Assembly: GCA_900316685.1 (NCBI GenBank)
Contig: ONDS01000002.1
Location: forward strand, 103,667 to 167,666
Direction of reading: 5' to 3'
From: an uncultured Prevotellaceae bacterium
GTDB lineage: Bacteria > Bacteroidota > Bacteroidia > Bacteroidales > Bacteroidaceae
Length of the DNA: 64,000 bases
The position numbers were made by a program, and so were the translations under genes. The notes under the pieces are model-generated. The model was given only the letters and a program-made list of their open reading frames with translations. It was not told the DNA's origin and made no database searches. This document shows positions 1 through 64,000 of the stretch, piece after piece; the first letter of the stretch is position 1, and each line of letters starts with the position of its first letter.

Positions 1-398
1 TAGGGCTGCTCGGAATGGGCGCCACCCTCCATCTTGTACCAATGGATGGAATACTCCCAGCTGAAGTCATACGATGCAGCGTCTATCTCGCCATATTCCT
101 CGGGTGTTTTCGCTGTGGCTGTCACACGGCATTTTATAGGGTGTGTGCCTTCTTTCTTCTCACGGTAATCCCATTCCGTCACATCCTTGATTTCCTCCTC
201 ATGGCTCACTCCGTTGAAGTCGGTGTAGTAGGCCTTGATGGTGTAGAATTTCAGCAGACCGATGCCGGGGCGCAAGGTGTAATGTACGTTGGTGTAGTCG
301 CGGTCGATATCCTTGTCGTCGTCGCCACATGCCGTGAGACACAGGCAGGCAAAACACACACAAGAGATAAATGCTGATAGATAAAGAATTATTTTCAT
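1..398 (-). CDS. Putative surface lipoprotein, 3' end outside the window
   Basis: The ORF starts at the ATG complementary to 396-398 and runs off the left edge, so only the first 132 residues are visible. It has a lipoprotein signal: a hydrophobic stretch, then the lipobox Leu-Thr-Ala-Cys with the lipidated cysteine at residue 24, followed by Gly-Asp-Asp-Asp-Lys-Asp. Acidic residues right after the cysteine are typical of Bacteroidetes lipoproteins exported to the cell surface. The remainder is polar, with many Tyr and Trp, and matches no family I recognise. The gene lies downstream of a dispersed repeat (411-540) and may be cotranscribed with the HAD phosphatase gene. Confidence 0.6.
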   Translation of the reverse strand, partial: MKIILYLSAFISCVCFACLCLTACGDDDKDIDRDYTNVHYTLRPGIGLLKFYTIKAYYTDFNGVSHEEEIKDVTEWDYREKKEGTHPIKCRVTATAKTPEEYGEIDAASYDFSWEYSIHWYKMEGGAHSEQP

Positions 399-410
399 AT
401 TGTTTTATTT

Positions 411-540
411 ATAAGGAGTAAATAGGAAGTTAAATAGGAAGTTAAGCGCTTCGTGCTGGACAATAGCCCACAGCGGAGTAATGTCCTTTTTAACTCCCAC
501 TTGAACTCCAATTTCTACTTCCATTTTTACTTCCCATACT
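411..540. repeat. Dispersed palindromic repeat, copy 1
   Basis: A core of about 60 bases at roughly 430-495 recurs at about 12580-12640 with only a few mismatches. It contains GCTTCGTGCTGGACAATAG, then CACAGCGGAGTAATGTCC, then TTTTTAACT. The left flank carries GGAAGTTAA units and the right flank carries their complement, so the whole can fold into a long stem capped by the core. It lies after the end of one minus-strand gene and before the start of the next. Confidence 0.6.
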
Positions 541-1252
541 TAATGAATTCTTTTAATTTTTCCAGCGCCTCCGCCATGTCTTTCACCACGATGTCGGCTC
601 CGGCCTCACTCAAAGCCGCGTCGGGCAGAGGACCGGTGTTCACGGCGAGGGTGAAGATCCCGGCTGCTACGGCCGATTGTACACCGAGAGGTGCATTTTC
701 CACCACGATGGCTTCCGAGGCATCAATACCCACCTTGTGCAGCCCCGCTAAGTAGGGCTCCGGCGAGGGCTTGCCGTTTCTCACGTCGAAGGCGGTCACT
801 ATATAACGCTTGTCGACCAGTCCGTGGAAGGTCTCGACCAGATTGTCGAGCAATGAGTGCTGTCCGCTGCCCGTCACCACGCCGATGGTGAAACCCTGAC
901 TGTGGAGCCAGGTCATCAGTTCTTCCACTCCCGCCATCTTCTTGGCGGGGGGGCAGGCGGCGAAGTAGTCGCATTTCACCTGGTACAGTCGTTGCGCCTC
1001 CTCGTCGGTCAGCTCGCGGTGCCATTGTTGGCGTGCCATCAGACGGATGGTTTCCACACCCCGCATCCCCTCATAGCGGTAGGCGTCTTCCTCGGTCATG
1101 CGGAGCCCGCTGTCGGCCATGCTCCGTTGCCATGAACTCGCGTGGTTGGGCATTGAGTTGAACAGCACCCCGTCCATGTCGAAGAGCACGGCTTGGGGCG
1201 TAAAACGCTCCAAGCCGTGTCGTTCCATATATGCTCGTATGGCGTCGTGCAT
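527..1252 (-). CDS. HAD-superfamily hydrolase, beta-phosphoglucomutase-like
   Basis: The 241-residue protein has the HAD motif I signature Phe-Asp-Met-Asp-Gly-Val at residues 24-29. Asp25 would be the nucleophile and Asp27 the acid/base. A four-helix cap follows, then a VVTGSG motif II region, a lysine near NGKPSPEPY (motif III) and a VVENAPLGVQSA motif IV segment. This is the subfamily IA layout of beta-phosphoglucomutases and sugar-phosphate phosphatases. Its ATG shares one base with the stop codon of pgi (TAATG), so translation is probably coupled and the substrate may be a hexose phosphate. The exact substrate cannot be read from the sequence. Confidence 0.85.
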   Translation of the reverse strand: MHDAIRAYMERHGLERFTPQAVLFDMDGVLFNSMPNHASSWQRSMADSGLRMTEEDAYRYEGMRGVETIRLMARQQWHRELTDEEAQRLYQVKCDYFAACPPAKKMAGVEELMTWLHSQGFTIGVVTGSGQHSLLDNLVETFHGLVDKRYIVTAFDVRNGKPSPEPYLAGLHKVGIDASEAIVVENAPLGVQSAVAAGIFTLAVNTGPLPDAALSEAGADIVVKDMAEALEKLKEFIKYGK

Positions 1253-2607
1253 TATGCTTCGTTGGCCAGACGTTCCTTGATGGCCTTGCTGTCGGCTTCA
1301 TAGCCGGGTTTGTCGAGAAGGGCGAACATGTTCTTCTTGTATGCCTCCACACCGGGTTGGTTGAAGGGGTTCACACCGAGCACATTGCCGCTGATGCCGC
1401 AGGCTATCTCGAAGAAATAGATGAGCTGTCCGATGTAATACTCGTTGAGCTTGGGCACGGCGATGCGGATGTTGGGCACGCCGCCGTCGACATGTGCCAG
1501 ACGAGTGCCCAGCTCGGCCATCTTGTTCACCTCATCCACGCGCTTGCCGGCGAGGAAGTTCAGACCGTCGAGATTCTCCTCATCCTTGGGGAAGAGCAAC
1601 TGGCGGTTGGGTTCCTCGACGCTGATGACGGTTTCGAAGATGGTACGCTCACCTTCCTGTATCCATTGACCCATGGAGTGCAGGTCGGTGGTGAAGTCGC
1701 AGGAGGCGGGGAAGATGCCCTTGTTCTCCTTACCCTCGCTCTCTCCGTAGAGCTGTTTCCACCACTCGCTGATGAAATGGAGCTTAGGCTGGTAGTTCAC
1801 CATGATCTCGATTTTCTTGCCTGCACCATAGAGGGCGTTGCGCACGGCGGCATACTGGGCGGCGGGATTCTCCTCGAAGGGGGTATCCTTGCCACACACG
1901 GCCTCCATCTCCTGTGCACCGGCCACCAACTGTTTGATGTCGAATCCGGCGCAGGCGATAGGCAGCAGTCCTACGGGGGTGAGCACCGAGAAGCGACCTC
2001 CCACATTGTCGGGGATGATGAAGCTGGTGTAACCCTCCTTGTCGGCACAGGTGCGTGCGGCACCGCGCTTGGCATCGGTGATGGCCACGATTACTTTCTT
2101 CGCCTCTTCCTTGCCACGCTGTGCTTCGCATTGCTTCTTCAGCAGACGGAAGGTGAGCGCCGTTTCGGTGGTGGTGCCCGACTTGGAGATATTGATCACA
2201 CCGAACTTCTTGTCGCTCAGGTATTCGGTCAGCTCGCTCAGGTAGTCCTCGCCGATGTTGTTGCCGGCAAAGAGGATGGTGGGGTTCTTGCCGTCGCGTT
2301 GCAGCCAGGCGAACGAGTTGCCCAAGGCCTCGATCACGGCGCGGGCACCGAGGTAGCTGCCACCGATGCCGGCAACCACCACGGCCTCGCAGTTAGCGCG
2401 GAGCACGTCGGCGCAAGCCTGCACCTCGTCGAGGAAGGCGGGTGTGATGCTGGTGGGCAGATGGAGCCAACCGAGGAAGTCGTTGCCTGGGCAGGTTCCT
2501 GCCTCGAGAGCTTCCTGGGCAGCTTTCACTTGTGGTTCAAAACTCTTTACGGCGCCCTCGTTGAGGAATTGGGCGGCTTTTGAAATGTCTAATGCGATGT
2601 TCTTCAT
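1252..2607 (-). CDS. pgi: Glucose-6-phosphate isomerase
   Basis: Interconverts glucose 6-phosphate and fructose 6-phosphate in glycolysis and gluconeogenesis. Seen: [10 protein letters not shown] at residues 80-89, the phosphate-binding [10 protein letters not shown] at 141-150, and the C-terminal region with [12 protein letters not shown]. The chosen start (MKNIALD, ATG at 2605-2607) gives 451 residues, the usual Bacteroidetes length. The frame stays open upstream, and an ATG at 2731-2733 would add 42 mostly helical, charged residues. That ATG sits only about 12 bases after the predicted transcription start of the proximal promoter, so the longer form is possible. The stop overlaps the HAD gene start. 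The 75-bp promoter repeat upstream suggests unusual transcriptional dosage. Confidence 0.93.
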
Positions 2608-2750
2608 TGTTGTGTATGTTTCTGTTTCTCGTTTTTCATAAAGTTCTTTCAATGCTTCCATGGCGGCTTTCAGTTCGCTGGCATGCTTGAGCATTCGGTC
2701 TCGTAATAGTTTGTCTGTATCTCTGATGTCCATGGCAATGATGTTTGGTG

Positions 2751-2782
2751 CAAAGATAGTGCAAGTTGAGTGAAATACCAAA
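2751..2782 (-). promoter_or_regulatory. Proximal pgi promoter
   Basis: On the minus strand a TATCTTTG -7 box (complement of 2751-2758) lies 19 bases downstream of a TTTGG -33 box (complement of 2778-2782). This is the Bacteroidetes primary sigma factor consensus. Transcription should start near 2745. Confidence 0.75.
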
Positions 2783-2804
2783 TTTATTTGGATATTTCCG
2801 AAGC

Positions 2805-2954
2805 GCATCCTGTCTTATTCAAAGATAGTGAAAACCGAGGGAAGAACAAAATATGCTTGCATATTTTTTATTCCGAGGTGCATCCTGTCTTATTCAAAGA
2901 TAGTGAAAACCGAGGGAAGAACAAAATATGCTTGCATATTTTTTATTCCGAGGT
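2805..2954 (-). repeat. 75-bp tandem duplication carrying two extra promoters
   Basis: Two copies of a 75-bp unit (2805-2879 and 2880-2954) differ only at their edges. On the minus strand each holds TTTTG, 19 bases, TATCTTTG (complements of 2820-2851 and 2895-2926), the same architecture as the proximal pgi promoter. Each also holds an inverted repeat with arms AAAATATGC and GCATATTTT (2848-2867 in copy 1) that overlaps the -33 box. pgi therefore has three potential promoters in series. Confidence 0.75.
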
Positions 2955-2960
2955 GCATCA

Positions 2961-4199
2961 TTACTCACTCTCCACCAGTGTTCGGTCGAGGGCGATGGTT
3001 TTGGCACAGCCCGCCTCGCCGCAGATGACGTAGGGTAGTGCATCTTTCTCGCCGATTTTCTTCTCAAAGGCCGACTTGATGCGTGAACATTTTTCGTGGA
3101 TACTGTTGTCGAGAGGGTCCACCAGCTTGGTGATACTCTTCTTGGCGCGTTCGTTCAGGTCCTTGCCCTTGACCCGCCGATATAACCGCGCCAGCTCATC
3201 GTGATAGTCGCAAAGATGCTTGAGATGGATTCCTTCGGGATGATGGAGAAACAAGAGATAGACGGCCTTGACTATCGGCTCCATCTGTATCTCCTTTGCC
3301 GGTTGGTAGTCGGTCAGCAGGATGCGGCAGTCGCCGGTGATGGCCAGGCGGCTCGGTGTTTTCTGGCTTTCGCGCTCGTCGTCCTCCTCTTCCTCCATCC
3401 TTAGTCGGCGCAGGGTCTTTCTGCATCGTTCGCCATTGAAACGCTCTTCGATCACTTGTCCGAACACATCGTGGGGAGATACATAGTCGAGCAGGGTCAT
3501 GCACGACCGCAAGTAGACATCGGCATTGGTGAGTTGACGGTAAGGAAACAGGTCTTCCATGTTCTCGCCTTCAAGGATGCGGATGGCCACCGCGCGAAGG
3601 CGGGCACCATAGACGGGGTGCACCAGCAAGGTCCTGGCTTCCTGGGCATCGCTCTGGGCATAGTATTTTCCCTTGAACAGGAAGTCAAGCCCTTGACGGT
3701 TCTTGGCTTCGTCGTCGAAGATGGATTCCATATTTTTCTCCCTTGCCAACACTTTCACGAATTCGTGGGGCAGACTGACGTTGTCCATAGGCAATGCACG
3801 ACGGAAGAGCGGGGCGATATCGGCATCGCGGAATCCCGCCTTGCCGCAGCCCACACGGGTAACCAGGAATTGCTGTTCGGGATGGTGGGAGGCATAATCG
3901 AGGAAACGGTTCACTGCATCGGACAGTCCTCTCTTCTCCCACATCTTTTTCCCTAACAGGGTGGGGTAGCCATTCATCTCCCACGGCAGTTGGTCGAAGT
4001 CCGTGGGGATGGCATACGACTGTCCCTGCGGTCCCTCAGCCTGTCCCATCACGGCACCAAACCGTTGGTAGGCCATCCATGAGGCGCCACCGAGATGCCG
4101 GCCGCTGGTGTTGCTGCCGAAAACGAAGATTTCATTGGATTTGAGGTGGTGGATGTGTGGTGGTGTGATGCGTTGAGGTGGGAAATCGTCTTTAGGCAT
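2961..4199 (-). CDS. A1S_2505-like protein with Bacteroidetes-type C-terminal domain
   Basis: I chose the start at MPKDDF (ATG complementary to 4197-4199), giving 412 residues. Residues about 20-160 resemble the phage-associated A1S_2505 family: FVFGSNTSGRHLGGAS, QGQSYAIPT, FLVTRVGCGKAGF and DIAPLF. This fold is related to macro-type nucleotide-binding domains. The last 120 or so residues carry a pattern I remember from other Bacteroidetes hypothetical proteins: a helix-rich segment around YLLFLHHPEGI, then DPLDNSIHEKCSRIKSAF. The combination looks like a domain fusion. The function is unknown; nucleotide or ADP-ribose recognition is an inference. It stands between gpsA and pgi on the same strand. 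Confidence 0.65.
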   Translation of the reverse strand: MPKDDFPPQRITPPHIHHLKSNEIFVFGSNTSGRHLGGASWMAYQRFGAVMGQAEGPQGQSYAIPTDFDQLPWEMNGYPTLLGKKMWEKRGLSDAVNRFLDYASHHPEQQFLVTRVGCGKAGFRDADIAPLFRRALPMDNVSLPHEFVKVLAREKNMESIFDDEAKNRQGLDFLFKGKYYAQSDAQEARTLLVHPVYGARLRAVAIRILEGENMEDLFPYRQLTNADVYLRSCMTLLDYVSPHDVFGQVIEERFNGERCRKTLRRLRMEEEEDDERESQKTPSRLAITGDCRILLTDYQPAKEIQMEPIVKAVYLLFLHHPEGIHLKHLCDYHDELARLYRRVKGKDLNERAKKSITKLVDPLDNSIHEKCSRIKSAFEKKIGEKDALPYVICGEAGCAKTIALDRTLVESE

Positions 4200-4237
4200 G
4201 GATATGACGGGGTGTTGTTGGGGTGTATAAAGGATGA

Positions 4238-5233
4238 TTAGCGGAAAGAGTCGGTGAGCAACTTGATTTCCACCTGTGGGGAGATACGCTCGTAGAGGAT
4301 GTTGTAGACGGCATCGAGGATGGGCATGTTCACATGCATGCGGCGGTTGATCTCTTTCATGCACTTGGTGCCGAAAAAACCCTCGGCTATCATCTCCATC
4401 TCTATCTGTGCGCTCTTCACGCTGTAGCCTTTGCCTATCATCGTGCCAAACACACGGTTGCGGGAGAAATTGCTATAACCAGTGACCAGCAGGTCGCCTA
4501 AGTACACCGAATCGTAAATATGCCGTTCTAAGGGTTGGACGGCGGAAAGGAAACGCTGCATCTCCTGCACAGCGTTCGACATCAGTACGGCCTGGAAATT
4601 GTCGCCGTACTTCAGACCGCTGCAGATACCTGCGGCGATGGCGTAGACGTTCTTCAGCACCGAGGAATATTCTATGCCCAGCACGTCGGTGGAGGTCTTC
4701 GTCTTGATGAAACTGCTGGCGAGCACCTTGGTGAAGGCCTGTGCCTTCTCTTCGTCGGCACAGCCCACGGTGAGGTACGACAGTCGTTCCAAGGCCACCT
4801 CCTCGGCATGGGAGGGACCGCCGATGCAGGCCAACTGCGAATAGGGCACGTCGTACACCTGATGGAAATATTCCGAGCACACGAGGTTCTCATCAGGCAC
4901 GATGCCCTTGATGGCTGTCACGATGAATTTCTCCTTGATGCGTGTGCGCAATTTCTTGAGGTGGTTTTTCAGGTATGGTGATGGGGTGACGAACACCAGC
5001 GTGTCGTATTGTTGCACTATCTTGTTGATGTCGCTGGAGAAAAAGATCTCTTCCACATCGAAATGTACGCTGGTCAGGTAGGCGGGGTTGTGGCTCATCC
5101 GCCGGAAGTCCTCGATGCGGTCGTCGCGACGCATATACCATCCTATGTGGTGGGTGTGTCCCACCACTATCTTGGCAATGGCGGTAGCCCAGCTACCTCC
5201 GCCAATGATGGCTATCTTCCCGCAGTCGTACAT
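4238..5233 (-). CDS. gpsA: Glycerol-3-phosphate dehydrogenase [NAD(P)+]
   Basis: Makes sn-glycerol 3-phosphate from dihydroxyacetone phosphate for phospholipid synthesis. Seen: the dinucleotide-binding glycine loop GGGSWATA at residues 11-18; VFVTPSPYL; a conserved region with GPSHAEE; the catalytic-lysine segment SSVLKNVYAIAAGI; and a C-terminal NRVFGTMIGKGYSVKSA helix. At 331 residues it is close to the usual 330-340. It follows lysS on the same strand, separated by a 14-bp repeat array and a hairpin, and may be cotranscribed with it. Confidence 0.95.
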   Translation of the reverse strand: MYDCGKIAIIGGGSWATAIAKIVVGHTHHIGWYMRRDDRIEDFRRMSHNPAYLTSVHFDVEEIFFSSDINKIVQQYDTLVFVTPSPYLKNHLKKLRTRIKEKFIVTAIKGIVPDENLVCSEYFHQVYDVPYSQLACIGGPSHAEEVALERLSYLTVGCADEEKAQAFTKVLASSFIKTKTSTDVLGIEYSSVLKNVYAIAAGICSGLKYGDNFQAVLMSNAVQEMQRFLSAVQPLERHIYDSVYLGDLLVTGYSNFSRNRVFGTMIGKGYSVKSAQIEMEMIAEGFFGTKCMKEINRRMHVNMPILDAVYNILYERISPQVEIKLLTDSFR

Positions 5234-5234
5234 A

Positions 5235-5346
5235 TTGAGGGTTTAGTGTTGAGGGTTTAGAGTTGAGGGCTTAGAGTTGAGGGTTTAGAGTTGAGGGTTT
5301 AGAGTTGAGGGTTTAGAGTTGAGGGTTTAGTGTTTAGGGTTCAGTT
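5235..5346. repeat. 14-bp tandem array (TTGAGGGTTTAGAG units)
   Basis: Eight imperfect units of 14 bases follow one another directly upstream of the gpsA ATG, so on the minus strand they lie in the lysS-gpsA gap. They belong to the same GTTTAG/GTTGAG family as the arrays at 23.9 and 30.9 kb. Confidence 0.85.
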
Positions 5347-5364
5347 TGTACACTAAACCCTAAA
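5333..5364 (-). terminator. Possible hairpin after lysS
   Basis: TTTAGGGTT (5333-5341) pairs perfectly with AACCCTAAA (5356-5364) around a 14-base loop. It lies just past the lysS stop codon. There is no clear U-run, so it could attenuate, stabilise or do nothing. Confidence 0.35.
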
Positions 5365-5374
5365 CCCTCTACCT

Positions 5375-7099
5375 TCAACATTTGTCTATCCAGCTCTGTA
5401 TCTCTGTCACGGCAGGCTTTTGCATATCGAGCTTGTATTTCTTTAAGATATCGCCGATTTTCTGTTGCAGACCCTGTGCCTTCTCCTCCTTGATGTTGCT
5501 CACAAGGTTGAAGCCTGCCTTGCGAAGCACAGGCACCCATTCCTCGCCAACTCCTATCGCGGCCCATTCGGCTGGCGTGCTCTGTGGAATCTTCTTTTCC
5601 GGTTTCATCTGCGGGAAGAAGAGCACCTCCTGGATGAACGTCTTGCCGGTCATGAGCATTACCAGACGGTCGATGCCGATGCCGATGCCGCTGGTGGGAG
5701 GCATGCCATACTGTAAGGCACGTAGGAAATCCTGGTCGATGATCATCGCCTCGTCGTCGCCCTTGTCAGCCAGACGCATCTGCTCCTTGAAACGCTCCTC
5801 CTGGTCGATGGGGTCGTTGAGCTCGCTATAGGCGTTGGCCAGCTCCTTGCCGTTGACCATCAGCTCGAAGCGCTCGGTCAGTCCGGGCTTCGAACGGTGC
5901 ATCTTCGTCAGCGGCGACATCTCCACGGGATAGTCGGTGATGAAGGTAGGTTGGATGAAGGTGCCTTCGCAGAATTCACCGAACAGTTCGTCGATGAGCT
6001 TGCCCTTGCCCATGGTCTCATCCACCTCCATGCCTTTCTCTATGCAGAAGGCGCGTATCTCCTCTTCGCTCTTGCCGTTCACGTCGAAGCCTGTCTTCTC
6101 CTTGATGGCGTCGAGGATGGGCAGTCGGCGGTAGGGAGCCTTGAACGAGATGATGTTGCCATCGACTTCACGCTCGGGCTTGCCATTCACGGCGATGCAG
6201 ATGGTTTCCAACAGTTTCTCGGTGAACGACATCATCCAGTTGTAGTCCTTATACTGCACATACAGCTCCATGCAGGTGAACTCAGGGTTGTGGTTGCGGT
6301 CCATGCCCTCGTTGCGGAAGTTCTTGCCTATCTCGTACACACCCTCGAAACCGCCTACGATGAGTCGTTTGAGATACAGCTCGGTGGCGATACGCATATA
6401 CATGTCTTGGTCGAGGGCGTTGAAGTGGGTGATGAAGGGGCGGGCGCTCGCACCGCCGGCAATCATCTGCAGGGTGGGGGTCTCCACCTCGGTATAACCT
6501 GCCTCGTCGAGCACGCGGCGCATGGTGCGTATCACCGTGGCGCGCTGGAGGAACGTGTCTTTCACCCCCTCGTTCACCACGAGGTCGACATAGCGCTGGC
6601 GATAGCGCAGCTCAGGGTCGTCGAACTTGTCGTAGGCCACACCATCCTTGTATTTCACGATGGGCAGGGGTTTGAGGCTCTTGGCTAGGAGGGTCAGCTC
6701 CTTGGCATGCACGCTGATCTCGCCCGTCTGTGTACGGAAAACGAAGCCTTTCACGCCCACGAAGTCGCCGATGTCCATCAATCGCTTGAATACGGTATTG
6801 TATAGGTCCTTGTTCTCGCCCGGACAGATATCGTCGCGGGTGATATACACTTGTATGCGTCCCTTTGAGTCTTGTATTTCGGCGAAGGAGGCTTTGCCCA
6901 TCACGCGTCGGCTCATCAGTCGGCCGGCGATGCTGACCTCGCGCTGTGGCGCGTCGTCGGTGAATTCATCGCGTATGTCGGTGGAGAAGGCGTTGGTGGG
7001 ATATTCGGCGGCGGGATAGGGGTCGATGCCCAGGTTGCGTAACTCTTGCAGGCTTTGTCTGCGTCCTATCTCTTGCTCACTAAGTTCTAAAATATTCAT
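5375..7099 (-). CDS. lysS: Lysyl-tRNA synthetase, class II
   Basis: Charges tRNA-Lys. The 574-residue protein has the N-terminal OB-fold anticodon-binding domain (about 55-150, with [21 protein letters not shown]), then the class II catalytic core: motif 1 in the [20 protein letters not shown] region, motif 2 [17 protein letters not shown], and motif 3 [13 protein letters not shown] further C-terminal tail of about 70 residues follows motif 3, as in Bacteroidetes homologues. A full consensus promoter lies upstream at 7131-7162. Confidence 0.97.
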
Positions 7100-7130
7100 G
7101 ATGTTTGCGTGTGCTTATTTTTTAATGCTG

Positions 7131-7162
7131 CAAAAATACAAAAAAAACGGCATAGCACCAAA
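7131..7162 (-). promoter_or_regulatory. lysS promoter
   Basis: TATTTTTG (complement of 7131-7138) lies 19 bases downstream of TTTGG (complement of 7158-7162) on the minus strand, ahead of the lysS ATG at 7099. Confidence 0.7.
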
Positions 7163-7723
7163 AATAAGTTATAAAGTTGGCGCAATTCGGATAGTTTTAT
7201 TTATCTTTGCATTCCAAACCCTTCGTAATGACGAACTTTTTGTGATGATTGAATGTTCTTAGACCGTCATGGTTTGATGTGTGGCACCTACTCACCCAGA
7301 TTCATGATTGGAAGAATAAACATAAACACTAGTGCCAGGTAAATATTGCCAAAACCTTTATTCGCATTCTTTTATCGGTTATAATTTGAATCATCGATTT
7401 TCTTTAATTTTCAGATAAAGGTGTCCTCTAAAAGAAAGCCAACACAACCACTTGAGAGGAAATGAAAAGATGTTGCTATATAAGACACACCTGCTTGGCA
7501 ATGGCAAGCAGGGAATAGTCACACACGGCTCTCTTTTGCTTAAAATGATATTTCCCCTTGTTGGAAACATAATCTATTTTTGTGTTCTTGTGTCGAAAAA
7601 TCTGTTCTTGTGTTCTTGTGTCGAAAAATCTATTCTTTTGTTCCTTTGTCGAAAAAAAATCTGTTCCTTTGTCGTTTCTCGGAAATAATATGTTATTTTT
7701 GCATTGTCATTAACCGGAATACT
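7163..7723. other. Long intergenic region between lysS and menI
   Basis: I see no convincing gene here. A plus-strand TATCTTTG at 7202-7209 could start an untranslated RNA or a long menI leader. A perfect 8-bp stem (CCTGCTTG/CAAGCAGG, 7490-7512) encloses a 7-base loop. At about 7579-7670 there are four imperfect units of GTTCTTGTGTCGAAAAATCT. A 7694-7701 TATTTTTG is the likely men operon -7 box. A short minus-strand open frame at about 7394-7573 has no recognisable similarity. Confidence 0.5.
7694..7701 (+). promoter_or_regulatory. men operon -7 box
   Basis: TATTTTTG followed by GC lies 23 bases ahead of the menI ATG. A TTTG about 22 bases upstream could act as the -33 box. It would give a very short leader. 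Confidence 0.6.
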
Positions 7724-8146
7724 ATGGATGTAGAACGAATCCGTGAGATTATCAATAGTCAACCCAACCTGTCCACCGCCTTGGGTATGGAGTTTATCTC
7801 CACCCCCGACGATGATATGTGTATGGCCACCATGAAGGTGGATGAGCGCAACCGGCAGCCCTTCGGCTTCCTCAGTGGCGGTGCCTCGCTGGCGTTGGCC
7901 GAGAACCTGGCTGGTGTGGGCTCCTCGTCGTTGTGCCCTGGCAGCATCTGTGTGGGCATCAACGTCAGCGGCTCGCATGTCAAGGCAGTGGCCGAGGGCG
8001 ATACCGTGACGGCCTTGGCCCGTCTTATCCAGAAAGGCAGGAAACTGCACGTGTGGAATGTGGAAATCACCGACAGCCATGGCGACATGATTTCCGTGGT
8101 CAGCGTAACCAATTATATCATTACTCCTAAGAAAGACACAAAATGA
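7724..8146 (+). CDS. menI: Hotdog-fold thioesterase, probably DHNA-CoA thioesterase
   Basis: A 140-residue 4HBT hotdog protein starting at MDVERIREI (ATG 7724). The upstream frame is open only through repeats. The active-site segment is NRQPFGFLSGGASLALAE at residues 43-60, with Glu60 in the position of the catalytic carboxylate of the PaaI/MenI-type thioesterases, and GSICVGINVSGSHVKA follows. It heads the menF-menD-menB cluster and its stop overlaps menF by four bases (ATGA). Hydrolysis of 1,4-dihydroxy-2-naphthoyl-CoA, the product of MenB, is therefore the natural role. Assignment to MenI rests mainly on this context. Confidence 0.8.
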   Translation: MDVERIREIINSQPNLSTALGMEFISTPDDDMCMATMKVDERNRQPFGFLSGGASLALAENLAGVGSSSLCPGSICVGINVSGSHVKAVAEGDTVTALARLIQKGRKLHVWNVEITDSHGDMISVVSVTNYIITPKKDTK

Positions 8147-9249
8147 ACGCATACGCATTATATCGGTTGCCTTATGCCAACCAATATGCCAAGGTGGAAC
8201 AGGTGCAGGGGTCACCCTCGCGCCTATTGTCAGTGAATCAACTCAACGGAAAGAAGGGCTTCGTGTTCGCACCATTCTCACCCAGCATCGACGAACCTAT
8301 CTATCTGATGGAGGGTCCGACGCAGCTACTCCCTTGCCCCCATGCCGATGGACCGACGACGCTGGCTCCGATGTCGGAGCAGCCAACGAGCCCAGATGGC
8401 TATTACCAACTCGATTTCGCCAATTTCTTCGCCCAGGTGCAGGTAGGCACGTTCCGCAAACTGGTTCTTTCCCGATGTATAGAACGTCCCGTGACGGAGG
8501 GACTTGATGCAGAACAGCTGTTCTTCAAGGCCTGTGCCATTTATCCCAGGATGTTCATCGCCTTGGTGCATATCAGCGACGAGCAGACGTGGCTCATGGC
8601 CACTCCGGAGATATTGCTTGAAGGGGGCGGCAACAACGAATGGCGCACCATTTCGCTGGCTGGCACTATGGATATGCGGGCTGCGAAGTGTGCCCCTTGG
8701 TCGGATATGGCCACGGCAGAAGATGCCAACCACGAACCTACGTTGGGCGAGGTGGGATGGTCGGACAAGAACATCCGTGAGCAACGTCTCGTAAGCACCT
8801 ATATCGTGGAATGCCTGGAACGATTTGCCAGTAAGATACACGAGGAAGGGCCGCATACCGTCAGGGCGGGTCATCTGCTCCACCTCAGGAGCGATTTCAC
8901 CTTTTCCATTGCCGACCCCACACGGCTGGGCTCACTCTTGGCGGCCTTGCATCCCACACCGGCGGTGTGCGGACTGCCCAAGCGCGAGGCTTTCGATTTC
9001 ATCACCAAAAACGAGTCGTCGCCCCGGCATTATTACAGTGGCTTCTGTGGGCCGCTCTGCGATGGCGTCGAGGTGGAGGGTGCCAACACCCACCTCTTTG
9101 TCTCGCTACGCTGCATGCAGTTGGAGAAAGACAGGCAGCGGTTGTATGCCGGTGGTGGAATATTGCCGGAAAGCCAACTGCAATTGGAATGGAATGAGAC
9201 GGAAACGAAGCTCGACACCATGAGGCGACTGTTGAACGTTGAACATTGA
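8143..9249 (+). CDS. menF: Isochorismate synthase
   Basis: Converts chorismate to isochorismate, the first step of menaquinone synthesis. The 368-residue protein is a chorismate-binding enzyme: FRKLVLSRCIERP, the LAGTMDMRA segment, DKNIREQRLVSTYI, LHPTPAVCGLPKREAFDFI and YSGFCGP, and the C-terminal RLYAGGGILPES. These are the conserved blocks of MenF/EntC. It lacks the N-terminal extension of some homologues but is normal for Bacteroidales. It overlaps menI by four bases and is followed by menD after a repeat-filled gap. Confidence 0.93.
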   Translation: MNAYALYRLPYANQYAKVEQVQGSPSRLLSVNQLNGKKGFVFAPFSPSIDEPIYLMEGPTQLLPCPHADGPTTLAPMSEQPTSPDGYYQLDFANFFAQVQVGTFRKLVLSRCIERPVTEGLDAEQLFFKACAIYPRMFIALVHISDEQTWLMATPEILLEGGGNNEWRTISLAGTMDMRAAKCAPWSDMATAEDANHEPTLGEVGWSDKNIREQRLVSTYIVECLERFASKIHEEGPHTVRAGHLLHLRSDFTFSIADPTRLGSLLAALHPTPAVCGLPKREAFDFITKNESSPRHYYSGFCGPLCDGVEVEGANTHLFVSLRCMQLEKDRQRLYAGGGILPESQLQLEWNETETKLDTMRRLLNVEH

Positions 9250-9350
9250 ACGTTGAACATTGAACGTTGAACGTGATTTGTGGACTATTCTCTCATCCCT
9301 CACCTCTCACCCCTCACCTCTCACCCCTCACCTCTCACCCCTCACCTCTT
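9240..9350. repeat. Two short arrays between menF and menD
   Basis: Units of GTTGAACATTGAAC run from about 9240 to 9272, and units of CTCACCCCTCACCT from about 9293 to 9350. Both have a 14-base period. The arrays keep an open frame upstream of menD, which makes an apparent but spurious N-terminal extension. Confidence 0.8.
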
Positions 9351-9356
9351 AATAAT

Positions 9357-11114
9357 ATGTACACCAGCAAAGAAAACGTCAATATCCTTACCTCGCTGCT
9401 CGTCAGCCATCATGTCTATTCGGCGGTGGTGTGTCCAGGGTCGAGAAATGCACCTATCGTGCACAACCTCAATGAATGTCCCGACATCACCTGTTATCCT
9501 GTGACCGACGAGCGCAGCGCGGGATTTTTTGCCATCGGCCTAATTCAGGCCACGCAGATGCCCGTGGCGGTGTGTGTCACCTCGGGTTCAGCCCTGCTGA
9601 ACCTGGCGCCGGCCGTGGCGGAGGCCAAATACCAACAGTTGCCCTTGGTGGTCATCTCCGCCGACCGTCCACAGGCATGGATCGACCAGTTGGATGGACA
9701 GACTATCCCTCAACCCGGGGCGTTGGCTCCATGGGTGCGGCGGTCGGTGTCGTTGCCCGAGCCTCACGACGAGGAGAGTCGCTGGCTGTGTAACCGCCTG
9801 GTCAACGAGGCTCTGTTGGATCTCTGCTTTCTCTCATGTGCCCCTGTGCATATCAATGTTCCCATATCCGAACCGCTGTTTGAGTTCTCCGTCAAAGTAC
9901 TGCCTTATGAACGCGTCATCCGCCGCAATGATGTATCACCCGATAAGAACATCCTCATGGCGCGGGATTTCTTCGAAGCAGAACGTCCCATGATCGTCCT
10001 CGGTCAGGAATTCTCTTGGTGGGCCGCAGATGACGATGATGGTGAGTATGCCCAGTGCTTGGATTTCCTCGCCGATTACGGAGTGGTGCTCTCGGAAAGT
10101 CTCAACAACCACCTCTCGCATCATGTGGCTACCGAAAAAGCCATCACACTCATAGGCGACGACCCCGACTTTTTGCCCGATGTCATCATTTATATTGGTG
10201 GACATGTGGTCAGCAAGCGACTGAAGCGTTTGCTCCGCCGGGCAACCGAGGCCACGGTGTATATGGTGAACGACGATCCCGCCTTGCATGATGTGACCAT
10301 GCACATGGACGAGATAGTGGTGGCTTCCTCGCATGACGTTTTGGTTGGAACGCTCCATTATTATTACCGCCACAATAGATTGGGACTGATCTTTCCTGCT
10401 ATCGACGATGAACGGGCCGATGAGCCTTTGTTCAAGGTGAACCCAGCCCATGCGGCTTTCCATGACCGTTGGCAAAAGGTGTTGGACAAAGCCGAGAAAA
10501 TGACCGAATCCTATGAGCCGGCCTATTCGCAGATGGCCACGGTGCGCTATTTCGAAGAGCAACTCTACGATATGGAGTATGATTTCCATGTGCATTACGG
10601 CAACAGCAGCGCCATCCGTCTGGCAAATATCTATGCCGCCCATCATGTGTGGTGCAATCGAGGGGTGAACGGCATCGAAGGGTCGTTGTCCACAGCCGTC
10701 GGCTTCGCTGCCTACCTTTTGGGGGAGGATTGCGACGACAAGGTGTTCTGCGTGCTCGGCGACCTGAGTTTCTTCTACGACCAGAATGCGCTGTGGAATG
10801 CTAACCTCGGTGGCAACCTACGCATCATCCTGCTCAACAATGGGGGAGGGGGCATCTTCCGCACCCTGCCGGGTCTGGAGAACAGCGACGCCCGCGACCG
10901 CATGGTGGCGGCATGCCATGAGACATCGGCACAGGGGATATGTACGCAGTGCGACATAGGCTATCTCAGGGCCACCAATATGGAGGAGATGCAGATGGGC
11001 GTGGTGCGGCTGCTCACCGAGGAGACACACCGACCGATGCTCTTGGAGGTGTTCACCAATGCCGACATCGACTATCGAATGCTCACGGGATTTTATGAAG
11101 ATAAAGGGAGATAA
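9357..11114 (+). CDS. menD: 2-succinyl-5-enolpyruvyl-6-hydroxy-3-cyclohexene-1-carboxylate synthase
   Basis: Thiamine-diphosphate enzyme that joins isochorismate and 2-oxoglutarate in menaquinone synthesis. I chose MYTSKENV (ATG 9357), giving 585 residues; the 30 residues upstream are repeat-encoded. Seen: VVCPGSRNAPI near residue 25, YPVTDERSAGFFAIGL with the cofactor-activating glutamate, VCVTSGSALLNLAPAVAEA, and the C-terminal thiamine-diphosphate region with the GDLSFFYDQNALWN metal-binding motif and NNGGGGIF. It is followed by menB after 35 bases. Confidence 0.95.
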   Translation: MYTSKENVNILTSLLVSHHVYSAVVCPGSRNAPIVHNLNECPDITCYPVTDERSAGFFAIGLIQATQMPVAVCVTSGSALLNLAPAVAEAKYQQLPLVVISADRPQAWIDQLDGQTIPQPGALAPWVRRSVSLPEPHDEESRWLCNRLVNEALLDLCFLSCAPVHINVPISEPLFEFSVKVLPYERVIRRNDVSPDKNILMARDFFEAERPMIVLGQEFSWWAADDDDGEYAQCLDFLADYGVVLSESLNNHLSHHVATEKAITLIGDDPDFLPDVIIYIGGHVVSKRLKRLLRRATEATVYMVNDDPALHDVTMHMDEIVVASSHDVLVGTLHYYYRHNRLGLIFPAIDDERADEPLFKVNPAHAAFHDRWQKVLDKAEKMTESYEPAYSQMATVRYFEEQLYDMEYDFHVHYGNSSAIRLANIYAAHHVWCNRGVNGIEGSLSTAVGFAAYLLGEDCDDKVFCVLGDLSFFYDQNALWNANLGGNLRIILLNNGGGGIFRTLPGLENSDARDRMVAACHETSAQGICTQCDIGYLRATNMEEMQMGVVRLLTEETHRPMLLEVFTNADIDYRMLTGFYEDKGR

Positions 11115-11149
11115 CCTGAATTCAACTGCAAACAAAAAATATTACGATC

Positions 11150-11965
11150 ATGAGAGAATGGAAGAAAATACGTGATTTCGATGAAATACTCTTCGAAGAG
11201 TTCGAAGGGATAGCGAAAATCACCATCAACAGGCCTCGCTACCGCAACGCCTTTACTCCGAAAACGACACTCGAGTTGTCGCAGGCCTTCGCCTATTGTC
11301 GTGAGGCGGCGCGCTTGAGGGTGGTGTTACTCACCGGTGCCGGCGACAAGGCGTTCTGTTCGGGTGGAGACATGCATGTGAAAGGTCGTGGCGGATATAT
11401 CGACGACGAGGGCGTGCCGCGCCTGAGTGTGCTCGATGTGCAGATGCAGATACGTCGTCTGCCCAAACCCGTCATCGCCATGGTCAATGGCTTTGCCATC
11501 GGCGGAGGCCACGTGCTCCACTTGGTCTGCGACCTCACTATCGCCTCCGAGAATGCCGTTTTCGGACAGACGGGTCCCAAGGTCGGCTCGTTCGACGCGG
11601 GCTTCGGCTCGTCGTATCTGGCACGAATCGTAGGTCAGAAGAAAGCGCGAGAGATATGGTTCCTCTGCCGGCAGTACTCAGCCCAAGAGGCGGAGCGCAT
11701 GGGTATGGTCAACAAGGTGGTGCCCTTGGAGCGGCTTGAGGATGAATGTGTGGAATGGGCCAAGGTGATGATGGAACGCTCGCCCATAGCCCTGCGTATG
11801 ATCAAGGCAGGGCTGAATGCCGAGCTCGATGGACAGGCTGGTATTCAACAGTTGGCGGGCGATGCCACCATGCTCTACTATTTCCTCGACGAGGCGCAAG
11901 AGGGCGGCAAGGCGTTCCTTGAGAAACGCAAGCCCGATTTCGAACAGTATCCGAAAATTCCTTGA
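11150..11965 (+). CDS. menB: 1,4-dihydroxy-2-naphthoyl-CoA synthase
   Basis: Crotonase-family enzyme that closes the second ring of menaquinone from o-succinylbenzoyl-CoA. The 271-residue protein has [11 protein letters not shown], the oxyanion-hole segments [10 protein letters not shown] and [15 protein letters not shown], and [17 protein letters not shown], which is specific to MenB within the crotonases. It ends the cluster. menC and menE, which would make its substrate, are not in the window. Confidence 0.96.
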
Positions 11966-12113
11966 AGAATGTAGAATTTTGAGTGTTGAATGTTGAATGA
12001 TTGCTTCGCAATGAAGAATGAAGAATGATGAATTCAGGACTCTCAATTCAACATTCACAATTCAACATTTAAAAATCGCGTTAGCCACTACTCAACACAC
12101 AACACTCAACATT
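11966..12113. repeat. Inverted-repeat spacer after menB
   Basis: TGTTGAATGTTGAATGA units on the left are complemented by TCAATTCAACATT units on the right, with a TGCTTCGCA mini-hairpin between them. It lies between the convergent menB and FMN-binding protein genes and could fold into a long imperfect stem. I see no gene in it. Confidence 0.6.
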
Positions 12114-12512
12114 CTACTTGTGTTTCTGGTAATAATCCAGTCCGCGGTGCACGTTCTCAATCACCGCTTTCGACGAGTAAGTGGCTCCAGTCACGGCGTC
12201 CACCTTGGCACTGCGGGCGGCTTTCACCGTCATGCCGTTCCACTTGGTGAGCAGGGCCTTTTTCACCTTAGCGAAATATTTGGGCGTCTCTTGGTTCGGC
12301 AGGGCCTCGATCTTTTCCACCTTTCCTTTCTTTATGTAAATCTTCAGCGGGGTGGTTCCTACGTAGCCTTCTACGTCCTTGGCCAGCGTCGTGGTGTTCA
12401 CCACCGTCGACGCTCCTACTTTGCTTATCACTCCCTTGTCGCCGGGCATGGCACTCATCAAGATGAGTGCCGCTGCACATACTGTCGATGTTAAGAATAG
12501 TTTCTTTCTCAT
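12114..12512 (-). CDS. Small exported FMN-binding-domain protein
   Basis: A 132-residue protein with an N-terminal signal peptide (hydrophobic to about residue 22) and a single FMN-binding domain of the NqrC/RnfG type. The signature DAVTGAT at 105-111 matches the S/D-G-A-T flavinylation motif, in which the threonine carries a covalent FMN attached by ApbE. It lacks the transmembrane helix and extra domain of NqrC, so it is more likely a stand-alone periplasmic electron carrier. Partners are not visible nearby. ddh lies upstream on the same strand, separated by a dispersed repeat. Confidence 0.8.
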   Translation of the reverse strand: MRKKLFLTSTVCAAALILMSAMPGDKGVISKVGASTVVNTTTLAKDVEGYVGTTPLKIYIKKGKVEKIEALPNQETPKYFAKVKKALLTKWNGMTVKAARSAKVDAVTGATYSSKAVIENVHRGLDYYQKHK

Positions 12513-12529
12513 GTCTGTTATTTTTTTAT

Positions 12530-12662
12530 TTAATTAGGAAGTATAATTGGAATTATAGTTGGAAGTAAAATTGGAAGTTAAGCACTTCGTGCTGGACAAT
12601 AGTCCACAGCGGAGTAATGTCCTTTTTAACTTCCCTTTTAGTTTCCCTTTTAACTCCCTATA
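12530..12662. repeat. Dispersed palindromic repeat, copy 2
   Basis: Second copy of the element at 411-540. The core at about 12580-12640 is nearly identical, and the flanks again are complementary: GGAAGTAAAATTGGAAGTTAAG on the left is matched by AACTTCC/TTTTAACTCC units on the right. It sits in the same setting, between the stop of one minus-strand gene (ddh) and the start of the next. Confidence 0.65.
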
Positions 12663-12667
12663 AAAAA

Positions 12668-13567
12668 TCATACCAATCGTCCGATGAGTTTCTCGCGATC
12701 ACCGGGGAGCATGTCGATGACGGGAATTTCAATCATCGTATAGCAGCCGGGTTGTTGGCGTAGCGACGCACGCGCCACATTCACCAGCACCTGTGCGGTC
12801 AGGGCGGGGTTGTTGATGCTCATGTTGAATTCGAAGCGTTGGTTCTGTGTCTGGCCGCTCACTCCTTTGCGTACCAGGTTCACCCCATGACCCATGTCGC
12901 GCACGGCATCCACCGACTCCACGGCGAACACATGTGTCTCATCGTGGGCGAAATAGGGGTCGGCCTTGATGGCCTTGGTCACCTCTTCTAATGAGGCTCC
13001 TTCCTCTAACTCCACATATACCATACGGCGGTGGATGCCCTCACCCAGAGGGATGGTCACGGAAAGGGCGTTCTTCACCCCCTTCTTGGAGCGTACGCAC
13101 ACGGAATGTCCCATCGACATGCCAGGGCCGAAATTGGTGTAGCTCAGACCTTTGGGTGCCAGGCTCTCCATCAGGGTGCGCACGATGCTGTCCGATCCGG
13201 GGTCCCACCCTGCGGCAATGACGCTTACCCGACCATGCTCCTTGCAGAGGGGCATCAGACGAGCGCGGTAGTCAACGATGTTGGTGTGGATGTCGAAACT
13301 GTCTACGGTGTTGATGCCTAAGGGCAATATCTGCTTGGCATACTCTTCGCACGAGCGGGTGGGGGTGGCGAGAATGGCCACATCCACATCCTTCAATTCC
13401 TTGATGTCGCTCACCACCTCATAGGGTGCCAGTTCCAGCGGTTTGTTCTCACTCCCCTTGCGGCGTACCACGCCGGCTATTTCGAAATCCTCGGCGGCTT
13501 CCAAAGCCTGGATGGTATAGCGTCCGATATTGCCATAACCAACTACGGCTGCTCTTATTTTCTTCAT
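12668..13567 (-). CDS. ddh: meso-Diaminopimelate D-dehydrogenase
   Basis: NADPH-dependent one-step synthesis of meso-diaminopimelate from tetrahydrodipicolinate, for lysine and peptidoglycan. The start at MKKIRAAV gives 299 residues. Seen: the Rossmann loop GYGNIGRYT at 10-18, ATPTRSCEE, AGWDPGSDSIVRTL with the substrate-binding Asp, FGPGMSMGHSVCVRSK, and the C-terminal NPALTAQVLVNVARA. The frame is open 14 codons further upstream, but that part overlaps the promoter region. A TACTTTTG -7 box is at 13607-13614. Confidence 0.95.
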   Translation of the reverse strand: MKKIRAAVVGYGNIGRYTIQALEAAEDFEIAGVVRRKGSENKPLELAPYEVVSDIKELKDVDVAILATPTRSCEEYAKQILPLGINTVDSFDIHTNIVDYRARLMPLCKEHGRVSVIAAGWDPGSDSIVRTLMESLAPKGLSYTNFGPGMSMGHSVCVRSKKGVKNALSVTIPLGEGIHRRMVYVELEEGASLEEVTKAIKADPYFAHDETHVFAVESVDAVRDMGHGVNLVRKGVSGQTQNQRFEFNMSINNPALTAQVLVNVARASLRQQPGCYTMIEIPVIDMLPGDREKLIGRLV

Positions 13568-13606
13568 TTTAGATACATTATTGGTGAATATTCTAACAAA
13601 TCGCTG

Positions 13607-13614
13607 CAAAAGTA
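13607..13614 (-). promoter_or_regulatory. ddh -7 box
   Basis: TACTTTTG on the minus strand, about 40 bases ahead of the ddh ATG. The -33 box is not obvious. Confidence 0.5.
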
Positions 13615-13702
13615 CAAATTTTCCATGACAAATTGCTGTAATTTGCGAGAATATTTTATCTTTTTGTGTAAATGGACGGGTGCTTGCTTTCTTTCTTAGT
13701 TT

Positions 13703-14812
13703 TCACTCTGTTGCCATTTTTTCTATCTTCTCGGGTTGCATGTTGAGTGTGGCGGCTATGGCTTCTATGCTCATACCGGCGGAACGGAAAGCCTGGACCG
13801 CTTTTTTCAAGGAAAGGTCTTTCTGCTCCAACTCCGCCTTGTTCTGCTCCAGTTCGGCCTTGTTCTGCTCCAGTTCGGCCTTGTTCTGCTCCAGTTCGGC
13901 CTTGTTCTGCTCCAGTTCGGCCTTGTTCTGCTCCAACTCCGCCTTGTTCTGCTCCAACTCCGCCTTGTTCTGCTCCAACTCCGCCTTATTCTGTCGGATA
14001 AGGTTTTCCTGTTCCTTGATGAAAACCTTTTGTTGGGCTATCTGCTTGGCTTTTAGCAGTATCTCCGTATCCCGCTTCTCTATGACGGAGAAATACTCGT
14101 CTTCCACATTCATGTCCATACGCATGTCGGCATCCGATGCTGCCGCGAGCAACCGGCGCAGGATATGCTGCATCTCGTCGTCACCGGCGTAGGTCCTGTC
14201 GTCGATGGCGAGCATCTGTTGGTTGCCGTTGACCATACGCGTTTGGTCGAAGATACTTAGCACCTTGTCCAACCGGTTGTTGATCTGTCCATGCAGACGG
14301 GGTATCTGCACGATGATGCTGTCGTGGGTGAGACTGTCGACAAAGGGGTTGGGGAGCCCTTTCTTCACCTCTTTGCCATCATAGTCATAAGAACGGTGGT
14401 TCACATAAAGCACAGGCTCTTCTATCTCGCCCACCTTGTGGCCCAACAGATACACCGCCACCATGGGCAGGGCGTTGCCGTCCTTGCTGTCCTCCTTGAT
14501 ATTGCGTTTGTCTTGGTATTGCACGCCGAGGTACTGTCGGAAACGTAGGGCCTCCGTCTCCAGCCACGTCTTCTGTAGTTCCACGAGAATCAGGCGTTCC
14601 GTGCCATCATCTTCGCGAACGGTGGCACCGAAGTCGATGCGGAACACGGAGAGCGTGTCGCGCTTGTCGTTGGCGTATTCGTGGGGGCGCACCTCCACTT
14701 TCACGATATTTTTCTTCAGCAGGGCCGACAGGATGGTGCGGGCGATGCGCTCATCCTCCATCAGGTATTTGAATACGGCGTCGTAGATCGGGTTGGCTAT
14801 GGTCATGTTCAT
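13703..14812 (-). CDS. PD-(D/E)XK family (PDDEXK_2) protein with eight heptad repeats
   Basis: A 369-residue protein of the Rpn/PDDEXK_2 'nuclease family transposase' type. The N-terminal domain starts with NPIYDAVFKYLMED and has the nuclease core Asp60 ... Glu78-Leu-Gln-Lys81, in FRIDFGA and LILVELQKTW. From about residue 270 to 325 comes NKAELEQ repeated eight times without a break, a coiled coil encoded by 21-bp units. The last 45 residues (AFRSAGMSIEAIAATLNMQPEKIEKM) look like a small helix-turn-helix. Related Rpn proteins show DNA cleavage and promote recombination. Alleles with different repeat numbers are expected. Confidence 0.8.
   Translation of the reverse strand: MNMTIANPIYDAVFKYLMEDERIARTILSALLKKNIVKVEVRPHEYANDKRDTLSVFRIDFGATVREDDGTERLILVELQKTWLETEALRFRQYLGVQYQDKRNIKEDSKDGNALPMVAVYLLGHKVGEIEEPVLYVNHRSYDYDGKEVKKGLPNPFVDSLTHDSIIVQIPRLHGQINNRLDKVLSIFDQTRMVNGNQQMLAIDDRTYAGDDEMQHILRRLLAAASDADMRMDMNVEDEYFSVIEKRDTEILLKAKQIAQQKVFIKEQENLIRQNKAELEQNKAELEQNKAELEQNKAELEQNKAELEQNKAELEQNKAELEQNKAELEQKDLSLKKAVQAFRSAGMSIEAIAATLNMQPEKIEKMATE
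13823..13990 (-). repeat. Eight 21-bp units inside the PDDEXK_2 gene
   Basis: The units come in two DNA types that encode the same heptad NKAELEQ. In plus-strand order the types run A-B-B-B-B-A-A-A, where A has CCAACTCCGCC and B has CCAGTTCGGCC. Runs of identical units point to recent slippage or unequal recombination. The 21-base period keeps the frame. Confidence 0.95.
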
Positions 14813-14835
14813 AGGGGGGGTATGATTTGTTTATG

Positions 14836-14867
14836 CAAAGTTAGTGCAAATCGAGCACAATACAAAA
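14836..14867 (-). promoter_or_regulatory. Promoter of the PDDEXK_2 gene
   Basis: TAACTTTG (complement of 14836-14843), a 19-base spacer and TTTTG (complement of 14863-14867), 24 bases ahead of the ATG at 14812. It is a full consensus promoter, so the gene is probably expressed. Confidence 0.7.
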
Positions 14868-14916
14868 TGAAAATACTACTTTTTCATTTTTTTCGTATAT
14901 AGGCCCGTGTAGGGGC

Positions 14917-15141
14917 GGAGCCGCCGGCCCCAATGGCAACAGTATTTTCCTCCCCGCTGCGGGCTACCGATGTGAAGGCGAGTTGAACGAACTTAGCTCG
15001 AACGGCAAGTACTGGTCGTCGTCGCTTTTCCAGTGGACCACTTGCAGTGCCTTTGAGTTGCTCTTCCGTTCTAGGAGCACGGGCTGGCAGAGCGACTACC
15101 GCTATTATGGTCAGTCGGTTCGCCCAGTGCTCGGTAATTGA
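14917..15141 (+). pseudogene. 3' remnant of a FISUMP-domain gene
   Basis: In frame 1 of the plus strand the sequence reads PNGNSIFLPAAGYRCEGEL, then SNGKYWSSSLFQW, then YRYYGQSVRPVLGN and a stop at 15139-15141. This is the C-terminal half of the Fibrobacter-succinogenes-major-paralogous (FISUMP) domain, usually found at the end of large Bacteroidetes lipoproteins. No start codon, signal peptide or upstream domain is present: the frame fades into AT-rich promoter DNA. I read it as a gene fragment left by recombination or deletion. A 107-codon open frame on the other strand here is its shadow. Confidence 0.7.
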
Positions 15142-15309
15142 GTGCATCTTTGACGCAACCCCACCGCGCCGCACGCAAAATCCGCGTGTGCCCTGCGGTG
15201 AGGCCAAATCCCAGGTTTGGTAAATTCTAAATAAAGTTAAAATAAATAATAAATCTTAATTCTTTGCTTCTACAGGCCCGCTCCCGGTGGTTATCACATA
15301 AAAAGATAG
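15142..15309. other. Intergenic region before the rplM promoter
   Basis: The first part is GC-rich and continues the FISUMP remnant's 3' flank. The rest is AT-rich with no gene. Confidence 0.5.
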
Positions 15310-15458
15310 TACCTTTGCAGTCCGATTATTACGGGGGAGTCTTAGAACCCCGCGGATGTGCGTGTTAATAGCCGTGCCTTTGGCCGGGCAGGGTGGTTAG
15401 TGAATCGTCATCCAATGTGATAAAAAACGTTTTTTAGTAGTAAATCTAACATTTAAAA
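15310..15458 (+). promoter_or_regulatory. rplM promoter and structured 5' leader
   Basis: TACCTTTG at 15310-15317 is a good -7 box, so the transcript starts near 15325 and has a leader of about 135 bases. The leader begins with a perfect stem CGGGG/CCCCG (15332-15336 with 15348-15352) around an 11-base loop, followed by a GC-rich segment with GGCCGGGCAGGG and then TGATAAAAAACG. Leaders of this kind ahead of rplM are often autoregulatory sites for ribosomal protein L13. That role is inferred, not shown by the sequence. Confidence 0.5.
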
Positions 15459-15920
15459 ATGAACACTTTAAGTTACAAGACTATTTCCGTCAATAAGGAA
15501 ACAGCCAAGAAAGAGTGGGTGGTTATCGACGCTACCGACCAAGTAGTGGGTCGTCTGAGCTCGAAAGTAGCCAAACTGCTCCGTGGGAAATACAAACCCA
15601 CCTTCACGCCGCATGTAGACTGTGGCGACAACGTCATCATCATCAACGCAGCCAAGGTGGTGTTCACCGGTAAGAAAGAGACCGACAAGGTGTACACCCG
15701 CTATACTGGTTATCCGGGCGGACAGCGTTTCAATACTCCTGCTGAACTTCGCAAGCGCGAAGACGGCGTGGAGCGCATCCTCCGTCATGCTGTGAAGGGC
15801 ATGCTCCCCAAAGGACCCCTCGGTCGCAGCCTTCTCAAAAACCTCTATATCTATAATGGTACAGAGCACAAGCACGAGGCCCAGAAACCCAAGGCAATTG
15901 ATATTAACCAGTATAAATAA
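15459..15920 (+). CDS. rplM: 50S ribosomal protein L13
   Basis: A 153-residue L13 with the typical WVVIDATDQVVGRLSSKVAKLLRGKYKP opening region, DCGDNVIIINA, YTRYTGYPGG and AVKGMLPKGPLGRSLLKNL. It binds domain II and VI elements of 23S rRNA early in large-subunit assembly. rpsI follows after nine bases, the universal L13-S9 pair. Confidence 0.99.
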   Translation: MNTLSYKTISVNKETAKKEWVVIDATDQVVGRLSSKVAKLLRGKYKPTFTPHVDCGDNVIIINAAKVVFTGKKETDKVYTRYTGYPGGQRFNTPAELRKREDGVERILRHAVKGMLPKGPLGRSLLKNLYIYNGTEHKHEAQKPKAIDINQYK

Positions 15921-15929
15921 TAAAATAGG

Positions 15930-16316
15930 ATGGAATTGATTAATGCAATAGGTCGCCGCAAAAGCGCCGTAGCACGCGTCTATGTGAGCGAAGGTACAGG
16001 CAAGATTACCATTAACAAGAAAGACCTGACCGAATATTTCCCCTCAGCAATCCTGCAGTACGTGGTCAAACAACCGCTCAACCTGCTCGAAGTGGCTGAG
16101 AAGTACGACATCAAGGCTAACCTCGATGGAGGCGGCTTTACCGGACAGAGCCAAGCTCTCCGCCTGGCTATCGCCCGCGCTTTGGTGAAAATCAATGCCG
16201 AGGACAAGAAGAACCTCAAGGACAATGGTTTCCTCACCCGCGACTCTCGTGCCGTGGAGCGCAAGAAACCGGGTCAGCCCAAGGCTCGTCGTCGCTTCCA
16301 GTTCAGCAAGCGTTAA
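15930..16316 (+). CDS. rpsI: 30S ribosomal protein S9
   Basis: A 128-residue S9. It begins with INAIGRRKSAVARVYV, contains QPLNLL and GGGFTGQSQALRLAIARAL, and ends in KKPGQPKARRRFQFSKR. The basic C-terminal tail reaches the ribosomal P site and ends in the invariant Lys-Arg. Confidence 0.99.
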   Translation: MELINAIGRRKSAVARVYVSEGTGKITINKKDLTEYFPSAILQYVVKQPLNLLEVAEKYDIKANLDGGGFTGQSQALRLAIARALVKINAEDKKNLKDNGFLTRDSRAVERKKPGQPKARRRFQFSKR

Positions 16317-16409
16317 TTTCAGGAGGTTAGGAGTTCAGAAGTTTAGGAGTTTAGACAATAGTCGGAGTTCAGACGATAGTCTGCTGATTATCGGCGACTT
16401 CCAACTTTA

Positions 16410-16510
16410 AGCTTCACACCTGATTAGGTTTAGCATCCAAACCGTGAGGACCCGCGCTGCGGTTACCCCATGGTTGGTTCAGAAAGAAACTAAAAGGAAA
16501 GTAAACAATT
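16410..16510 (+). promoter_or_regulatory. Possible rpsB leader
   Basis: Ahead of rpsB two short hairpins can form: GGTTT/AAACC (16427-16431 with 16439-16443) and CCGC/GCGG (16452-16455 with 16459-16462). The second lies inside a longer CCGTGAGG...GGTTACC region. The arrangement suits an S2-responsive leader, but I see no clear promoter box. The preceding part (16317-16400) is a degenerate GGAGTTTAGA-type repeat. Confidence 0.3.
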
Positions 16511-16526
16511 TAAAATCATTCAACAA

Positions 16527-17387
16527 ATGTCAAGAACAAATTTTGATATGCTGCTGGAGGCTGGTTGCCATTTCGGACACCTCCGCCGCAAGTGGAATCC
16601 CGCCATGGCTCCCTACATCTTCATGGAGCGTAATGGCATTCATATCATCGACCTGCACAAGACCGTGGCCAAGATTGACGAGGCCGCCGAGGCTCTCAAG
16701 CAGATCGCCAAGCAGGGAAAGAAAATCCTCTTCGTCGCTACTAAAAAACAGGCCAAGAACATCATCGCCGAGAAAGCCGAGAGCATCAACATGCCTTACG
16801 TTATCGAGCGCTGGCCGGGCGGCATGCTCACCAACTTCCCCACCATCCGCAAGGCCGTGAAGAAGATGTCGAATATCGACAAGCTGATGAGCGATGGCAC
16901 CTACGCCAACCTCTCGAAGCGCGAGCTGCTGCAGGTGACACGCCAGCGTGCCAAGCTGGAGAAGAACCTCGGTTCCATCGCCGACCTCACACGTCTGCCC
17001 TCCGCGCTCTTCGTGGTCGATGTGATGAAGGAGAACATCGCAGTGAAAGAGGCACAGCGCCTCGGTATCCCCGTGTTCGCCATCGTCGACACCAACTCCA
17101 ACCCCAATGAGGTGGATTACGTGATCCCCGCCAACGACGACGCCAAGGACAGCATCAACGTCATCCTGACCGCTTGCTGCGAGGCCATCGCCGAAGGTCT
17201 GGAGGAGCGCAAGGCTGAAAAGGCCGACGAGAAAGCCGCTGCCGAGCAGGCCGAGGAACCGGCAGAGCGCCCGCAACGCCGCGTACGCCGCGCCCGCAAG
17301 GATGAGGCTCCCGCACAGGAGGCTGAGGCTGCTGCCGAAGCAGAAGCCGCTCCCGAGGCTGAGGCTGAGGCTCCCGCCGCTGAATAA
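16527..17387 (+). CDS. rpsB: 30S ribosomal protein S2
   Basis: A 286-residue S2: LLEAGCHFGHLRRKWNPAM, IIDLHKT, ILFVATKKQAKNII, RWPGGMLTNFPTIRKAV, LPSALFVVDV and GIPVFAIVDTNSNP are all standard. The core ends near residue 225. The last 55-60 residues are a low-complexity tail rich in Ala, Glu and Pro with an Arg-rich patch (PQRRVRRARKDE). Such tails occur in many Bacteroidetes S2 proteins. It is followed by tsf, the usual pair. Confidence 0.98.
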   Translation: MSRTNFDMLLEAGCHFGHLRRKWNPAMAPYIFMERNGIHIIDLHKTVAKIDEAAEALKQIAKQGKKILFVATKKQAKNIIAEKAESINMPYVIERWPGGMLTNFPTIRKAVKKMSNIDKLMSDGTYANLSKRELLQVTRQRAKLEKNLGSIADLTRLPSALFVVDVMKENIAVKEAQRLGIPVFAIVDTNSNPNEVDYVIPANDDAKDSINVILTACCEAIAEGLEERKAEKADEKAAAEQAEEPAERPQRRVRRARKDEAPAQEAEAAAEAEAAPEAEAEAPAAE

Positions 17388-17468
17388 ATCCTATCGTTGG
17401 ATGAGTCCGACCTGTCTGACCAGTCCGACAAAAAGCAAAATTTTTAACCCACATAACAAAATACAACA

Positions 17469-18461
17469 ATGGCTGTTACAATAGCTGACATACAGAAACT
17501 TCGTAAGATGACCGGTGCCGGTCTCGCCGACTGCAAGAAGGCGCTCACCGAGGCCGAAGGCGATATCGAAAAGGCCATCGAGCTGGTGCGCCAGCGTGGC
17601 TTGGCCATCGCCGCCAAACGTTCCGACCGCGAAACCTCCAACGGTTGCGTGCTCGTCAAGGTGGAGGAGGGCTTCGGCGCCATGATAGCCCTGAAGTGCG
17701 AGACCGATTTCGTGGCCAATGGCAAAGACTTCATCGCACTCACACAATCCATTCTCGACGCCGCCGTGGAGAACCGCTGCAAGAGCATCGAGGAGGTGAA
17801 GGAACTCGCCCTCGCCGACGGACAGAAGGTGGCCGACGCTGTGGTCCAGCGTTCAGGTATCACGGGTGAGAAGATGGAACTCGATGGCTATCTCTTCATC
17901 GAGGGCGACAACATCTACGCCTACAACCACCAGAACAAGAACCTCCTCTGCGCCATGGTGCAGCTGAACAAAGCGGCCGAGGAGCAGGGACACAACCTGA
18001 CGCTCCAGGTGGCCAACACCAACCCGCTGGGTCTCGACGTCGACAGCATCCCCGAGTCGGTCAAGGAGAGCGAGCTCAAGGTGGCTATCGAGAAGACCAA
18101 GCAGGAGCAGGTGCAGAAGGCCGTGGAGGCTGCCCTGAAGAAAGCAGGCTTCAACCTCTATATCGCTGAGAACGAGGAGCACCTCGCCGAGGGTATCGCC
18201 AAGAAGGAGATCACCGAGGAGCAGGCTCAGGAGATTCGCGACCTGAAGGTGCGCGTGGCTGAGGAGAAAGCCGCCAACCTGCCCGAACAGATGGTGCAGA
18301 ACATCGCTCAGGGTCGTCTGCAGAAATTCTTCAAGGATTCCTGCCTCGTGAAACAGGAGTATATCTGGGATACCAAGATGAGCGTGGCCGACTACCTCAA
18401 GAGTGCCGACAAGGAACTCAAGGTGCTCGACTTCAAGCGTTTCACCCTGCGCGCCGAGTAA
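17469..18461 (+). CDS. tsf: Translation elongation factor Ts
   Basis: Guanine nucleotide exchange factor of EF-Tu. The 330-residue protein has the N-terminal UBA-like domain with KLRKMTGAGLADCKKAL, then RGLAIAAKRSDRETSNG and the core CETDFVANGKDF (the EF-Tu contact segment with Asp-Phe), followed by the second dimerisation subdomain. It is longer than the E. coli protein (283 residues), as is common in Bacteroidetes. A strong terminator follows. Confidence 0.98.
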   Translation: MAVTIADIQKLRKMTGAGLADCKKALTEAEGDIEKAIELVRQRGLAIAAKRSDRETSNGCVLVKVEEGFGAMIALKCETDFVANGKDFIALTQSILDAAVENRCKSIEEVKELALADGQKVADAVVQRSGITGEKMELDGYLFIEGDNIYAYNHQNKNLLCAMVQLNKAAEEQGHNLTLQVANTNPLGLDVDSIPESVKESELKVAIEKTKQEQVQKAVEAALKKAGFNLYIAENEEHLAEGIAKKEITEEQAQEIRDLKVRVAEEKAANLPEQMVQNIAQGRLQKFFKDSCLVKQEYIWDTKMSVADYLKSADKELKVLDFKRFTLRAE

Positions 18462-18482
18462 TTCCTTACGGATAAACACTAT

Positions 18483-18525
18483 AAAAAGCATGCATCGCAC
18501 CACGGTGCATGCTTTTTTCTTTTTA
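18483..18525 (+). terminator. tsf terminator
   Basis: AAAAGCATGCA and TGCATGCTTTT form an 11-bp stem with a GC-containing loop, followed by TTCTTTTT. This is a clear intrinsic terminator. Confidence 0.9.
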
Positions 18526-18539
18526 GGAGTTGAAAAGGA

Positions 18540-19157
18540 ATGAAAATCTTTGCCATAGGGATGAACTATCCCGCACACAATAAAGAGCAAGATGTTACGT
18601 TATTGAATAACGGAGAACCTGTGCTTTACACCAAACCCGACTCCGCACTGCTCAAAAACCGTAAGCCCTTCTTCCTGCCCGACGAACTGGGTAGGGTGGA
18701 GGCACAGGCCGAACTAGTGGTGCGAATCAACAGGTTGGGAAAGGGGATTCCCGAGCGCTTCGCCCATCGCTATTACGATGCGTTCACCGTGGGCGTCAAC
18801 TTCGTGGCGGTCGACCTGTTGCAGCGCCTTCGACGGCAGGGCCTGCCGTGGGACAGCGCAGTGGGCTTCGACGGCGCGGCGGTTTTGGGCGACTGGGTGG
18901 AGAAAGACCTGCTGCCGGCTGTCGGCGACCTCTCCTTCGCGCTCCATATCAATGGACGGGTCATGCAAGAGGGCCATGTGGCGCAGATGCGGTGTCATGT
19001 CGACGCTCTGATAGCTTACATCAGCCGTTACGTGACGCTCCGCACCGGCGATATCCTCTTTACGGGAACTCCCTCATCGGCTCCCGCCGTGGCCGTCGAC
19101 GACCAGGTGGAGGGCTATCTGCAGGGCAACAGGGTCTTGCTGTTCAATGTGAAATAG
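18540..19157 (+). CDS. Fumarylacetoacetate hydrolase family protein
   Basis: A 205-residue FAH-fold protein. KIFAIGMNYPAHNKEQ, PVLYTKPDSALL, VEAQAELVVRINRLGKGI (metal-binding Glu region), GVNFVAVDLLQRLRRQGLPWDSAVGFDGAAVLG and TGDILFTGTPS follow the order seen in small FAH proteins, which act as acylpyruvate hydrolases or oxaloacetate decarboxylases. The substrate is unknown. It overlaps nothing and is five bases upstream of porU, so it may be cotranscribed with it. Confidence 0.85.
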   Translation: MKIFAIGMNYPAHNKEQDVTLLNNGEPVLYTKPDSALLKNRKPFFLPDELGRVEAQAELVVRINRLGKGIPERFAHRYYDAFTVGVNFVAVDLLQRLRRQGLPWDSAVGFDGAAVLGDWVEKDLLPAVGDLSFALHINGRVMQEGHVAQMRCHVDALIAYISRYVTLRTGDILFTGTPSSAPAVAVDDQVEGYLQGNRVLLFNVK

Positions 19158-19162
19158 TTTCT

Positions 19163-22100
19163 ATGCGTAAGTCATTGCGATATATCTTTACGGCGTGGCT
19201 CTTGTTGTGCGGCTTGCAGGCAAGTGCCCAACGCTTCTTCAACCTCACGGCCGAGGAGGTGAGCATCGATAGTGTCTTGCCTCGTTTCGCCTGCTCCATA
19301 CCCTTGGGTGCCCATTTCGCCGACTCCATCTACCGGGTGAGCATCGACTATCCTGAGTTCATACCCATGAGCGAGCGCGACAAGCGGGAATATCGGCGCA
19401 TCACGCAGAACGCGTTGCCTGAGATGCCGCAGGTGGAACAGCATGTGGTGGTCGACAGGAAGAAAGGGGCGCTGGAGGTGTCGTTCGTGCCGCTGGTGCA
19501 CCGCGATGGCAAAGACCTCATCTTGGTGAGTTTCATGATACGTGTCGAGGCGGAGCCGAGAAACACGCCTAGGCGTGCCCCGGCGTTGGCTGCATCACAG
19601 GCCGCTCGCTATGCCGAGCATTCGGTGTTGCAGTCGGGCCGGTGGGCGAAGATACAGGTACCCGCCACTGGGGTCTACCAACTCACCGCCGAGGTGATAT
19701 CCAAGGCGGGATTCTCCGACATGAGCCGGGTGCGTATCTATGGATATGGGGGCAACCTGCAGAACGAACAGCTCGTAGGCAGCGAACTACAGGCACTCGA
19801 CGACCTGAAGGAGGTGCCCTCGTGCATGGTCAACGGCCGACGCCTCTTCCATGCCAAGGGACCCGTGCATTGGAAAGAGCGGTCCGATATACGCACGCGC
19901 AATCCCTATTCCAACAGCGGATGCTACTTTATCACCGAACTGGAGGGCGAACCGCTGATGGTCGACAGCGCGGCTTTCGTGTCAGCCTTCTATCCCGCCA
20001 ACAGCGATTACCACACCTTGCACGAGGTGGACAACTTCTCATGGTTCTACGGCGGGCGCAACCTCTTCGAGAACACTCCCATCAACTTAGGCGCATCGAA
20101 GGACTATACTGTGGCCGCACCTAATGGCGCAGCCTCCTCTGGCAAGGTCAGGGTTAGGGTGAGCGCAGGGTCCACCAGCGTGGCGCAGGTGTCGGTCAAT
20201 GGCGAGGTGTTGGGCACGCTGAGGATGACCCTCGGCGACCATAGTTATGGCGACATGGCACTGGGCACCTACAACGTCGAGCTGCAACCATCCAACACCA
20301 TCACCATCACCACTCTCAGTGGCGGACCGGTAAGGCTCGATTTCATCGACATAGAGACGGAGACCCCTCGGGCCGAGCCTCGGTTGAGTGGCTCCTTCCC
20401 GGCTGCGGAATATATGTACAACATCACCAACCAGGACCACCATGCCGACGGCTTCGCCGATATGGTGATCATCATACCCACCACGCAGACGTGGCTGGCT
20501 CAGGCCCAACGGTTGGCGGATTACCATGCCCGGCATGACGGCATGAGGGTCAATATTGTGCCGGCTGATGAACTGTTCAATGAGTTCTCCTCGGGCACTC
20601 CCGATGCCAACGCTTACCGGCGTTACCTTAAAATGCTCTACGACAGGGCTGAAACCCAGTCCGACATGCCTTCCTACCTGTTGCTCTTCGGCGATTGCTA
20701 TTGGGACAACCGAATGGTCACCTCGTCGACCAAGGGGCTCTCCCCCGACGACTTCCTGCTGTGCTTCGAGAGCGAGAACTCTTTCAGCACCACCGACTGC
20801 TTTGTCGACGACGGCTTCTTCTGCCTCCTCGACGATGGAGAGGGGTCGAGCATACTCACCAGCGACAAACTGGATGTGGCGGTGGGACGGTTCCCCGTCC
20901 GCACGGAGGACCAGGCGCGTGTGGTGGTCGACAAGAGTATCAACTACATGGACAACAAGGATGCTGGCGACTGGCAGAACACCATCATGTTCATGGCTGA
21001 TGACGGCAACAACAACCTCCACATGACGGATGTAAACCAGGTGGCCAACTATATCGAGGGCCTCTATCCGGGCTTCTATTGCAAGAAAGTGATGTGGGAT
21101 GCTTATAAGATGGTGGCGTCGGCCACAGGAAACTCCTACCCGGAAGTGACCGACATCATCAAGCAGCAGCAACAGCAGGGAGCACTCATCATGGACTATG
21201 GCGGCCATGGCTCGGAAATCAGCATCTCTCACGAGAGGGTGCTCAAACTGGCTGATTTCCAGGCTTTCAGTAATACGCACATGCCGCTGTGGATTACAGC
21301 TTCGTGTGATGTGATGCCCTTTGACGGTCCTACGGCGAACATCGGCGAGGAATGTCTGCTCAACAGCCGTGGAGGCTCCATGGCGTTCTTCGGCACCACA
21401 CGCACGGTATGGACCAACTACAACAAAGTCATCAACCGCGCCTTCCTGCGCTATGTGCTCAGCACCGTCGATGGCAAACCCATCACGCTCGGCGAGGCGC
21501 AACGGCTGACGAAGAATCACCTCATCACCTCGGGCGAAGACCTCACCGCCAACAAACTGCAATATTCGCTGCTCGGCGACCCGGCCCTGGCGCTCAACCG
21601 ACCCATGGCGAAGATAGTGGTCGACAGTATCAATGGCATGAAGGCCGATGCCGCTGCCATCACTAATCTGGCGGGGGGCTCGGTGGCTCGTGTGACGGGA
21701 CATGTGGAAACACAGGGAGTCCTTGACAGTGACTTCAACGGGATGGTGACGGTGGTGGTGCGCGACACCAAGGAGACCATCACTTGCAACCTGAACCCTT
21801 CTTCCGAAGCCACCACGCCGTTCTCCTTCGAGGATAGGCAGAATGTGCTGTTCAACGGTGCCGACAGCGTGAGGGCAGGACGCTTCGCCTTCACCTTCGC
21901 CGTACCCATGGACATCAACTATGAGGAGGGCACGGGTGCGATGACCTTCTTCGCACTCAACAGCGACAAGAGCCGCTCGGCCAATGGCAACTTCGAACGG
22001 TTCTACGTCAATGGCAGCACTTCGACACCCAACGACTCCATCGGACCGTCTATCTATTGCTACCTCAATTCGCCCTCGTTCATCAATGGCGGAAAGGTGA

Positions 22101-22699
22101 ACAGCACACCGTATTTCGTGGCACAGGTGACCGACAAGGATGGTGTGAACGCCTCGGGAACGGGCATAGGCCACGACCTGGAACTCATTATCGATGGGGA
22201 GATGGCGCGTACCTATATACTCAACGACCATTTTACCTACGACTTCGGCACCTATACCAGCGGACAGACCTATTACAACATACCGGAATTGTCGGCGGGC
22301 ATGCACCGACTGAAATTCAGGGCTTGGGACATCCTCAACAACTCGTCGACGGCGGAACTGTCGTTCGAGGTTGTCAACGGGCTCGAACCGCATCTCTTCA
22401 GCGTGAGTTGCACTGACAACCCGGCAACCACCACCACCACCTTCATCCTCAACCACGACAGGAGCGGGAGCCAGGTGGATGTGGAGCTGGAGGTGTTCGA
22501 CCTCAGTGGCCGACTGCTGTGGCGACACGGGGAGAACGGCGTGAGCACCGGCAATACCTACACCATACAGTGGGACCTGACGGTCGACGGCGGACAACGC
22601 CTGCAGACGGGCGTCTACCTCTATCGCGCGCTCATCGGCAGCGATGGCAGCCAAAAGGCATCGAAGGCCAAGAAACTCATCATCATAGGCAATAATTAA
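19163..22699 (+). CDS. porU: Type IX secretion system sortase PorU
   Basis: Surface transpeptidase that removes the C-terminal signal of type IX cargo and attaches the cargo to A-LPS. The start at MRKSLRYIF gives 1178 residues with a signal peptide to about residue 24. A gingipain-like peptidase C25 domain spans about 440-800: the catalytic pair is His682 (in MDYGGHGSE) and Cys715 (in ITASCDV). The C-terminal 80-90 residues form an Ig-like domain ending in GVYLYRALIGSDG...AKKLIIIGNN, which resembles a type IX sorting domain and is kept uncleaved in PorU. porV follows 44 bases later. The ORF is open upstream across the FAH gene, but the signal peptide fixes the start. Confidence 0.95.
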   Translation: MRKSLRYIFTAWLLLCGLQASAQRFFNLTAEEVSIDSVLPRFACSIPLGAHFADSIYRVSIDYPEFIPMSERDKREYRRITQNALPEMPQVEQHVVVDRKKGALEVSFVPLVHRDGKDLILVSFMIRVEAEPRNTPRRAPALAASQAARYAEHSVLQSGRWAKIQVPATGVYQLTAEVISKAGFSDMSRVRIYGYGGNLQNEQLVGSELQALDDLKEVPSCMVNGRRLFHAKGPVHWKERSDIRTRNPYSNSGCYFITELEGEPLMVDSAAFVSAFYPANSDYHTLHEVDNFSWFYGGRNLFENTPINLGASKDYTVAAPNGAASSGKVRVRVSAGSTSVAQVSVNGEVLGTLRMTLGDHSYGDMALGTYNVELQPSNTITITTLSGGPVRLDFIDIETETPRAEPRLSGSFPAAEYMYNITNQDHHADGFADMVIIIPTTQTWLAQAQRLADYHARHDGMRVNIVPADELFNEFSSGTPDANAYRRYLKMLYDRAETQSDMPSYLLLFGDCYWDNRMVTSSTKGLSPDDFLLCFESENSFSTTDCFVDDGFFCLLDDGEGSSILTSDKLDVAVGRFPVRTEDQARVVVDKSINYMDNKDAGDWQNTIMFMADDGNNNLHMTDVNQVANYIEGLYPGFYCKKVMWDAYKMVASATGNSYPEVTDIIKQQQQQGALIMDYGGHGSEISISHERVLKLADFQAFSNTHMPLWITASCDVMPFDGPTANIGEECLLNSRGGSMAFFGTTRTVWTNYNKVINRAFLRYVLSTVDGKPITLGEAQRLTKNHLITSGEDLTANKLQYSLLGDPALALNRPMAKIVVDSINGMKADAAAITNLAGGSVARVTGHVETQGVLDSDFNGMVTVVVRDTKETITCNLNPSSEATTPFSFEDRQNVLFNGADSVRAGRFAFTFAVPMDINYEEGTGAMTFFALNSDKSRSANGNFERFYVNGSTSTPNDSIGPSIYCYLNSPSFINGGKVNSTPYFVAQVTDKDGVNASGTGIGHDLELIIDGEMARTYILNDHFTYDFGTYTSGQTYYNIPELSAGMHRLKFRAWDILNNSSTAELSFEVVNGLEPHLFSVSCTDNPATTTTTFILNHDRSGSQVDVELEVFDLSGRLLWRHGENGVSTGNTYTIQWDLTVDGGQRLQTGVYLYRALIGSDGSQKASKAKKLIIIGNN

Positions 22700-22743
22700 A
22701 CGCTCAAAACGTTATTCTTTAGCACTAAACCATAAGCTGGAAA

Positions 22744-23919
22744 ATGAAGAATCATAAAAGAATAGTCCTTGCCGCTCTCTTGTCGCTCATGGTGACAAGT
22801 ATCTACGCGCAGAAAGAGGATATGTTCAACCCTGTCAACACCTCCGTCACCTCGCAGATGATCGCCCCGGATGCCAGGGCGGCGGGTATGGGCGACGTGG
22901 GTGCCGCTACCGACCCCGATGCGCTGTCGCAATTCTGGAACCCGGCGAAATATCCGTTCACCATCTCAAGGGCGGGCGTGGCGCTGAGCTACACGCCGTG
23001 GCTCAGACAACTGGTCAACGATATGTATATGGGTTATCTCTCGGGGTATTACCGCATCGGCGACTACAGTGCCGTGAGTGGTTCCTTGCGCTATTTCTCA
23101 CTTGGTGAGGTGTATACGAGCAGTAGTCTCGACGCATCCAACGATATGACCATACGTCCCTACGAGATGTCGTTCGACGTGGCTTATTCGCTGATGCTGA
23201 GCGAGAAATTCTCTCTCGGCGCCGCTGTGCGCTGGATTCATTCCGACCTGACGTACGACTATACGGAGGATACGAGTCCTGGCAATGCCTTCGCTGCCGA
23301 CGTGGCACTTTACTATCAGGACTATCTCAACATCGGCTCCCGAGAGTGCCAGATAGGACTGGGTATGAACGTCAGCAACATCGGTAGTAAGATAACCTTC
23401 GGTGGCGACGACAACAGCGAGTTCATACCTACCAACCTGCGTGTGGGTGCTGCCCTTATGGTGCCTATCGACGAGTATAACCGGTTCACCATCGCCGCCG
23501 ATGCCAACAAATTGCTGGTGCCCACCTATCCCAAGCAGAACGAGGGTGAGACAACGGAGGATTACCAAGAGCGTGTGCAGAAGGATTATTACGATGTGTC
23601 GAGCATCAGCGGTATCTTCAAGAGCTTCGGCGACGCGCCCAATGGCTTCAAGGAAGAGATGGAGGAGATACAATGGAGCGTGGGTGCCGAGTATATTTAC
23701 CATGACCAGTTCTCCATCCGTGCGGGCTATCATCACGAGAGCGAAAACAAGGGTAACCGTAAGTACTTCACCGTGGGTGCCGGTTTCCGGATGAGTGTCT
23801 TCTCGCTCGATGCAGGCTATGTCATCGCTACGGCCAAGAGCAACCCGCTCGACCAGACCTTGCGCTTCACCCTCTCTTTCGATATGGATGGCATCAAGGA
23901 TCTCTTCCGCAAGAGATAA
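22744..23919 (+). CDS. porV: Type IX secretion outer-membrane protein PorV
   Basis: A 391-residue FadL-like beta-barrel that receives cargo from the SprA translocon and hands it to PorU. It has a signal peptide ending at about residue 23 (SIYAQ), the conserved opening APDARAAGMGDVGAATDPDALSQFWNPAKY, long alternating beta segments, and a C-terminal strand with LRFTLSFDMDGIKDLFRKR. The neighbourhood porU-porV is standard in Bacteroidetes. Confidence 0.95.
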   Translation: MKNHKRIVLAALLSLMVTSIYAQKEDMFNPVNTSVTSQMIAPDARAAGMGDVGAATDPDALSQFWNPAKYPFTISRAGVALSYTPWLRQLVNDMYMGYLSGYYRIGDYSAVSGSLRYFSLGEVYTSSSLDASNDMTIRPYEMSFDVAYSLMLSEKFSLGAAVRWIHSDLTYDYTEDTSPGNAFAADVALYYQDYLNIGSRECQIGLGMNVSNIGSKITFGGDDNSEFIPTNLRVGAALMVPIDEYNRFTIAADANKLLVPTYPKQNEGETTEDYQERVQKDYYDVSSISGIFKSFGDAPNGFKEEMEEIQWSVGAEYIYHDQFSIRAGYHHESENKGNRKYFTVGAGFRMSVFSLDAGYVIATAKSNPLDQTLRFTLSFDMDGIKDLFRKR

Positions 23920-24110
23920 ATGTTGAGTGATGAGTGTTGAGTGATGAGTGTTGAGTGTTGAGTGTTGAGTGTTTAGGGTTTAGTGTTGAGTGTTTAGTGT
24001 TTAGGGTTTAGTGTTCTAAGCATATCCCTCACCCCTCACCCCTCACCCCTCATCCCTCACCCCTCACCTCTTACCCCTCACCTCTCACCTCTCACCCCTC
24101 ACCTCTATCT
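23920..24110. repeat. 7/14-bp arrays between porV and ispF
   Basis: GAGTGTTGAGTGAT and GTTTAGTGTTGAG units fill about 23920-24017, then CTCACCCCTCACC units fill about 24025-24105. The second array is roughly complementary in base type (C-rich on the plus strand after G-rich). No gene is present. Confidence 0.85.
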
Positions 24111-24143
24111 TTCTTAACTCTTAATTCTTAATTCTTAACTTAT

Positions 24144-24617
24144 ATGATACGCGTAGGAATGGGATATGATGTCCACCGATTAGTGGAAGGAAGGGCATTG
24201 TGGCTGGGGGGAATAAAGATTCCCCATACACTCGGACTCCTCGGCCACAGCGATGCCGATGTGCTCATACATGCCATTTGTGATGCGCTCCTCGGGGCGG
24301 CGAACATGCGCGACATAGGTTATCACTTCCCCGACACGTCCGACGACACGCTGGACATGGACAGCAAGATCATCCTGAAAAAAACCATAGAACTTCTGGC
24401 TTCGAAAGGCTATCGCGTAGGTAACATTGACGCTACGGTCTGTGCCGAGCGACCAAAGATCAACCCTCACGTGCCCGCCATGCGCGCTTGTATGGCACAG
24501 GTGATGGGCATCGACGAGGACTGCATTTCCATCAAGGCCACCACTACCGAACGTCTCGGCTTCACCGGCCGTGAAGAGGGCATCAGCGCCTATGCCGTGG
24601 CACTCATTGAAAAGTGA
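24144..24617 (+). CDS. ispF: 2-C-methyl-D-erythritol 2,4-cyclodiphosphate synthase
   Basis: Fifth step of the non-mevalonate isoprenoid pathway. The 157-residue protein has the zinc ligands Asp9, His11 (in MGYDVHR) and His43 (in DADVLIHA), GLLGHSDADV, and KATTTERLGFTGREEGI near the C-terminus. The length is normal for a trimeric IspF. Confidence 0.98.
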   Translation: MIRVGMGYDVHRLVEGRALWLGGIKIPHTLGLLGHSDADVLIHAICDALLGAANMRDIGYHFPDTSDDTLDMDSKIILKKTIELLASKGYRVGNIDATVCAERPKINPHVPAMRACMAQVMGIDEDCISIKATTTERLGFTGREEGISAYAVALIEK

Positions 24618-25130
24618 ATTCGTAATATTTCGCGGTCAATGTAAGGCAATTCGCATAAAAGAATCAACCGCTGTAATTTAAGTGAAAAAACGAACACGAA
24701 TTCTCTGATCTTCACGAATAATAAACAACCACGAATCTCACAAATCGCACGAATTCTCCGAACTTCAATTATAATCAACTACGAATTTCTCGAATTCTCC
24801 GAACTTCACGAATTATAAATAACTACGAATTCCTCGAATTGCACAAATTCTCCGAACTTCACTCTAGGGCGAAGTAACTCTCTCCCCTCCTTTTCCAAAG
24901 GAGGGGCAGGGGTGGTTTGTAAAATAACGTCCCAACCTCTTTTCCTTCTCCCTCCCTTTGGGAGGGTCGGTGTGGGTGTCAAGTGTGGTTTGTAAAAAAA
25001 CGTCTCAACCTCTTTTCCTTCTCCCTCCCTTTGGGAGGGTCGGTGTGGGTGTCATTTCATGTCATCAAGCTGCTTTGTTCCTTTGTCCTTATGTCTAATA
25101 AATCATAATTTGTCCTTGTGTCTAAAAGCA
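24618..25130. repeat. Non-coding repeat field after ispF
   Basis: No gene is seen. Part one (about 24690-24865) is a degenerate 9-bp array of CGAATTCTC/CGAACTTCA units. Part two (24884-24906) is the 23-bp palindrome CCCCTCCTTT-TCC-AAAGGAGGGG followed by GGGGTGGTTTGTAAAA. This is the same element that flanks the DUF559 gene at the right end. Part three is two 73-bp direct units with CCCTCCC-TTT-GGGAGGG hairpins at 24950-24966 and 25023-25039, each preceded by a GTGGTTTGTAAAA tag. Confidence 0.8.
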
Positions 25131-25133
25131 GAT

Positions 25134-25334
25134 AAAAAAAGTACGCTGCAACCCTCAACGAGCAGCAGCGTACGAGCCTATGTTTAACTAAAAATCCTTT
25201 TTCAAAAAAACCAAAGGGAACCTCACGGCCTCCTTTGTTGTCCGATTTAACAATCTTACTTAAATTACCTTAAACCTAATAACTAAAAACCTAAATCTAT
25301 TACTACTAACCTAAACAATCTATTAACCTTTTGA
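25134..25334 (-). ncRNA. Candidate small RNA with its own promoter and terminator
   Basis: On the minus strand, TATCTTTG (25340-25347) with TTGAC about 20 bases upstream makes a promoter. The transcript would start near 25334. It ends in a perfect 9-bp stem GTACGCTGC/GCAGCGTAC (25141-25149 with 25165-25173) followed by seven U. Between them there is no ATG. The first 85 or so bases contain no C at all and are rich in UUUAGGUU-type motifs. A second stem CAAAGG/CCTTTG encloses an AGGCCGTGAGG loop. The family is not recognised. The layout argues for a stand-alone RNA of about 200 bases. Confidence 0.6.
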
Positions 25335-25339
25335 CGATG

Positions 25340-25370
25340 CAAAGATACAACGAAAAATCGCTCTTGTCAA
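25340..25370 (-). promoter_or_regulatory. Promoter of the candidate small RNA
   Basis: TATCTTTG (complement of 25340-25347) and TTGACA (complement of 25365-25370). It points away from the divergent glycosyltransferase promoter. Confidence 0.65.
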
Positions 25371-25461
25371 TACTTATCAGCGTAAATTCCTTATTTTTCT
25401 GCCTTTTCTTGATTTAAATCAATTGTTGTGTGCGTTAACAGTTACTTTTTTTATCACTTTT

Positions 25462-25493
25462 CTTTGTTTTACATCGAAATTGATGTATCTTTG
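25462..25493 (+). promoter_or_regulatory. Glycosyltransferase operon promoter
   Basis: TTTG near 25464, a 19-base spacer and TATCTTTG at 25486-25493, with the ATG 23 bases further on. Full consensus. Confidence 0.75.
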
Positions 25494-25515
25494 TCGTACC
25501 GAAAAAAAGACAACA

Positions 25516-26790
25516 ATGAGAGTTCTAATCGTTAATACCAGCGAAAAAACCGGTGGAGCGGCAGTGGCGGCCAACCGGTTGATGGAAGCGCTCAACAACA
25601 ATGGCGTGAAAGCCAAGATGTTGGTGCGCGACAAGGAGACAGACAACATCACCGTGGTGGGGTATAAACAGACTTTGCGTTCGCAATGGAAATTCTTCTG
25701 GGAACGTTGGTCGATATACAGCAACCTGCATTTCTCACGCAAGCATCTTTTCGAGGTGGATATCGCCAATACAGGACATGATATCACCACGCTGAGAGAG
25801 TTTAAGGAGGCCGACATCATACACCTCAGCTGGATCAACCAGGGTATGCTCTCCTTAGCCAACATACGCAAGATCCTGCTCTCGGGAAAACCCGTGGTAT
25901 GGACCATGCACGATGCATGGCCCGCAACGGCCATTTGCCATTACCCCCACGGATGCATGGCCTTTGCCAACGTATGTCGCAACTGCCGCTTCCTCCCGGG
26001 AGAGGGCTCGCGCAAAGACCTCGCCAACCGTGTGTGGCTGCGCAAGAAGGCGATGCTCGAAGGACAGCATATCACCTTCGTGGCTTGCAGCCGATGGCTC
26101 GAAGGACAGGCCAAGAAGAGCGCCTTGCTCACCGGACAGCATATCTACAACATACCCAACCCCATCGATACGCATGTGTTCTGTAAGAAGGACAAGAAAG
26201 AGGCTCGTTCGCAAGTGGGGCTGCCGCTCGACAAACGTATCATCCTCTTCGTGTCGCAGAGGGTGACCGAACGGCGTAAGGGCATGGACTTCATGATCGA
26301 GGCGGTAGACCGACTCGTCCACGACCATCCCGAGATGAAGGACAATACCGTCATCGCCATCATGGGCGGCCATTCCGAGGACTTCGGCAATCACCTCCGA
26401 TTGCCCGTCTATCCGCTGGGCTATATCAACGACGAGAAGAAGATTGTGGATGTATATAATGCCGCCGACTTGTTTGTGTTGCCGTCGCTCGAAGACAACC
26501 TGCCCAACACCATCATGGAGGCCCTGGCTTGCGGAGTGCCTGCCGTGGGATTCAAGACGGGTGGCATTCCCGAGGAGATAGACCACAAGAAAAACGGCTA
26601 TGTGGCGGAATACCGCAATTCAGCCGACCTGGCCAAAGGCATCTACTGGTGTCTTGAAGAGGCCGATTATGAGGAACTCTCCGAGTCGGCACTGCGCAAG
26701 GTCGCGCAAAACTATTCCCAGCACAATGTGGCGCTCAAATACATCGAGGTGTACAACGAGGCTCTCGCTTACAAGGATTATAAGATATGA
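25516..26790 (+). CDS. GT4-type glycosyltransferase
   Basis: A 424-residue GT-B glycosyltransferase. The start at MRVLIVNTSEKTGGAAVAANRL is fixed by the promoter. The N-terminal half contains HLSWINQG, VVWTMHDAWPATAICHYPHGC and a Cys-rich CMAFANVCRNC segment typical of a Bacteroidetes exopolysaccharide/capsule subgroup. The C-terminal half carries the nucleotide-sugar site: LFVSQRVTERRKGMDFMIEAV, YNAADLFVLPSLEDNLPNTIMEALACGVPAV and GGIPEEI. It overlaps the next gene by four bases. Donor and acceptor are unknown. Confidence 0.9.
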   Translation: MRVLIVNTSEKTGGAAVAANRLMEALNNNGVKAKMLVRDKETDNITVVGYKQTLRSQWKFFWERWSIYSNLHFSRKHLFEVDIANTGHDITTLREFKEADIIHLSWINQGMLSLANIRKILLSGKPVVWTMHDAWPATAICHYPHGCMAFANVCRNCRFLPGEGSRKDLANRVWLRKKAMLEGQHITFVACSRWLEGQAKKSALLTGQHIYNIPNPIDTHVFCKKDKKEARSQVGLPLDKRIILFVSQRVTERRKGMDFMIEAVDRLVHDHPEMKDNTVIAIMGGHSEDFGNHLRLPVYPLGYINDEKKIVDVYNAADLFVLPSLEDNLPNTIMEALACGVPAVGFKTGGIPEEIDHKKNGYVAEYRNSADLAKGIYWCLEEADYEELSESALRKVAQNYSQHNVALKYIEVYNEALAYKDYKI

Positions 26791-27563
26791 TTTGCATCAG
26801 TCTCGTCACCATCACCTTCCAGGCGGCGGATGTCATCGAGCCTACGCTTGACAGCGTGATGCGACAGACGTATGAGAACGTGGAGCATATCATCATCGAT
26901 GGGGCTTCCACCGATGCTACGCTCGATAAGGCCCACGAATACAAGAAACGGTCCGACGAGGAAGAGAACGGCCATAGCGTGACCATCATATCCGAACCCG
27001 ACAAGGGTATCTACGATGCCATGAACAAGGGCTTGGCGCGCGCCACAGGCGAATACGTGTGCTTCCTCAATGCCGGCGACCGATTGCCCGAGGCTGATAC
27101 CTTGGAGAAGGTGGCGGCGGTGGCCATGGGGGCCGGCGACGGCGACATGCCGGGGGTGGTCTATGGCGACACGGATATCGTGGATGCCAACGGGCGTTTC
27201 CTTTACCATCGACGCTTGTCGCCGCCTAAGAACCTCTCCTGGCGCTCGTTCCGGCAGGGTATGCTGGTGTGCCACCAGGCGTTCTACGCACGCACAGATG
27301 TGGCGAAGGGGGTGACATACGACATGCGTTATCGCTTCTCCGCCGATGTGGATTGGTGCATACGGGTGATGAAGGAGGTGGAGCGTCGGCGACTCGACCT
27401 CACGCCGGTGAATGCGGTCGTGGCACATTACCTTGAGGAAGGGCAGACCACCCGCAACCACAAGGCGTCGCTCAAGGAGCGCTTCCGCGTGATGGCGCAT
27501 CACTATGGGTGGTTCTCTACCGTCGTGATGCATGCTTGGTTCGTCATCCGTAAATTTGTCTAA
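26787..27563 (+). CDS. GT2-type glycosyltransferase
   Basis: A 258-residue GT-A enzyme. ISLVTITFQAADVIEPTLDSVMRQTY opens the fold, and HIIIDGASTDAT and GIYDAMNKGLARATGEYVCFLNAGDRL supply the nucleotide-sugar and metal-binding parts; Asn-Ala-Gly-Asp occupies the DXD position. It resembles WcaA/PGL-p2-like transferases that often follow GT4 enzymes of the preceding type. Two-gene operon with ATGA overlap. Probably acts on a surface polysaccharide or glycan precursor at the inner membrane. Confidence 0.88.
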   Translation: MICISLVTITFQAADVIEPTLDSVMRQTYENVEHIIIDGASTDATLDKAHEYKKRSDEEENGHSVTIISEPDKGIYDAMNKGLARATGEYVCFLNAGDRLPEADTLEKVAAVAMGAGDGDMPGVVYGDTDIVDANGRFLYHRRLSPPKNLSWRSFRQGMLVCHQAFYARTDVAKGVTYDMRYRFSADVDWCIRVMKEVERRRLDLTPVNAVVAHYLEEGQTTRNHKASLKERFRVMAHHYGWFSTVVMHAWFVIRKFV

Positions 27564-27590
27564 CCCCTCACCTCTCACTTCTCTCCCCCA

Positions 27591-27632
27591 AAAAGAAAAG
27601 GCGTCGGAATCATTGTTCCGGCGCCTGTTTCT
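27591..27632. terminator. Bidirectional terminator between convergent genes
   Basis: AGGCGTCGGAA (27599-27609) and TTCCGGCGCCT (27616-27626) form an 11-bp stem with one G-U wobble and a 6-base loop. A-rich sequence lies on the left and GTTTCTT on the right. Confidence 0.75.
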
Positions 27633-27664
27633 TGCTTGTATGTAGGGTGAGGGTTATGAATCGC

Positions 27665-28612
27665 TTATGAATAGCGGAGAATCTGTCCTGGGCGGACACG
27701 CATGTTCTCGCCTAAGTGGTTGAGCTTCACCAAGGTGTCGACGCTCACACCGCGCTTGCGGGCGATGGAATAGACCGTCTCGCCGTTTTCCACCTTGTGG
27801 TAACGTACCGAACCGGTGTATTCCTGCTGTTGCCTAGCGCTGGCGGTGGCACGACCGGTCACATCCTCGGGACGGTAACCGTTGCCGTCGTTCTTGCCGC
27901 GCACGCGGGTGGCCTCGGCCGACTCGCGGTCGACGGTGCTCTTGCGGAACATATAGTAGTCGCCGGTCACATCCTGTGCCTTGAAGTCGAAGAAGAGGGC
28001 GGGGTTGAGGGCTACGCCGCAGAGACGGGTCTCGAAGTGGAGGTGCGAACCGGTGCTACGACCAGTGTTGCCTCCCAGACCGATGGGGTCGCCGGCGCGT
28101 ACCACCTGGTTTTCCCTTACCAGATGCTTCGACATGTGACCGTAGATGGTCTCCAGGCCGTTGTGGTGGCGAATCACCACGTAGTTGCCGTAACCCTTGG
28201 CCTCGTATCTTACCACACGCACCTTGCCGGAGAAGGCGGCGCGGATGGTGTCACCGATATACACCTTGATGTCCAAGCCTTTGTGCTGACGGCCCCAACG
28301 GGCACCGAAGTTCGAGGTGATCACACGGCTCGGGGTAGGCATGCAGAAATTACGCAGGTCGATGCGGTATTCATTGGGCAACTCGGTGGCCTTGTGGGCA
28401 TAGCGGTTGTCCCAATCGCTATAGAGGGCTGAGGCGGGGCTTTCCGACTCCTCACGAGCGGTGATGCTCTGCAGGGCGAGGGTGTCCACGGCTCTCATCT
28501 TTTTGTCTACTGGGGCCTGACGTGCTAACAGATCTTGACCCATTACTGGTGCGGCAGCCATTGTCATGACCACGGCAAAAAATAAATTCTTTATGTTTTT
28601 GTTCAAATGCAT
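27665..28612 (-). CDS. M23 family metallopeptidase with C-terminal LysM domain
   Basis: A 315-residue exported cell-wall protein. The start at MHLNKNIKNLFF gives a signal peptide ending near residue 26. The LytM/M23 domain (about 95-210) has His110 and Asp114 in RQHKGLDIK, and HLHFE at 190-194, so all zinc ligands and the catalytic His are present and it should be an active endopeptidase. Residues about 271-315 form a LysM peptidoglycan-binding module (YHKVENGETVYSIARKRGVS). Likely role: cutting peptidoglycan cross-bridges during growth or division. Confidence 0.93.
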   Translation of the reverse strand: MHLNKNIKNLFFAVVMTMAAAPVMGQDLLARQAPVDKKMRAVDTLALQSITAREESESPASALYSDWDNRYAHKATELPNEYRIDLRNFCMPTPSRVITSNFGARWGRQHKGLDIKVYIGDTIRAAFSGKVRVVRYEAKGYGNYVVIRHHNGLETIYGHMSKHLVRENQVVRAGDPIGLGGNTGRSTGSHLHFETRLCGVALNPALFFDFKAQDVTGDYYMFRKSTVDRESAEATRVRGKNDGNGYRPEDVTGRATASARQQQEYTGSVRYHKVENGETVYSIARKRGVSVDTLVKLNHLGENMRVRPGQILRYS

Positions 28613-28716
28613 ACTCTTCGTTTGTTTGGGTTTAAGCGAATCGTTTCGTCGCAAATGTGCGTTTAAAATAGTCAAGCGGAAAACAAATTGTAACCGACTA
28701 TTTTACTTTTCCGATG

Positions 28717-28724
28717 CAAAGGTA
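28717..28724 (-). promoter_or_regulatory. -7 box of the M23 peptidase gene
   Basis: TACCTTTG on the minus strand about 105 bases ahead of the ATG, giving a leader of around 100 bases. Confidence 0.5.
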
Positions 28725-28830
28725 GGCATAATAAACCGAAAAAAAAGTCAATTAACAGATTTTATTGTCGTCTTAACACTCAAAAGGGGTTGTGAAACAG
28801 TGTTAAAAAAGGTGGCATGGCTGGCTCCTC

Positions 28831-30933
28831 CTACGATATCGCAGCCCAGTTGATGTTGGTCTTACGAAGGGCGGCGAGGCGGTTCCAGAGCAGGGCGTAG
28901 GTTGGTTTCTCGCAGGTGGGGTCGTCGTCGATGATCTTCTGTGCCTCGTCGCGGGCTAACTGCACGATCTGCCCGTCGCGGGCGATGTCGGCTATCTTCA
29001 GGTCGAAGGCGATGCCGCTCTGCTGCGTGCCCTCCAAGTCGCCGGGACCGCGCAGCTTCAGGTCGGCCTCGGCTATCTCGAAACCGTCGTTGGTGCTGCA
29101 CATGATGTCGATGCGCTTGGCTGTCTCCTTGCTCAACTTATGGTTGGTCACGAGGATGCAGAACGACTGGTCGGCACCGCGGCCCACACGGCCGCGTAAC
29201 TGGTGCAACTGCGACAGGCCGAAACGTTGGGCGTCGAGAATCACCATCACCGAGGCGTTGGGTACGTTCACTCCCACCTCGATGACCGTGGTGGCTACCA
29301 GTATCTGGGTCTCGCCACGCAGGAACCGCTGCATCTCCTCTTCCTTGTCCTTGGGTTTCAGCTTGCCGTGCACCTTGCTCAGACGGAACTCGGCGAACAC
29401 GTCCTTCAGTGCCTCGAACCCTTCTTCCAGGTTCTTCAGGTCGCTCTTCTCGCTCTCCTTGATCAGGGGGAAGACAATATAGGCCTGCCTGCCCGCCCTT
29501 ATCTGCCGACGCACGCTCTCATACAGGCTGGTGAGCTGGTTGTCGTAGCGATGCTCGGTATAGACGGGTTTGCGACCGGGCGGCAACTCGTCGATAACGC
29601 TCACGTCTAAATCGCCGTAGATGGTCATGGCTAAGGTGCGAGGGATGGGCGTGGCGGTCATCACCAGGATATGGGGCGGGTTGGTGCTCTTGTTCCATAA
29701 CTTAGCCCGCTGTGCCACGCCGAAACGATGCTGCTCGTCGATGACGGCAAGGCCGAGCCGTTGGAACAGCACGCCGTCTTCGATGATGGCGTGGGTGCCC
29801 ACGAGGATGTTGACGCTGCCGTCGAGCAGGCCATCGAGCACCTCCTGGCGACGTTTGCCCTTGACGATGCCCGTGAGCAACTCGATACGGATGGGCATGT
29901 CGCCGATGAACTCACGCAGTGTGGCGAGGTGTTGCTCGGCGAGTATCTCCGTGGGTGCCATGATGCAGGCCTGGAAACCGTTGTCCAAGGCGATGAGCAT
30001 GGAGAGCAGGGCCACCAGGGTCTTGCCGCTGCCCACGTCGCCTTGCAGCAGTCGGTTCATCTGTCTGCCGCTGCCTACATCCTGACGTATCTCGCGCACA
30101 ACCCGTTTCTGTGCGCCCGTAAGGGGGAAGGGCAGGTGGTTGTAGTAAAAGCCGTTGAAGAAGTTGCCAATCTGAGAAAACACGAAACCGCGGTATTTGC
30201 GGCGGTGGTCGCTGGCATAACGCAGGATGTTGAGCTGCACATAGAACAGCTCCTCGAACTTCAGGCGCAGACGGGCGGCTTGCATCTCGCTGGCGTTGTG
30301 GGGATAGTGTACGCAGCGGAAGGCCTCATCGCGCGATACCAACCGAAGCCGCTCGGTGATGAACGGCGGCAACGTTTCCGGCAGCGGCTGGGTGAGCCGG
30401 TCGAGCAGGTTGCGCACGATTTTCTCCATGGTGCGCGAGGTGAACCCCGCGTTCTTCATCTTCTCCGTGGTCACATAATAAGGCTGCATGCCCATGTCGT
30501 CGAGGCGCAGCTCCGTGGTCTTCTCTATTTCGGGATGGGCTATCTGGAAACGGCCGTTGAAGACCGTGGGCTTGCCGAAGACGATGTATTCGGTCTGCAC
30601 CTGGTAGTTCTTCATCACATAATGGGTGCCGGCGAACCACACTAAGTCGACCACCGGACCATGACCGTCGTGGAAATGGGCTACCACCCGTTTCTTGCGC
30701 GGACCCATCTCAAATTGCTCAAAACTCAGTATCTTGCCCTTCAGCTGGACGAAAGGCATGTCTTGCGACAACTCGCTGCTATGGTAGATACGACTCCTAT
30801 CGACATATTTATAAGGATAGTATTCCAGCAGCTGGCCGAAGGTCTGGATGTTGAGTTCACGGCTCAACACCTCCTTTTTCTTCGGTCCCACGCCGGGAAC
30901 ATACATCACATCCTGCGCCAATAGGTCTAACAT
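28831..30933 (-). CDS. recG: ATP-dependent DNA helicase RecG
   Basis: Rescues stalled replication forks and Holliday junctions. The 700-residue protein has the N-terminal wedge OB domain with VPGVGPKKKEVL near the start, then Walker A in LLQGDVGSGKTLVAL, the DEQHRFGV box (Walker B variant), TATPIPRTLAMTIYGDLDVSVID, and the C-terminal motifs VATTVIEVGVNVPNASVMVI and QLHQLRGRVGRG. The length matches the family. Confidence 0.97.
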   Translation of the reverse strand: MLDLLAQDVMYVPGVGPKKKEVLSRELNIQTFGQLLEYYPYKYVDRSRIYHSSELSQDMPFVQLKGKILSFEQFEMGPRKKRVVAHFHDGHGPVVDLVWFAGTHYVMKNYQVQTEYIVFGKPTVFNGRFQIAHPEIEKTTELRLDDMGMQPYYVTTEKMKNAGFTSRTMEKIVRNLLDRLTQPLPETLPPFITERLRLVSRDEAFRCVHYPHNASEMQAARLRLKFEELFYVQLNILRYASDHRRKYRGFVFSQIGNFFNGFYYNHLPFPLTGAQKRVVREIRQDVGSGRQMNRLLQGDVGSGKTLVALLSMLIALDNGFQACIMAPTEILAEQHLATLREFIGDMPIRIELLTGIVKGKRRQEVLDGLLDGSVNILVGTHAIIEDGVLFQRLGLAVIDEQHRFGVAQRAKLWNKSTNPPHILVMTATPIPRTLAMTIYGDLDVSVIDELPPGRKPVYTEHRYDNQLTSLYESVRRQIRAGRQAYIVFPLIKESEKSDLKNLEEGFEALKDVFAEFRLSKVHGKLKPKDKEEEMQRFLRGETQILVATTVIEVGVNVPNASVMVILDAQRFGLSQLHQLRGRVGRGADQSFCILVTNHKLSKETAKRIDIMCSTNDGFEIAEADLKLRGPGDLEGTQQSGIAFDLKIADIARDGQIVQLARDEAQKIIDDDPTCEKPTYALLWNRLAALRKTNINWAAIS

Positions 30934-31077
30934 AGTTTAGTGTTTAGTGTTTAGTGTTGAGTGTTTAGTGTTTAGGGTTTAGTGTTTAGGGGTCTTTTGG
31001 TTGATATTTAAAAATAAGAATCATCGATGGGGAGTATCTTTCTTAACTCTTAATTCTTAACTCTCAACTCTTAACTC
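30934..31077. repeat. 7-bp arrays between recG and the DJ-1 gene
   Basis: GTTTAGT/GTTGAGT units fill about 30934-30990 and CTTAACTCT/CTCAACTCT units fill about 31043-31090, running up to and into the end of the next gene. No gene. Confidence 0.8.
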
Positions 31078-31647
31078 TCAACTCTCAACGTTCATCAAAT
31101 GCAGGAACTGCATCTTGCGCTGCAAGGTGGTCACCGCCTCCTTGTCGACGAATTGGCCAAGCAGCGTGTAGGCGTAGGGCATCGACGCGGCGGGACCCTC
31201 ACCCGTGATGATCTTGCCGTCGACGGTCACCAACTCCGCCGTATACTCCGCGCCGGTGAGGTAGATCTCGAAGCCGGGCGAACAGGTGGCGCGCTTGCCT
31301 TGGAGCAGTCCTAATGAACCGAGCACCATGGGAGCGGCGCAAATGGCACCGATGAGCCGCCCTTTCGCGGCATGGTCCAGCAAGGCCTGGCGCACACCTT
31401 CGTGGGCGTTGAGGTTCTTCGACCCGGGCATGCCGCCGGGCAACAGCAGCAGGTCGGCATCGTCGAGGTCCACATCTTCTAATAACCGATCGGCCTTGAT
31501 GGTCACGCCATGCGACGATTCGACGAACAGACTGCCTATCACACTCACGGTTGTCACGTCCATGCCACCGCGGCGGAGGATGTCGACGGGAGCCAGGGCT
31601 TCAAGCTCTTCAAAGCCCGTGGCGAGAAATTCGTATACTTTTGCCAT
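31078..31647 (-). CDS. DJ-1/PfpI family protein
   Basis: A 189-residue protein of the YajL/DJ-1 group: FLATGFEELEALAPVDILRRGG near the start, LLLPGGMPGSKNL, and GAICAAPMVL with the nucleophile-elbow cysteine at residue 103. A glutamate at 14 or 15 should pair with it. Members act as glyoxalases, deglycases or redox chaperones, and which role applies here is open. It is divergent from nadK across a palindromic promoter. Confidence 0.9.
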   Translation of the reverse strand: MAKVYEFLATGFEELEALAPVDILRRGGMDVTTVSVIGSLFVESSHGVTIKADRLLEDVDLDDADLLLLPGGMPGSKNLNAHEGVRQALLDHAAKGRLIGAICAAPMVLGSLGLLQGKRATCSPGFEIYLTGAEYTAELVTVDGKIITGEGPAASMPYAYTLLGQFVDKEAVTTLQRKMQFLHLMNVES

Positions 31648-31677
31648 GATATTTTTCCGTATGTCAATGAAAAACCT

Positions 31678-31704
31678 TAATTTTGCATCACTGATGCAAA
31701 ATTA
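31678..31704. promoter_or_regulatory. Palindromic divergent promoter of the DJ-1 and nadK genes
   Basis: A plus-strand TAATTTTG (31678-31685) and a minus-strand TAATTTTG (complement of 31697-31704) flank the perfect palindrome TTTTGCATCA-C-TGATGCAAAA (31681-31701). Both transcripts would start at nearly the same point, so initiation in one direction may exclude the other. No good -33 box is seen on either side. Confidence 0.5.
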
Positions 31705-31768
31705 CGATTTTTTTCCGTTTTCTCATCAGTACAGAAAGAAAAAGATTCATAAAAGCCAAATAATAGTC

Positions 31769-32656
31769 ATGTCAGCGCGCAAATTACGCTTCGCCGTTTT
31801 CGGCAATGTCTACCAGGCCAAGAAGTCGATGTCGATACAGAAGGTGCTGTCCTTCCTTTCCGAGCATAAGGCCCAGGTGTTCATCGACCAGGAGTATTAC
31901 CGATTCCTCTCCGACGAGCAGCATATCGACGTCTCAGGAGCACAGGTGTTCGAGGGTGATGCTTTTGATGCCGATTTCGTCATCTCCATGGGCGGCGACG
32001 GCACCTTCCTCAAGGCGGCCGCAAGGGTTGGCAGCAAGAGCATACCCATCGTAGGCGTGAACATGGGGAGGCTGGGATTCCTGGCCGACATCAGTCCGGC
32101 GGAGATAGAGTCGGCACTTCGCTCCATCTACCAAGGCGATTATCTCTTGGAGGAACATGCCGTGCTGTGCGTCGACTGCCCCGAGGCTCCCATACCGGGC
32201 AATCCCTTCGCGCTCAACGATATAGCGGTGCTCAAACGCGACAATGCGTCGATGATCAGCATACGCACCTGCGTCAACGGTGAATACCTCGCCACCTATC
32301 AGGCGGACGGACTGGTGGTAAGCACGCCCACAGGTAGCACCGCCTATTCCTTGTCCAATGGCGGACCGATCGTGGCTCCGCAGGCCAATGTCATCTGTCT
32401 CACTCCCGTGGCTCCCCATAGCCTCAATGTGCGGCCGCTCGTGCTGCCCGACGACTGTGTGGTCACGGTGAGCGTGGAGAGCCGTACCCACCAATTCCTC
32501 GTGGCCATCGATGGAAGGAGCGAGAAATGCACCGAGGGGGCGACGCTCACCATCCGCAAGGCGGCTTATCCCGTGCGTATCATCAAACGCCACGGACAGA
32601 AGTATTTCCAGACGCTGCGCGAAAAGATGCAGTGGGGCGTGGATGTGAGAAAGTGA
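31769..32656 (+). CDS. nadK: NAD kinase
   Basis: Phosphorylates NAD to NADP. The start at MSARKLRFAVFGN gives 295 residues. Diagnostic motifs: GGDGTF at 75-80 (ATP/NAD binding, with the catalytic Asp), NMGRLGFLA, LNDIAVLKRD and TPTGSTAYSLSNGGPI. The upstream frame is open through the neighbouring gene but is not coding on this strand. Confidence 0.97.
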   Translation: MSARKLRFAVFGNVYQAKKSMSIQKVLSFLSEHKAQVFIDQEYYRFLSDEQHIDVSGAQVFEGDAFDADFVISMGGDGTFLKAAARVGSKSIPIVGVNMGRLGFLADISPAEIESALRSIYQGDYLLEEHAVLCVDCPEAPIPGNPFALNDIAVLKRDNASMISIRTCVNGEYLATYQADGLVVSTPTGSTAYSLSNGGPIVAPQANVICLTPVAPHSLNVRPLVLPDDCVVTVSVESRTHQFLVAIDGRSEKCTEGATLTIRKAAYPVRIIKRHGQKYFQTLREKMQWGVDVRK

Positions 32657-32672
32657 TTCAACCCTAAGAGTA

Positions 32673-34352
32673 ATGAACCTACGCGAATATTTCTCTACTC
32701 CCGACAGTAAGTATACAGCCAAACAGACACTCTGGTGGCTGTGGCAGGCATGGAAGGGCAACCGTTTGCAGGCTTCCATCAATGCCGCACTCGGACTCAT
32801 GGGCGTGGGCGCGAGTCTGGCCTCGGTCTGGGCGGTCCAACATGCCATCGATGTGGCATCGGGCGTCGTCGAGGGATCCATCTACTGGGCGGTGGCACTC
32901 ATGGGCGGACTGGTGCTCGTGGAGTTCGCACTGAGCATCGCGGGCATCTGGGTGCGTAATATCCTGGGCATCCGTGCACAAAACCGCATGCAACAGCGAA
33001 TGCTCGACCGTATACTCCGCTCGGAATGGCATGGCAAGGAGAGCCACCATAGCGGCGATGTGCTCAACCGATTGGAGATAGATGTCAACAATGTGGTGGG
33101 GTTCCTCACCGAGACCATACCCAATGCGCTCTCCGTCTTGGCTATGTTCCTGGGGGCTTTCTTCTACCTCTTCACCATGGATAAGTTGTTGGCGTGCATC
33201 ATCATCGCCATCATACCCGTCTTCGTGCTGGTGAGCAAGATCTACGTGCGCAAGATGCGGCAACTCACCCGACAGGTGCGCGACAGCGACAGCAAGGTGC
33301 AGAGCGTGCTCCAGGAGACCATACAGAACCGCATGCTCATCAAGACGCTCGAAGGCGACAGTGCCATGGTCGACAAGTTGGAGAGTACGCAGAGCGAACT
33401 GCGCCATAGGGTGGTGCAGCGCACGGCGTTCTCTGTCTTCTCCAATCTCATCCTCAACTTCGGTTTCGCCTTGGGCTATCTCATCGCTTTCCTCTGGAGC
33501 GCCATACGCTTGTCGGAGAAGACGCTGACCTTCGGTGGCATGACGGCTTTCCTCCAACTTGTCAACAAGATTCAGGGGCCGGCGCGCAACCTCACTAAGC
33601 TGGTGCCGGCGTTCGTGAGTGTGTTTACCGCGGCGGAACGACTGATGGAACTGGAGGAGAACCCGCTCGAAGAACAGGGTGAGCCCATCCGTGTGAAGGC
33701 TCCATGCGGCGTGCGTTTCACCGACGTAAGCTATGCCTACGACGAGAAGGAGGGCAAGGTAATCGACCATCTCTCCTTCGACTTCCGACCTGGCAGCTGC
33801 ACGGCCATCCTCGGCGAGACGGGCTCGGGCAAGACCACGCTCGTGCGCATGATCCTGGCGTTGCTCCGTCCGCAGGAAGGAAAGGTGGAGATATACAATG
33901 CCAAGGAGAGCAAGACGCTCTCGCCACGCATGCGTTGCAACTTCGTCTATGTGCCCCAAGGCAACACGCTCATGAGTGGCACCATTCGCGACAACCTACG
34001 ACTCGGAAAACTCAATGCCTCAGAGGAACGGATGCGCGAGGCGCTGCATAAGAGTTGCGCCGACTTCGTGTTCGACTTGCCTGAAGGGCTCGACACCGTA
34101 TGCACCGAGGCTGGAGGAGGATTGAGTGAGGGACAGGCCCAGCGTATCGCCATCGCCCGTGCCTTGTTGCGCAACCGTGCCATACTGCTCTTCGATGAGG
34201 CCACCTCGGCCCTCGACCCCGATACGGAGCGACAACTGCTCAAGAACATCCTCGCCTCGCACGACCGAACCATCATCTTCATCACACACCGGCCCGCCGT
34301 CGTCGACTATTGCGACCAAACGCTCCGTGTGGAGAAGAGGAGAGAAATGTGA
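32673..34352 (+). CDS. ABC exporter half-transporter
   Basis: A 559-residue fused permease and ATPase. Residues about 30-320 hold six membrane helices of the type I exporter fold. The nucleotide-binding domain has Walker A GETGSGKTT near 381-389, signature LSEGQ, Walker B ILLFDEATSALD and the H-loop in FITHRP. A single half-transporter with no partner gene should form a homodimer. Related Bacteroidetes proteins are lipid or peptide exporters, but the substrate is not readable. It follows nadK after 16 bases. Confidence 0.9.
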   Translation: MNLREYFSTPDSKYTAKQTLWWLWQAWKGNRLQASINAALGLMGVGASLASVWAVQHAIDVASGVVEGSIYWAVALMGGLVLVEFALSIAGIWVRNILGIRAQNRMQQRMLDRILRSEWHGKESHHSGDVLNRLEIDVNNVVGFLTETIPNALSVLAMFLGAFFYLFTMDKLLACIIIAIIPVFVLVSKIYVRKMRQLTRQVRDSDSKVQSVLQETIQNRMLIKTLEGDSAMVDKLESTQSELRHRVVQRTAFSVFSNLILNFGFALGYLIAFLWSAIRLSEKTLTFGGMTAFLQLVNKIQGPARNLTKLVPAFVSVFTAAERLMELEENPLEEQGEPIRVKAPCGVRFTDVSYAYDEKEGKVIDHLSFDFRPGSCTAILGETGSGKTTLVRMILALLRPQEGKVEIYNAKESKTLSPRMRCNFVYVPQGNTLMSGTIRDNLRLGKLNASEERMREALHKSCADFVFDLPEGLDTVCTEAGGGLSEGQAQRIAIARALLRNRAILLFDEATSALDPDTERQLLKNILASHDRTIIFITHRPAVVDYCDQTLRVEKRREM

Positions 34353-34358
34353 AATTTC

Positions 34359-35654
34359 TTATTTCACCACCCTTTTCTTGCCACCTACGATATAGATGCC
34401 TTGCTGGAGGGGCAGCTCATTGCCGATGAAACGGCCGTCGAGCGTATATACCCCCTTGTCGGTGGAGGGGATGTTTTCCGTGCCTACCTCACTGATGCCC
34501 GTCTGGTCGCCGAGGAAATCTTTCAACACGTAGAGGGCGGGCTCGGCCTTGCCCGTCTGGTTGTCGAACAGACCGGCGTTGTACCAAGCGTCGGTCACGC
34601 GTTGGGTATTCCAGTTCAAACCATATTCGTTGGCCTCCATCCACCACCAGAACAGGCCCGTCACCTTCTCATGGCTTTTCAGTTGGCTGATAAGGGCCTG
34701 GGCGAAGGCTTTCTGTCCCTCACCAGTAATAGGATAAACCGAGGAGAGGTCGTTGTCGCCAGTGATGTTGTCGGGTTGCCAGTCGTGGAAATAGCCTGTC
34801 TCCACAATCATGATTTCCTTGTCGGCAAAGCGGCTCTCCAGTTGGGTGAGCACATTGTCGAGGGTTGTGAGCTTGCCGTGGTAGTAAGGATAGTAGCTCA
34901 GTCCGATGATATCATAGTCGATGGCGTAGCTCTTCATCTTGTCGTAGAAGCCATAGAGTACGCTCGGGCGTGCCACCCGTTCGGTGTGGATGACCACCTT
35001 GGCGGCGGGACACTCCTCACGGCAGGCCAAGATGGCGTTCTTGAGTAGGGTAGTGAAGTAGGGCCAGTTGCTGTCGTTGTCTACATAGCATTTCTTTAGC
35101 GACGAGGCACCGTCGCTCTCCAGACCCCACAGCATGCCGTAGCTGATCTCGTTGCCCGTCTGTATGAAGTCGGGTGTGGCTCCTGCGGCCTTCAGTTGCT
35201 GAAGCACCTCTTTGGTGTACTCGTATATCCGGGTGTAGAGCTGGTTGTCGGTGAGTGTTTTCCATGCATCGGGCTTCCATTGTTTTACGGGGTCTGCCCA
35301 GGTGTCGGAGTAATGGAAGTCGAGCATGAAAGCCAATCCGTTGTCCTTGATTGTCTTGCCCAGCGCCTTCACATATTCGAGGTCTTGGCGAACACCTTCG
35401 CCTTTGTGGGTGGCCGATGCCTTCGAGGGGTCCACGAACAGGCGTACGCGCATGGCGTTCATGCCTTGTTCCTTGAAGTAGGGCAGCATGCCGCCGCTGA
35501 TGGTGTTGCCGTTCTGGTCCTTATACTGTGCCCCGTTGGTCTCGTAAGAGGGGAGCAGGGATATGTCGCCGCCCACGTAGCGGGTCTGGGCGTTGGTGGT
35601 CATGGTCATGCCCATGCACAAAACGAAAAGGATGGTAATGAGTCGTTTCATCAA
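34359..35654 (-). CDS. GH53 arabinogalactan endo-beta-1,4-galactanase
   Basis: Cuts beta-1,4-galactan side chains of pectin. The 431-residue protein has a signal peptide to about residue 22, then the GH53 barrel: GGDISLLPSYE, MRVRLFVDPS, FMLDFHYSDTWADP, the acid/base Glu169 in QTGNEIS and the nucleophile Glu285 in IVETGYF. The last 35 residues (GVYTLDGRFIG...GIYIVGGKKRVVK) are a short C-terminal tail of the kind associated with type IX sorting in Prevotella. It stands alone, with no SusCD pair beside it. A consensus promoter lies at 35690-35720. Confidence 0.92.
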   Translation of the reverse strand: MMKRLITILFVLCMGMTMTTNAQTRYVGGDISLLPSYETNGAQYKDQNGNTISGGMLPYFKEQGMNAMRVRLFVDPSKASATHKGEGVRQDLEYVKALGKTIKDNGLAFMLDFHYSDTWADPVKQWKPDAWKTLTDNQLYTRIYEYTKEVLQQLKAAGATPDFIQTGNEISYGMLWGLESDGASSLKKCYVDNDSNWPYFTTLLKNAILACREECPAAKVVIHTERVARPSVLYGFYDKMKSYAIDYDIIGLSYYPYYHGKLTTLDNVLTQLESRFADKEIMIVETGYFHDWQPDNITGDNDLSSVYPITGEGQKAFAQALISQLKSHEKVTGLFWWWMEANEYGLNWNTQRVTDAWYNAGLFDNQTGKAEPALYVLKDFLGDQTGISEVGTENIPSTDKGVYTLDGRFIGNELPLQQGIYIVGGKKRVVK

Positions 35655-35689
35655 TTAGATTTTTTAAGTTTCGTTTTTAAGTTTGTGTG

Positions 35690-35720
35690 CAAAAATACGC
35701 TTTTTTATTCATTGTCGCAA
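35690..35720 (-). promoter_or_regulatory. Promoter of the GH53 gene
   Basis: TATTTTTG (complement of 35690-35697), a 20-base spacer and TTG (complement of 35718-35720). Confidence 0.65.
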
Positions 35721-35734
35721 ATATGAAAGCGCAA

Positions 35735-35768
35735 AAAAGGCAATCCCCGTCTCAGAGGATTGCCTTTT
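35735..35768 (-). terminator. Terminator after the OmpA-family gene
   Basis: AAAAGGCAATCC and GGATTGCCTTTT form a 12-bp stem with a 10-base loop. On the minus strand it is followed by six T. It closes the lipoprotein-OmpA operon. Confidence 0.9.
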
Positions 35769-35804
35769 CTTTTTTTACTATCTTCTCTTTTTACCCTTTT
35801 ACCT

Positions 35805-37052
35805 TTACTTCACCACCACCTCGGCACGGCGGGCTTGCGAACTGAGAGCGTCCTCGCCACTGAGGTTGTAGTCCTTGCCACGGCCTTCTATGTTGACGAT
35901 GCGCGAGCGGCTGATGCCATGCGCCACCAGATAGTCGGCGAGGGCTTGGGCACGCTCCTGCGTCAGTGTGGCGTTCAGCTCCTCGGTGCCGGTATGGTCA
36001 GCCCAGCCCAGCACGTCGAACTTCGCCTCGGGGTTGGCGTTCAGGTAGTCGACGATGGCTTTCAGTTCGGTGGCATACTTGGCGTCATCGAGGTCGGCCT
36101 TGCCACGGATGAAATGCACGGCGGGAATCCAGCCGTTGGTGCGGTAGATGTACTGGGTGACAGGACGATCCACATACACTGTGTCGTGTACCACCTGGAC
36201 ATGTGTCCGGGTCGGACCCGTGGAGATTTCAATGGGCACGGTGGGCGCATAGAGCAGGTTGTCTTTCTTCGTCTTGCCGTTGAGTTTGAACACCACACCC
36301 ACCTGTACATAAGCCAGGATATTGGTTTTCTTGTCGCTGGCTATACCGTCGAACTTCTTGTTGAACCCATAGGCGCCGCCACCCTTCAGTTGCAGGTCGA
36401 CGATGCGGCTGGCACGGTAGCGCAGCGCCAGTTCGGCACCCACGCCGCTGTTGTTTTGGTAGAACAGGTCGCGCGAGGTGTAGCGTTTGTCGTCGCTCTT
36501 GCTGTACACCTTCGGACGGTAGTACTGCAGGTAGTAGGAGGGCGAGAAGATCACCGTCCAGCGGCGTTGGCCCGTGGAGTGCCCGAACAGGTTGTTGAGG
36601 TTGATGTCCAGACCTAAACGGCCTTGGAAGAGTCTCACCTTCGAATAGAGGTCTTGGTATTGCTTGAAGGTCTCGCCTGTCAGGGGGTTGTTGGCCGTGG
36701 GCGAATAGAACCCATTGGTGTTCAGGTAGTCGTTCTTGTTGCTGCTCAGGGCGCCTATCTTGTTGTAACTGAAATAGCCTTCAAGGGTGAAGCCGAGGGT
36801 GGGCGTGGCTTGCAGCGACACGCTCACGCTACCGATGGGCGCGGGGTAGAACTTCTCGTCGGAGAAGGTGGAGAAATCGCCCCATAGTGAAGAGATGCCC
36901 CCATGCAGGCCGATGCTCCAGCGGTCGTAGTCGGCATATATCTCTTTGCGCGACATATTGGTCAGGTGATTCACGTAATCGTCGTCCTGTGCGAAGGATG
37001 CGGCAGGAATGGTCATCAGCACTGCGGCTATGAATATTTTCTTTGTTTTCAT
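35805..37052 (-). CDS. OmpA-family outer-membrane protein
   Basis: The start at MKTKKIFIAA gives 415 residues and a signal peptide ending near residue 22. The first two thirds are a beta-barrel-like region (LGFTLEGYFSYNKIGA, RFQGRLGLDINLNN and so on) of about 250 residues. The last 120 residues form an OmpA C-terminal domain that binds peptidoglycan: FDVLGWADHTGTEELNATLTQERAQALADYL, ending in SSQARRAEVVVK. It is the last gene of the operon with three coiled-coil lipoproteins, so it may be their outer-membrane anchor or partner. This is inference from context. Confidence 0.85.
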   Translation of the reverse strand: MKTKKIFIAAVLMTIPAASFAQDDDYVNHLTNMSRKEIYADYDRWSIGLHGGISSLWGDFSTFSDEKFYPAPIGSVSVSLQATPTLGFTLEGYFSYNKIGALSSNKNDYLNTNGFYSPTANNPLTGETFKQYQDLYSKVRLFQGRLGLDINLNNLFGHSTGQRRWTVIFSPSYYLQYYRPKVYSKSDDKRYTSRDLFYQNNSGVGAELALRYRASRIVDLQLKGGGAYGFNKKFDGIASDKKTNILAYVQVGVVFKLNGKTKKDNLLYAPTVPIEISTGPTRTHVQVVHDTVYVDRPVTQYIYRTNGWIPAVHFIRGKADLDDAKYATELKAIVDYLNANPEAKFDVLGWADHTGTEELNATLTQERAQALADYLVAHGISRSRIVNIEGRGKDYNLSGEDALSSQARRAEVVVK

Positions 37053-37110
37053 TGTATTGTCGTTTTGTTGGTTTCTATTTGTGTAATGATGATAAATGGA
37101 GATGTTCATA

Positions 37111-38292
37111 TCAATCCCACCACCAGGGAAATCTTGTCTGTAGATCGTCTATCCATTCGTCCAACTGGTCAGAACAATATTGGAAATTATCTATCCATTC
37201 GTCGGCTGGCCAGCACATCATCGTTTGGGCCGCATTTTCCCAATCTTGGGGAGCCGAGTTATTATATGCATCGTTGACATCCTGGGTGGTTGTCTCTAAA
37301 TCGTCGATAATCTGTTCTATTTCCGATTGCCAGCCCTCCAGATTGCTGATGAGTTGGTCTATATCGTCGAGAGTGGATTCTTGGTCCAGTATGTCGTCGA
37401 GTTCGCTGAACGAGGTGTCCATCCCCTCCAGTTCGCTACTGACCAAGTAGAAATCGTCATAGAGTGTGGAGTATTTGTTCTCATACTCTTCGAGATCCGC
37501 CTCCCACTGAGAGAAGTCGCCGATCATCTTTCCCGACATCTCTTCCATTTGCTTGTAGAGATTGTTGAGTTTTTCCAAATCCTCCGTCGTCATCTTGGCG
37601 AATTCCTCTTCGGTGAAGCCGGGGATTTTGTTAAGCAGTTTCTGGAGTTCGGCATCTAAGTCGAAAGCCTCGAGAAATTCTAGTTGCGATTTTATTTCCT
37701 GGAGTTGGGTGCTCCAATCCACCGACTTGTTGGCTTCGAGGATGGCCTTCCATTCCGTCATCTTTTCCTCCACCTGCGACAGCGAGGTGCTCGCTTGCTC
37801 CAAGAGGGTGTATCCCTCCGTCAGTTTGCCTTCCAAGAGTTTGTTCTTCTCGCCCATGGCATCGTTGATGGCCTGTTCCGTGTCGTCCAGTTTCTTCTGT
37901 AGCCGCGCCTTCAGTCCATCCTCTCCTTCTAACGAGGCGAGGAAAGCCTCGATCTTGTCATCGGCCAGGTCGGCATAGTCGCTGAATCCCTGAGTCATTT
38001 TCAATTCCAGCTGGTCCACTTTTCCCTTGGCTTTCGCCTTCAGTTCGTTCATGGTTCTGCTGATCTCCGACGATAGGTCTTCCTCTGCCACGCCTAACGC
38101 TTTTTCAATGCGCTTGCGCGCCTCGTTGATCGATGTGGTGAGTAACGTCCGCAGTTCTTCGTCGGCTTTCACCAACTGCTGCATCTCCTGTTGCGTGCCG
38201 TTGATGTCGTCGGTATAGTCGGTGGCGCACGCCGTCATCATCAGGACGGCGCACATCGCCAGACCGAAGTATATAATAATGTGTTTTTTCAT
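37111..38292 (-). CDS. Coiled-coil lipoprotein, paralogue 3
   Basis: A 393-residue lipoprotein with lipobox Met-Thr-Ala-Cys (Cys22) followed by ATDYTDD. Nearly the whole mature part is Glu/Lys/Leu/Gln-rich helix with heptad character, then an acidic, Trp-containing end (GWQSEIEQIIDDL, DEWIDDLQTRFPWWWD). The opening after the lipobox, DYTDDINGTQQEMQQLVKADEELRTLL, is clearly related to the neighbouring lipoprotein upstream. No enzymatic motif is seen. A structural or adhesive surface filament is one option. Confidence 0.7.
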   Translation of the reverse strand: MKKHIIIYFGLAMCAVLMMTACATDYTDDINGTQQEMQQLVKADEELRTLLTTSINEARKRIEKALGVAEEDLSSEISRTMNELKAKAKGKVDQLELKMTQGFSDYADLADDKIEAFLASLEGEDGLKARLQKKLDDTEQAINDAMGEKNKLLEGKLTEGYTLLEQASTSLSQVEEKMTEWKAILEANKSVDWSTQLQEIKSQLEFLEAFDLDAELQKLLNKIPGFTEEEFAKMTTEDLEKLNNLYKQMEEMSGKMIGDFSQWEADLEEYENKYSTLYDDFYLVSSELEGMDTSFSELDDILDQESTLDDIDQLISNLEGWQSEIEQIIDDLETTTQDVNDAYNNSAPQDWENAAQTMMCWPADEWIDNFQYCSDQLDEWIDDLQTRFPWWWD

Positions 38293-38311
38293 CTTCTTAC
38301 TTGTTTAGTTG

Positions 38312-39436
38312 TTATTTCCAATCCTTGAAACTCTCCGCTTCATCGTACATTGAAAGCAGTTCGTCCTGTAAGGATTCAATATAATGTGCCCAATTAGAAA
38401 GGTCGTCCAAGTAATCGTTTAATGTGTCAATCAGATTTTCGGCTTCATCCACTTCAGAAGTGTCGAAACCGGCCAGTTCCTCCATGCCTATGGATATATC
38501 TTCGAGCGTGGAGAGTACATCCTCGGCCTTGCTCGGGTCGAACCGGTCGATCAGGTCGTTCAGGGCCTCTGCCTGTTCGATGGCCTCCTCGGCGTTGTCA
38601 ATGATGTCTTCCACATTGCTGATGAAGTCGTCGGCGGTCATTGTCCATGTGTCGTCATAGGTATAGGAGTCGACTAGTTGCTGCATCACGTTTGCCAGTT
38701 CTTGGTATTTTGCTTGGAATTCCTGAAGTTTGGCGGTATGAGCCTCGCTCGTCTTCGCTTCCTGGATGGCAGTGAGGATTTCCTGCTCTACGAGGAGTTG
38801 CAGACTGGCTATCTGTCCCATGATCTGGGTGTACTGGTTGTTCAGTTGGTTGATGCGACCGTTCAGTTCCGACAACTTGTTACTGAAGTCCTCCACGAGG
38901 CCGATTTTCTGGATGAAGGTGCTGACCGTCTCGTCGTAGTCCTCCTGGATGGCCGACAACTGGTTGATTCCTTCTTGCAGGTCGTCCAGGTTTTCTTGAT
39001 AGCCTTGGTCGATCTTCTCTTGCATCTGTTCTTGGAGCGTCTGCAGGGCTTGGCCGAATTCCCCTTCCTTCTGGGTGAGTTTTCCTTGCAGTTGGTTTTC
39101 GTAGTAATTCACGAGCGATTCCGCATCACCCATTTTCCCGGATAGGAAGTCGCTGAGTTCACTTTCCATATCGTCGATGGCAGACTCCAACTCCTGCTTT
39201 TTCTCGCCGAGTTTGCCTTCCACGCGGTTTTTCATCTCCTCGACCAGATAGTCGAGGCTCTTGCTCGTAGTCATGATTTCCTCCTTGATCTTCTCGTCTT
39301 CCTGGTGGAGCCTAATCATCTCCTGTTGACTGGCGTTGAGTTCCTCATCGTAGTCGTAGGTGGTGCAGGCTGTCAAGAGAAAGGCACAGAGGGTAAGTAA
39401 CATCCACGATAGCCGTATATTAGTTTTTCTTTTCAT
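38312..39436 (-). CDS. Coiled-coil lipoprotein, paralogue 2
   Basis: The start at MKRKTNIRLSW (ATG complementary to 39434-39436) gives 374 residues; an ATG three codons upstream is equally possible. The lipobox is Leu-Thr-Ala-Cys (Cys24), followed by TTYDYDEELNASQQEMIRLHQEDEKIKEEI, which parallels the DYTDDINGTQQEM opening of paralogue 3. Long predicted coiled coil, rich in Gln and Glu, with an acidic tail. It lies between the two paralogues with gaps of 13 and 19 bases. Confidence 0.7.
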   Translation of the reverse strand: MKRKTNIRLSWMLLTLCAFLLTACTTYDYDEELNASQQEMIRLHQEDEKIKEEIMTTSKSLDYLVEEMKNRVEGKLGEKKQELESAIDDMESELSDFLSGKMGDAESLVNYYENQLQGKLTQKEGEFGQALQTLQEQMQEKIDQGYQENLDDLQEGINQLSAIQEDYDETVSTFIQKIGLVEDFSNKLSELNGRINQLNNQYTQIMGQIASLQLLVEQEILTAIQEAKTSEAHTAKLQEFQAKYQELANVMQQLVDSYTYDDTWTMTADDFISNVEDIIDNAEEAIEQAEALNDLIDRFDPSKAEDVLSTLEDISIGMEELAGFDTSEVDEAENLIDTLNDYLDDLSNWAHYIESLQDELLSMYDEAESFKDWK

Positions 39437-39449
39437 ATTGTTCATCGTA

Positions 39450-40643
39450 TTAGTTGTTGAAAGGAATGTCATCGAAGCGTGAGTGCATGTCGTCGAGGAT
39501 ACTCTGGCAATCGTCCAAGGCTGCCTCCAAGTCGTTATAGTATGATTCTGCTTCAGCGTGGATGGGTTCCACCGCACTTTCTAAAAAGAAGTCAAGACCA
39601 TTGGTGGCAGATGAGAACTCGTTGTAAGCATCTTCCAATTGGCCGTTCAGGTCGTCATAGATGGACTCCCAGTCGTCGATGTCGTCGAGGGCATCTAGCC
39701 GATCTAAGATTTGTTCGGCGTCGCTGTAGTGCGTATAGGCATCGTTCACCTCATCGATCACTGTCTGAAGGTCGTTGGCATCGTTGCTCACGCTTTCGAA
39801 CCTTCCTAAGAGGTCGTCGGTTTGGTCCTGCAACTCCTGGTATTTCGCAAACCAGTCTTGCATGATAGTCAGTTGGTCGTTCATCTCAGCCAGTTTGTCG
39901 GCGAAGGCTTGTTCCTCCGCCTCCGTGAGTTCCTGTATCTTCACCTGGGCCAGTTGCAGCGCCTGTTGGTGGATGGCATCAAGCAGACTGGGCAGTGAGG
40001 TCAGCATCTCGGCGTAGCGTGTCTCCTGCGCTGCTATCCGCTGCTCAAATTCCTCCAGCATGTCTACTTGTGAGAGGATGTCGGCATAAAGTGTTTCTAA
40101 TTGTTGGATCTGGTTCTTGGAACTTTGAATCTTCGATTTCATTTCATCCATTTTTCCGAGGAGTATCGAGATCTTCCCGGCCATCTCCGAGTCATTGTCT
40201 GAGATGGCCTGTTCCATCTTGGATTGCAGTTGTTCGTACTTGATGTCGAAATCATTGAACACGGCATCGAGGGCATTGTTCGGCGACTTGAATTTCTCAT
40301 CTATCAAGGCGGCGAACTCATCATACTTCTCTCCCACCAATGAACGGAAATTCGAAGTCCTCGTCTGGATGTCGTCGAGCACATCCGATTCGCCGTTGGT
40401 GATCATTGTGTTGAGACCGTCTTCCACTTGAGAGATTTTTTGCATCACCTCGCTTCGTAGTTTCTCGATCTCTTCCTTGAGTTGTGCCCGTATGTCGGCG
40501 TCGTCCTTGTCGCGTTGGGCTATACCGTCACGTAGTTGGTTGAAGTAGTCATCTTGATCTTCAGCGCACGACGTGAAACAGATACATCCCAACAGCAATA
40601 GGGAGCAGAACAGCAGGGCTTGTGTTACTGTCTTGTGTTTCAT
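39450..40643 (-). CDS. Coiled-coil lipoprotein, paralogue 1
   Basis: A 397-residue lipoprotein with lipobox Phe-Thr-Ser-Cys (Cys26) followed by AEDQDDYFNQLRDGIAQRDKDDADIRAQL. Like the two genes after it, it is almost entirely helical with heptads and ends in an acidic helix (YYNDLEAALDDCQSILDDM). First gene of the four-gene operon. Shared features of all three: length 374-397, early D/Y/N-rich motif, and a final segment with repeated Asp-Asp pairs. I do not recognise a named family. Confidence 0.7.
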   Translation of the reverse strand: MKHKTVTQALLFCSLLLLGCICFTSCAEDQDDYFNQLRDGIAQRDKDDADIRAQLKEEIEKLRSEVMQKISQVEDGLNTMITNGESDVLDDIQTRTSNFRSLVGEKYDEFAALIDEKFKSPNNALDAVFNDFDIKYEQLQSKMEQAISDNDSEMAGKISILLGKMDEMKSKIQSSKNQIQQLETLYADILSQVDMLEEFEQRIAAQETRYAEMLTSLPSLLDAIHQQALQLAQVKIQELTEAEEQAFADKLAEMNDQLTIMQDWFAKYQELQDQTDDLLGRFESVSNDANDLQTVIDEVNDAYTHYSDAEQILDRLDALDDIDDWESIYDDLNGQLEDAYNEFSSATNGLDFFLESAVEPIHAEAESYYNDLEAALDDCQSILDDMHSRFDDIPFNN

Positions 40644-40863
40644 GCTTTTTTGTTTTAGGTTTAAATTGTGGTTAAAGTGATGTTGCTTATAGTATATATA
40701 AAAAGGTATGATTGTCTTTCAAAGGGATGGCCATATCATGCATCTTTCAGGCGCGGAATCAAACTTAAATGGCTTTTTGCAAATTTAAGCATTTTTTAGC
40801 AGGGCATATTGCACGAATAACGCACATGGTTGTCTGTTTGGCGCACAAGGATAAGGACATCCT
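40644..40863 (-). promoter_or_regulatory. Probable promoter region of the lipoprotein operon
   Basis: Two candidate -7 boxes are present on the minus strand: TAAATTTG (complement of 40780-40787) and TAAGTTTG (complement of 40760-40767). Neither has a convincing -33 box, so a regulator is plausible. The AraC-type gene directly upstream on the same strand is the obvious candidate. Confidence 0.4.
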
Positions 40864-41304
40864 TTATTCTCCTTCACGGTCGATGTTGCGGCGGGCGTAT
40901 CTCACGGAGCATTTGGCTACTTGCTGGCGGATGAAGGTGTCTAAGTCTGCCGCTGGGTTGCCGAGAGCCTTGGCGTATTCGGTAGGCGATTTACCTTCGT
41001 ATTTGCGGAACACATGACCGAAATGTGCCGAGTCGGCGAAGCCACAGTGCAGGGCCACTTCCTTGATGCTCACGGCAGGGTAATCCGCCAACATTCGCTT
41101 GGCCTCGGAGAGCCGCGTGCGCATGATGAAGATGGAGGCGGGAATGCCGGTGGAGGCCTTCACGCGCCGGTTGAGTTGCGAGGGACTGAGGGCGAGTGCC
41201 GAGGCGATGGTATTCACATCCATGTCGCCGTGTTGCATGTTTTCGAACAGGTACTCGATGAGTCGTTCGAAGAGTTGTCTGTCGCTGATGCCTTTGATAC
41301 TCAT
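40864..41304 (-). CDS. Small stand-alone AraC-type DNA-binding protein
   Basis: A 146-residue protein that is essentially one AraC-type HTH domain with no sensor or receiver. The first helix-turn-helix holds VNTIASALALSPSQLNRRVKASTG, and the second holds KEVALHCGFADSAHFGHVFRKYEGKSPTEYAK. It is closest in form to the C-terminal domain of hybrid two-component regulators (compare the gene at 41.7 kb). A TACCTTTG -7 box at 41336-41343 sits 32 bases upstream, so it is unlikely to be a mere fragment. It may control the lipoprotein operon just downstream. Confidence 0.75.
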   Translation of the reverse strand: MSIKGISDRQLFERLIEYLFENMQHGDMDVNTIASALALSPSQLNRRVKASTGIPASIFIMRTRLSEAKRMLADYPAVSIKEVALHCGFADSAHFGHVFRKYEGKSPTEYAKALGNPAADLDTFIRQQVAKCSVRYARRNIDREGE

Positions 41305-41335
41305 GTCTTGTCGGTGTCTTTCCTGTATGTGGCTA

Positions 41336-41343
41336 CAAAGGTA
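41336..41343 (-). promoter_or_regulatory. -7 box of the small AraC-type gene
   Basis: TACCTTTG on the minus strand. No clear -33 box. Confidence 0.5.
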
Positions 41344-41668
41344 GTACGATTGCAGTTGCGTCGTTTGTCTATTTGCGCCGTTTGCTTGTCTGATTGGAAC
41401 AAAGAACGAAATTCCTTGGGAGTTTAGACGATAGGAGGGAGTTTGGAAGAGGCGACTTCGTAGATTTAAAGAATCAGTTTATATGTCTTCCATATAGAAA
41501 CATCTATATTGACTTCATCTTGCGGGCGGGCACAAGGCACCGCCCCTACCACAAACCAATACTTTGTACTATGTAGCTTATCATCCTACAATTTATAAAA
41601 TCAGAGTAATCCGTAGTCTGATAAACCCCATTCAATTCGCGTAATCCGTGTAATCCGTAGTCGGGCAA
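41344..41668. other. Intergenic region between the two AraC-domain genes
   Basis: No gene is seen. At 41522-41549 lies a 28-bp sequence (GCGGGCGGGCACAAGGCACC, continuing to CCCTAC) whose exact inverted copy is at 58075-58102. GTAATCCGTAGTC units are repeated near 41610-41665. Confidence 0.6.
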
Positions 41669-44584
41669 TCAGTGCCCTTTGCCGTTCTGTGAACCCTTGG
41701 CCTTGTACTGCGAGGGAGAGATGCCGAAGCGCCGTTGGAAGACATGGGTGAGATGGGCATGGTCGGCAAAGCCGCAACGCATGGCCACATCGAGCAGCGT
41801 GAGTTCAGGTTGCAAGTCGAGCAGGCGGTGTACTTCGTCGAGCCGCAGGCGGAGGATATATTCCGAGGGTGTGGCGTCGGCCACGGCGCGCAATTTCCTG
41901 CCGAGTTGTTGTCGGCTCATGCCCATCTCCTGTGCCACCGAGGCGGCATCGCTCCGGCCCTCCGCCATCAGCCGGAGAATGACATTGTCTAACTTCCCGA
42001 GGAACCGGGCATAGGTCTTGGAGAGCTCGGTGTTTTCGGATTTCTCCGTTTTCTCCGAGTCTTCGGAATGTTCAGCACCTTCCGAATCCTCGGATTTCTC
42101 CGCTACAGCGGCGAATTTCCTCCTCAGCCGCCGTTGGGCCTCTAAAAGTTTCGTGATACGCAGCATCAGTTCCTCCGGCATGAAGGGTTTGTAGAGATAG
42201 GCATCGGCACCGGCCTTGATACCCTGTATGCGGTCGCGGTCTTCAACACGTGCCGTGACGATGATGATGGGGATATGGTTGGTGAGTTCCGACTGTCGTA
42301 TGCGCCGGCACAGCTCCAGTCCGTCGACATCGGGCATCATCACATCGGTGACGATGAGGTCGGGCATTATCTGTTCGGCCATCTGCAATCCTTCAGCGCC
42401 GTTGGCGGCGTAGCTCACGGCATAGTCACCCTCTATCACGCTGCCGATATATGTTGCCATGTCGGCATTGTCTTCGACCACGAGAATCCTTGTCCGCCCG
42501 TCGTCTGCGGCATTGCCATCGACGCCCTTCTCATGCGGTCTCTTGGGCTCTGCGGCGATTTCGGGGGGGGTAACATATTCGTCAGATAGCCCGTCAGCGG
42601 CGAAAAGGCTCTCGCCGTCGAGTAGTACGTGTTTCAGTGGGAGGGTGGCGGTGAAGGTGGTCTCTACCCCTGGCTCGCTGGTCACCGTAATGTTGCCTGC
42701 CAGTGCCTTGGTGAGATGGTTCACCAAGGCCAGTCCCACGCCTGTGCCTTCGTGGGTGTTGTTGGCACCTTGGTAGAACGGCTCAAACACATGGTCGATG
42801 TCCTCGGCCAGGATGCCCGCACCATGGTCGGTCACGCTCAGCACATAACTGTTGCCCAACACATTGACCTTCACCCCGACGCGACCGTTCTCCGGCGAGA
42901 ACTTCAGAGCGTTGGAGAGGAGGTTGCTCACGATCTTCTGTATGTAGTCGGCCACGAAGAAAGTGTGTAGTGGCTCCTGCGGCTTTTGGTACTCCAGCCT
43001 TATATCCTTCATATCGGCAGCCGGTCGGAAGCGGTCCACCACCATGCCGATGAATGTCGCCACGTCGCCCTCCTGCCAACGCACCTGCCCCGTGGAGGTG
43101 GTCACCTTGGAGATGTCGAGCAACTGGTTGACCAAGGTGAGCAGCGACTGACCGTTGCGGTCGATGGCAGACAATGACTCGCTCGTTTCGGCATCGGCAC
43201 TCTTGAGCAACTGCTGCGTGGTGCCGAGGATGATGGTCAGGGGGGTGCGCAACTCGTGGGTCACATTGGTGAAGAAAGACTCACGTGCCGTCTGCAACTG
43301 CCTGACGGCTTGTTGGGTGCGTGTCTTCATCCTGTTGAGGTAGCCCAGCACGGCGATGATGCCCAAGAGGAGCAACAGTCCCACCACCGAGGCGATGATA
43401 ATCAGACGCATACGGCGTTGGCTGTCTTCATTGGCTTCCTGCAGCTCTTCGTTGTGCAGCGCAGCGTTGGCTTGGCTCAGGGTCTCGTGCATCTCGGCGT
43501 AGTGGAGCGAGTCCATCATCTGCGAATAGCGGCGCAGGGCGGCAAATGCCTCACGGGGTTCATCCGGCTCCAATGCCTCGGCCAACGATTTATGGTCGTA
43601 GCACACCGAGCGCATGTTGCCCAACTCTTGCTGTAGGGCGATGGCGCGGCGTATCACAGGCACGGCCTCGCCGTTGCGTTTCATGTCCAAGAGGTTGAAC
43701 GCTACGTATTCCAGACTGATGGCCAACAGGTTGCGGTCCACCACTTGCATTCTCTCTACCGTGGCCACTGCCTCTTCCGACATGGCGAGGGCTTGCCGAA
43801 GGTCGCCCTTGCGGTTGTAGGCGTAGCTCAGCTGCGAGAGGTGGTTGACCACTCCCTCGTCGTAGCCGATGGCGCGGGCTGCCTCCACGGCCTGTCTGCC
43901 GTAGTCTACGGCTTTGTCGGGCTCTTTGGCCACGCTGTACACCTCACAGGCAATGCCTAAGTAATTATGTGTGTTGCGGTTGGAGCCGGTTTGCCGGTCG
44001 GTGTCCAAGGCCCTGCCTACGAAGTGCTTGGCCTCGTCGATATTGCCCAAGGCGAGGTTGATGATGGCGAGGTAGTTGTAGGCGCGCGCCAGCGGCAGCA
44101 GCAGATGGTGCTGCCTGCTGAACGTCTCCGCCTCCATCTCGGCCTGGATGGCCTCGGTGTTGCGGCTGGTCTTGAACAGGCAGTAGCCGCGGTCGCAGAG
44201 TAGCGTGGCGTGATACTCCGGCGCGTTGCCTTCGGCCAGTGTCAGAGCCCGGTCGATGTATTCCAAGCTCTCCTTGAAATAACTCTTGTTGTAATAGAAA
44301 CGCTCGGCCGACAGCCATACCAGGAAATCCATGCTGTCGGTGGGCTGTTGTCCATCGATGCCTCGGTCTATATCTATGAGCAGGTCGTCGTCGTTCAGTG
44401 CCATGATCTGCCGGGCCAGTCCAGTCCGTTTCTGGTTCGATGCCTTGTGGTAATGGCTGAGCAGCGAGTCCATCACGTGGATGGGGTCGGGCCTTGTCTC
44501 ATGGTTGTTGGTCGGTGTCGCTTGTGAAAGGGCGGAGAGGCAAAAAATGAATAGTGTGATAATAAATGATTTCCTGTGTTTCAT
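41669..44584 (-). CDS. Hybrid two-component regulator with TPR sensor
   Basis: A 971-residue one-protein two-component system. Order: signal peptide (about 1-22), periplasmic TPR-like repeats (about 60-380), one membrane helix (near 395-415, LIIIASVVGLLLLLGIIAVLGY), HisKA with the phospho-accepting His in VTHELRTPLTI, HATPase (NLLSNALKFSPENGRVGV, VGLALVNHLTKAL), receiver with the phosphorylated Asp in LIVTDVMMPDVDGLEL, a Ser/Glu/Asp-rich linker, and an AraC-type HTH at the end (DVAMRCGFADHAHLTHVFQRRFGISPSQYK). The sensor is TPR rather than the two-propeller type of most polysaccharide regulators. It is the closest regulator to the amylase gene, but its target is not proven. Confidence 0.9.
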   Translation of the reverse strand: MKHRKSFIITLFIFCLSALSQATPTNNHETRPDPIHVMDSLLSHYHKASNQKRTGLARQIMALNDDDLLIDIDRGIDGQQPTDSMDFLVWLSAERFYYNKSYFKESLEYIDRALTLAEGNAPEYHATLLCDRGYCLFKTSRNTEAIQAEMEAETFSRQHHLLLPLARAYNYLAIINLALGNIDEAKHFVGRALDTDRQTGSNRNTHNYLGIACEVYSVAKEPDKAVDYGRQAVEAARAIGYDEGVVNHLSQLSYAYNRKGDLRQALAMSEEAVATVERMQVVDRNLLAISLEYVAFNLLDMKRNGEAVPVIRRAIALQQELGNMRSVCYDHKSLAEALEPDEPREAFAALRRYSQMMDSLHYAEMHETLSQANAALHNEELQEANEDSQRRMRLIIIASVVGLLLLLGIIAVLGYLNRMKTRTQQAVRQLQTARESFFTNVTHELRTPLTIILGTTQQLLKSADAETSESLSAIDRNGQSLLTLVNQLLDISKVTTSTGQVRWQEGDVATFIGMVVDRFRPAADMKDIRLEYQKPQEPLHTFFVADYIQKIVSNLLSNALKFSPENGRVGVKVNVLGNSYVLSVTDHGAGILAEDIDHVFEPFYQGANNTHEGTGVGLALVNHLTKALAGNITVTSEPGVETTFTATLPLKHVLLDGESLFAADGLSDEYVTPPEIAAEPKRPHEKGVDGNAADDGRTRILVVEDNADMATYIGSVIEGDYAVSYAANGAEGLQMAEQIMPDLIVTDVMMPDVDGLELCRRIRQSELTNHIPIIIVTARVEDRDRIQGIKAGADAYLYKPFMPEELMLRITKLLEAQRRLRRKFAAVAEKSEDSEGAEHSEDSEKTEKSENTELSKTYARFLGKLDNVILRLMAEGRSDAASVAQEMGMSRQQLGRKLRAVADATPSEYILRLRLDEVHRLLDLQPELTLLDVAMRCGFADHAHLTHVFQRRFGISPSQYKAKGSQNGKGH

Positions 44585-44701
44585 CTGAAGGCTTCAACTT
44601 GCAATAATATTTGCAAATATAGTGATTCCGTTTTGAAATTCCAAGATTTTTCTTTACAAAATACCATCTGCCTCCCCGATTTGTCTATATCGAGCATAAG
44701 C

Positions 44702-44764
44702 CTTATGGGGCTTATAAGGCTAATAGGGCTTATAAGGCTAATAGGGCTTATAGGGCTAATAATC
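44702..44764. repeat. 9-bp array (CTTATAAGG / CTAATAGGG)
   Basis: Seven units of nine bases, mostly alternating between the two forms. It sits just beyond the amylase terminator. Confidence 0.85.
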
Positions 44765-44765
44765 C

Positions 44766-44805
44766 TAAAAAATCAGGGGAAAGAGCCATCACTCTTTCCC
44801 CTGAT
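44766..44805 (-). terminator. Terminator after the amylase gene
   Basis: ATCAGGGGAAAGAG (44772-44785) and CTCTTTCCCCTGAT (44792-44805) form a perfect 14-bp stem with a 6-base loop. On the minus strand TTTTTT follows. Confidence 0.92.
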
Positions 44806-44827
44806 TATATCCGCTTGCTTTATCGTG

Positions 44828-46825
44828 TTACCTAACCACGAACTTCTTGCCGCCGCGGATATAGATGCCGCGGGTGGGGTGGGCTACACGACGGCCTTGC
44901 AGGTCGTAGATGGCATCATCGTCCGTCATGCGTTGGCCTTCAGCTGCCATGACCTCTTCTATGCCCGTGGTCACCACATTCACCTTGTTCTTGCCACCCT
45001 CGGTCTCCGAGGAGATTTCGAAGAACGTGTCTGCGCTGATGTTGTTGATGTCCACGGTCTGCGGCGAGCCTTTGCCCGTGCTGAACACTAAGTTCACGAA
45101 GTCGGTAGCGGTGTTCATGGTGAAGGTTTTGGTGTACCATTGCTTGCCGTTCTTCTCGACCGTGGTGCTCACCTTGTCGCCGGGCCAGTTGTTGTTCTTG
45201 GGCGAGTGGTTGCTGTCGCCGCCCCACGACCAGAAGTTCACGCTCGTCCAACCTACCTGGTCGGTATTCACATAGATGGTGATGTCGGTAGGCTGGAAGT
45301 CGATGATGGTATAGGTGCGGCTCACGATGCCCGTCACGGCGCCGCCGATGAGCAGGCCGGCCTTCAGCGTCGTCGTGCCTATGGGGATGGTCACTGTCGA
45401 GCCGCTGGCCACCTTGGTGCTCGATGCCGTGGGGTCGCTGCCGTCGGTGGTGTACACGATCTGGGCGCTCTCGTTGCTTACGGCGGTCAGCGTGGCCTTC
45501 TGTTCACCGTTATATTCACCCGAGGCGAGGTCAATCCATGCCGTCTGGGCGTCGGTGGGCAGGTAGTAGCGGTAATGATAACCCTCGGCTACCTTGATCC
45601 ACCGTGCGGTGGGTGTGTACTTCGTCACATTGCCCACCACGCACAGTAGGTCGCTGTTGGCTCCCTTGGTGCGCACGGCATAGTGTGTGGCGTCGCCGCT
45701 GAACTTGGAGTATTCGCTTTGGTTGTGTATGCCGGCAAACTGGCGCACGGCGATCATCTGTGCGATGTCTTTCTTGCAGTCTTTCCAGTGCTTGAAGAAT
45801 ACGCAGGGGGTGCCAGGCATGGCGAGCAGGTAGGCGTTGGCGGCCAGGGTGTCGCGCTTGATGGGGTCTTGGTCGGCGTTGGCGCGTTTCTCCGTGTCGT
45901 GGTTCTCCACGAAGGTCACGGCATAGCGGCGGTAGGCGGCGTCGGCCATCACCGACGTGTTGTCGAGTTTCGCCCAGTTGGGCTGGCTGCTGCCGGCGTT
46001 CACCGCGTCGCGCACGGTATAGCGGAAGGGGAAGTCGAAGGCGGCGCTCTGGATGGTGCCGTTCACCTTGGTGGCGTTGATCCAGTTCTCCACGTTGTTC
46101 TTGTTGCCGTCCCAGTATTCGCCTACGCTGAACTGGGGTGCGGCGTCGTGGTTGTACAGACCCACATACGAGCCACTGAAGCCCTTCACCATGTCGTAGC
46201 GGAATCCGGTATAGCCCAGGTCGCCCAGCAGGAAGCCGAGGTAGGCCTTCACGCAGGTCTGCACGTTTTCGCTTTGGTGGTCGAGGTCGCGCATGCCGTC
46301 CCAGCCCTCACCGCTGTCGTTGTTGGTGCTCAGGCTGTAGCCGTTGGCCTCCGCCCAGGTCTTCGTCTTGCCGCCATCGTCGTTGGCGCAGATGTCGGTT
46401 GGGAGCATTTGGTAGGTTACTCCATTGTAGGTTTCCTTTGGGAAGGTCACCCATCCGTCGGTGTTGCGGTGGTTGACCACCACATCGGCGATGGTGCCGA
46501 TTCCCTTGGCCTTGAAAGTGGTGATGAGCGAGCGCAGCTGGCTCTCCGTGCCGAACGTGCTGTTCTGGTCGAACCAGTAGTAGTCGTCGTAGCCCATCGA
46601 CTGCCATCCATTGTCGTTGCACTTGCCGCTCTGCGGTATCCATACGAGCGTGAAGTATTGGGCCAGTTCGTCGGCCTGCGATTCCAGATTGGTCCATTGG
46701 CTGTCGTTGAACGAGTCCCAATAGAATCCTTGCAGCATCACGCCTTGGTAGTTGGCGGGCCAGCCCTGAGCCATCATCGTCGTAGTGAGGGCGAGGGCGA
46801 ACAGTGTAGCGTAAATTTTTTTCAT
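44828..46825 (-). CDS. Secreted alpha-amylase (GH13) with starch-binding module
   Basis: A 665-residue endo-amylase. The start at MKKIYATLFAL gives a signal peptide ending near residue 20. The GH13 barrel has the nucleophile Asp211 (GFRYDMVKG), acid/base Glu236 (FSVGEYWDG) and transition-state Asp310 (FVENHDTE). A chitobiase-like/Ig region follows, then residues about 520-610 with IYVNTDQVGWTSVNFWSW and WPGDKVS, which match a CBM26-type starch-binding module. The last 30 residues (AIYDLQGRRV...GIYIRGGKKFVVR) resemble the tail of the GH53 protein and suggest type IX secretion. An operator-like palindrome lies 56 bp upstream of its -7 box. Confidence 0.93.
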   Translation of the reverse strand: MKKIYATLFALALTTTMMAQGWPANYQGVMLQGFYWDSFNDSQWTNLESQADELAQYFTLVWIPQSGKCNDNGWQSMGYDDYYWFDQNSTFGTESQLRSLITTFKAKGIGTIADVVVNHRNTDGWVTFPKETYNGVTYQMLPTDICANDDGGKTKTWAEANGYSLSTNNDSGEGWDGMRDLDHQSENVQTCVKAYLGFLLGDLGYTGFRYDMVKGFSGSYVGLYNHDAAPQFSVGEYWDGNKNNVENWINATKVNGTIQSAAFDFPFRYTVRDAVNAGSSQPNWAKLDNTSVMADAAYRRYAVTFVENHDTEKRANADQDPIKRDTLAANAYLLAMPGTPCVFFKHWKDCKKDIAQMIAVRQFAGIHNQSEYSKFSGDATHYAVRTKGANSDLLCVVGNVTKYTPTARWIKVAEGYHYRYYLPTDAQTAWIDLASGEYNGEQKATLTAVSNESAQIVYTTDGSDPTASSTKVASGSTVTIPIGTTTLKAGLLIGGAVTGIVSRTYTIIDFQPTDITIYVNTDQVGWTSVNFWSWGGDSNHSPKNNNWPGDKVSTTVEKNGKQWYTKTFTMNTATDFVNLVFSTGKGSPQTVDINNISADTFFEISSETEGGKNKVNVVTTGIEEVMAAEGQRMTDDDAIYDLQGRRVAHPTRGIYIRGGKKFVVR

Positions 46826-46852
46826 GTCGTTAGCGTTTGATGTATTTTGATG

Positions 46853-46860
46853 CGAAGATA
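46853..46860 (-). promoter_or_regulatory. Amylase -7 box, weak
   Basis: TATCTTCG on the minus strand, one base off TAnnTTTG, 28 bases ahead of the ATG. No -33 box is visible, which suits an activator-dependent promoter. Confidence 0.5.
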
Positions 46861-46915
46861 CGACTTTTCGCGATAGGGTGTACCCCTCGAACCTCACCTT
46901 TTGCGCAAATCACAA

Positions 46916-46929
46916 TGCAATCGGTTGCA
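46916..46929. promoter_or_regulatory. LacI-type operator upstream of the amylase gene
   Basis: TGCAATCGGTTGCA, a palindrome with arms TGCAA/TTGCA and CG near the centre. Its promoter-side edge is 56 bases from the amylase -7 box. Confidence 0.65.
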
Positions 46930-46936
46930 TGAGAGT

Positions 46937-46976
46937 AAAAGAAGAGGAGGCTCGGATAGAGCCTCCTCTTCTTTTT
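46937..46976 (-). terminator. Terminator after susF
   Basis: AAAAGAAGAGGAGGCTC and GAGCCTCCTCTTCTTTT form a perfect 17-bp stem with a 5-base loop. On the minus strand it closes the susCDEF operon. Confidence 0.92.
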
Positions 46977-46985
46977 GGTATTGGC

Positions 46986-47066
46986 CTTATTGGGCTTATA
47001 GGGCCTATTGGGCTTATAGGGCTAATAAGGCTAATAAGGCTAATAAGGCTTATTGGCCTAATAGAC
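46986..47066. repeat. 9-bp array (CTTATAGGG / CTAATAAGG)
   Basis: Nine units of nine bases run up to the base before the susF stop codon. Same family as 44702-44764, so both arrays lie between a gene end and its terminator region. Confidence 0.85.
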
Positions 47067-47067
47067 C

Positions 47068-48801
47068 TTACTTCTTCGTGATGATGCAGTGGCTGCCGCC
47101 GCTGTAGCTCGGGAAGAGCTTGATGTCGTAGGTGCCTGCCTCCACGGGGATGTCGCCACCGCCGATCCACAGCTCGTTGGGTGAGCCGCCCAGGTCGAGG
47201 TCGCCGTTCCAGTTGTCGTTGCCGCGGAACTTGATCTTGCCATCGGTCAGCGTCAGGTTCTCAATGTACCAATAGCCGTACTCGGCGTTCCATGTCATAT
47301 CCTGGTCGCTGTCCCAGCCGTTGGCGGTGGCGTCGCCAATCACACCCACGGTGGTGATCGGGATCAGCGTGTAGAACTGGCCGTAAGGGTTGAGGATGAT
47401 CTTATAGAAGCCAGGATCGGGGCCGGGCATGTCTGAGCCGCCGTTATCGGCCACCTTGCCGGTAACTCCATCTTCACCCGGACCATCATACTCGAGGTCG
47501 TTGTCCCAGTTGTTCTCGTTCGGTTTGAATTTGAACCCGCCGTTGAGGTAGTAGTAGCCTACGAAATCATCGCCTTGGCGCGACAGCGGATGGCTCTTCG
47601 ACCAACCACTCTCATTGCCGATCTCGAAGAACATGTCGCCGCCCATGATGGTACGGTAGCCCCATTCGAGGCTTTGCAGGTTGAACCACACGTCGTAGGC
47701 GATGGCGTCGGGTTGATGCTCGATGATCAGGTTGCCACCGGCGTTGTTGGCGGCCAACTTACCCGGCTCGCTTGTCGCCGTGGCGGTGAAGTCGCTGTCC
47801 CATGTGCCTAAGGCTGAACCCGGACAGAGTTTAAACTCGATGTTACTGCCAGTGGCAGGAACACGCACCTGGAACACGGGGTCGATGCCACCGGGAGCGC
47901 CACTGCCGCTGTATACGGGATAATCGGTATTGCTGGGATCCCAATCATTGATGCCAATCATGTAGTACACATCCTCGATGCCATACACGGGCTTGTAACT
48001 CCACGTCTCGTCCAGCATGTTGAAGGTCAGGTCGAAGGCCACGGCCTGCGGGTCGGCGGGGATTTTCAGGTTGCCGCCCTTGTTGTTGGTGACGAAGGTA
48101 CCTTCTTCCTCACCGGCGCCAAGGCAGAGGTCCCACGAACCGGCGGGAGCACCCTTCGGGTTGACCTTGAACTCCACATCGGAGCCGTCGGTGGTGTTGG
48201 GGATGCGACCGGTGAACACGGGGTTCTCATACGGATCCACACCGCCGTTGGTCAGGGGCAGGCCGGTGTAGTCGATGTTCCATGCTCCGTCACCAACGTT
48301 GGCCACGACGTTGCCCACCACATAGTATTCATCATAGATGATCGGGGCGGCGGGAGTGATCACGGCGATGGCGTTACCCAAGGCCTTGGCGGTCATTCCG
48401 TTCACGTCTATGTAGCCCACGATGTCGAGGGGAATCTGACGAGCCTGGGGACGTTTGCCATAGAGGGCTTCCACGGCGGCACGCAATTCTTCGGCGTTCA
48501 CGTAACCGTCGCCGTCGGCCTGCAACGTCATGCTCTGCGAGCGGTCTTCATTCCAGAGGGTCACCTCGTAACTGGCGGTGGTGGGGTCGTTGGCCGTCAC
48601 GTGCGGTACGAAGAGTTGGAGTGTCGTATTCTCGGGGTCGGTCACGTCGGCAAAGTCGATGGCCGAAGCATCCGACACATCCAGGGTGATCGTGCTGGCA
48701 TTTTCCGGACCATGGGTCAACGGGTCGGCCCAGTCGGTGTAGTCGTCGGTACAACTGGCAAAGCAGAACACCAGTCCGACAAGATATAATAACTTTTTCA
48801 T
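47068..48801 (-). CDS. susF: SusF/SusE-family starch-binding lipoprotein
   Basis: Surface lipoprotein (Cys17 in FASC, followed by TDDYTDW) of 577 residues. It has an N-terminal SusE-type domain and then repeated starch-binding modules; the DVYYMIGINDWDPSN and VGVIGDATANGWDSDQDMTW segments are examples of the repeated Gly-Asn/Asp-Trp pattern. Last gene of the susCDEF operon. Helps hold starch at the cell surface. The name is by position and family rather than exact orthology. Confidence 0.9.
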   Translation of the reverse strand: MKKLLYLVGLVFCFASCTDDYTDWADPLTHGPENASTITLDVSDASAIDFADVTDPENTTLQLFVPHVTANDPTTASYEVTLWNEDRSQSMTLQADGDGYVNAEELRAAVEALYGKRPQARQIPLDIVGYIDVNGMTAKALGNAIAVITPAAPIIYDEYYVVGNVVANVGDGAWNIDYTGLPLTNGGVDPYENPVFTGRIPNTTDGSDVEFKVNPKGAPAGSWDLCLGAGEEEGTFVTNNKGGNLKIPADPQAVAFDLTFNMLDETWSYKPVYGIEDVYYMIGINDWDPSNTDYPVYSGSGAPGGIDPVFQVRVPATGSNIEFKLCPGSALGTWDSDFTATATSEPGKLAANNAGGNLIIEHQPDAIAYDVWFNLQSLEWGYRTIMGGDMFFEIGNESGWSKSHPLSRQGDDFVGYYYLNGGFKFKPNENNWDNDLEYDGPGEDGVTGKVADNGGSDMPGPDPGFYKIILNPYGQFYTLIPITTVGVIGDATANGWDSDQDMTWNAEYGYWYIENLTLTDGKIKFRGNDNWNGDLDLGGSPNELWIGGGDIPVEAGTYDIKLFPSYSGGSHCIITKK

Positions 48802-48826
48802 TGCTGTACTGTTTTTTCGTTATACC

Positions 48827-49957
48827 TTACTGTGCGTTGATCTCCACACGGTTGTTTCCTTCATAACTGATGTAGAGTTTGAACTCGTAGGTGCCTGCTG
48901 TCAACGCGATGTTCTCGCCGTTATGCTGTGTCAGGTCATTCAGGTTCTGGTCGGTCTTGGTGCGCGCACCCCAACTCACGGCCCAGTCGTGGTTCATGCG
49001 GAACTTCACACCGCCATCGTTGGGGAGAGTAGCCGTACCTACCCAGCAGCCTCCACGCTTGTCGTAGGTCATTTCCACATCATCGTCCCAACCGTTGAAG
49101 TCGCCGATGATGCTCAGGTTCTTCACCTGCGTCACACTCCACGTCATTTCCACGATGTTGACATCGATCTGGTAGAAACCGGCAGCTAAGAGTTTGTCTT
49201 GGAACGAACCGTCTTTCTTGTTGCAGTCTTCCTCGCCGTCGACCACCAAGGTGCCATAGGCGCCATTGGGATCCTGGCCCCAGTCGCCAGCCCAGTCGTC
49301 GGCATTGGGCTTGAACTTGAAGCCGCCGTCAAGGTAGTTGTACGACTGGTAGATTCCATCGGCGTTCAGGCAGTACATCGGGTAGGAAATTTTCCATTCA
49401 CTCTCGTTGCCGATCTCGTAGATGAATTCGGGAAAGAGAATCACCTCCTGTAATGTGGGCGACACGTTCACCGACACCACATTGGAGTAGATCACGGGTG
49501 CACCCTTGGTGGTGGCAGTAGCACGCACGTAGATGGGAACGCTCTCGGGAACGGGGTTTTCTTCGCTATAGCCGTTCATCTGGTTGATGGCGTTGTTCAA
49601 CGCAGCGGGGTCGATTGACCCTTCCGGCGTGTTGTAGTAGGCCGACAAGGTGATGTAGTCGGCATCGGTAAAATGATCCTCATCCACGTCTTTCAGGTTG
49701 ACGGTGAAGTTGCCGTTTTTCGACGCTTGCAACTGGTATTCGGCCTCCACGGGGAACCCGTAGTCGGGCTGCGACCAGGTGAATGGGATGCCATAGGAGT
49801 GGGCCAGGTCGATGAGCGCGCTGGAGTAGGCGGGTATATTCAGCGTGAAAGTGGTCGGCTGCAAGAGGGTGGGGTTAGAGTCGTTGTCGTCGGAACAGGC
49901 CGTGAACAACACCACACCGCACAATAGCAGCATTGCTGACTTGATTATCTTTTTCAT
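48827..49957 (-). CDS. susE: SusE-family starch-binding lipoprotein
   Basis: A 376-residue surface lipoprotein (Cys21 in LFTAC, followed by SDDNDS). N-terminal Ig-like SusE domain (TFTLNIPAYSSALIDLAHSYGIPFTW) and C-terminal starch-binding modules with LSIIGDFNGWDDDVEMTYD. It precedes susF by 25 bases. Works with SusD and SusF in starch binding. Confidence 0.92.
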   Translation of the reverse strand: MKKIIKSAMLLLCGVVLFTACSDDNDSNPTLLQPTTFTLNIPAYSSALIDLAHSYGIPFTWSQPDYGFPVEAEYQLQASKNGNFTVNLKDVDEDHFTDADYITLSAYYNTPEGSIDPAALNNAINQMNGYSEENPVPESVPIYVRATATTKGAPVIYSNVVSVNVSPTLQEVILFPEFIYEIGNESEWKISYPMYCLNADGIYQSYNYLDGGFKFKPNADDWAGDWGQDPNGAYGTLVVDGEEDCNKKDGSFQDKLLAAGFYQIDVNIVEMTWSVTQVKNLSIIGDFNGWDDDVEMTYDKRGGCWVGTATLPNDGGVKFRMNHDWAVSWGARTKTDQNLNDLTQHNGENIALTAGTYEFKLYISYEGNNRVEINAQ

Positions 49958-49993
49958 TGTATTGTCTTGTTTCGTTTGTTGTCGACGTATGGG

Positions 49994-51625
49994 TTAGTAT
50001 CCGGGATTCTGCACCAGATTGCTGTTGGCAGTCAGGTCGGTGGTCGGAATGGCGAAGAGGTTGCGGTAGGCGGGGAAATCGCGGCCTTCCAAGGTGCCGC
50101 CTTTCCACGACCACTGGTAGTCGGTGTTGCCGCCGTATCTGTTGTAACGGATCAGGCAGGTGCGGCGCAGGCCCTCGAAGTAAGTCTCGCGGCTCCACTC
50201 GTCGAGGATGTCGTCTAAGGAGTAACTCGAACGGGCTCCGGCGTGGGCGCGCAGGCGCAGTTGGTTCAGCGCATCGACACCGGCAGAGGTGGCGTTGCCA
50301 CCGTTCTGGCGTGCCGTGGCCTCGGCGTAGATGAGGTAAGCCTCGGCCTTACGCATCAATGGGCAGTCCATGTCGGGATGTTTCGGGTCGTTACCAGCGG
50401 AACCGTCGGTCTTGAAGTTGGTGAACTTGGCCACGGAGAAGCCGCTGGTGAATACGCCCGGTTCGGTGTTCTCCAAGGTACGTTCCCCTACGCTGCTGAA
50501 CATGGCACGGTCGTCGCCGGCTTCCGTTTTCATCTCATAGCCGGGAATGCCGAGGGGTGCGTTGCCGTCGGGGAAGAATTTCAGCACCAATTCCTTGCGG
50601 GCGCGGTTGCCCTTCCATCCCGGGTCGGCTCCGTTGACAGCCCTCTCTTCTTCGGGTTTGTCGGCATCGAGCGGGTTCTCATGCATGTCATCCTGGAATG
50701 GACCAGCGATGAGGAACAGCGAGGTGCCCCAAGACGTGGTGCGTTTGCCATCCTGCAAGAGGGGCCAAATGATCTCGTAGGCGGCGCTGGTCTCGCCGTT
50801 GTCGCCCATGAACAGCATCTGATAGGCGCTCCATACACCCACCCCCGTGGTGTTGAGTTTATAGTCGGAATCCATCACTTTCTTGGCATACTCGGCGGCC
50901 TTGTCCCACTGGGCATTGCCGGTGTACACGCCAGCGTTCAGATACAGACGGGCCAACAGCATCCAGCAGGCGGCCTTGTCCACGCGCCCATAGTTGGCGT
51001 CGCTCGACTTCTTGGCCTTGGCATCGCTCAGGTTCGGCTCGATGTCGAGCAACTCGTCCTCGATGAACTGGTACACCTCGGCGCGCGAACGCTGCTCTGG
51101 TGCGCTGCTGCTGATAGACGTGGCAAAGGGGATGTTGCCCCAGCCATCCATCAACTGGAAGTAGTGGAAGGCGCGCAGGAAACGGATTTCCGCGGTCATC
51201 GTGGCGTCATGGTCGGCATACTGGTCCAAGTACTGGTTGCAGAAGGTGATAGCGGTGTACAGACGGTAGTAGTAGCCGCGAAGCATCGGGTGCGAGGCGT
51301 TGTAGGAGTTGTCTACGAAGTTGGAGATACCCTCATCGCCCCAGCCGCAGATGGCCTCGTCGGTGGTCAGGTCCTGGGCGTTCCACATCTGACGGTAGTA
51401 ACCGGAGGTTCCGCCGTCGATACCGTCCACATCACTGTCGCCGTCGGCACCACCGTTGCCGGCGGCTGCCATCGTGGCGTAGCACTTGGTGAACAACAAC
51501 TCGGCGGAGGGCTCCGCATAGTTGGGGTCGATAGGCTCCACATCAAGGTCACCGGTGCATGCTGTCGTTCCGAAGGTCAGCGCAAAGGCCAACAGGGGAA
51601 CAAATGTTTTGATATATCTTTTCAT
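49994..51625 (-). CDS. susD: SusD-family starch-binding lipoprotein
   Basis: A 543-residue outer-membrane lipoprotein (Cys23 in TTAC, followed by TGDLDVEPIDPN). The SusD fold is clear: the TPR-like first half (YYRLYTAITFCNQYLDQY, EIRFLRAFHYFQLMDGWGNIPF) and the RagB/SusD C-terminal part ending in ETYFEGLRRTCLIRYNRYGG, WKGGTLEGRDFPAYRNLFAIP. It forms the lid of the SusC transporter. The susE gene follows after 36 bases. Confidence 0.95.
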   Translation of the reverse strand: MKRYIKTFVPLLAFALTFGTTACTGDLDVEPIDPNYAEPSAELLFTKCYATMAAAGNGGADGDSDVDGIDGGTSGYYRQMWNAQDLTTDEAICGWGDEGISNFVDNSYNASHPMLRGYYYRLYTAITFCNQYLDQYADHDATMTAEIRFLRAFHYFQLMDGWGNIPFATSISSSAPEQRSRAEVYQFIEDELLDIEPNLSDAKAKKSSDANYGRVDKAACWMLLARLYLNAGVYTGNAQWDKAAEYAKKVMDSDYKLNTTGVGVWSAYQMLFMGDNGETSAAYEIIWPLLQDGKRTTSWGTSLFLIAGPFQDDMHENPLDADKPEEERAVNGADPGWKGNRARKELVLKFFPDGNAPLGIPGYEMKTEAGDDRAMFSSVGERTLENTEPGVFTSGFSVAKFTNFKTDGSAGNDPKHPDMDCPLMRKAEAYLIYAEATARQNGGNATSAGVDALNQLRLRAHAGARSSYSLDDILDEWSRETYFEGLRRTCLIRYNRYGGNTDYQWSWKGGTLEGRDFPAYRNLFAIPTTDLTANSNLVQNPGY

Positions 51626-51646
51626 GACTTTTAATCTTTATCGTGT

Positions 51647-54600
51647 TTAGAAGTTCAAGTTCAGACCAAGTTGGAACGTGATGGGGCGCGGATAGACGCC
51701 ATTGTCGATACCACCGAACACCTCAGGATCGATGCCTTTGTATTTGGTGATGCAGAAAACATTGGAGGCGGTGGCGTAGACACGCCCGCTCACGCCATGG
51801 TAGTTGCCCACCTTGAACAGGTCGGCGAAGCTGTAACCTAAGGTGATGTTGTCGCACTTGAGGAACGAGGCGTTCTGTACCCAACGGTCGGAGTGGGTGG
51901 CTTCCACATCATAGGTCTGCCAGCCGTAAGGAACCACATAACTCGGGCGGTTCTGCAGGTAGCCGCTATAATAGATGATGTTGGATGCCAGGGCGCTGTT
52001 GCCTGCCATGAAGTCGTTGTACACGTAGTTGCCGATGCTGGCGCGCAGCGAGAAGCCGAAGTCCCAATTCTTATACTCTAAGCGCGAGGCCAGACCCATC
52101 GTCACGGGAGCCATCGGGTTCTTGTAGAGGTATTGGTCCGACTCGGTGATCTGTCCGTCGCCATCGCGGTCCACCACCTGTCCTTCGATAGGCATGCCGG
52201 CTTCGTCGTAAGCCTGTTGGTAGACGAGGAACGAAGAGGCGGGATAGCCCACGGCATGAGCCTGGATGGTACCGCCCGTACCCGCGGAGATACCACCGGT
52301 GAGCACCTTGTAGTCGGGGTCGTCGCCGCCACCGAGCTTCAGAATACGGTTCTTGTTATAGGTGAAGTTGTAGTCGATGGTCCAGTACCAGTCCTTGGCT
52401 TGGATGGCTTTCCAACTGAAGGCCACCTCGACACCGGTGTTGTACATCGAGCCGATGTTGGTGGTCACCTTGTTGCGGAAGTTGGAACCGGCGGCCACGT
52501 AGGCATCGTTGAGCAGGTCGGTGGTCTTGCGGTAGTACCAGTCGACGCTACCGGTCAGGCGTTGGTTGAAGATACCCCAGTCCAGACCGATGTTATAGGT
52601 CGTGGTGGTCTCCCACTTCAGGTTGGGGTCGTAGGCCACGGGACGCACGAATGTACCGTCGCCGATGATGTCGTAGAAGGAACCAGCGGCACCGTTGTTC
52701 ACTTGGTAGAGGGGGAAGTAGTTGTAGTCGCCGATGCCCTCCTGCTGACCGGTCATACCCCAGTCCAGACGGAGTTTCAGGTCGCTCAGCCAACTGATAT
52801 CACGGAACTTGTTCTCGTCTTTGATCTTCCATGCGAAAGCCACGGCGGGGAAGATTGCCCAGTGGTCCTTGAAACGTGAGGAACCATCGTCACGCACGGT
52901 GACGGTCAGGTAGTAACGGTCCATCAAACTCCAGTTGGCACGGCCAAAGAACGATACGAGGTAGTTCTCCGTCTTGTAATTATAGAAACTCTCGTTGCGC
53001 TTGGTGCCTACCAACGACTTGTCGTTGTTCGTCTCGGGATAAAGACCCCAGTAGTTGTTGTGCAAAGTGCGCCAGTAGTGTGCCCACTCATAACCGACCA
53101 TGATGTCGAAGTGGTTCTTGGCTTTATCCTCGAAATCATGATAGTACTGGGCGTATGTCGACAGCGTGAGGTTACGCTTCATGATGGTCTCCCAGCCGTG
53201 CGAGCCGTAGTAGATAGCCAATGCGTTGCGGGGATCAACGTCGGTCCACTGCTTACCTTTCGAAATGTCGGCACCGAGGGTGGCGTGCAGGCGCAGGTCC
53301 TCGAAACCGTGGATTTTGTAGTCGAACTCAGCACTGCCGATGAACGAACGGCTGATGGCGCGGTCGTCCTTCAGCTCGAGGATGGCCACGGGGTTCTTCG
53401 TCGCGAGGTTGTTGTAGGTGGTTGCCCATGAACTGTCGTTGAGCGAGGCACCGGAGTTCTGCCATTGGAAGTAACCTCCAAAGTTGGTGGCGTTGCTGTC
53501 GTAGACACTCTGGCTCGGGTCGAAGGCCACGGCGGAGTTGATGGCTTGACCGTCGGCATACTGCGACTTCGCCCACAGTCCCTTGGCGTTCAAGGTGATG
53601 GTGAGGTGGTCGTCGAAGAGTGAGGGGTTCAAGGTCAGCGCGGCGGTGTAACGCTGGAAGTCGGAGGTCTTCAGGATACCCTGTTGGTCGGTGTAGCCCA
53701 ACGATACGCGGTAGGGTAGGGTGCCTAAGGCTCCGGCGATGGTCACGTTGTGGTCGTGGCTGATGGCGGTGCGGTAAATCTCATCCTGCCAGTCGGTGTT
53801 GGCGGTGCCCAGAAGGCCTACAGCCTCGTCGTGGTTCGATGCGCCCTGGAAGATCTGGTCTACGAAGGTGCGGAACTCATCGCCGCTCATCACGTCGATG
53901 GTCTTCTTCTTCATACCGATGTTCACGTTGCCGGCGTAAGAGACGCTGGGAGCGGAACCCTTGCGGCCTTTCTTCGTGGTGATGATGATGACACCGTTAG
54001 AACCACGGCTACCATAGATAGCGGTGGCGGAGGCACTCTTCAGCACGTTGAACGACTCAATGTCTTGGGGATTGACCATGGCCAAGGGGTTGGCCAGACC
54101 TTTCACACCGTTGTTGTCCATAGGCACACCGTCAATCACAATCAACGGGTTGTTGGAGGCGGAGAGGGATGAACCGCCACGGATACGGATGGTGGAGCTG
54201 CCACCCGGCGTACCACCGTCGCTGGTCACGTTCACACCGGCGATCTTACCGGCCATCATCTCCTGCGGTGTCACCACCAAGCCCTTGTTCTTCGAATCGG
54301 GCTTCAGGGCGGTGACGGCACCGGTCAGGTCGGTCTTCTTCACAGCACCGTAACCGATGACCACCACTTCGTTGAGCACTTCGGAGTCTTCCTGCAATGT
54401 CACGACGACATTGGTGGAAGCTGTCACTTGCGCCGTCTGATATCCGATGTAGGATATCTCAAGCGTAGCTCCTGCGGGTGCCTGCGTGGTGAAGTTGCCA
54501 TCGAAGTCGGTCACCACGCCGCCGGTCTGACCCTGCACGCGTACGGTGGCTCCAATGATCGGTTCACCGGCAGCATCCTCTACATGGCCATTCACAGCGA

Positions 54601-54691
54601 TATTCTGTGCCATGGCGCTTACAGATAGGAACAGCCCTAAAAATAGAGCCAGAATCCTAAAGGGGATTCTTGAATTTACCTGCTTCATCAT
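51647..54691 (-). CDS. susC: SusC-family TonB-dependent starch oligosaccharide transporter
   Basis: A 1014-residue outer-membrane transporter. Signal peptide (about 1-28), carboxypeptidase-D-like regulatory domain (VNGHVEDAAGEPIIGATVRVQG), TonB box region near VVVIGYGAVKKTDLTGAV, plug domain with IRIRGGSSLSASNNPLIVIDGVPMDN, then a long beta-barrel ending in LGLNLNF with the terminal Phe. It imports maltooligosaccharides with SusD. First gene of the operon, 21 bases before susD. Its leader is about 75 bases. Confidence 0.96.
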   Translation of the reverse strand: MMKQVNSRIPFRILALFLGLFLSVSAMAQNIAVNGHVEDAAGEPIIGATVRVQGQTGGVVTDFDGNFTTQAPAGATLEISYIGYQTAQVTASTNVVVTLQEDSEVLNEVVVIGYGAVKKTDLTGAVTALKPDSKNKGLVVTPQEMMAGKIAGVNVTSDGGTPGGSSTIRIRGGSSLSASNNPLIVIDGVPMDNNGVKGLANPLAMVNPQDIESFNVLKSASATAIYGSRGSNGVIIITTKKGRKGSAPSVSYAGNVNIGMKKKTIDVMSGDEFRTFVDQIFQGASNHDEAVGLLGTANTDWQDEIYRTAISHDHNVTIAGALGTLPYRVSLGYTDQQGILKTSDFQRYTAALTLNPSLFDDHLTITLNAKGLWAKSQYADGQAINSAVAFDPSQSVYDSNATNFGGYFQWQNSGASLNDSSWATTYNNLATKNPVAILELKDDRAISRSFIGSAEFDYKIHGFEDLRLHATLGADISKGKQWTDVDPRNALAIYYGSHGWETIMKRNLTLSTYAQYYHDFEDKAKNHFDIMVGYEWAHYWRTLHNNYWGLYPETNNDKSLVGTKRNESFYNYKTENYLVSFFGRANWSLMDRYYLTVTVRDDGSSRFKDHWAIFPAVAFAWKIKDENKFRDISWLSDLKLRLDWGMTGQQEGIGDYNYFPLYQVNNGAAGSFYDIIGDGTFVRPVAYDPNLKWETTTTYNIGLDWGIFNQRLTGSVDWYYRKTTDLLNDAYVAAGSNFRNKVTTNIGSMYNTGVEVAFSWKAIQAKDWYWTIDYNFTYNKNRILKLGGGDDPDYKVLTGGISAGTGGTIQAHAVGYPASSFLVYQQAYDEAGMPIEGQVVDRDGDGQITESDQYLYKNPMAPVTMGLASRLEYKNWDFGFSLRASIGNYVYNDFMAGNSALASNIIYYSGYLQNRPSYVVPYGWQTYDVEATHSDRWVQNASFLKCDNITLGYSFADLFKVGNYHGVSGRVYATASNVFCITKYKGIDPEVFGGIDNGVYPRPITFQLGLNLNF

Positions 54692-54772
54692 TAGATAGTT
54701 ATTAAGTTAAAATATGGTTGTTAATAGTATTTCCGCTTGTTTCGATATTAGGCTTATCGCTGTAATTAAGTG

Positions 54773-54780
54773 CAAAGTTA
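54773..54780 (-). promoter_or_regulatory. susC -7 box
   Basis: TAACTTTG on the minus strand. No TTTG lies at the -33 position. Confidence 0.6.
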
Positions 54781-54834
54781 AGTTTCTTATGGTTTCGTTG
54801 TACTTTTTTTGCAATAAATTTACAAATCTTACAG

Positions 54835-54848
54835 TGCAATCGTTTGCA
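54835..54848. promoter_or_regulatory. LacI-type operator between susC and its regulator
   Basis: TGCAATCGTTTGCA. Its left edge is 55 bases from the susC -7 box and its right edge is 56 bases from the -7 box of the divergent LacI gene, so one site is centred between the two promoters. Confidence 0.7.
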
Positions 54849-54903
54849 TTAACGAAAATGCTTAAATGATTGGTAATGAGTGACAGCGTATCGGCGTTTT
54901 TAT

Positions 54904-54911
54904 TATTTTTG
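54904..54911 (+). promoter_or_regulatory. -7 box of the LacI-family regulator
   Basis: TATTTTTG, 19 bases before the ATG at 54930. No -33 box. Confidence 0.6.
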
Positions 54912-54929
54912 CATTCACAATCGTTACCT

Positions 54930-55955
54930 ATGGATAAACTCAGCCCCATCACGATGAAGGATATCGCACAGGCACTCGGCGTGTCGGTGGCGACGGTATC
55001 GCGTGCACTCAAGGACAGCCCGCGCATCAGTCCCGAACGAAGGGAACTGATCCAGGCTTACGCGCGCGAACATAATTTTATACCTAACGTGATAGCCGAG
55101 TCGCTGCGCTTCAGCCGAGTGAAGCCGTTGCGCATTATCGGTGTCATCATACCCCAGTTCACCCATTTCTATTTCTCGTCCATACTCAGCGGCATCGAGC
55201 AGGAGGCCTCCACGCATGGATACCGGCTCATGGTGGCGCAGAGCAACGAGCAGTACCAGCGCGAGGTGGCCATTTGCCAGTCGTTCTACGAGAACAAGGT
55301 GTGCGGCATCATCGTTTCGCAGGCCAAGGACACGATGAAGTACGACCATTTCCAGCGACTCATCGACAATGGGGTGCCTTTGGTGTTCTACGACCGTATC
55401 TGTACGGGCGTGGATGCCAGCCGTGTGGTGGTCGACGACTACCAGGGGGCTTACAATGCGGTGAAACACCTCATCGACACTGGATGCCGGCGCATCGCCT
55501 ATTATGGCGCATCGATGAACCTGGAGATATCCAAGAACCGTTACAATGGTTACCACGACGCACTCACACGCCACGGACTGAAGCCCGACGAACGCTTTAT
55601 CAGGTATTGCGACAACCGCGACGATGCGGAGACCATCACCCCCGAGATCCTGCAGATGGATGACAGGCCCGATGCCTTCTTTGCCATCAACGACGATACG
55701 GCCATCGGCATCATGTATACCGCCAAGCGCATGGGGCTGAGCGTGCCGGGCGATATCTCCATCTGCGGCTTCACCAACGGACAACGGGCGGTGGCCTGCG
55801 ACCCCATGCTCACCACCGTCGAGCAGCGCGGCCACGTGGTGGGTGAGGAGGCGGCCAACATCCTTATTGGTAAGGTGGAGGGCAACATACCCATGGAGAA
55901 GGTCGAGAAACGTGTGGTGCGCACACGCCTCATCATCAGGGGAAGCACGAGGTAG
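54930..55955 (+). CDS. LacI-family transcriptional regulator of the starch genes
   Basis: A 341-residue LacI protein. The HTH is at about 8-55 (MKDIAQALGVSVATVSRALKDSPRISPERR), with the hinge helix at NVIAESLRF. A periplasmic-binding-protein-like effector domain follows (IGVIIPQFTHFYFSSILSGIEQEA to DISICGFTNGQRAVACDPMLTTVEQ). The start at MDKLSPI is fixed by the -7 box 19 bases upstream. It is divergent from susC across a single palindrome. The operator geometry suggests activation, probably with a maltooligosaccharide effector; this is inference. Confidence 0.92.
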   Translation: MDKLSPITMKDIAQALGVSVATVSRALKDSPRISPERRELIQAYAREHNFIPNVIAESLRFSRVKPLRIIGVIIPQFTHFYFSSILSGIEQEASTHGYRLMVAQSNEQYQREVAICQSFYENKVCGIIVSQAKDTMKYDHFQRLIDNGVPLVFYDRICTGVDASRVVVDDYQGAYNAVKHLIDTGCRRIAYYGASMNLEISKNRYNGYHDALTRHGLKPDERFIRYCDNRDDAETITPEILQMDDRPDAFFAINDDTAIGIMYTAKRMGLSVPGDISICGFTNGQRAVACDPMLTTVEQRGHVVGEEAANILIGKVEGNIPMEKVEKRVVRTRLIIRGSTR

Positions 55956-55967
55956 AAAGCATGGTTC

Positions 55968-56075
55968 CTATAGCATCTATAGGCTCTATAGTTTCTATAG
56001 CATCTATAGTTTCTATAGCATCTATAGTTTCTATAGCATCTATAGTTTCTATAGTCTCTATCGCATCTATAATAT
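55968..56075. repeat. 9-bp array (CTATAGCAT / CTATAGTTT)
   Basis: Twelve units of nine bases between the regulator and transporter genes, most beginning with the palindrome CTATAG. The same family recurs at 58104-58175. Confidence 0.9.
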
Positions 56076-56099
56076 CAACTATAAAATATAATAATCATT

Positions 56100-57404
56100 A
56101 TGGTACAGAAACCCGATCTTTCCTTTTGGAAATTGTGGAACCTGAGTTTCGGATTTTTCGGCGTGCAGATAGCTTATGCGTTGCAGAGTGCCAACATCTC
56201 ACGTATCTTCCGCACTTTGGGGGCCGACCCCCACAGCCTGAGTTTCTTCTGGATTCTGCCCCCGCTCATGGGCATCCTGGTGCAACCCATCGTGGGTTCG
56301 CTCTCCGACAAGACATGGTGTCGTTTCGGACGACGCATTCCTTACCTCTTCGTGGGGGCTGCCGTGGCCGTGGCGGTCATGTGCCTGCTGCCCAACTCGG
56401 GCTCTCTTGGCTTGTCCATCTCGGCGGTCATGATTTTCGGACTGCTCATGCTCATGTTGCTCGATACAAGTATCAACATGGCCATGCAACCCTTCAAAAT
56501 GCTGGTAGGCGACATGGTCAACGAGCGCCAGAAGGCGAAGGCCTATTCCATACAGTCGTTCCTCTGCAATGCGGGTAGCGTGGTGGGATTCCTCTTCCCC
56601 TTCATCTTCACATGGATAGGTCTGCAGAACACCGCTCCCGAGGGTGTCGTGCCCGAGTCGGTGGTTTGGTCGTTCTATGTCGGCGCGCTCATTCTCATCC
56701 TCTGCGTCATCTACACGACGATGAAGGTGAAGGAATGGAACCCGCAGCAATACCGCATGTACAACCCGGTGAACGAGGAGAATGAGACGAAGGCCAACTG
56801 GTTTACGTTGTTGAAGAACGCCCCGTCTACGTTCTGGAAAGTCGGTCTCGTGCAGTTCTTCTGCTGGTCGGCGTTCCTCTATATGTGGACCTATGTGGTC
56901 GATGCCGTATCGCTCACCGTGTGGGGTACGGCGGATGCGGCCACCGAGGCTTATCAGACGGCGGGCAACTGGACGGGCGTGCTCTATGCCATACAGGCGT
57001 TGGGCAGTGTGGCCTGGGCGGCCATCCTGCCGCAGTTCAAGAACACCAAGTTGGCGTATGCCGCCAGTCTGGTGCTGGGAGGCATCGGCTTCGCCCTCAT
57101 ACCCCTCTGTCCCGGACAGTATTTGCAGATCGTTCCCTTCCTGCTCATCGGTTGTGGATGGGCGGCGATGCTCGCCATGCCCTTCACCTTCGTGACCAAC
57201 GCCTTGCAGGGATATGGCCACATGGGCGCTTACTTAGGCCTGTTCAACGGCACCATCTGTCTGCCCCAGATCATCGCAGCCCTCCTCGGAGGCGTCATCC
57301 TCAATTTGGTGGGCGGTGTGCAGAGTAACATGATGTTCGTGGCGGGTGCTCTCCTCATCTGCGGAGCCTGCGCCGTAACTATCATCAGGGATAAAACGAA
57401 TTAA
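56100..57404 (+). CDS. MFS sugar transporter, SLC45/GPH-like
   Basis: A 434-residue inner-membrane carrier with about twelve hydrophobic helices. FWKLWNLSFGFFGVQIAYALQSANISRIFRTLGA, PPLMGILVQPIVGSLSDKTWCRFGRRIPY (the MFS loop motif between helices 2 and 3) and DTSINMAMQPFKMLVGDMV are typical of the maltose/sucrose carriers beside Bacteroidetes sus loci. It would take up maltose or maltooligosaccharides from the periplasm. It lies downstream of the LacI gene and may be cotranscribed with it. Confidence 0.88.
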   Translation: MVQKPDLSFWKLWNLSFGFFGVQIAYALQSANISRIFRTLGADPHSLSFFWILPPLMGILVQPIVGSLSDKTWCRFGRRIPYLFVGAAVAVAVMCLLPNSGSLGLSISAVMIFGLLMLMLLDTSINMAMQPFKMLVGDMVNERQKAKAYSIQSFLCNAGSVVGFLFPFIFTWIGLQNTAPEGVVPESVVWSFYVGALILILCVIYTTMKVKEWNPQQYRMYNPVNEENETKANWFTLLKNAPSTFWKVGLVQFFCWSAFLYMWTYVVDAVSLTVWGTADAATEAYQTAGNWTGVLYAIQALGSVAWAAILPQFKNTKLAYAASLVLGGIGFALIPLCPGQYLQIVPFLLIGCGWAAMLAMPFTFVTNALQGYGHMGAYLGLFNGTICLPQIIAALLGGVILNLVGGVQSNMMFVAGALLICGACAVTIIRDKTN

Positions 57405-57410
57405 TCAATC

Positions 57411-57499
57411 GGAGTAATCGGATTGCTCTGATTATTCCGATAACTCTGATAACTTTGATTATTCCGATTACTCCGATTATTCTGATTACTCCGACCATT
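57411..57499. repeat. 9-bp array (GATTATTCC / GATTACTCC)
   Basis: Nine or so imperfect units fill the whole gap between the MFS stop and the ATG of the PAP2 gene. Confidence 0.8.
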
Positions 57500-58069
57500 A
57501 TGAGAAAACTTCTCCTTATACTCTCGCTCCTCGTAGCCACTACTCTTTCCGCACAGGACAAGAAATACCATGGCGACGGTCCCGACGATGTGCTGCAATA
57601 TGTGCCTTTCGCCTCGGTGTTCGCCCTGAAGGCTCTGGGTGTGGAAAGCGAAAGCTCATGGAAAAGGATGGGCATCAACGTAGGCGCTTCCTATGTGTTG
57701 TCGGCGGGTGTGGCCTGGGTGCTCAAACATACCGTCAAGGAAGAGCGGCCCGACGGCACCGACGACAGGGCCTTTCCCTCCGGCCATAGTACCATCGCCT
57801 TTGCGGGTGCACACGCCTTGCACAAGGAGTATGGTCACCTGAGTCCCTGGATATCCGTGGCGGGCTATACCGTGGCCACCTTCACGGCGGTCGACCGCGT
57901 AGCCCGTAACCGCCATCACTGGTACGATGCCGTGGCGGGCGCTGCCATCGGCATCCTGGGCACCGAGGCGGCCTACTGGCTGTGCGACAAGATCACCGGC
58001 TGGAATGAGAAAGGTAATTATCGCGTGGGCGTATCGCCAGGAGGCATATCCCTCGCCATAGGGCTATAG
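57500..58069 (+). CDS. PAP2-family phosphatase, exported
   Basis: A 189-residue protein starting at MRKLLLILSLL with a signal peptide to about residue 19. All three PAP2 motifs are present: KHTVKEERPDG, FPSGHST and RVARNRHHWYDAVAG. Family members remove phosphate from phosphatidic acid, undecaprenyl pyrophosphate or lipid A. The substrate is open. Its place inside a starch locus has no obvious reason and may be incidental. Confidence 0.88.
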   Translation: MRKLLLILSLLVATTLSAQDKKYHGDGPDDVLQYVPFASVFALKALGVESESSWKRMGINVGASYVLSAGVAWVLKHTVKEERPDGTDDRAFPSGHSTIAFAGAHALHKEYGHLSPWISVAGYTVATFTAVDRVARNRHHWYDAVAGAAIGILGTEAAYWLCDKITGWNEKGNYRVGVSPGGISLAIGL

Positions 58070-58074
58070 CTTCT

Positions 58075-58102
58075 GTAGGGGCGGTGCCTTGTGCCCGCCC
58101 GC
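58075..58102. repeat. 28-bp dispersed repeat, inverted copy of 41522-41549
   Basis: GTAGGGGCGGTGCCTTGTGC, continuing to CCGCCCGC. It is an exact inverted match to the sequence at 41522-41549. Confidence 0.75.
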
Positions 58103-58103
58103 T

Positions 58104-58175
58104 CTATAGCATCTATAGCATCTATAGCATCTATAGCATCTATAGTTTCTATAGTCTCTATAGTTCCTATAGTTT
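58104..58175. repeat. 9-bp array (CTATAGCAT and related units)
   Basis: Eight units of nine bases, same family as 55968-56075. Confidence 0.9.
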
Positions 58176-58179
58176 CCCC

Positions 58180-58211
58180 AAAAAGGAATGCAAACGTTTG
58201 CATTCCTTTTT
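58180..58211. promoter_or_regulatory. 32-bp perfect palindrome with LacI-type operator core
   Basis: Arms of 16 bases beginning AAAAAGGAATGC, with TGCAAACGTTTGCA at 58189-58202 in the middle. The core edge is 55 bases from the malQ -7 box. The T-run at its right end also makes it look like an intrinsic terminator for the PAP2 gene, so it may serve both roles. Confidence 0.7.
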
Positions 58212-58256
58212 GCATAAAACTTCACCTTATTTATAACAACGTAGGGTAATTATTCG

Positions 58257-58264
58257 TAATTTTA
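58257..58264 (+). promoter_or_regulatory. malQ -7 box, weak
   Basis: TAATTTTA, one base off TAnnTTTG, about 28 bases ahead of the ATG. No -33 box. Confidence 0.45.
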
Positions 58265-58291
58265 CCGCATAATTACTAACCAACAACTACT

Positions 58292-63195
<4,904 letters not shown>

Positions 63196-63212
63196 CGTGT
63201 TCTGCGACAAGG

Positions 63213-63452
63213 TATGCTGTCAGTCGTCGGATTATCTATGCTGTCCGTCGTAGGATTATCTATGCAGTCAGTAGTAGGATTATCTATGCTGTCCGTAGTA
63301 GGATTATCTATGCTGTCCGTAGTAGGATTATCTATGCAGTCAGTAGTAGGAGTATCTATGCTGTCCGTAGTAGGATTATCTCTGCTGTCAGTAGTAGGAG
63401 TAACTATGCTGTCCGTAGTAGGATTATCTCTGCTGTCAGTAGTAGGAGTAAC
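63213..63452. repeat. Ten-copy 24-bp tandem repeat
   Basis: Ten units with the pattern TATGCTGTCCGTAGTAGG plus ATTATC, no spacers. Units 7-8 and 9-10 are identical pairs, a 48-bp higher-order copy. The 24-base period leaves open frames on both strands (MLSVVGLS on plus, PTTDSIDN-like on minus), which are repeat artefacts. It directly abuts the palindromic element at 63458. Confidence 0.95.
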
Positions 63453-63511
63453 TTCCTCCCCTCCTTTTCCAAAGGAGGGGCAGGGGTGGTTTGTAAAACA
63501 ATGTCCCAACC
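63453..63511 (+). mobile_element. Palindromic element, left of the DUF559 gene
   Basis: CCCCTCCTTT-TCC-AAAGGAGGGG (63458-63480), then CAGGGGTGGTTTGTAAAACA and CCCAACC. It is almost identical to 24884-24935. Confidence 0.65.
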
Positions 63512-63520
63512 TTATTCCCC

Positions 63521-63892
63521 ATGTATACATCAGCCAAGTCTAACCCCAAATCGCAAAAGGATTTCCGAAGACATCTCCGGAACAACCTGACCCCAGCCGA
63601 AATCACACTCTGGGGTTACTTGAAGAATGGTCAGGTGGGAGGGTATAAATTCCGTCGCCAACATGGATTGGGACAGTATGTGATGGATTTCTATTGCCCA
63701 GAGCTGAAATTATGTGTAGAGCTGGATGGCGAAGTGCATGACTCGGAGCAAGCCTTCAACCATGATGAGGAGAGGACTGCTTTTCTTCAGGAAAACGGGA
63801 TATCAGTACTTCGGTTTGAGAATTACATTGTAAGAGAGGACATCCAAGCTATAATCAATGCTATTTTGTTGTTTGCAGAAGAAAGGAAATAA
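63521..63892 (+). CDS. DUF559 endonuclease-like protein
   Basis: A 123-residue protein of the DUF559 family, related to very-short-patch-repair and restriction-like endonucleases. Seen: LRNNLTPAEITLWGYLKNGQVGGYKFRRQHGLGQYVMDFYCPELKLCVELDGEVH, here given by its key parts: Arg45-Arg46, Asp56, Glu67 and Asp69 in the PD-(D/E)XK-like core, and RFENYIVREDI near the end. Inverted palindromic elements flank the gene on both sides (63458-63480 and 63935-63957). It may act on those elements, as REP-associated transposases do; this is inference. Confidence 0.85.
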   Translation: MYTSAKSNPKSQKDFRRHLRNNLTPAEITLWGYLKNGQVGGYKFRRQHGLGQYVMDFYCPELKLCVELDGEVHDSEQAFNHDEERTAFLQENGISVLRFENYIVREDIQAIINAILLFAEERK

Positions 63893-63901
63893 GAGATGAA
63901 T

Positions 63902-64000
63902 AGCAGTCGAACATTTTTGACAAACCACCCCTCACCCCTCCTTTGGAAAAGGAGGGGAGTGGGAAGCAGTCGAACATTTTTGACAAACCACCCCTCACCC
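63902..64000 (-). mobile_element. Palindromic elements, right of the DUF559 gene
   Basis: CCCCTCCTTT-GGA-AAAGGAGGGG at 63935-63957 with ACAAACCACCCCT on its left, i.e. the left element in the opposite orientation. AGCAGTCGAACATTTTTGAC at 63902 repeats at 63965, a 63-base period, so a second copy begins and is cut by the window edge. Confidence 0.65.

Follow-up and report, generated by a model that had tools for sequence, protein, structure and literature searches.

A putative LacI-family class I activator of starch promoters in Bacteroidales, with its operator spaced from the -7 box

The starch locus of an uncultured Prevotellaceae bacterium, contained in a 64,000-nucleotide stretch of DNA (the window), encodes a LacI-family regulator that, judging from sequence, probably acts on the starch promoters by class I-like contact with RNA polymerase, with a sign that we infer to be activating. 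The wider proposal of a conserved LacI-family class I starch activator in Bacteroidales is somewhat favored; its operator position would be tied to the -7 box through a set spacing within one clade and, over many families, through integral numbers of helix turns. The susC distance of 55/56 bp, together with its displacement by about one helix turn at a time in more distant relatives, is consistent with an upstream regulator whose contact with the polymerase is confined to a single DNA face.

The starch locus and its regulator

The genes and promoter elements of the locus are listed in Table 1; malQ and the GH97 gene presumably form one operon. The regulator joins a LacI HTH to a periplasmic-binding-protein-like sugar domain (PF00356, 6.5e-15; PF13377, 1.5e-30; PF00532, 3e-27; Pfam scan of the longer ORF 54870-55955), the architecture of LacI/GalR transcription factors with an N-terminal HTH and an effector domain. 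Its best PDB matches are CcpA, and it passes none of the named NCBIfam LacI models (MalI, CcpA, PurR, GalR, and others; 17 families listed), the best score being 197.2 bits against a cut-off of 436 (CytR). With LacI architecture and palindromic operators, it falls outside the SusR family. A palindromic operator of the LacI/GalR type with a central CG, GCAANCGNTTGC, is conserved upstream in relatives and serves as the putative binding site.

Table 1. Genes, operators, and -7 boxes of the starch locus (window coordinates)
Feature	Position	Strand	Context and basis
GH13 alpha-amylase with CBM26	44828-46825	-	Pfam; ATG start at 46825
Amylase -7 box TATCTTCG	46853-46860	-	56 bp from operator core; one mismatch to TAnnTTTG
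Operator 1 TGCAATCGGTTGCA	46916-46929	none	Upstream of amylase gene; exact palindrome
SusF-like protein	47068-48801	-	Pfam
SusE-like lipoprotein	48827-49957	-	Pfam
SusD	49994-51625	-	Pfam
SusC (TonB-dependent transporter)	51647-54691	-	Pfam
susC -7 box TAACTTTG	54773-54780	-	55 bp from operator core
Operator 2 TGCAATCGTTTGCA	54835-54848	none	Common to divergent susC and lacI promoters; exact palindrome
lacI -7 box TATTTTTG	54904-54911	+	56 bp from operator core
LacI-family regulator, 341 aa	54930-55955	+	Pfam, NCBIfam, PDB comparisons
MFS sugar transporter	56100-57404	+	Downstream of lacI; Pfam
Operator 3 TGCAAACGTTTGCA	58189-58202	none	Upstream of malQ; exact palindrome
malQ -7 box TAATTTTA	58257-58264	+	55 bp from operator core; one mismatch to TAnnTTTG
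malQ, GH77 4-alpha-glucanotransferase with CBM20	58292-60973	+	Pfam
GH97 gene (SusB-like)	60970-63195	+	Overlaps malQ end; Pfam

The first-pass annotation had placed three palindromes at near-equal distances from four -7 boxes, and both its palindrome coordinates and its four gaps were recovered unchanged when the gaps were recounted from where the 12-bp core ends (Table 1). A pattern scan of the whole 3.15-Mb assembly (G000; 89.83% complete) returned exactly three exact copies of the TGCAAnCGnTTGCA palindrome, and a reversed control pattern returned 0 matches. The near-match GGCAACCGTTTGCA at 32757 was rejected as a fourth site, as it is ORF-internal and lacks a box. Since two of the four boxes, those of amylase and malQ, are mismatched once, the equal spacing taken from the window alone is only suggestive. 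The same annotation had described all four promoters as devoid of a -33 box, which agrees with the absence of TTG at the -33 position of their spacers; its claim of such a box at most other promoters of the window is borne out more weakly, with TTG in 5 of 9 control promoters and TTTG in 4 of 9.

Operator spacing in related loci

For comparison, 135 deduplicated loci of Bacteroidaceae and the Paludibacter type were collected, 108 of them with a readable susC start. An operator is present in all 108, with an exact box 55 bp (45 loci) or 56 bp (60 loci) away in 105 and a one-mismatch box at 55/56 bp in the other 3. The random distances in homologous loci that the first-pass annotation had set as a refutation were not observed, the gap standing at 55/56 for every readable susC of the family and the Paludibacter type. 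Bacteroides fragilis has the same layout, at 56 and 56 bp (L113, L185). On the lacI side, an exact box was found at 53, 54, 55, 56, or 57 bp in 123 of 135 loci (17, 7, 58, 32, and 9, respectively). All 17 loci with a gap of 53 bp are of the Paludibacter type, in which the lacI box lies at 53/54 bp while the susC box is still at 55/56 bp. Among the 12 remaining lacI loci, 9 yielded no operator, including two with little upstream sequence (L055, L124), and 3 have an operator and no box at the expected distance.

The distance from operator to ATG ranges from 69 to 315. In loci of the genus, exact boxes stand at 55 bp in 35 of 76, at 56 bp in 27 of 76, and at 57 bp in 8 of 76; the background rate elsewhere, up to 100 bp from the operator, is 0.0016 exact boxes per position. 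Spacer identity between groups is 0.29-0.35, compared with 0.28-0.32 when shuffled; spacer length is conserved and spacer sequence is not. The spacer element AAAAAAGTACAACG is pronounced in the genus's susC promoters and was rejected as a common signal, since neither the Bacteroides nor the Paludibacter consensus contains it, which leaves spacing rather than spacer sequence as the common feature. Each promoter has its own operator at 55/56 bp in loci with separated promoters or with two operators in the intergenic region (L058, L075, L080, L083, L089, L104, L105).

Across 22 families at greater distance, susC gaps fall near 45, 55, 67, 78, and 90, approximately 11 bp apart, and the fitted step is 11.3 bp (bootstrap 10.85-11.75, n=35 loci), a value exceeding 10.5. 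A held-out set agrees in phase with the discovery set (V-test p=6e-4); on its own and with the period refitted, it gives a weak result (p=0.054 relative to uniform and 0.008 relative to a smoothed null). When one value per family and turn is taken, leaving out a locus with no family label (L286), R is 0.775 (n=24), and 0 of 5000 null draws are as high. Four distant loci (L269, L282, L300, L310) carry tandem operators 12 bp apart, so part of the stepping could stem from operator duplication; single-operator loci alone behave similarly (n=31, best period 11.2, R=0.790). As read from these sequences, the stepped gaps reflect dependence on the face of the helix. Apart from these tandem operators, the layout is that of a class I activator, with a single upstream site at a fixed, helix-phased distance. 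Among distant-family loci that carry an operator, 11 of 34 and 7 of 20 lack an exact box at 30-110 bp. A class-wide search beyond the order found divergent susC in 2 of 14 examined loci, one having an operator without a box, which says nothing about the spacing.

Predicted regulon, paralog, and -33 region in the genus

Strict sites of the genus that lie outside the first loci have a box at the 55/56-type distance in 34 of 38 intergenic cases (exact in 31, mismatched once in 3) and in 0 of 7 ORF-internal cases; the figure for random positions is 29 of 6600 (0.4%). The genes behind strict sites include amylases, malQ, GH97, susC, and lacI. Among the 36 congeners covered by both searches, strict sites occur in all 29 that have a LacI ortholog, although in two of these (G006, G010) the sole strict site is ORF-internal and the lacI operator is a one-mismatch copy. 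Of the seven congeners without an ortholog, several of which are incomplete genomes, six have no strict site and the seventh has three, all ORF-internal; two of the seven (G027, G031) have LacI2-like matches. The malQ-like loci of five congeners without the ortholog (L353-L358) contain no operator core at up to one mismatch, the G027 match being weak (32% identity), and they offer few boxes for comparing the -33 region.

LacI2, a paralog in the genus, has a recognition helix nearly identical to that of LacI (VSIATVSRAL vs VSVATVSRAL) and nearly the same operator, located 18/19 bp from the box and over the -33 region (15 of 20). The 55-bp position is therefore not general to LacI sites here. 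The -33 window contains TTG in 7 of 89 regulon promoters of the genus, compared with 42 of 98 control promoters (p=4e-8), and TTTG in 23 of 98 controls. Loss of the -33 box is not universal: TTG is found at -33 in 15 of 22 Paludibacter-type susC promoters.

Proposed mechanism and comparison with known systems

In the proposed mechanism, the protein encoded at 54930-55955 would bind the GCAAnCGnTTGC operators as a dimer, as the palindrome and the family suggest, with the operator center approximately 72 bp upstream of the predicted start. The bound regulator would then contact RNA polymerase on one helix face, most likely through the alpha-subunit C-terminal domain (alpha-CTD), and thereby recruit it to starch promoters with an absent or weak -33 box. 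The predicted regulon comprises amylase, susCDEF, malQ-GH97, and the regulator itself, and the signal is likely to be maltose or a short malto-oligosaccharide. Given that lacI has the same geometry, pure activation would imply positive autoregulation. Activation from an equally spaced upstream site, as put forward in the first-pass annotation, gains support from the distances in relatives and the -33 depletion in the genus; equal spacing alone does not give the sign, as illustrated by GalR, which at -60.5 represses P1 and activates P2 (PMC4693257).

A tentative possibility is that the protein is a dual regulator that activates susC, amylase, and malQ and represses its own gene, the lacI-side spacing being a by-product of the common operator. 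This overlaps with the activator explanation and does not exclude it. In family f22 (L250, L251, L062), the operator lies at 55/56 bp relative to the susC box and at 18/19 bp relative to the lacI box, over the lacI -33 region, and the Paludibacter-type shift of lacI alone points the same way; however, lacI keeps its own operator at 55/56 bp in intergenic regions with two operators (L058, L075, L083), which a by-product does not explain.

The main rival to activation is contact repression as exerted by GalR, in which a LacI dimer at about -72 touches the polymerase on the same face and freezes it until maltose releases it. Most members of the LacI family are repressors, and textbooks present them as such. 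The same geometry at lacI would suit autorepression, and the TTG kept at -33 in Paludibacter-type susC promoters also speaks for this alternative. GalR at -60.5 (gal OE, Escherichia coli) is described as repressing P1 via same-face alpha-CTD contact, as well as activating P2 by alpha-CTD contact (PMC4693257). Nevertheless, contact repression appears unlikely: the -33 TTG is missing from the genus's regulon promoters, as it should be if they depend on an activator, and the genus does have, and uses with LacI2, an operator position overlying the -33 region. OsuR of B. fragilis, a starch regulator mediating maltose induction, was also reportedly described as an activator by Spence in 2006; literature searches on OsuR turned up nothing relevant among the entries listed.

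It is very improbable that another protein, such as LacI2, uses these operators: the near-identity of recognition helix and operator would allow it, but the strict sites accompany the LacI ortholog among the congeners. The chance that the distance was inherited rather than selected, or that box density alone guarantees a hit, is negligible even with homologous loci and a divergent lacI/susC pair that is syntenic in most, because between-group spacers are near shuffled identity, which led to rejection of common descent for the core claim, unlinked promoters (amylase, malQ, GH97) have the same distance, and boxes are rare in the background, at random positions, and at ORF-internal sites.

If the activator explanation is true, these loci would amount to a helix-phasing experiment on a LacI protein carried out by nature across the phylogeny, and they would define an activator geometry for -33/-7 promoters. 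A constant distance at unlinked promoters with replaced spacers, and whole-turn shifts elsewhere, yields a clear mechanistic prediction, and operator plus 55 bp is a simple rule for predicting targets. A likely starch regulator is also indicated for species without SusR. A limited literature search, with subscription papers mostly outside its reach, found no paper defining an activator placement rule for the -33/-7 promoters of Bacteroidota.

Class I sites of CRP in E. coli lie at -61.5, -72.5, -82.5, and -92.5. Those promoters share with the system proposed here a single upstream dimer site, helix-turn steps, and, as far as the genus is concerned, a weak promoter core element, whereas here the protein belongs to the LacI family, the promoters are of the -33/-7 type of Bacteroidota, and the alpha-CTD contact is predicted. 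GalR at gal OE is likewise a LacI/GalR-family dimer, which at about -60 touches alpha-CTD (PMC4693257), a contact only postulated here; GalR is described as acting in both directions at one locus, whereas in the present case a single geometry is repeated at many promoters. CcpA of Gram-positive bacteria, also of the LacI family, has been described in both catabolite repression and activation (PMC5263246), but it is global and works with the co-factor HPr (PMC8359418), while the present regulator looks local, for starch in Bacteroidota. Deletion of the LacI-family MdxR of Enterococcus faecium lowers maltodextrin gene expression; this organism is Gram-positive, and the abstract describes no fixed operator geometry (PMC3737153). 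LacI-type sus regulators predicted in B. fragilis and Bacteroides uniformis also accompany an MFS transporter in a sus locus without SusR, though they are named there as predictions and the passage gives no operator or geometry (PMC11633381). Finally, SusR of Bacteroides thetaiotaomicron is likewise tied to starch, as a starch-responsive activator of sus genes, yet it is described as a membrane protein with direct-repeat sites and no LacI domain, in contrast to the LacI domain and palindromes found here (PMC3878776).

Operator spacing and the starch locus

The operator palindrome TGCAANCGNTTGCA occurs as three exact copies in the window, with no others in its assembly, and the gap between operator core and -7 box (TAnnTTTG) is 56 bp for the amylase, 55 bp for susC, 56 bp for lacI, and 55 bp for malQ, reproducing the coordinates and distances of the first-pass annotation. 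The -7 boxes of the amylase and malQ each carry one mismatch. malQ boxes frequently end in A (TAnnTTTA rather than TAnnTTTG), as at 58257-58264 in the window and in seven other loci (L034-L037, L045, L095, and L210), which suggests that they may be weaker or belong to a different promoter class. The five intergenic arrays of the locus share a 9-bp basic period, with periods of 18 and 27 seen as well, and differ in their units. CcpA chains are the top PDB matches of the regulator, with PurR ranked lower, and no NCBIfam model scored above its cut-off against it. Prevotella is the probable genus: the nearest named relative among the fetched loci is an uncultured Prevotella (L186, 76% identity).

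Features of the starch locus in the window
Feature	Position	Strand	Context	Basis or unit
GH13 amylase, SusF-like, SusE, SusD, SusC		-	Starch locus	Pfam
LacI-family regulator, MFS transporter, PAP2 protein, GH77 (malQ), GH97		+	Divergent from susC	Pfam
Tandem array	44696-44768		Between starch-locus genes	9-bp basic period
Tandem array	46979-47063		Between starch-locus genes	9-bp basic period
Tandem array	55964-56071		Between starch-locus genes	9-bp basic period
Tandem array	57421-57494		Between starch-locus genes	9-bp basic period
Tandem array	58102-58176		Between starch-locus genes	9-bp basic period
Tandem array	63213-63447		Directly downstream of GH97	24-bp unit, 9.8 copies

Regulator neighbourhoods came from three groups: congeners (L034-L061, L094-L102), further genera within the family (L074-L093, L103-L106), and a group of 80 named contigs, mainly Bacteroides and Paludibacter-type (L107-L186). 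Removal of seven named loci duplicating contigs of the genome assemblies left 135 loci, window included; the susC start was unreadable in 27 (22 of them named), leaving 108 for the susC count. With at most one mismatch allowed in the operator core, an exact box lies 55 bp (45 loci) or 56 bp (60 loci) from it at susC in 105 of 108 loci, and in the other three (L076, L078, L101) the box found 55 or 56 bp away carries one mismatch. At these susC promoters, the motif-to-box distance, whose measurement in related genomes the first-pass annotation had proposed as a check, is not random. On the lacI side, an exact box is present in 123 of 135 loci, at 53 (17 loci, Paludibacter-type without exception), 54 (7), 55 (58), 56 (32), or 57 bp (9). 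No operator was found within 450 bp of lacI in nine of the 135 (L055, L100, L124, L127, L149, L153, L158, L162, L172), two of which have short upstream sequence (L055, 86 bp; L124, 162 bp), and three operator-bearing loci lack a lacI box at 52-59 bp (L090, L123, and L169, the last with a box at 45 bp). The same layout is found in B. fragilis (L113, L185).

Across the genus loci, the exact-box frequency is 35/76 at 55 bp, 27/76 at 56 bp, and 8/76 at 57 bp; elsewhere up to 100 bp from the operator, with positions 54-57 excluded, the rate is 0.0016 per position. Spacer identity between groups (0.29-0.35) is near that of shuffled spacers (0.28-0.32), thus spacer length has been conserved while the sequence was replaced. 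The operator-to-ATG distance spans 69 to 315. In loci whose two promoters are separated, or whose intergenic region contains two operators, each promoter is paired with a separate operator at 55/56 bp (L058, L075, L080, L083, L089, L104, L105).

Strict sites outside the fetched loci, chosen independently of the regulator gene, comprise at least 45 sites in at least 40 regions. An exact box lies 53-58 bp from 31 of the 38 intergenic ones listed and a one-mismatch box 54-57 bp from three, while four have none (L190, L192, L222, L224); a box accompanies none of the seven listed ORF-internal sites and 29 of 6600 random control positions. Genes behind the listed sites match the window's own amylase, malQ, GH97, susC, and lacI, and a few (e.g., L193, L215, L216) match none of these five. 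Across 36 congeners, incomplete assemblies included, the matches listed place a strict site in all 29 genomes with a regulator ortholog; in two (G006, G010) it is ORF-internal only, and a one-mismatch operator precedes lacI. Six of the seven congeners without the ortholog lack a strict site among the matches listed, and the seventh (G027) has three, all inside ORFs.

Helical steps in distant families

LacI orthologs outside the Bacteroidaceae and Paludibacter-type loci (37-54% identity) also lie divergent to susC. The first set of 59 loci includes 37 with divergent susC and 34 with an operator; an exact box lies 30-110 bp away in 23 of the 34 (22 genomes) and is absent from that range in 11. 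Their susC gaps fall at 45, 54-57, 67-68, 78-79, and 90 bp, with a second operator of one locus (L269) at 43. The in vivo helical repeat is near 11 bp, as established from lac looping work. The phase test was fixed in writing before the second set was retrieved. This set of 40 loci (23 with divergent susC, 20 with an operator, 13 of these with an exact box and 7 without) falls largely on the same steps, with off-step values of 36 and 64, and fits the first-set period and phase held fixed (V-test p=6e-4). With the period refitted on the second set alone, the signal is weaker (p=0.054 vs. uniform, 0.008 vs. a smoothed null). Pooling both sets gives a best period of 11.3 (10.85-11.75). The signal persists in single-operator loci alone (n=31, best period 11.2) and when each family contributes a single value per turn (n=24, 22 families), with none of 5000 null draws reaching it. 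No strong phase was found in the lacI-side control (n=12, R=0.31). Tandem operators 12 bp apart lie between lacI and susC in four distant-family loci (L300, L310, L269, L282), a caveat on the helical-step reading.

The -33 element and mode of action

The first-pass annotation had also described the starch promoters as lacking a -33 box. In the genus set, this stands as a depletion: TTG at -33 (-23 to -17 from the box) occurs in 7 of 89 regulon promoters vs. 42 of 98 controls, and TTTG in 2 vs. 23. It does not extend to Paludibacter-type susC promoters, where 15 of 22 carry TTG, which counts against the activator reading. In susC promoters of the genus, the place of the missing -33 box, roughly -30 to -16 relative to the -7 box (window about 54797-54810), is taken by a conserved A-tract and then GTACAACG, an UP-element-like position.

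If the centre of the -7 box is taken as -7, the operator centre would lie near -72. Class I activation would predict constant spacing at promoters that are not linked, helix steps in other families, and an absent -33 box, and it is this combination that was found. Contact repression, as by GalR at -60.5 (PMC4693257), would be expected to show the same operator geometry, so activation is an inferred sign. Simple steric blocking predicts neither the fixed distance, the helix steps, nor the missing -33 box.

The genus has another LacI protein, LacI2, which is 34-39% identical to the regulator (L227 3419-4534 on contig C14 of the window's assembly; L228-L246), and its operator forms, GTAAACGTTTGC, GTAAACGATTGC, and GCAAACGTTTGC, are near-identical to the regulator's operator. 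In 15 of 20 genomes, the LacI2 operator lies 18/19 bp from LacI2's own -7 box, over the -33 region, a placement that would suit blocking (or class-II-like action); in the other five, box or site is absent or the distance differs (L240, at 51). In family f22, a single operator lies 55/56 bp from susC and 18/19 bp from lacI (L250, L251, L062).

The operator/-7-box geometry was not found described in a literature search mostly outside subscription papers. OsuR, a B. fragilis regulator, was reportedly presented in 2006 as an activator mediating maltose induction. No starch LacI regulator was seen in the available portions of PMC3878776 and PMC4052901, where the LacI regulators named in Bacteroides act on uronates and related sugars. 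According to excerpts of PMC11633381, predicted LacI-type regulators are present in B. fragilis and B. uniformis, and a SusR homolog is absent.
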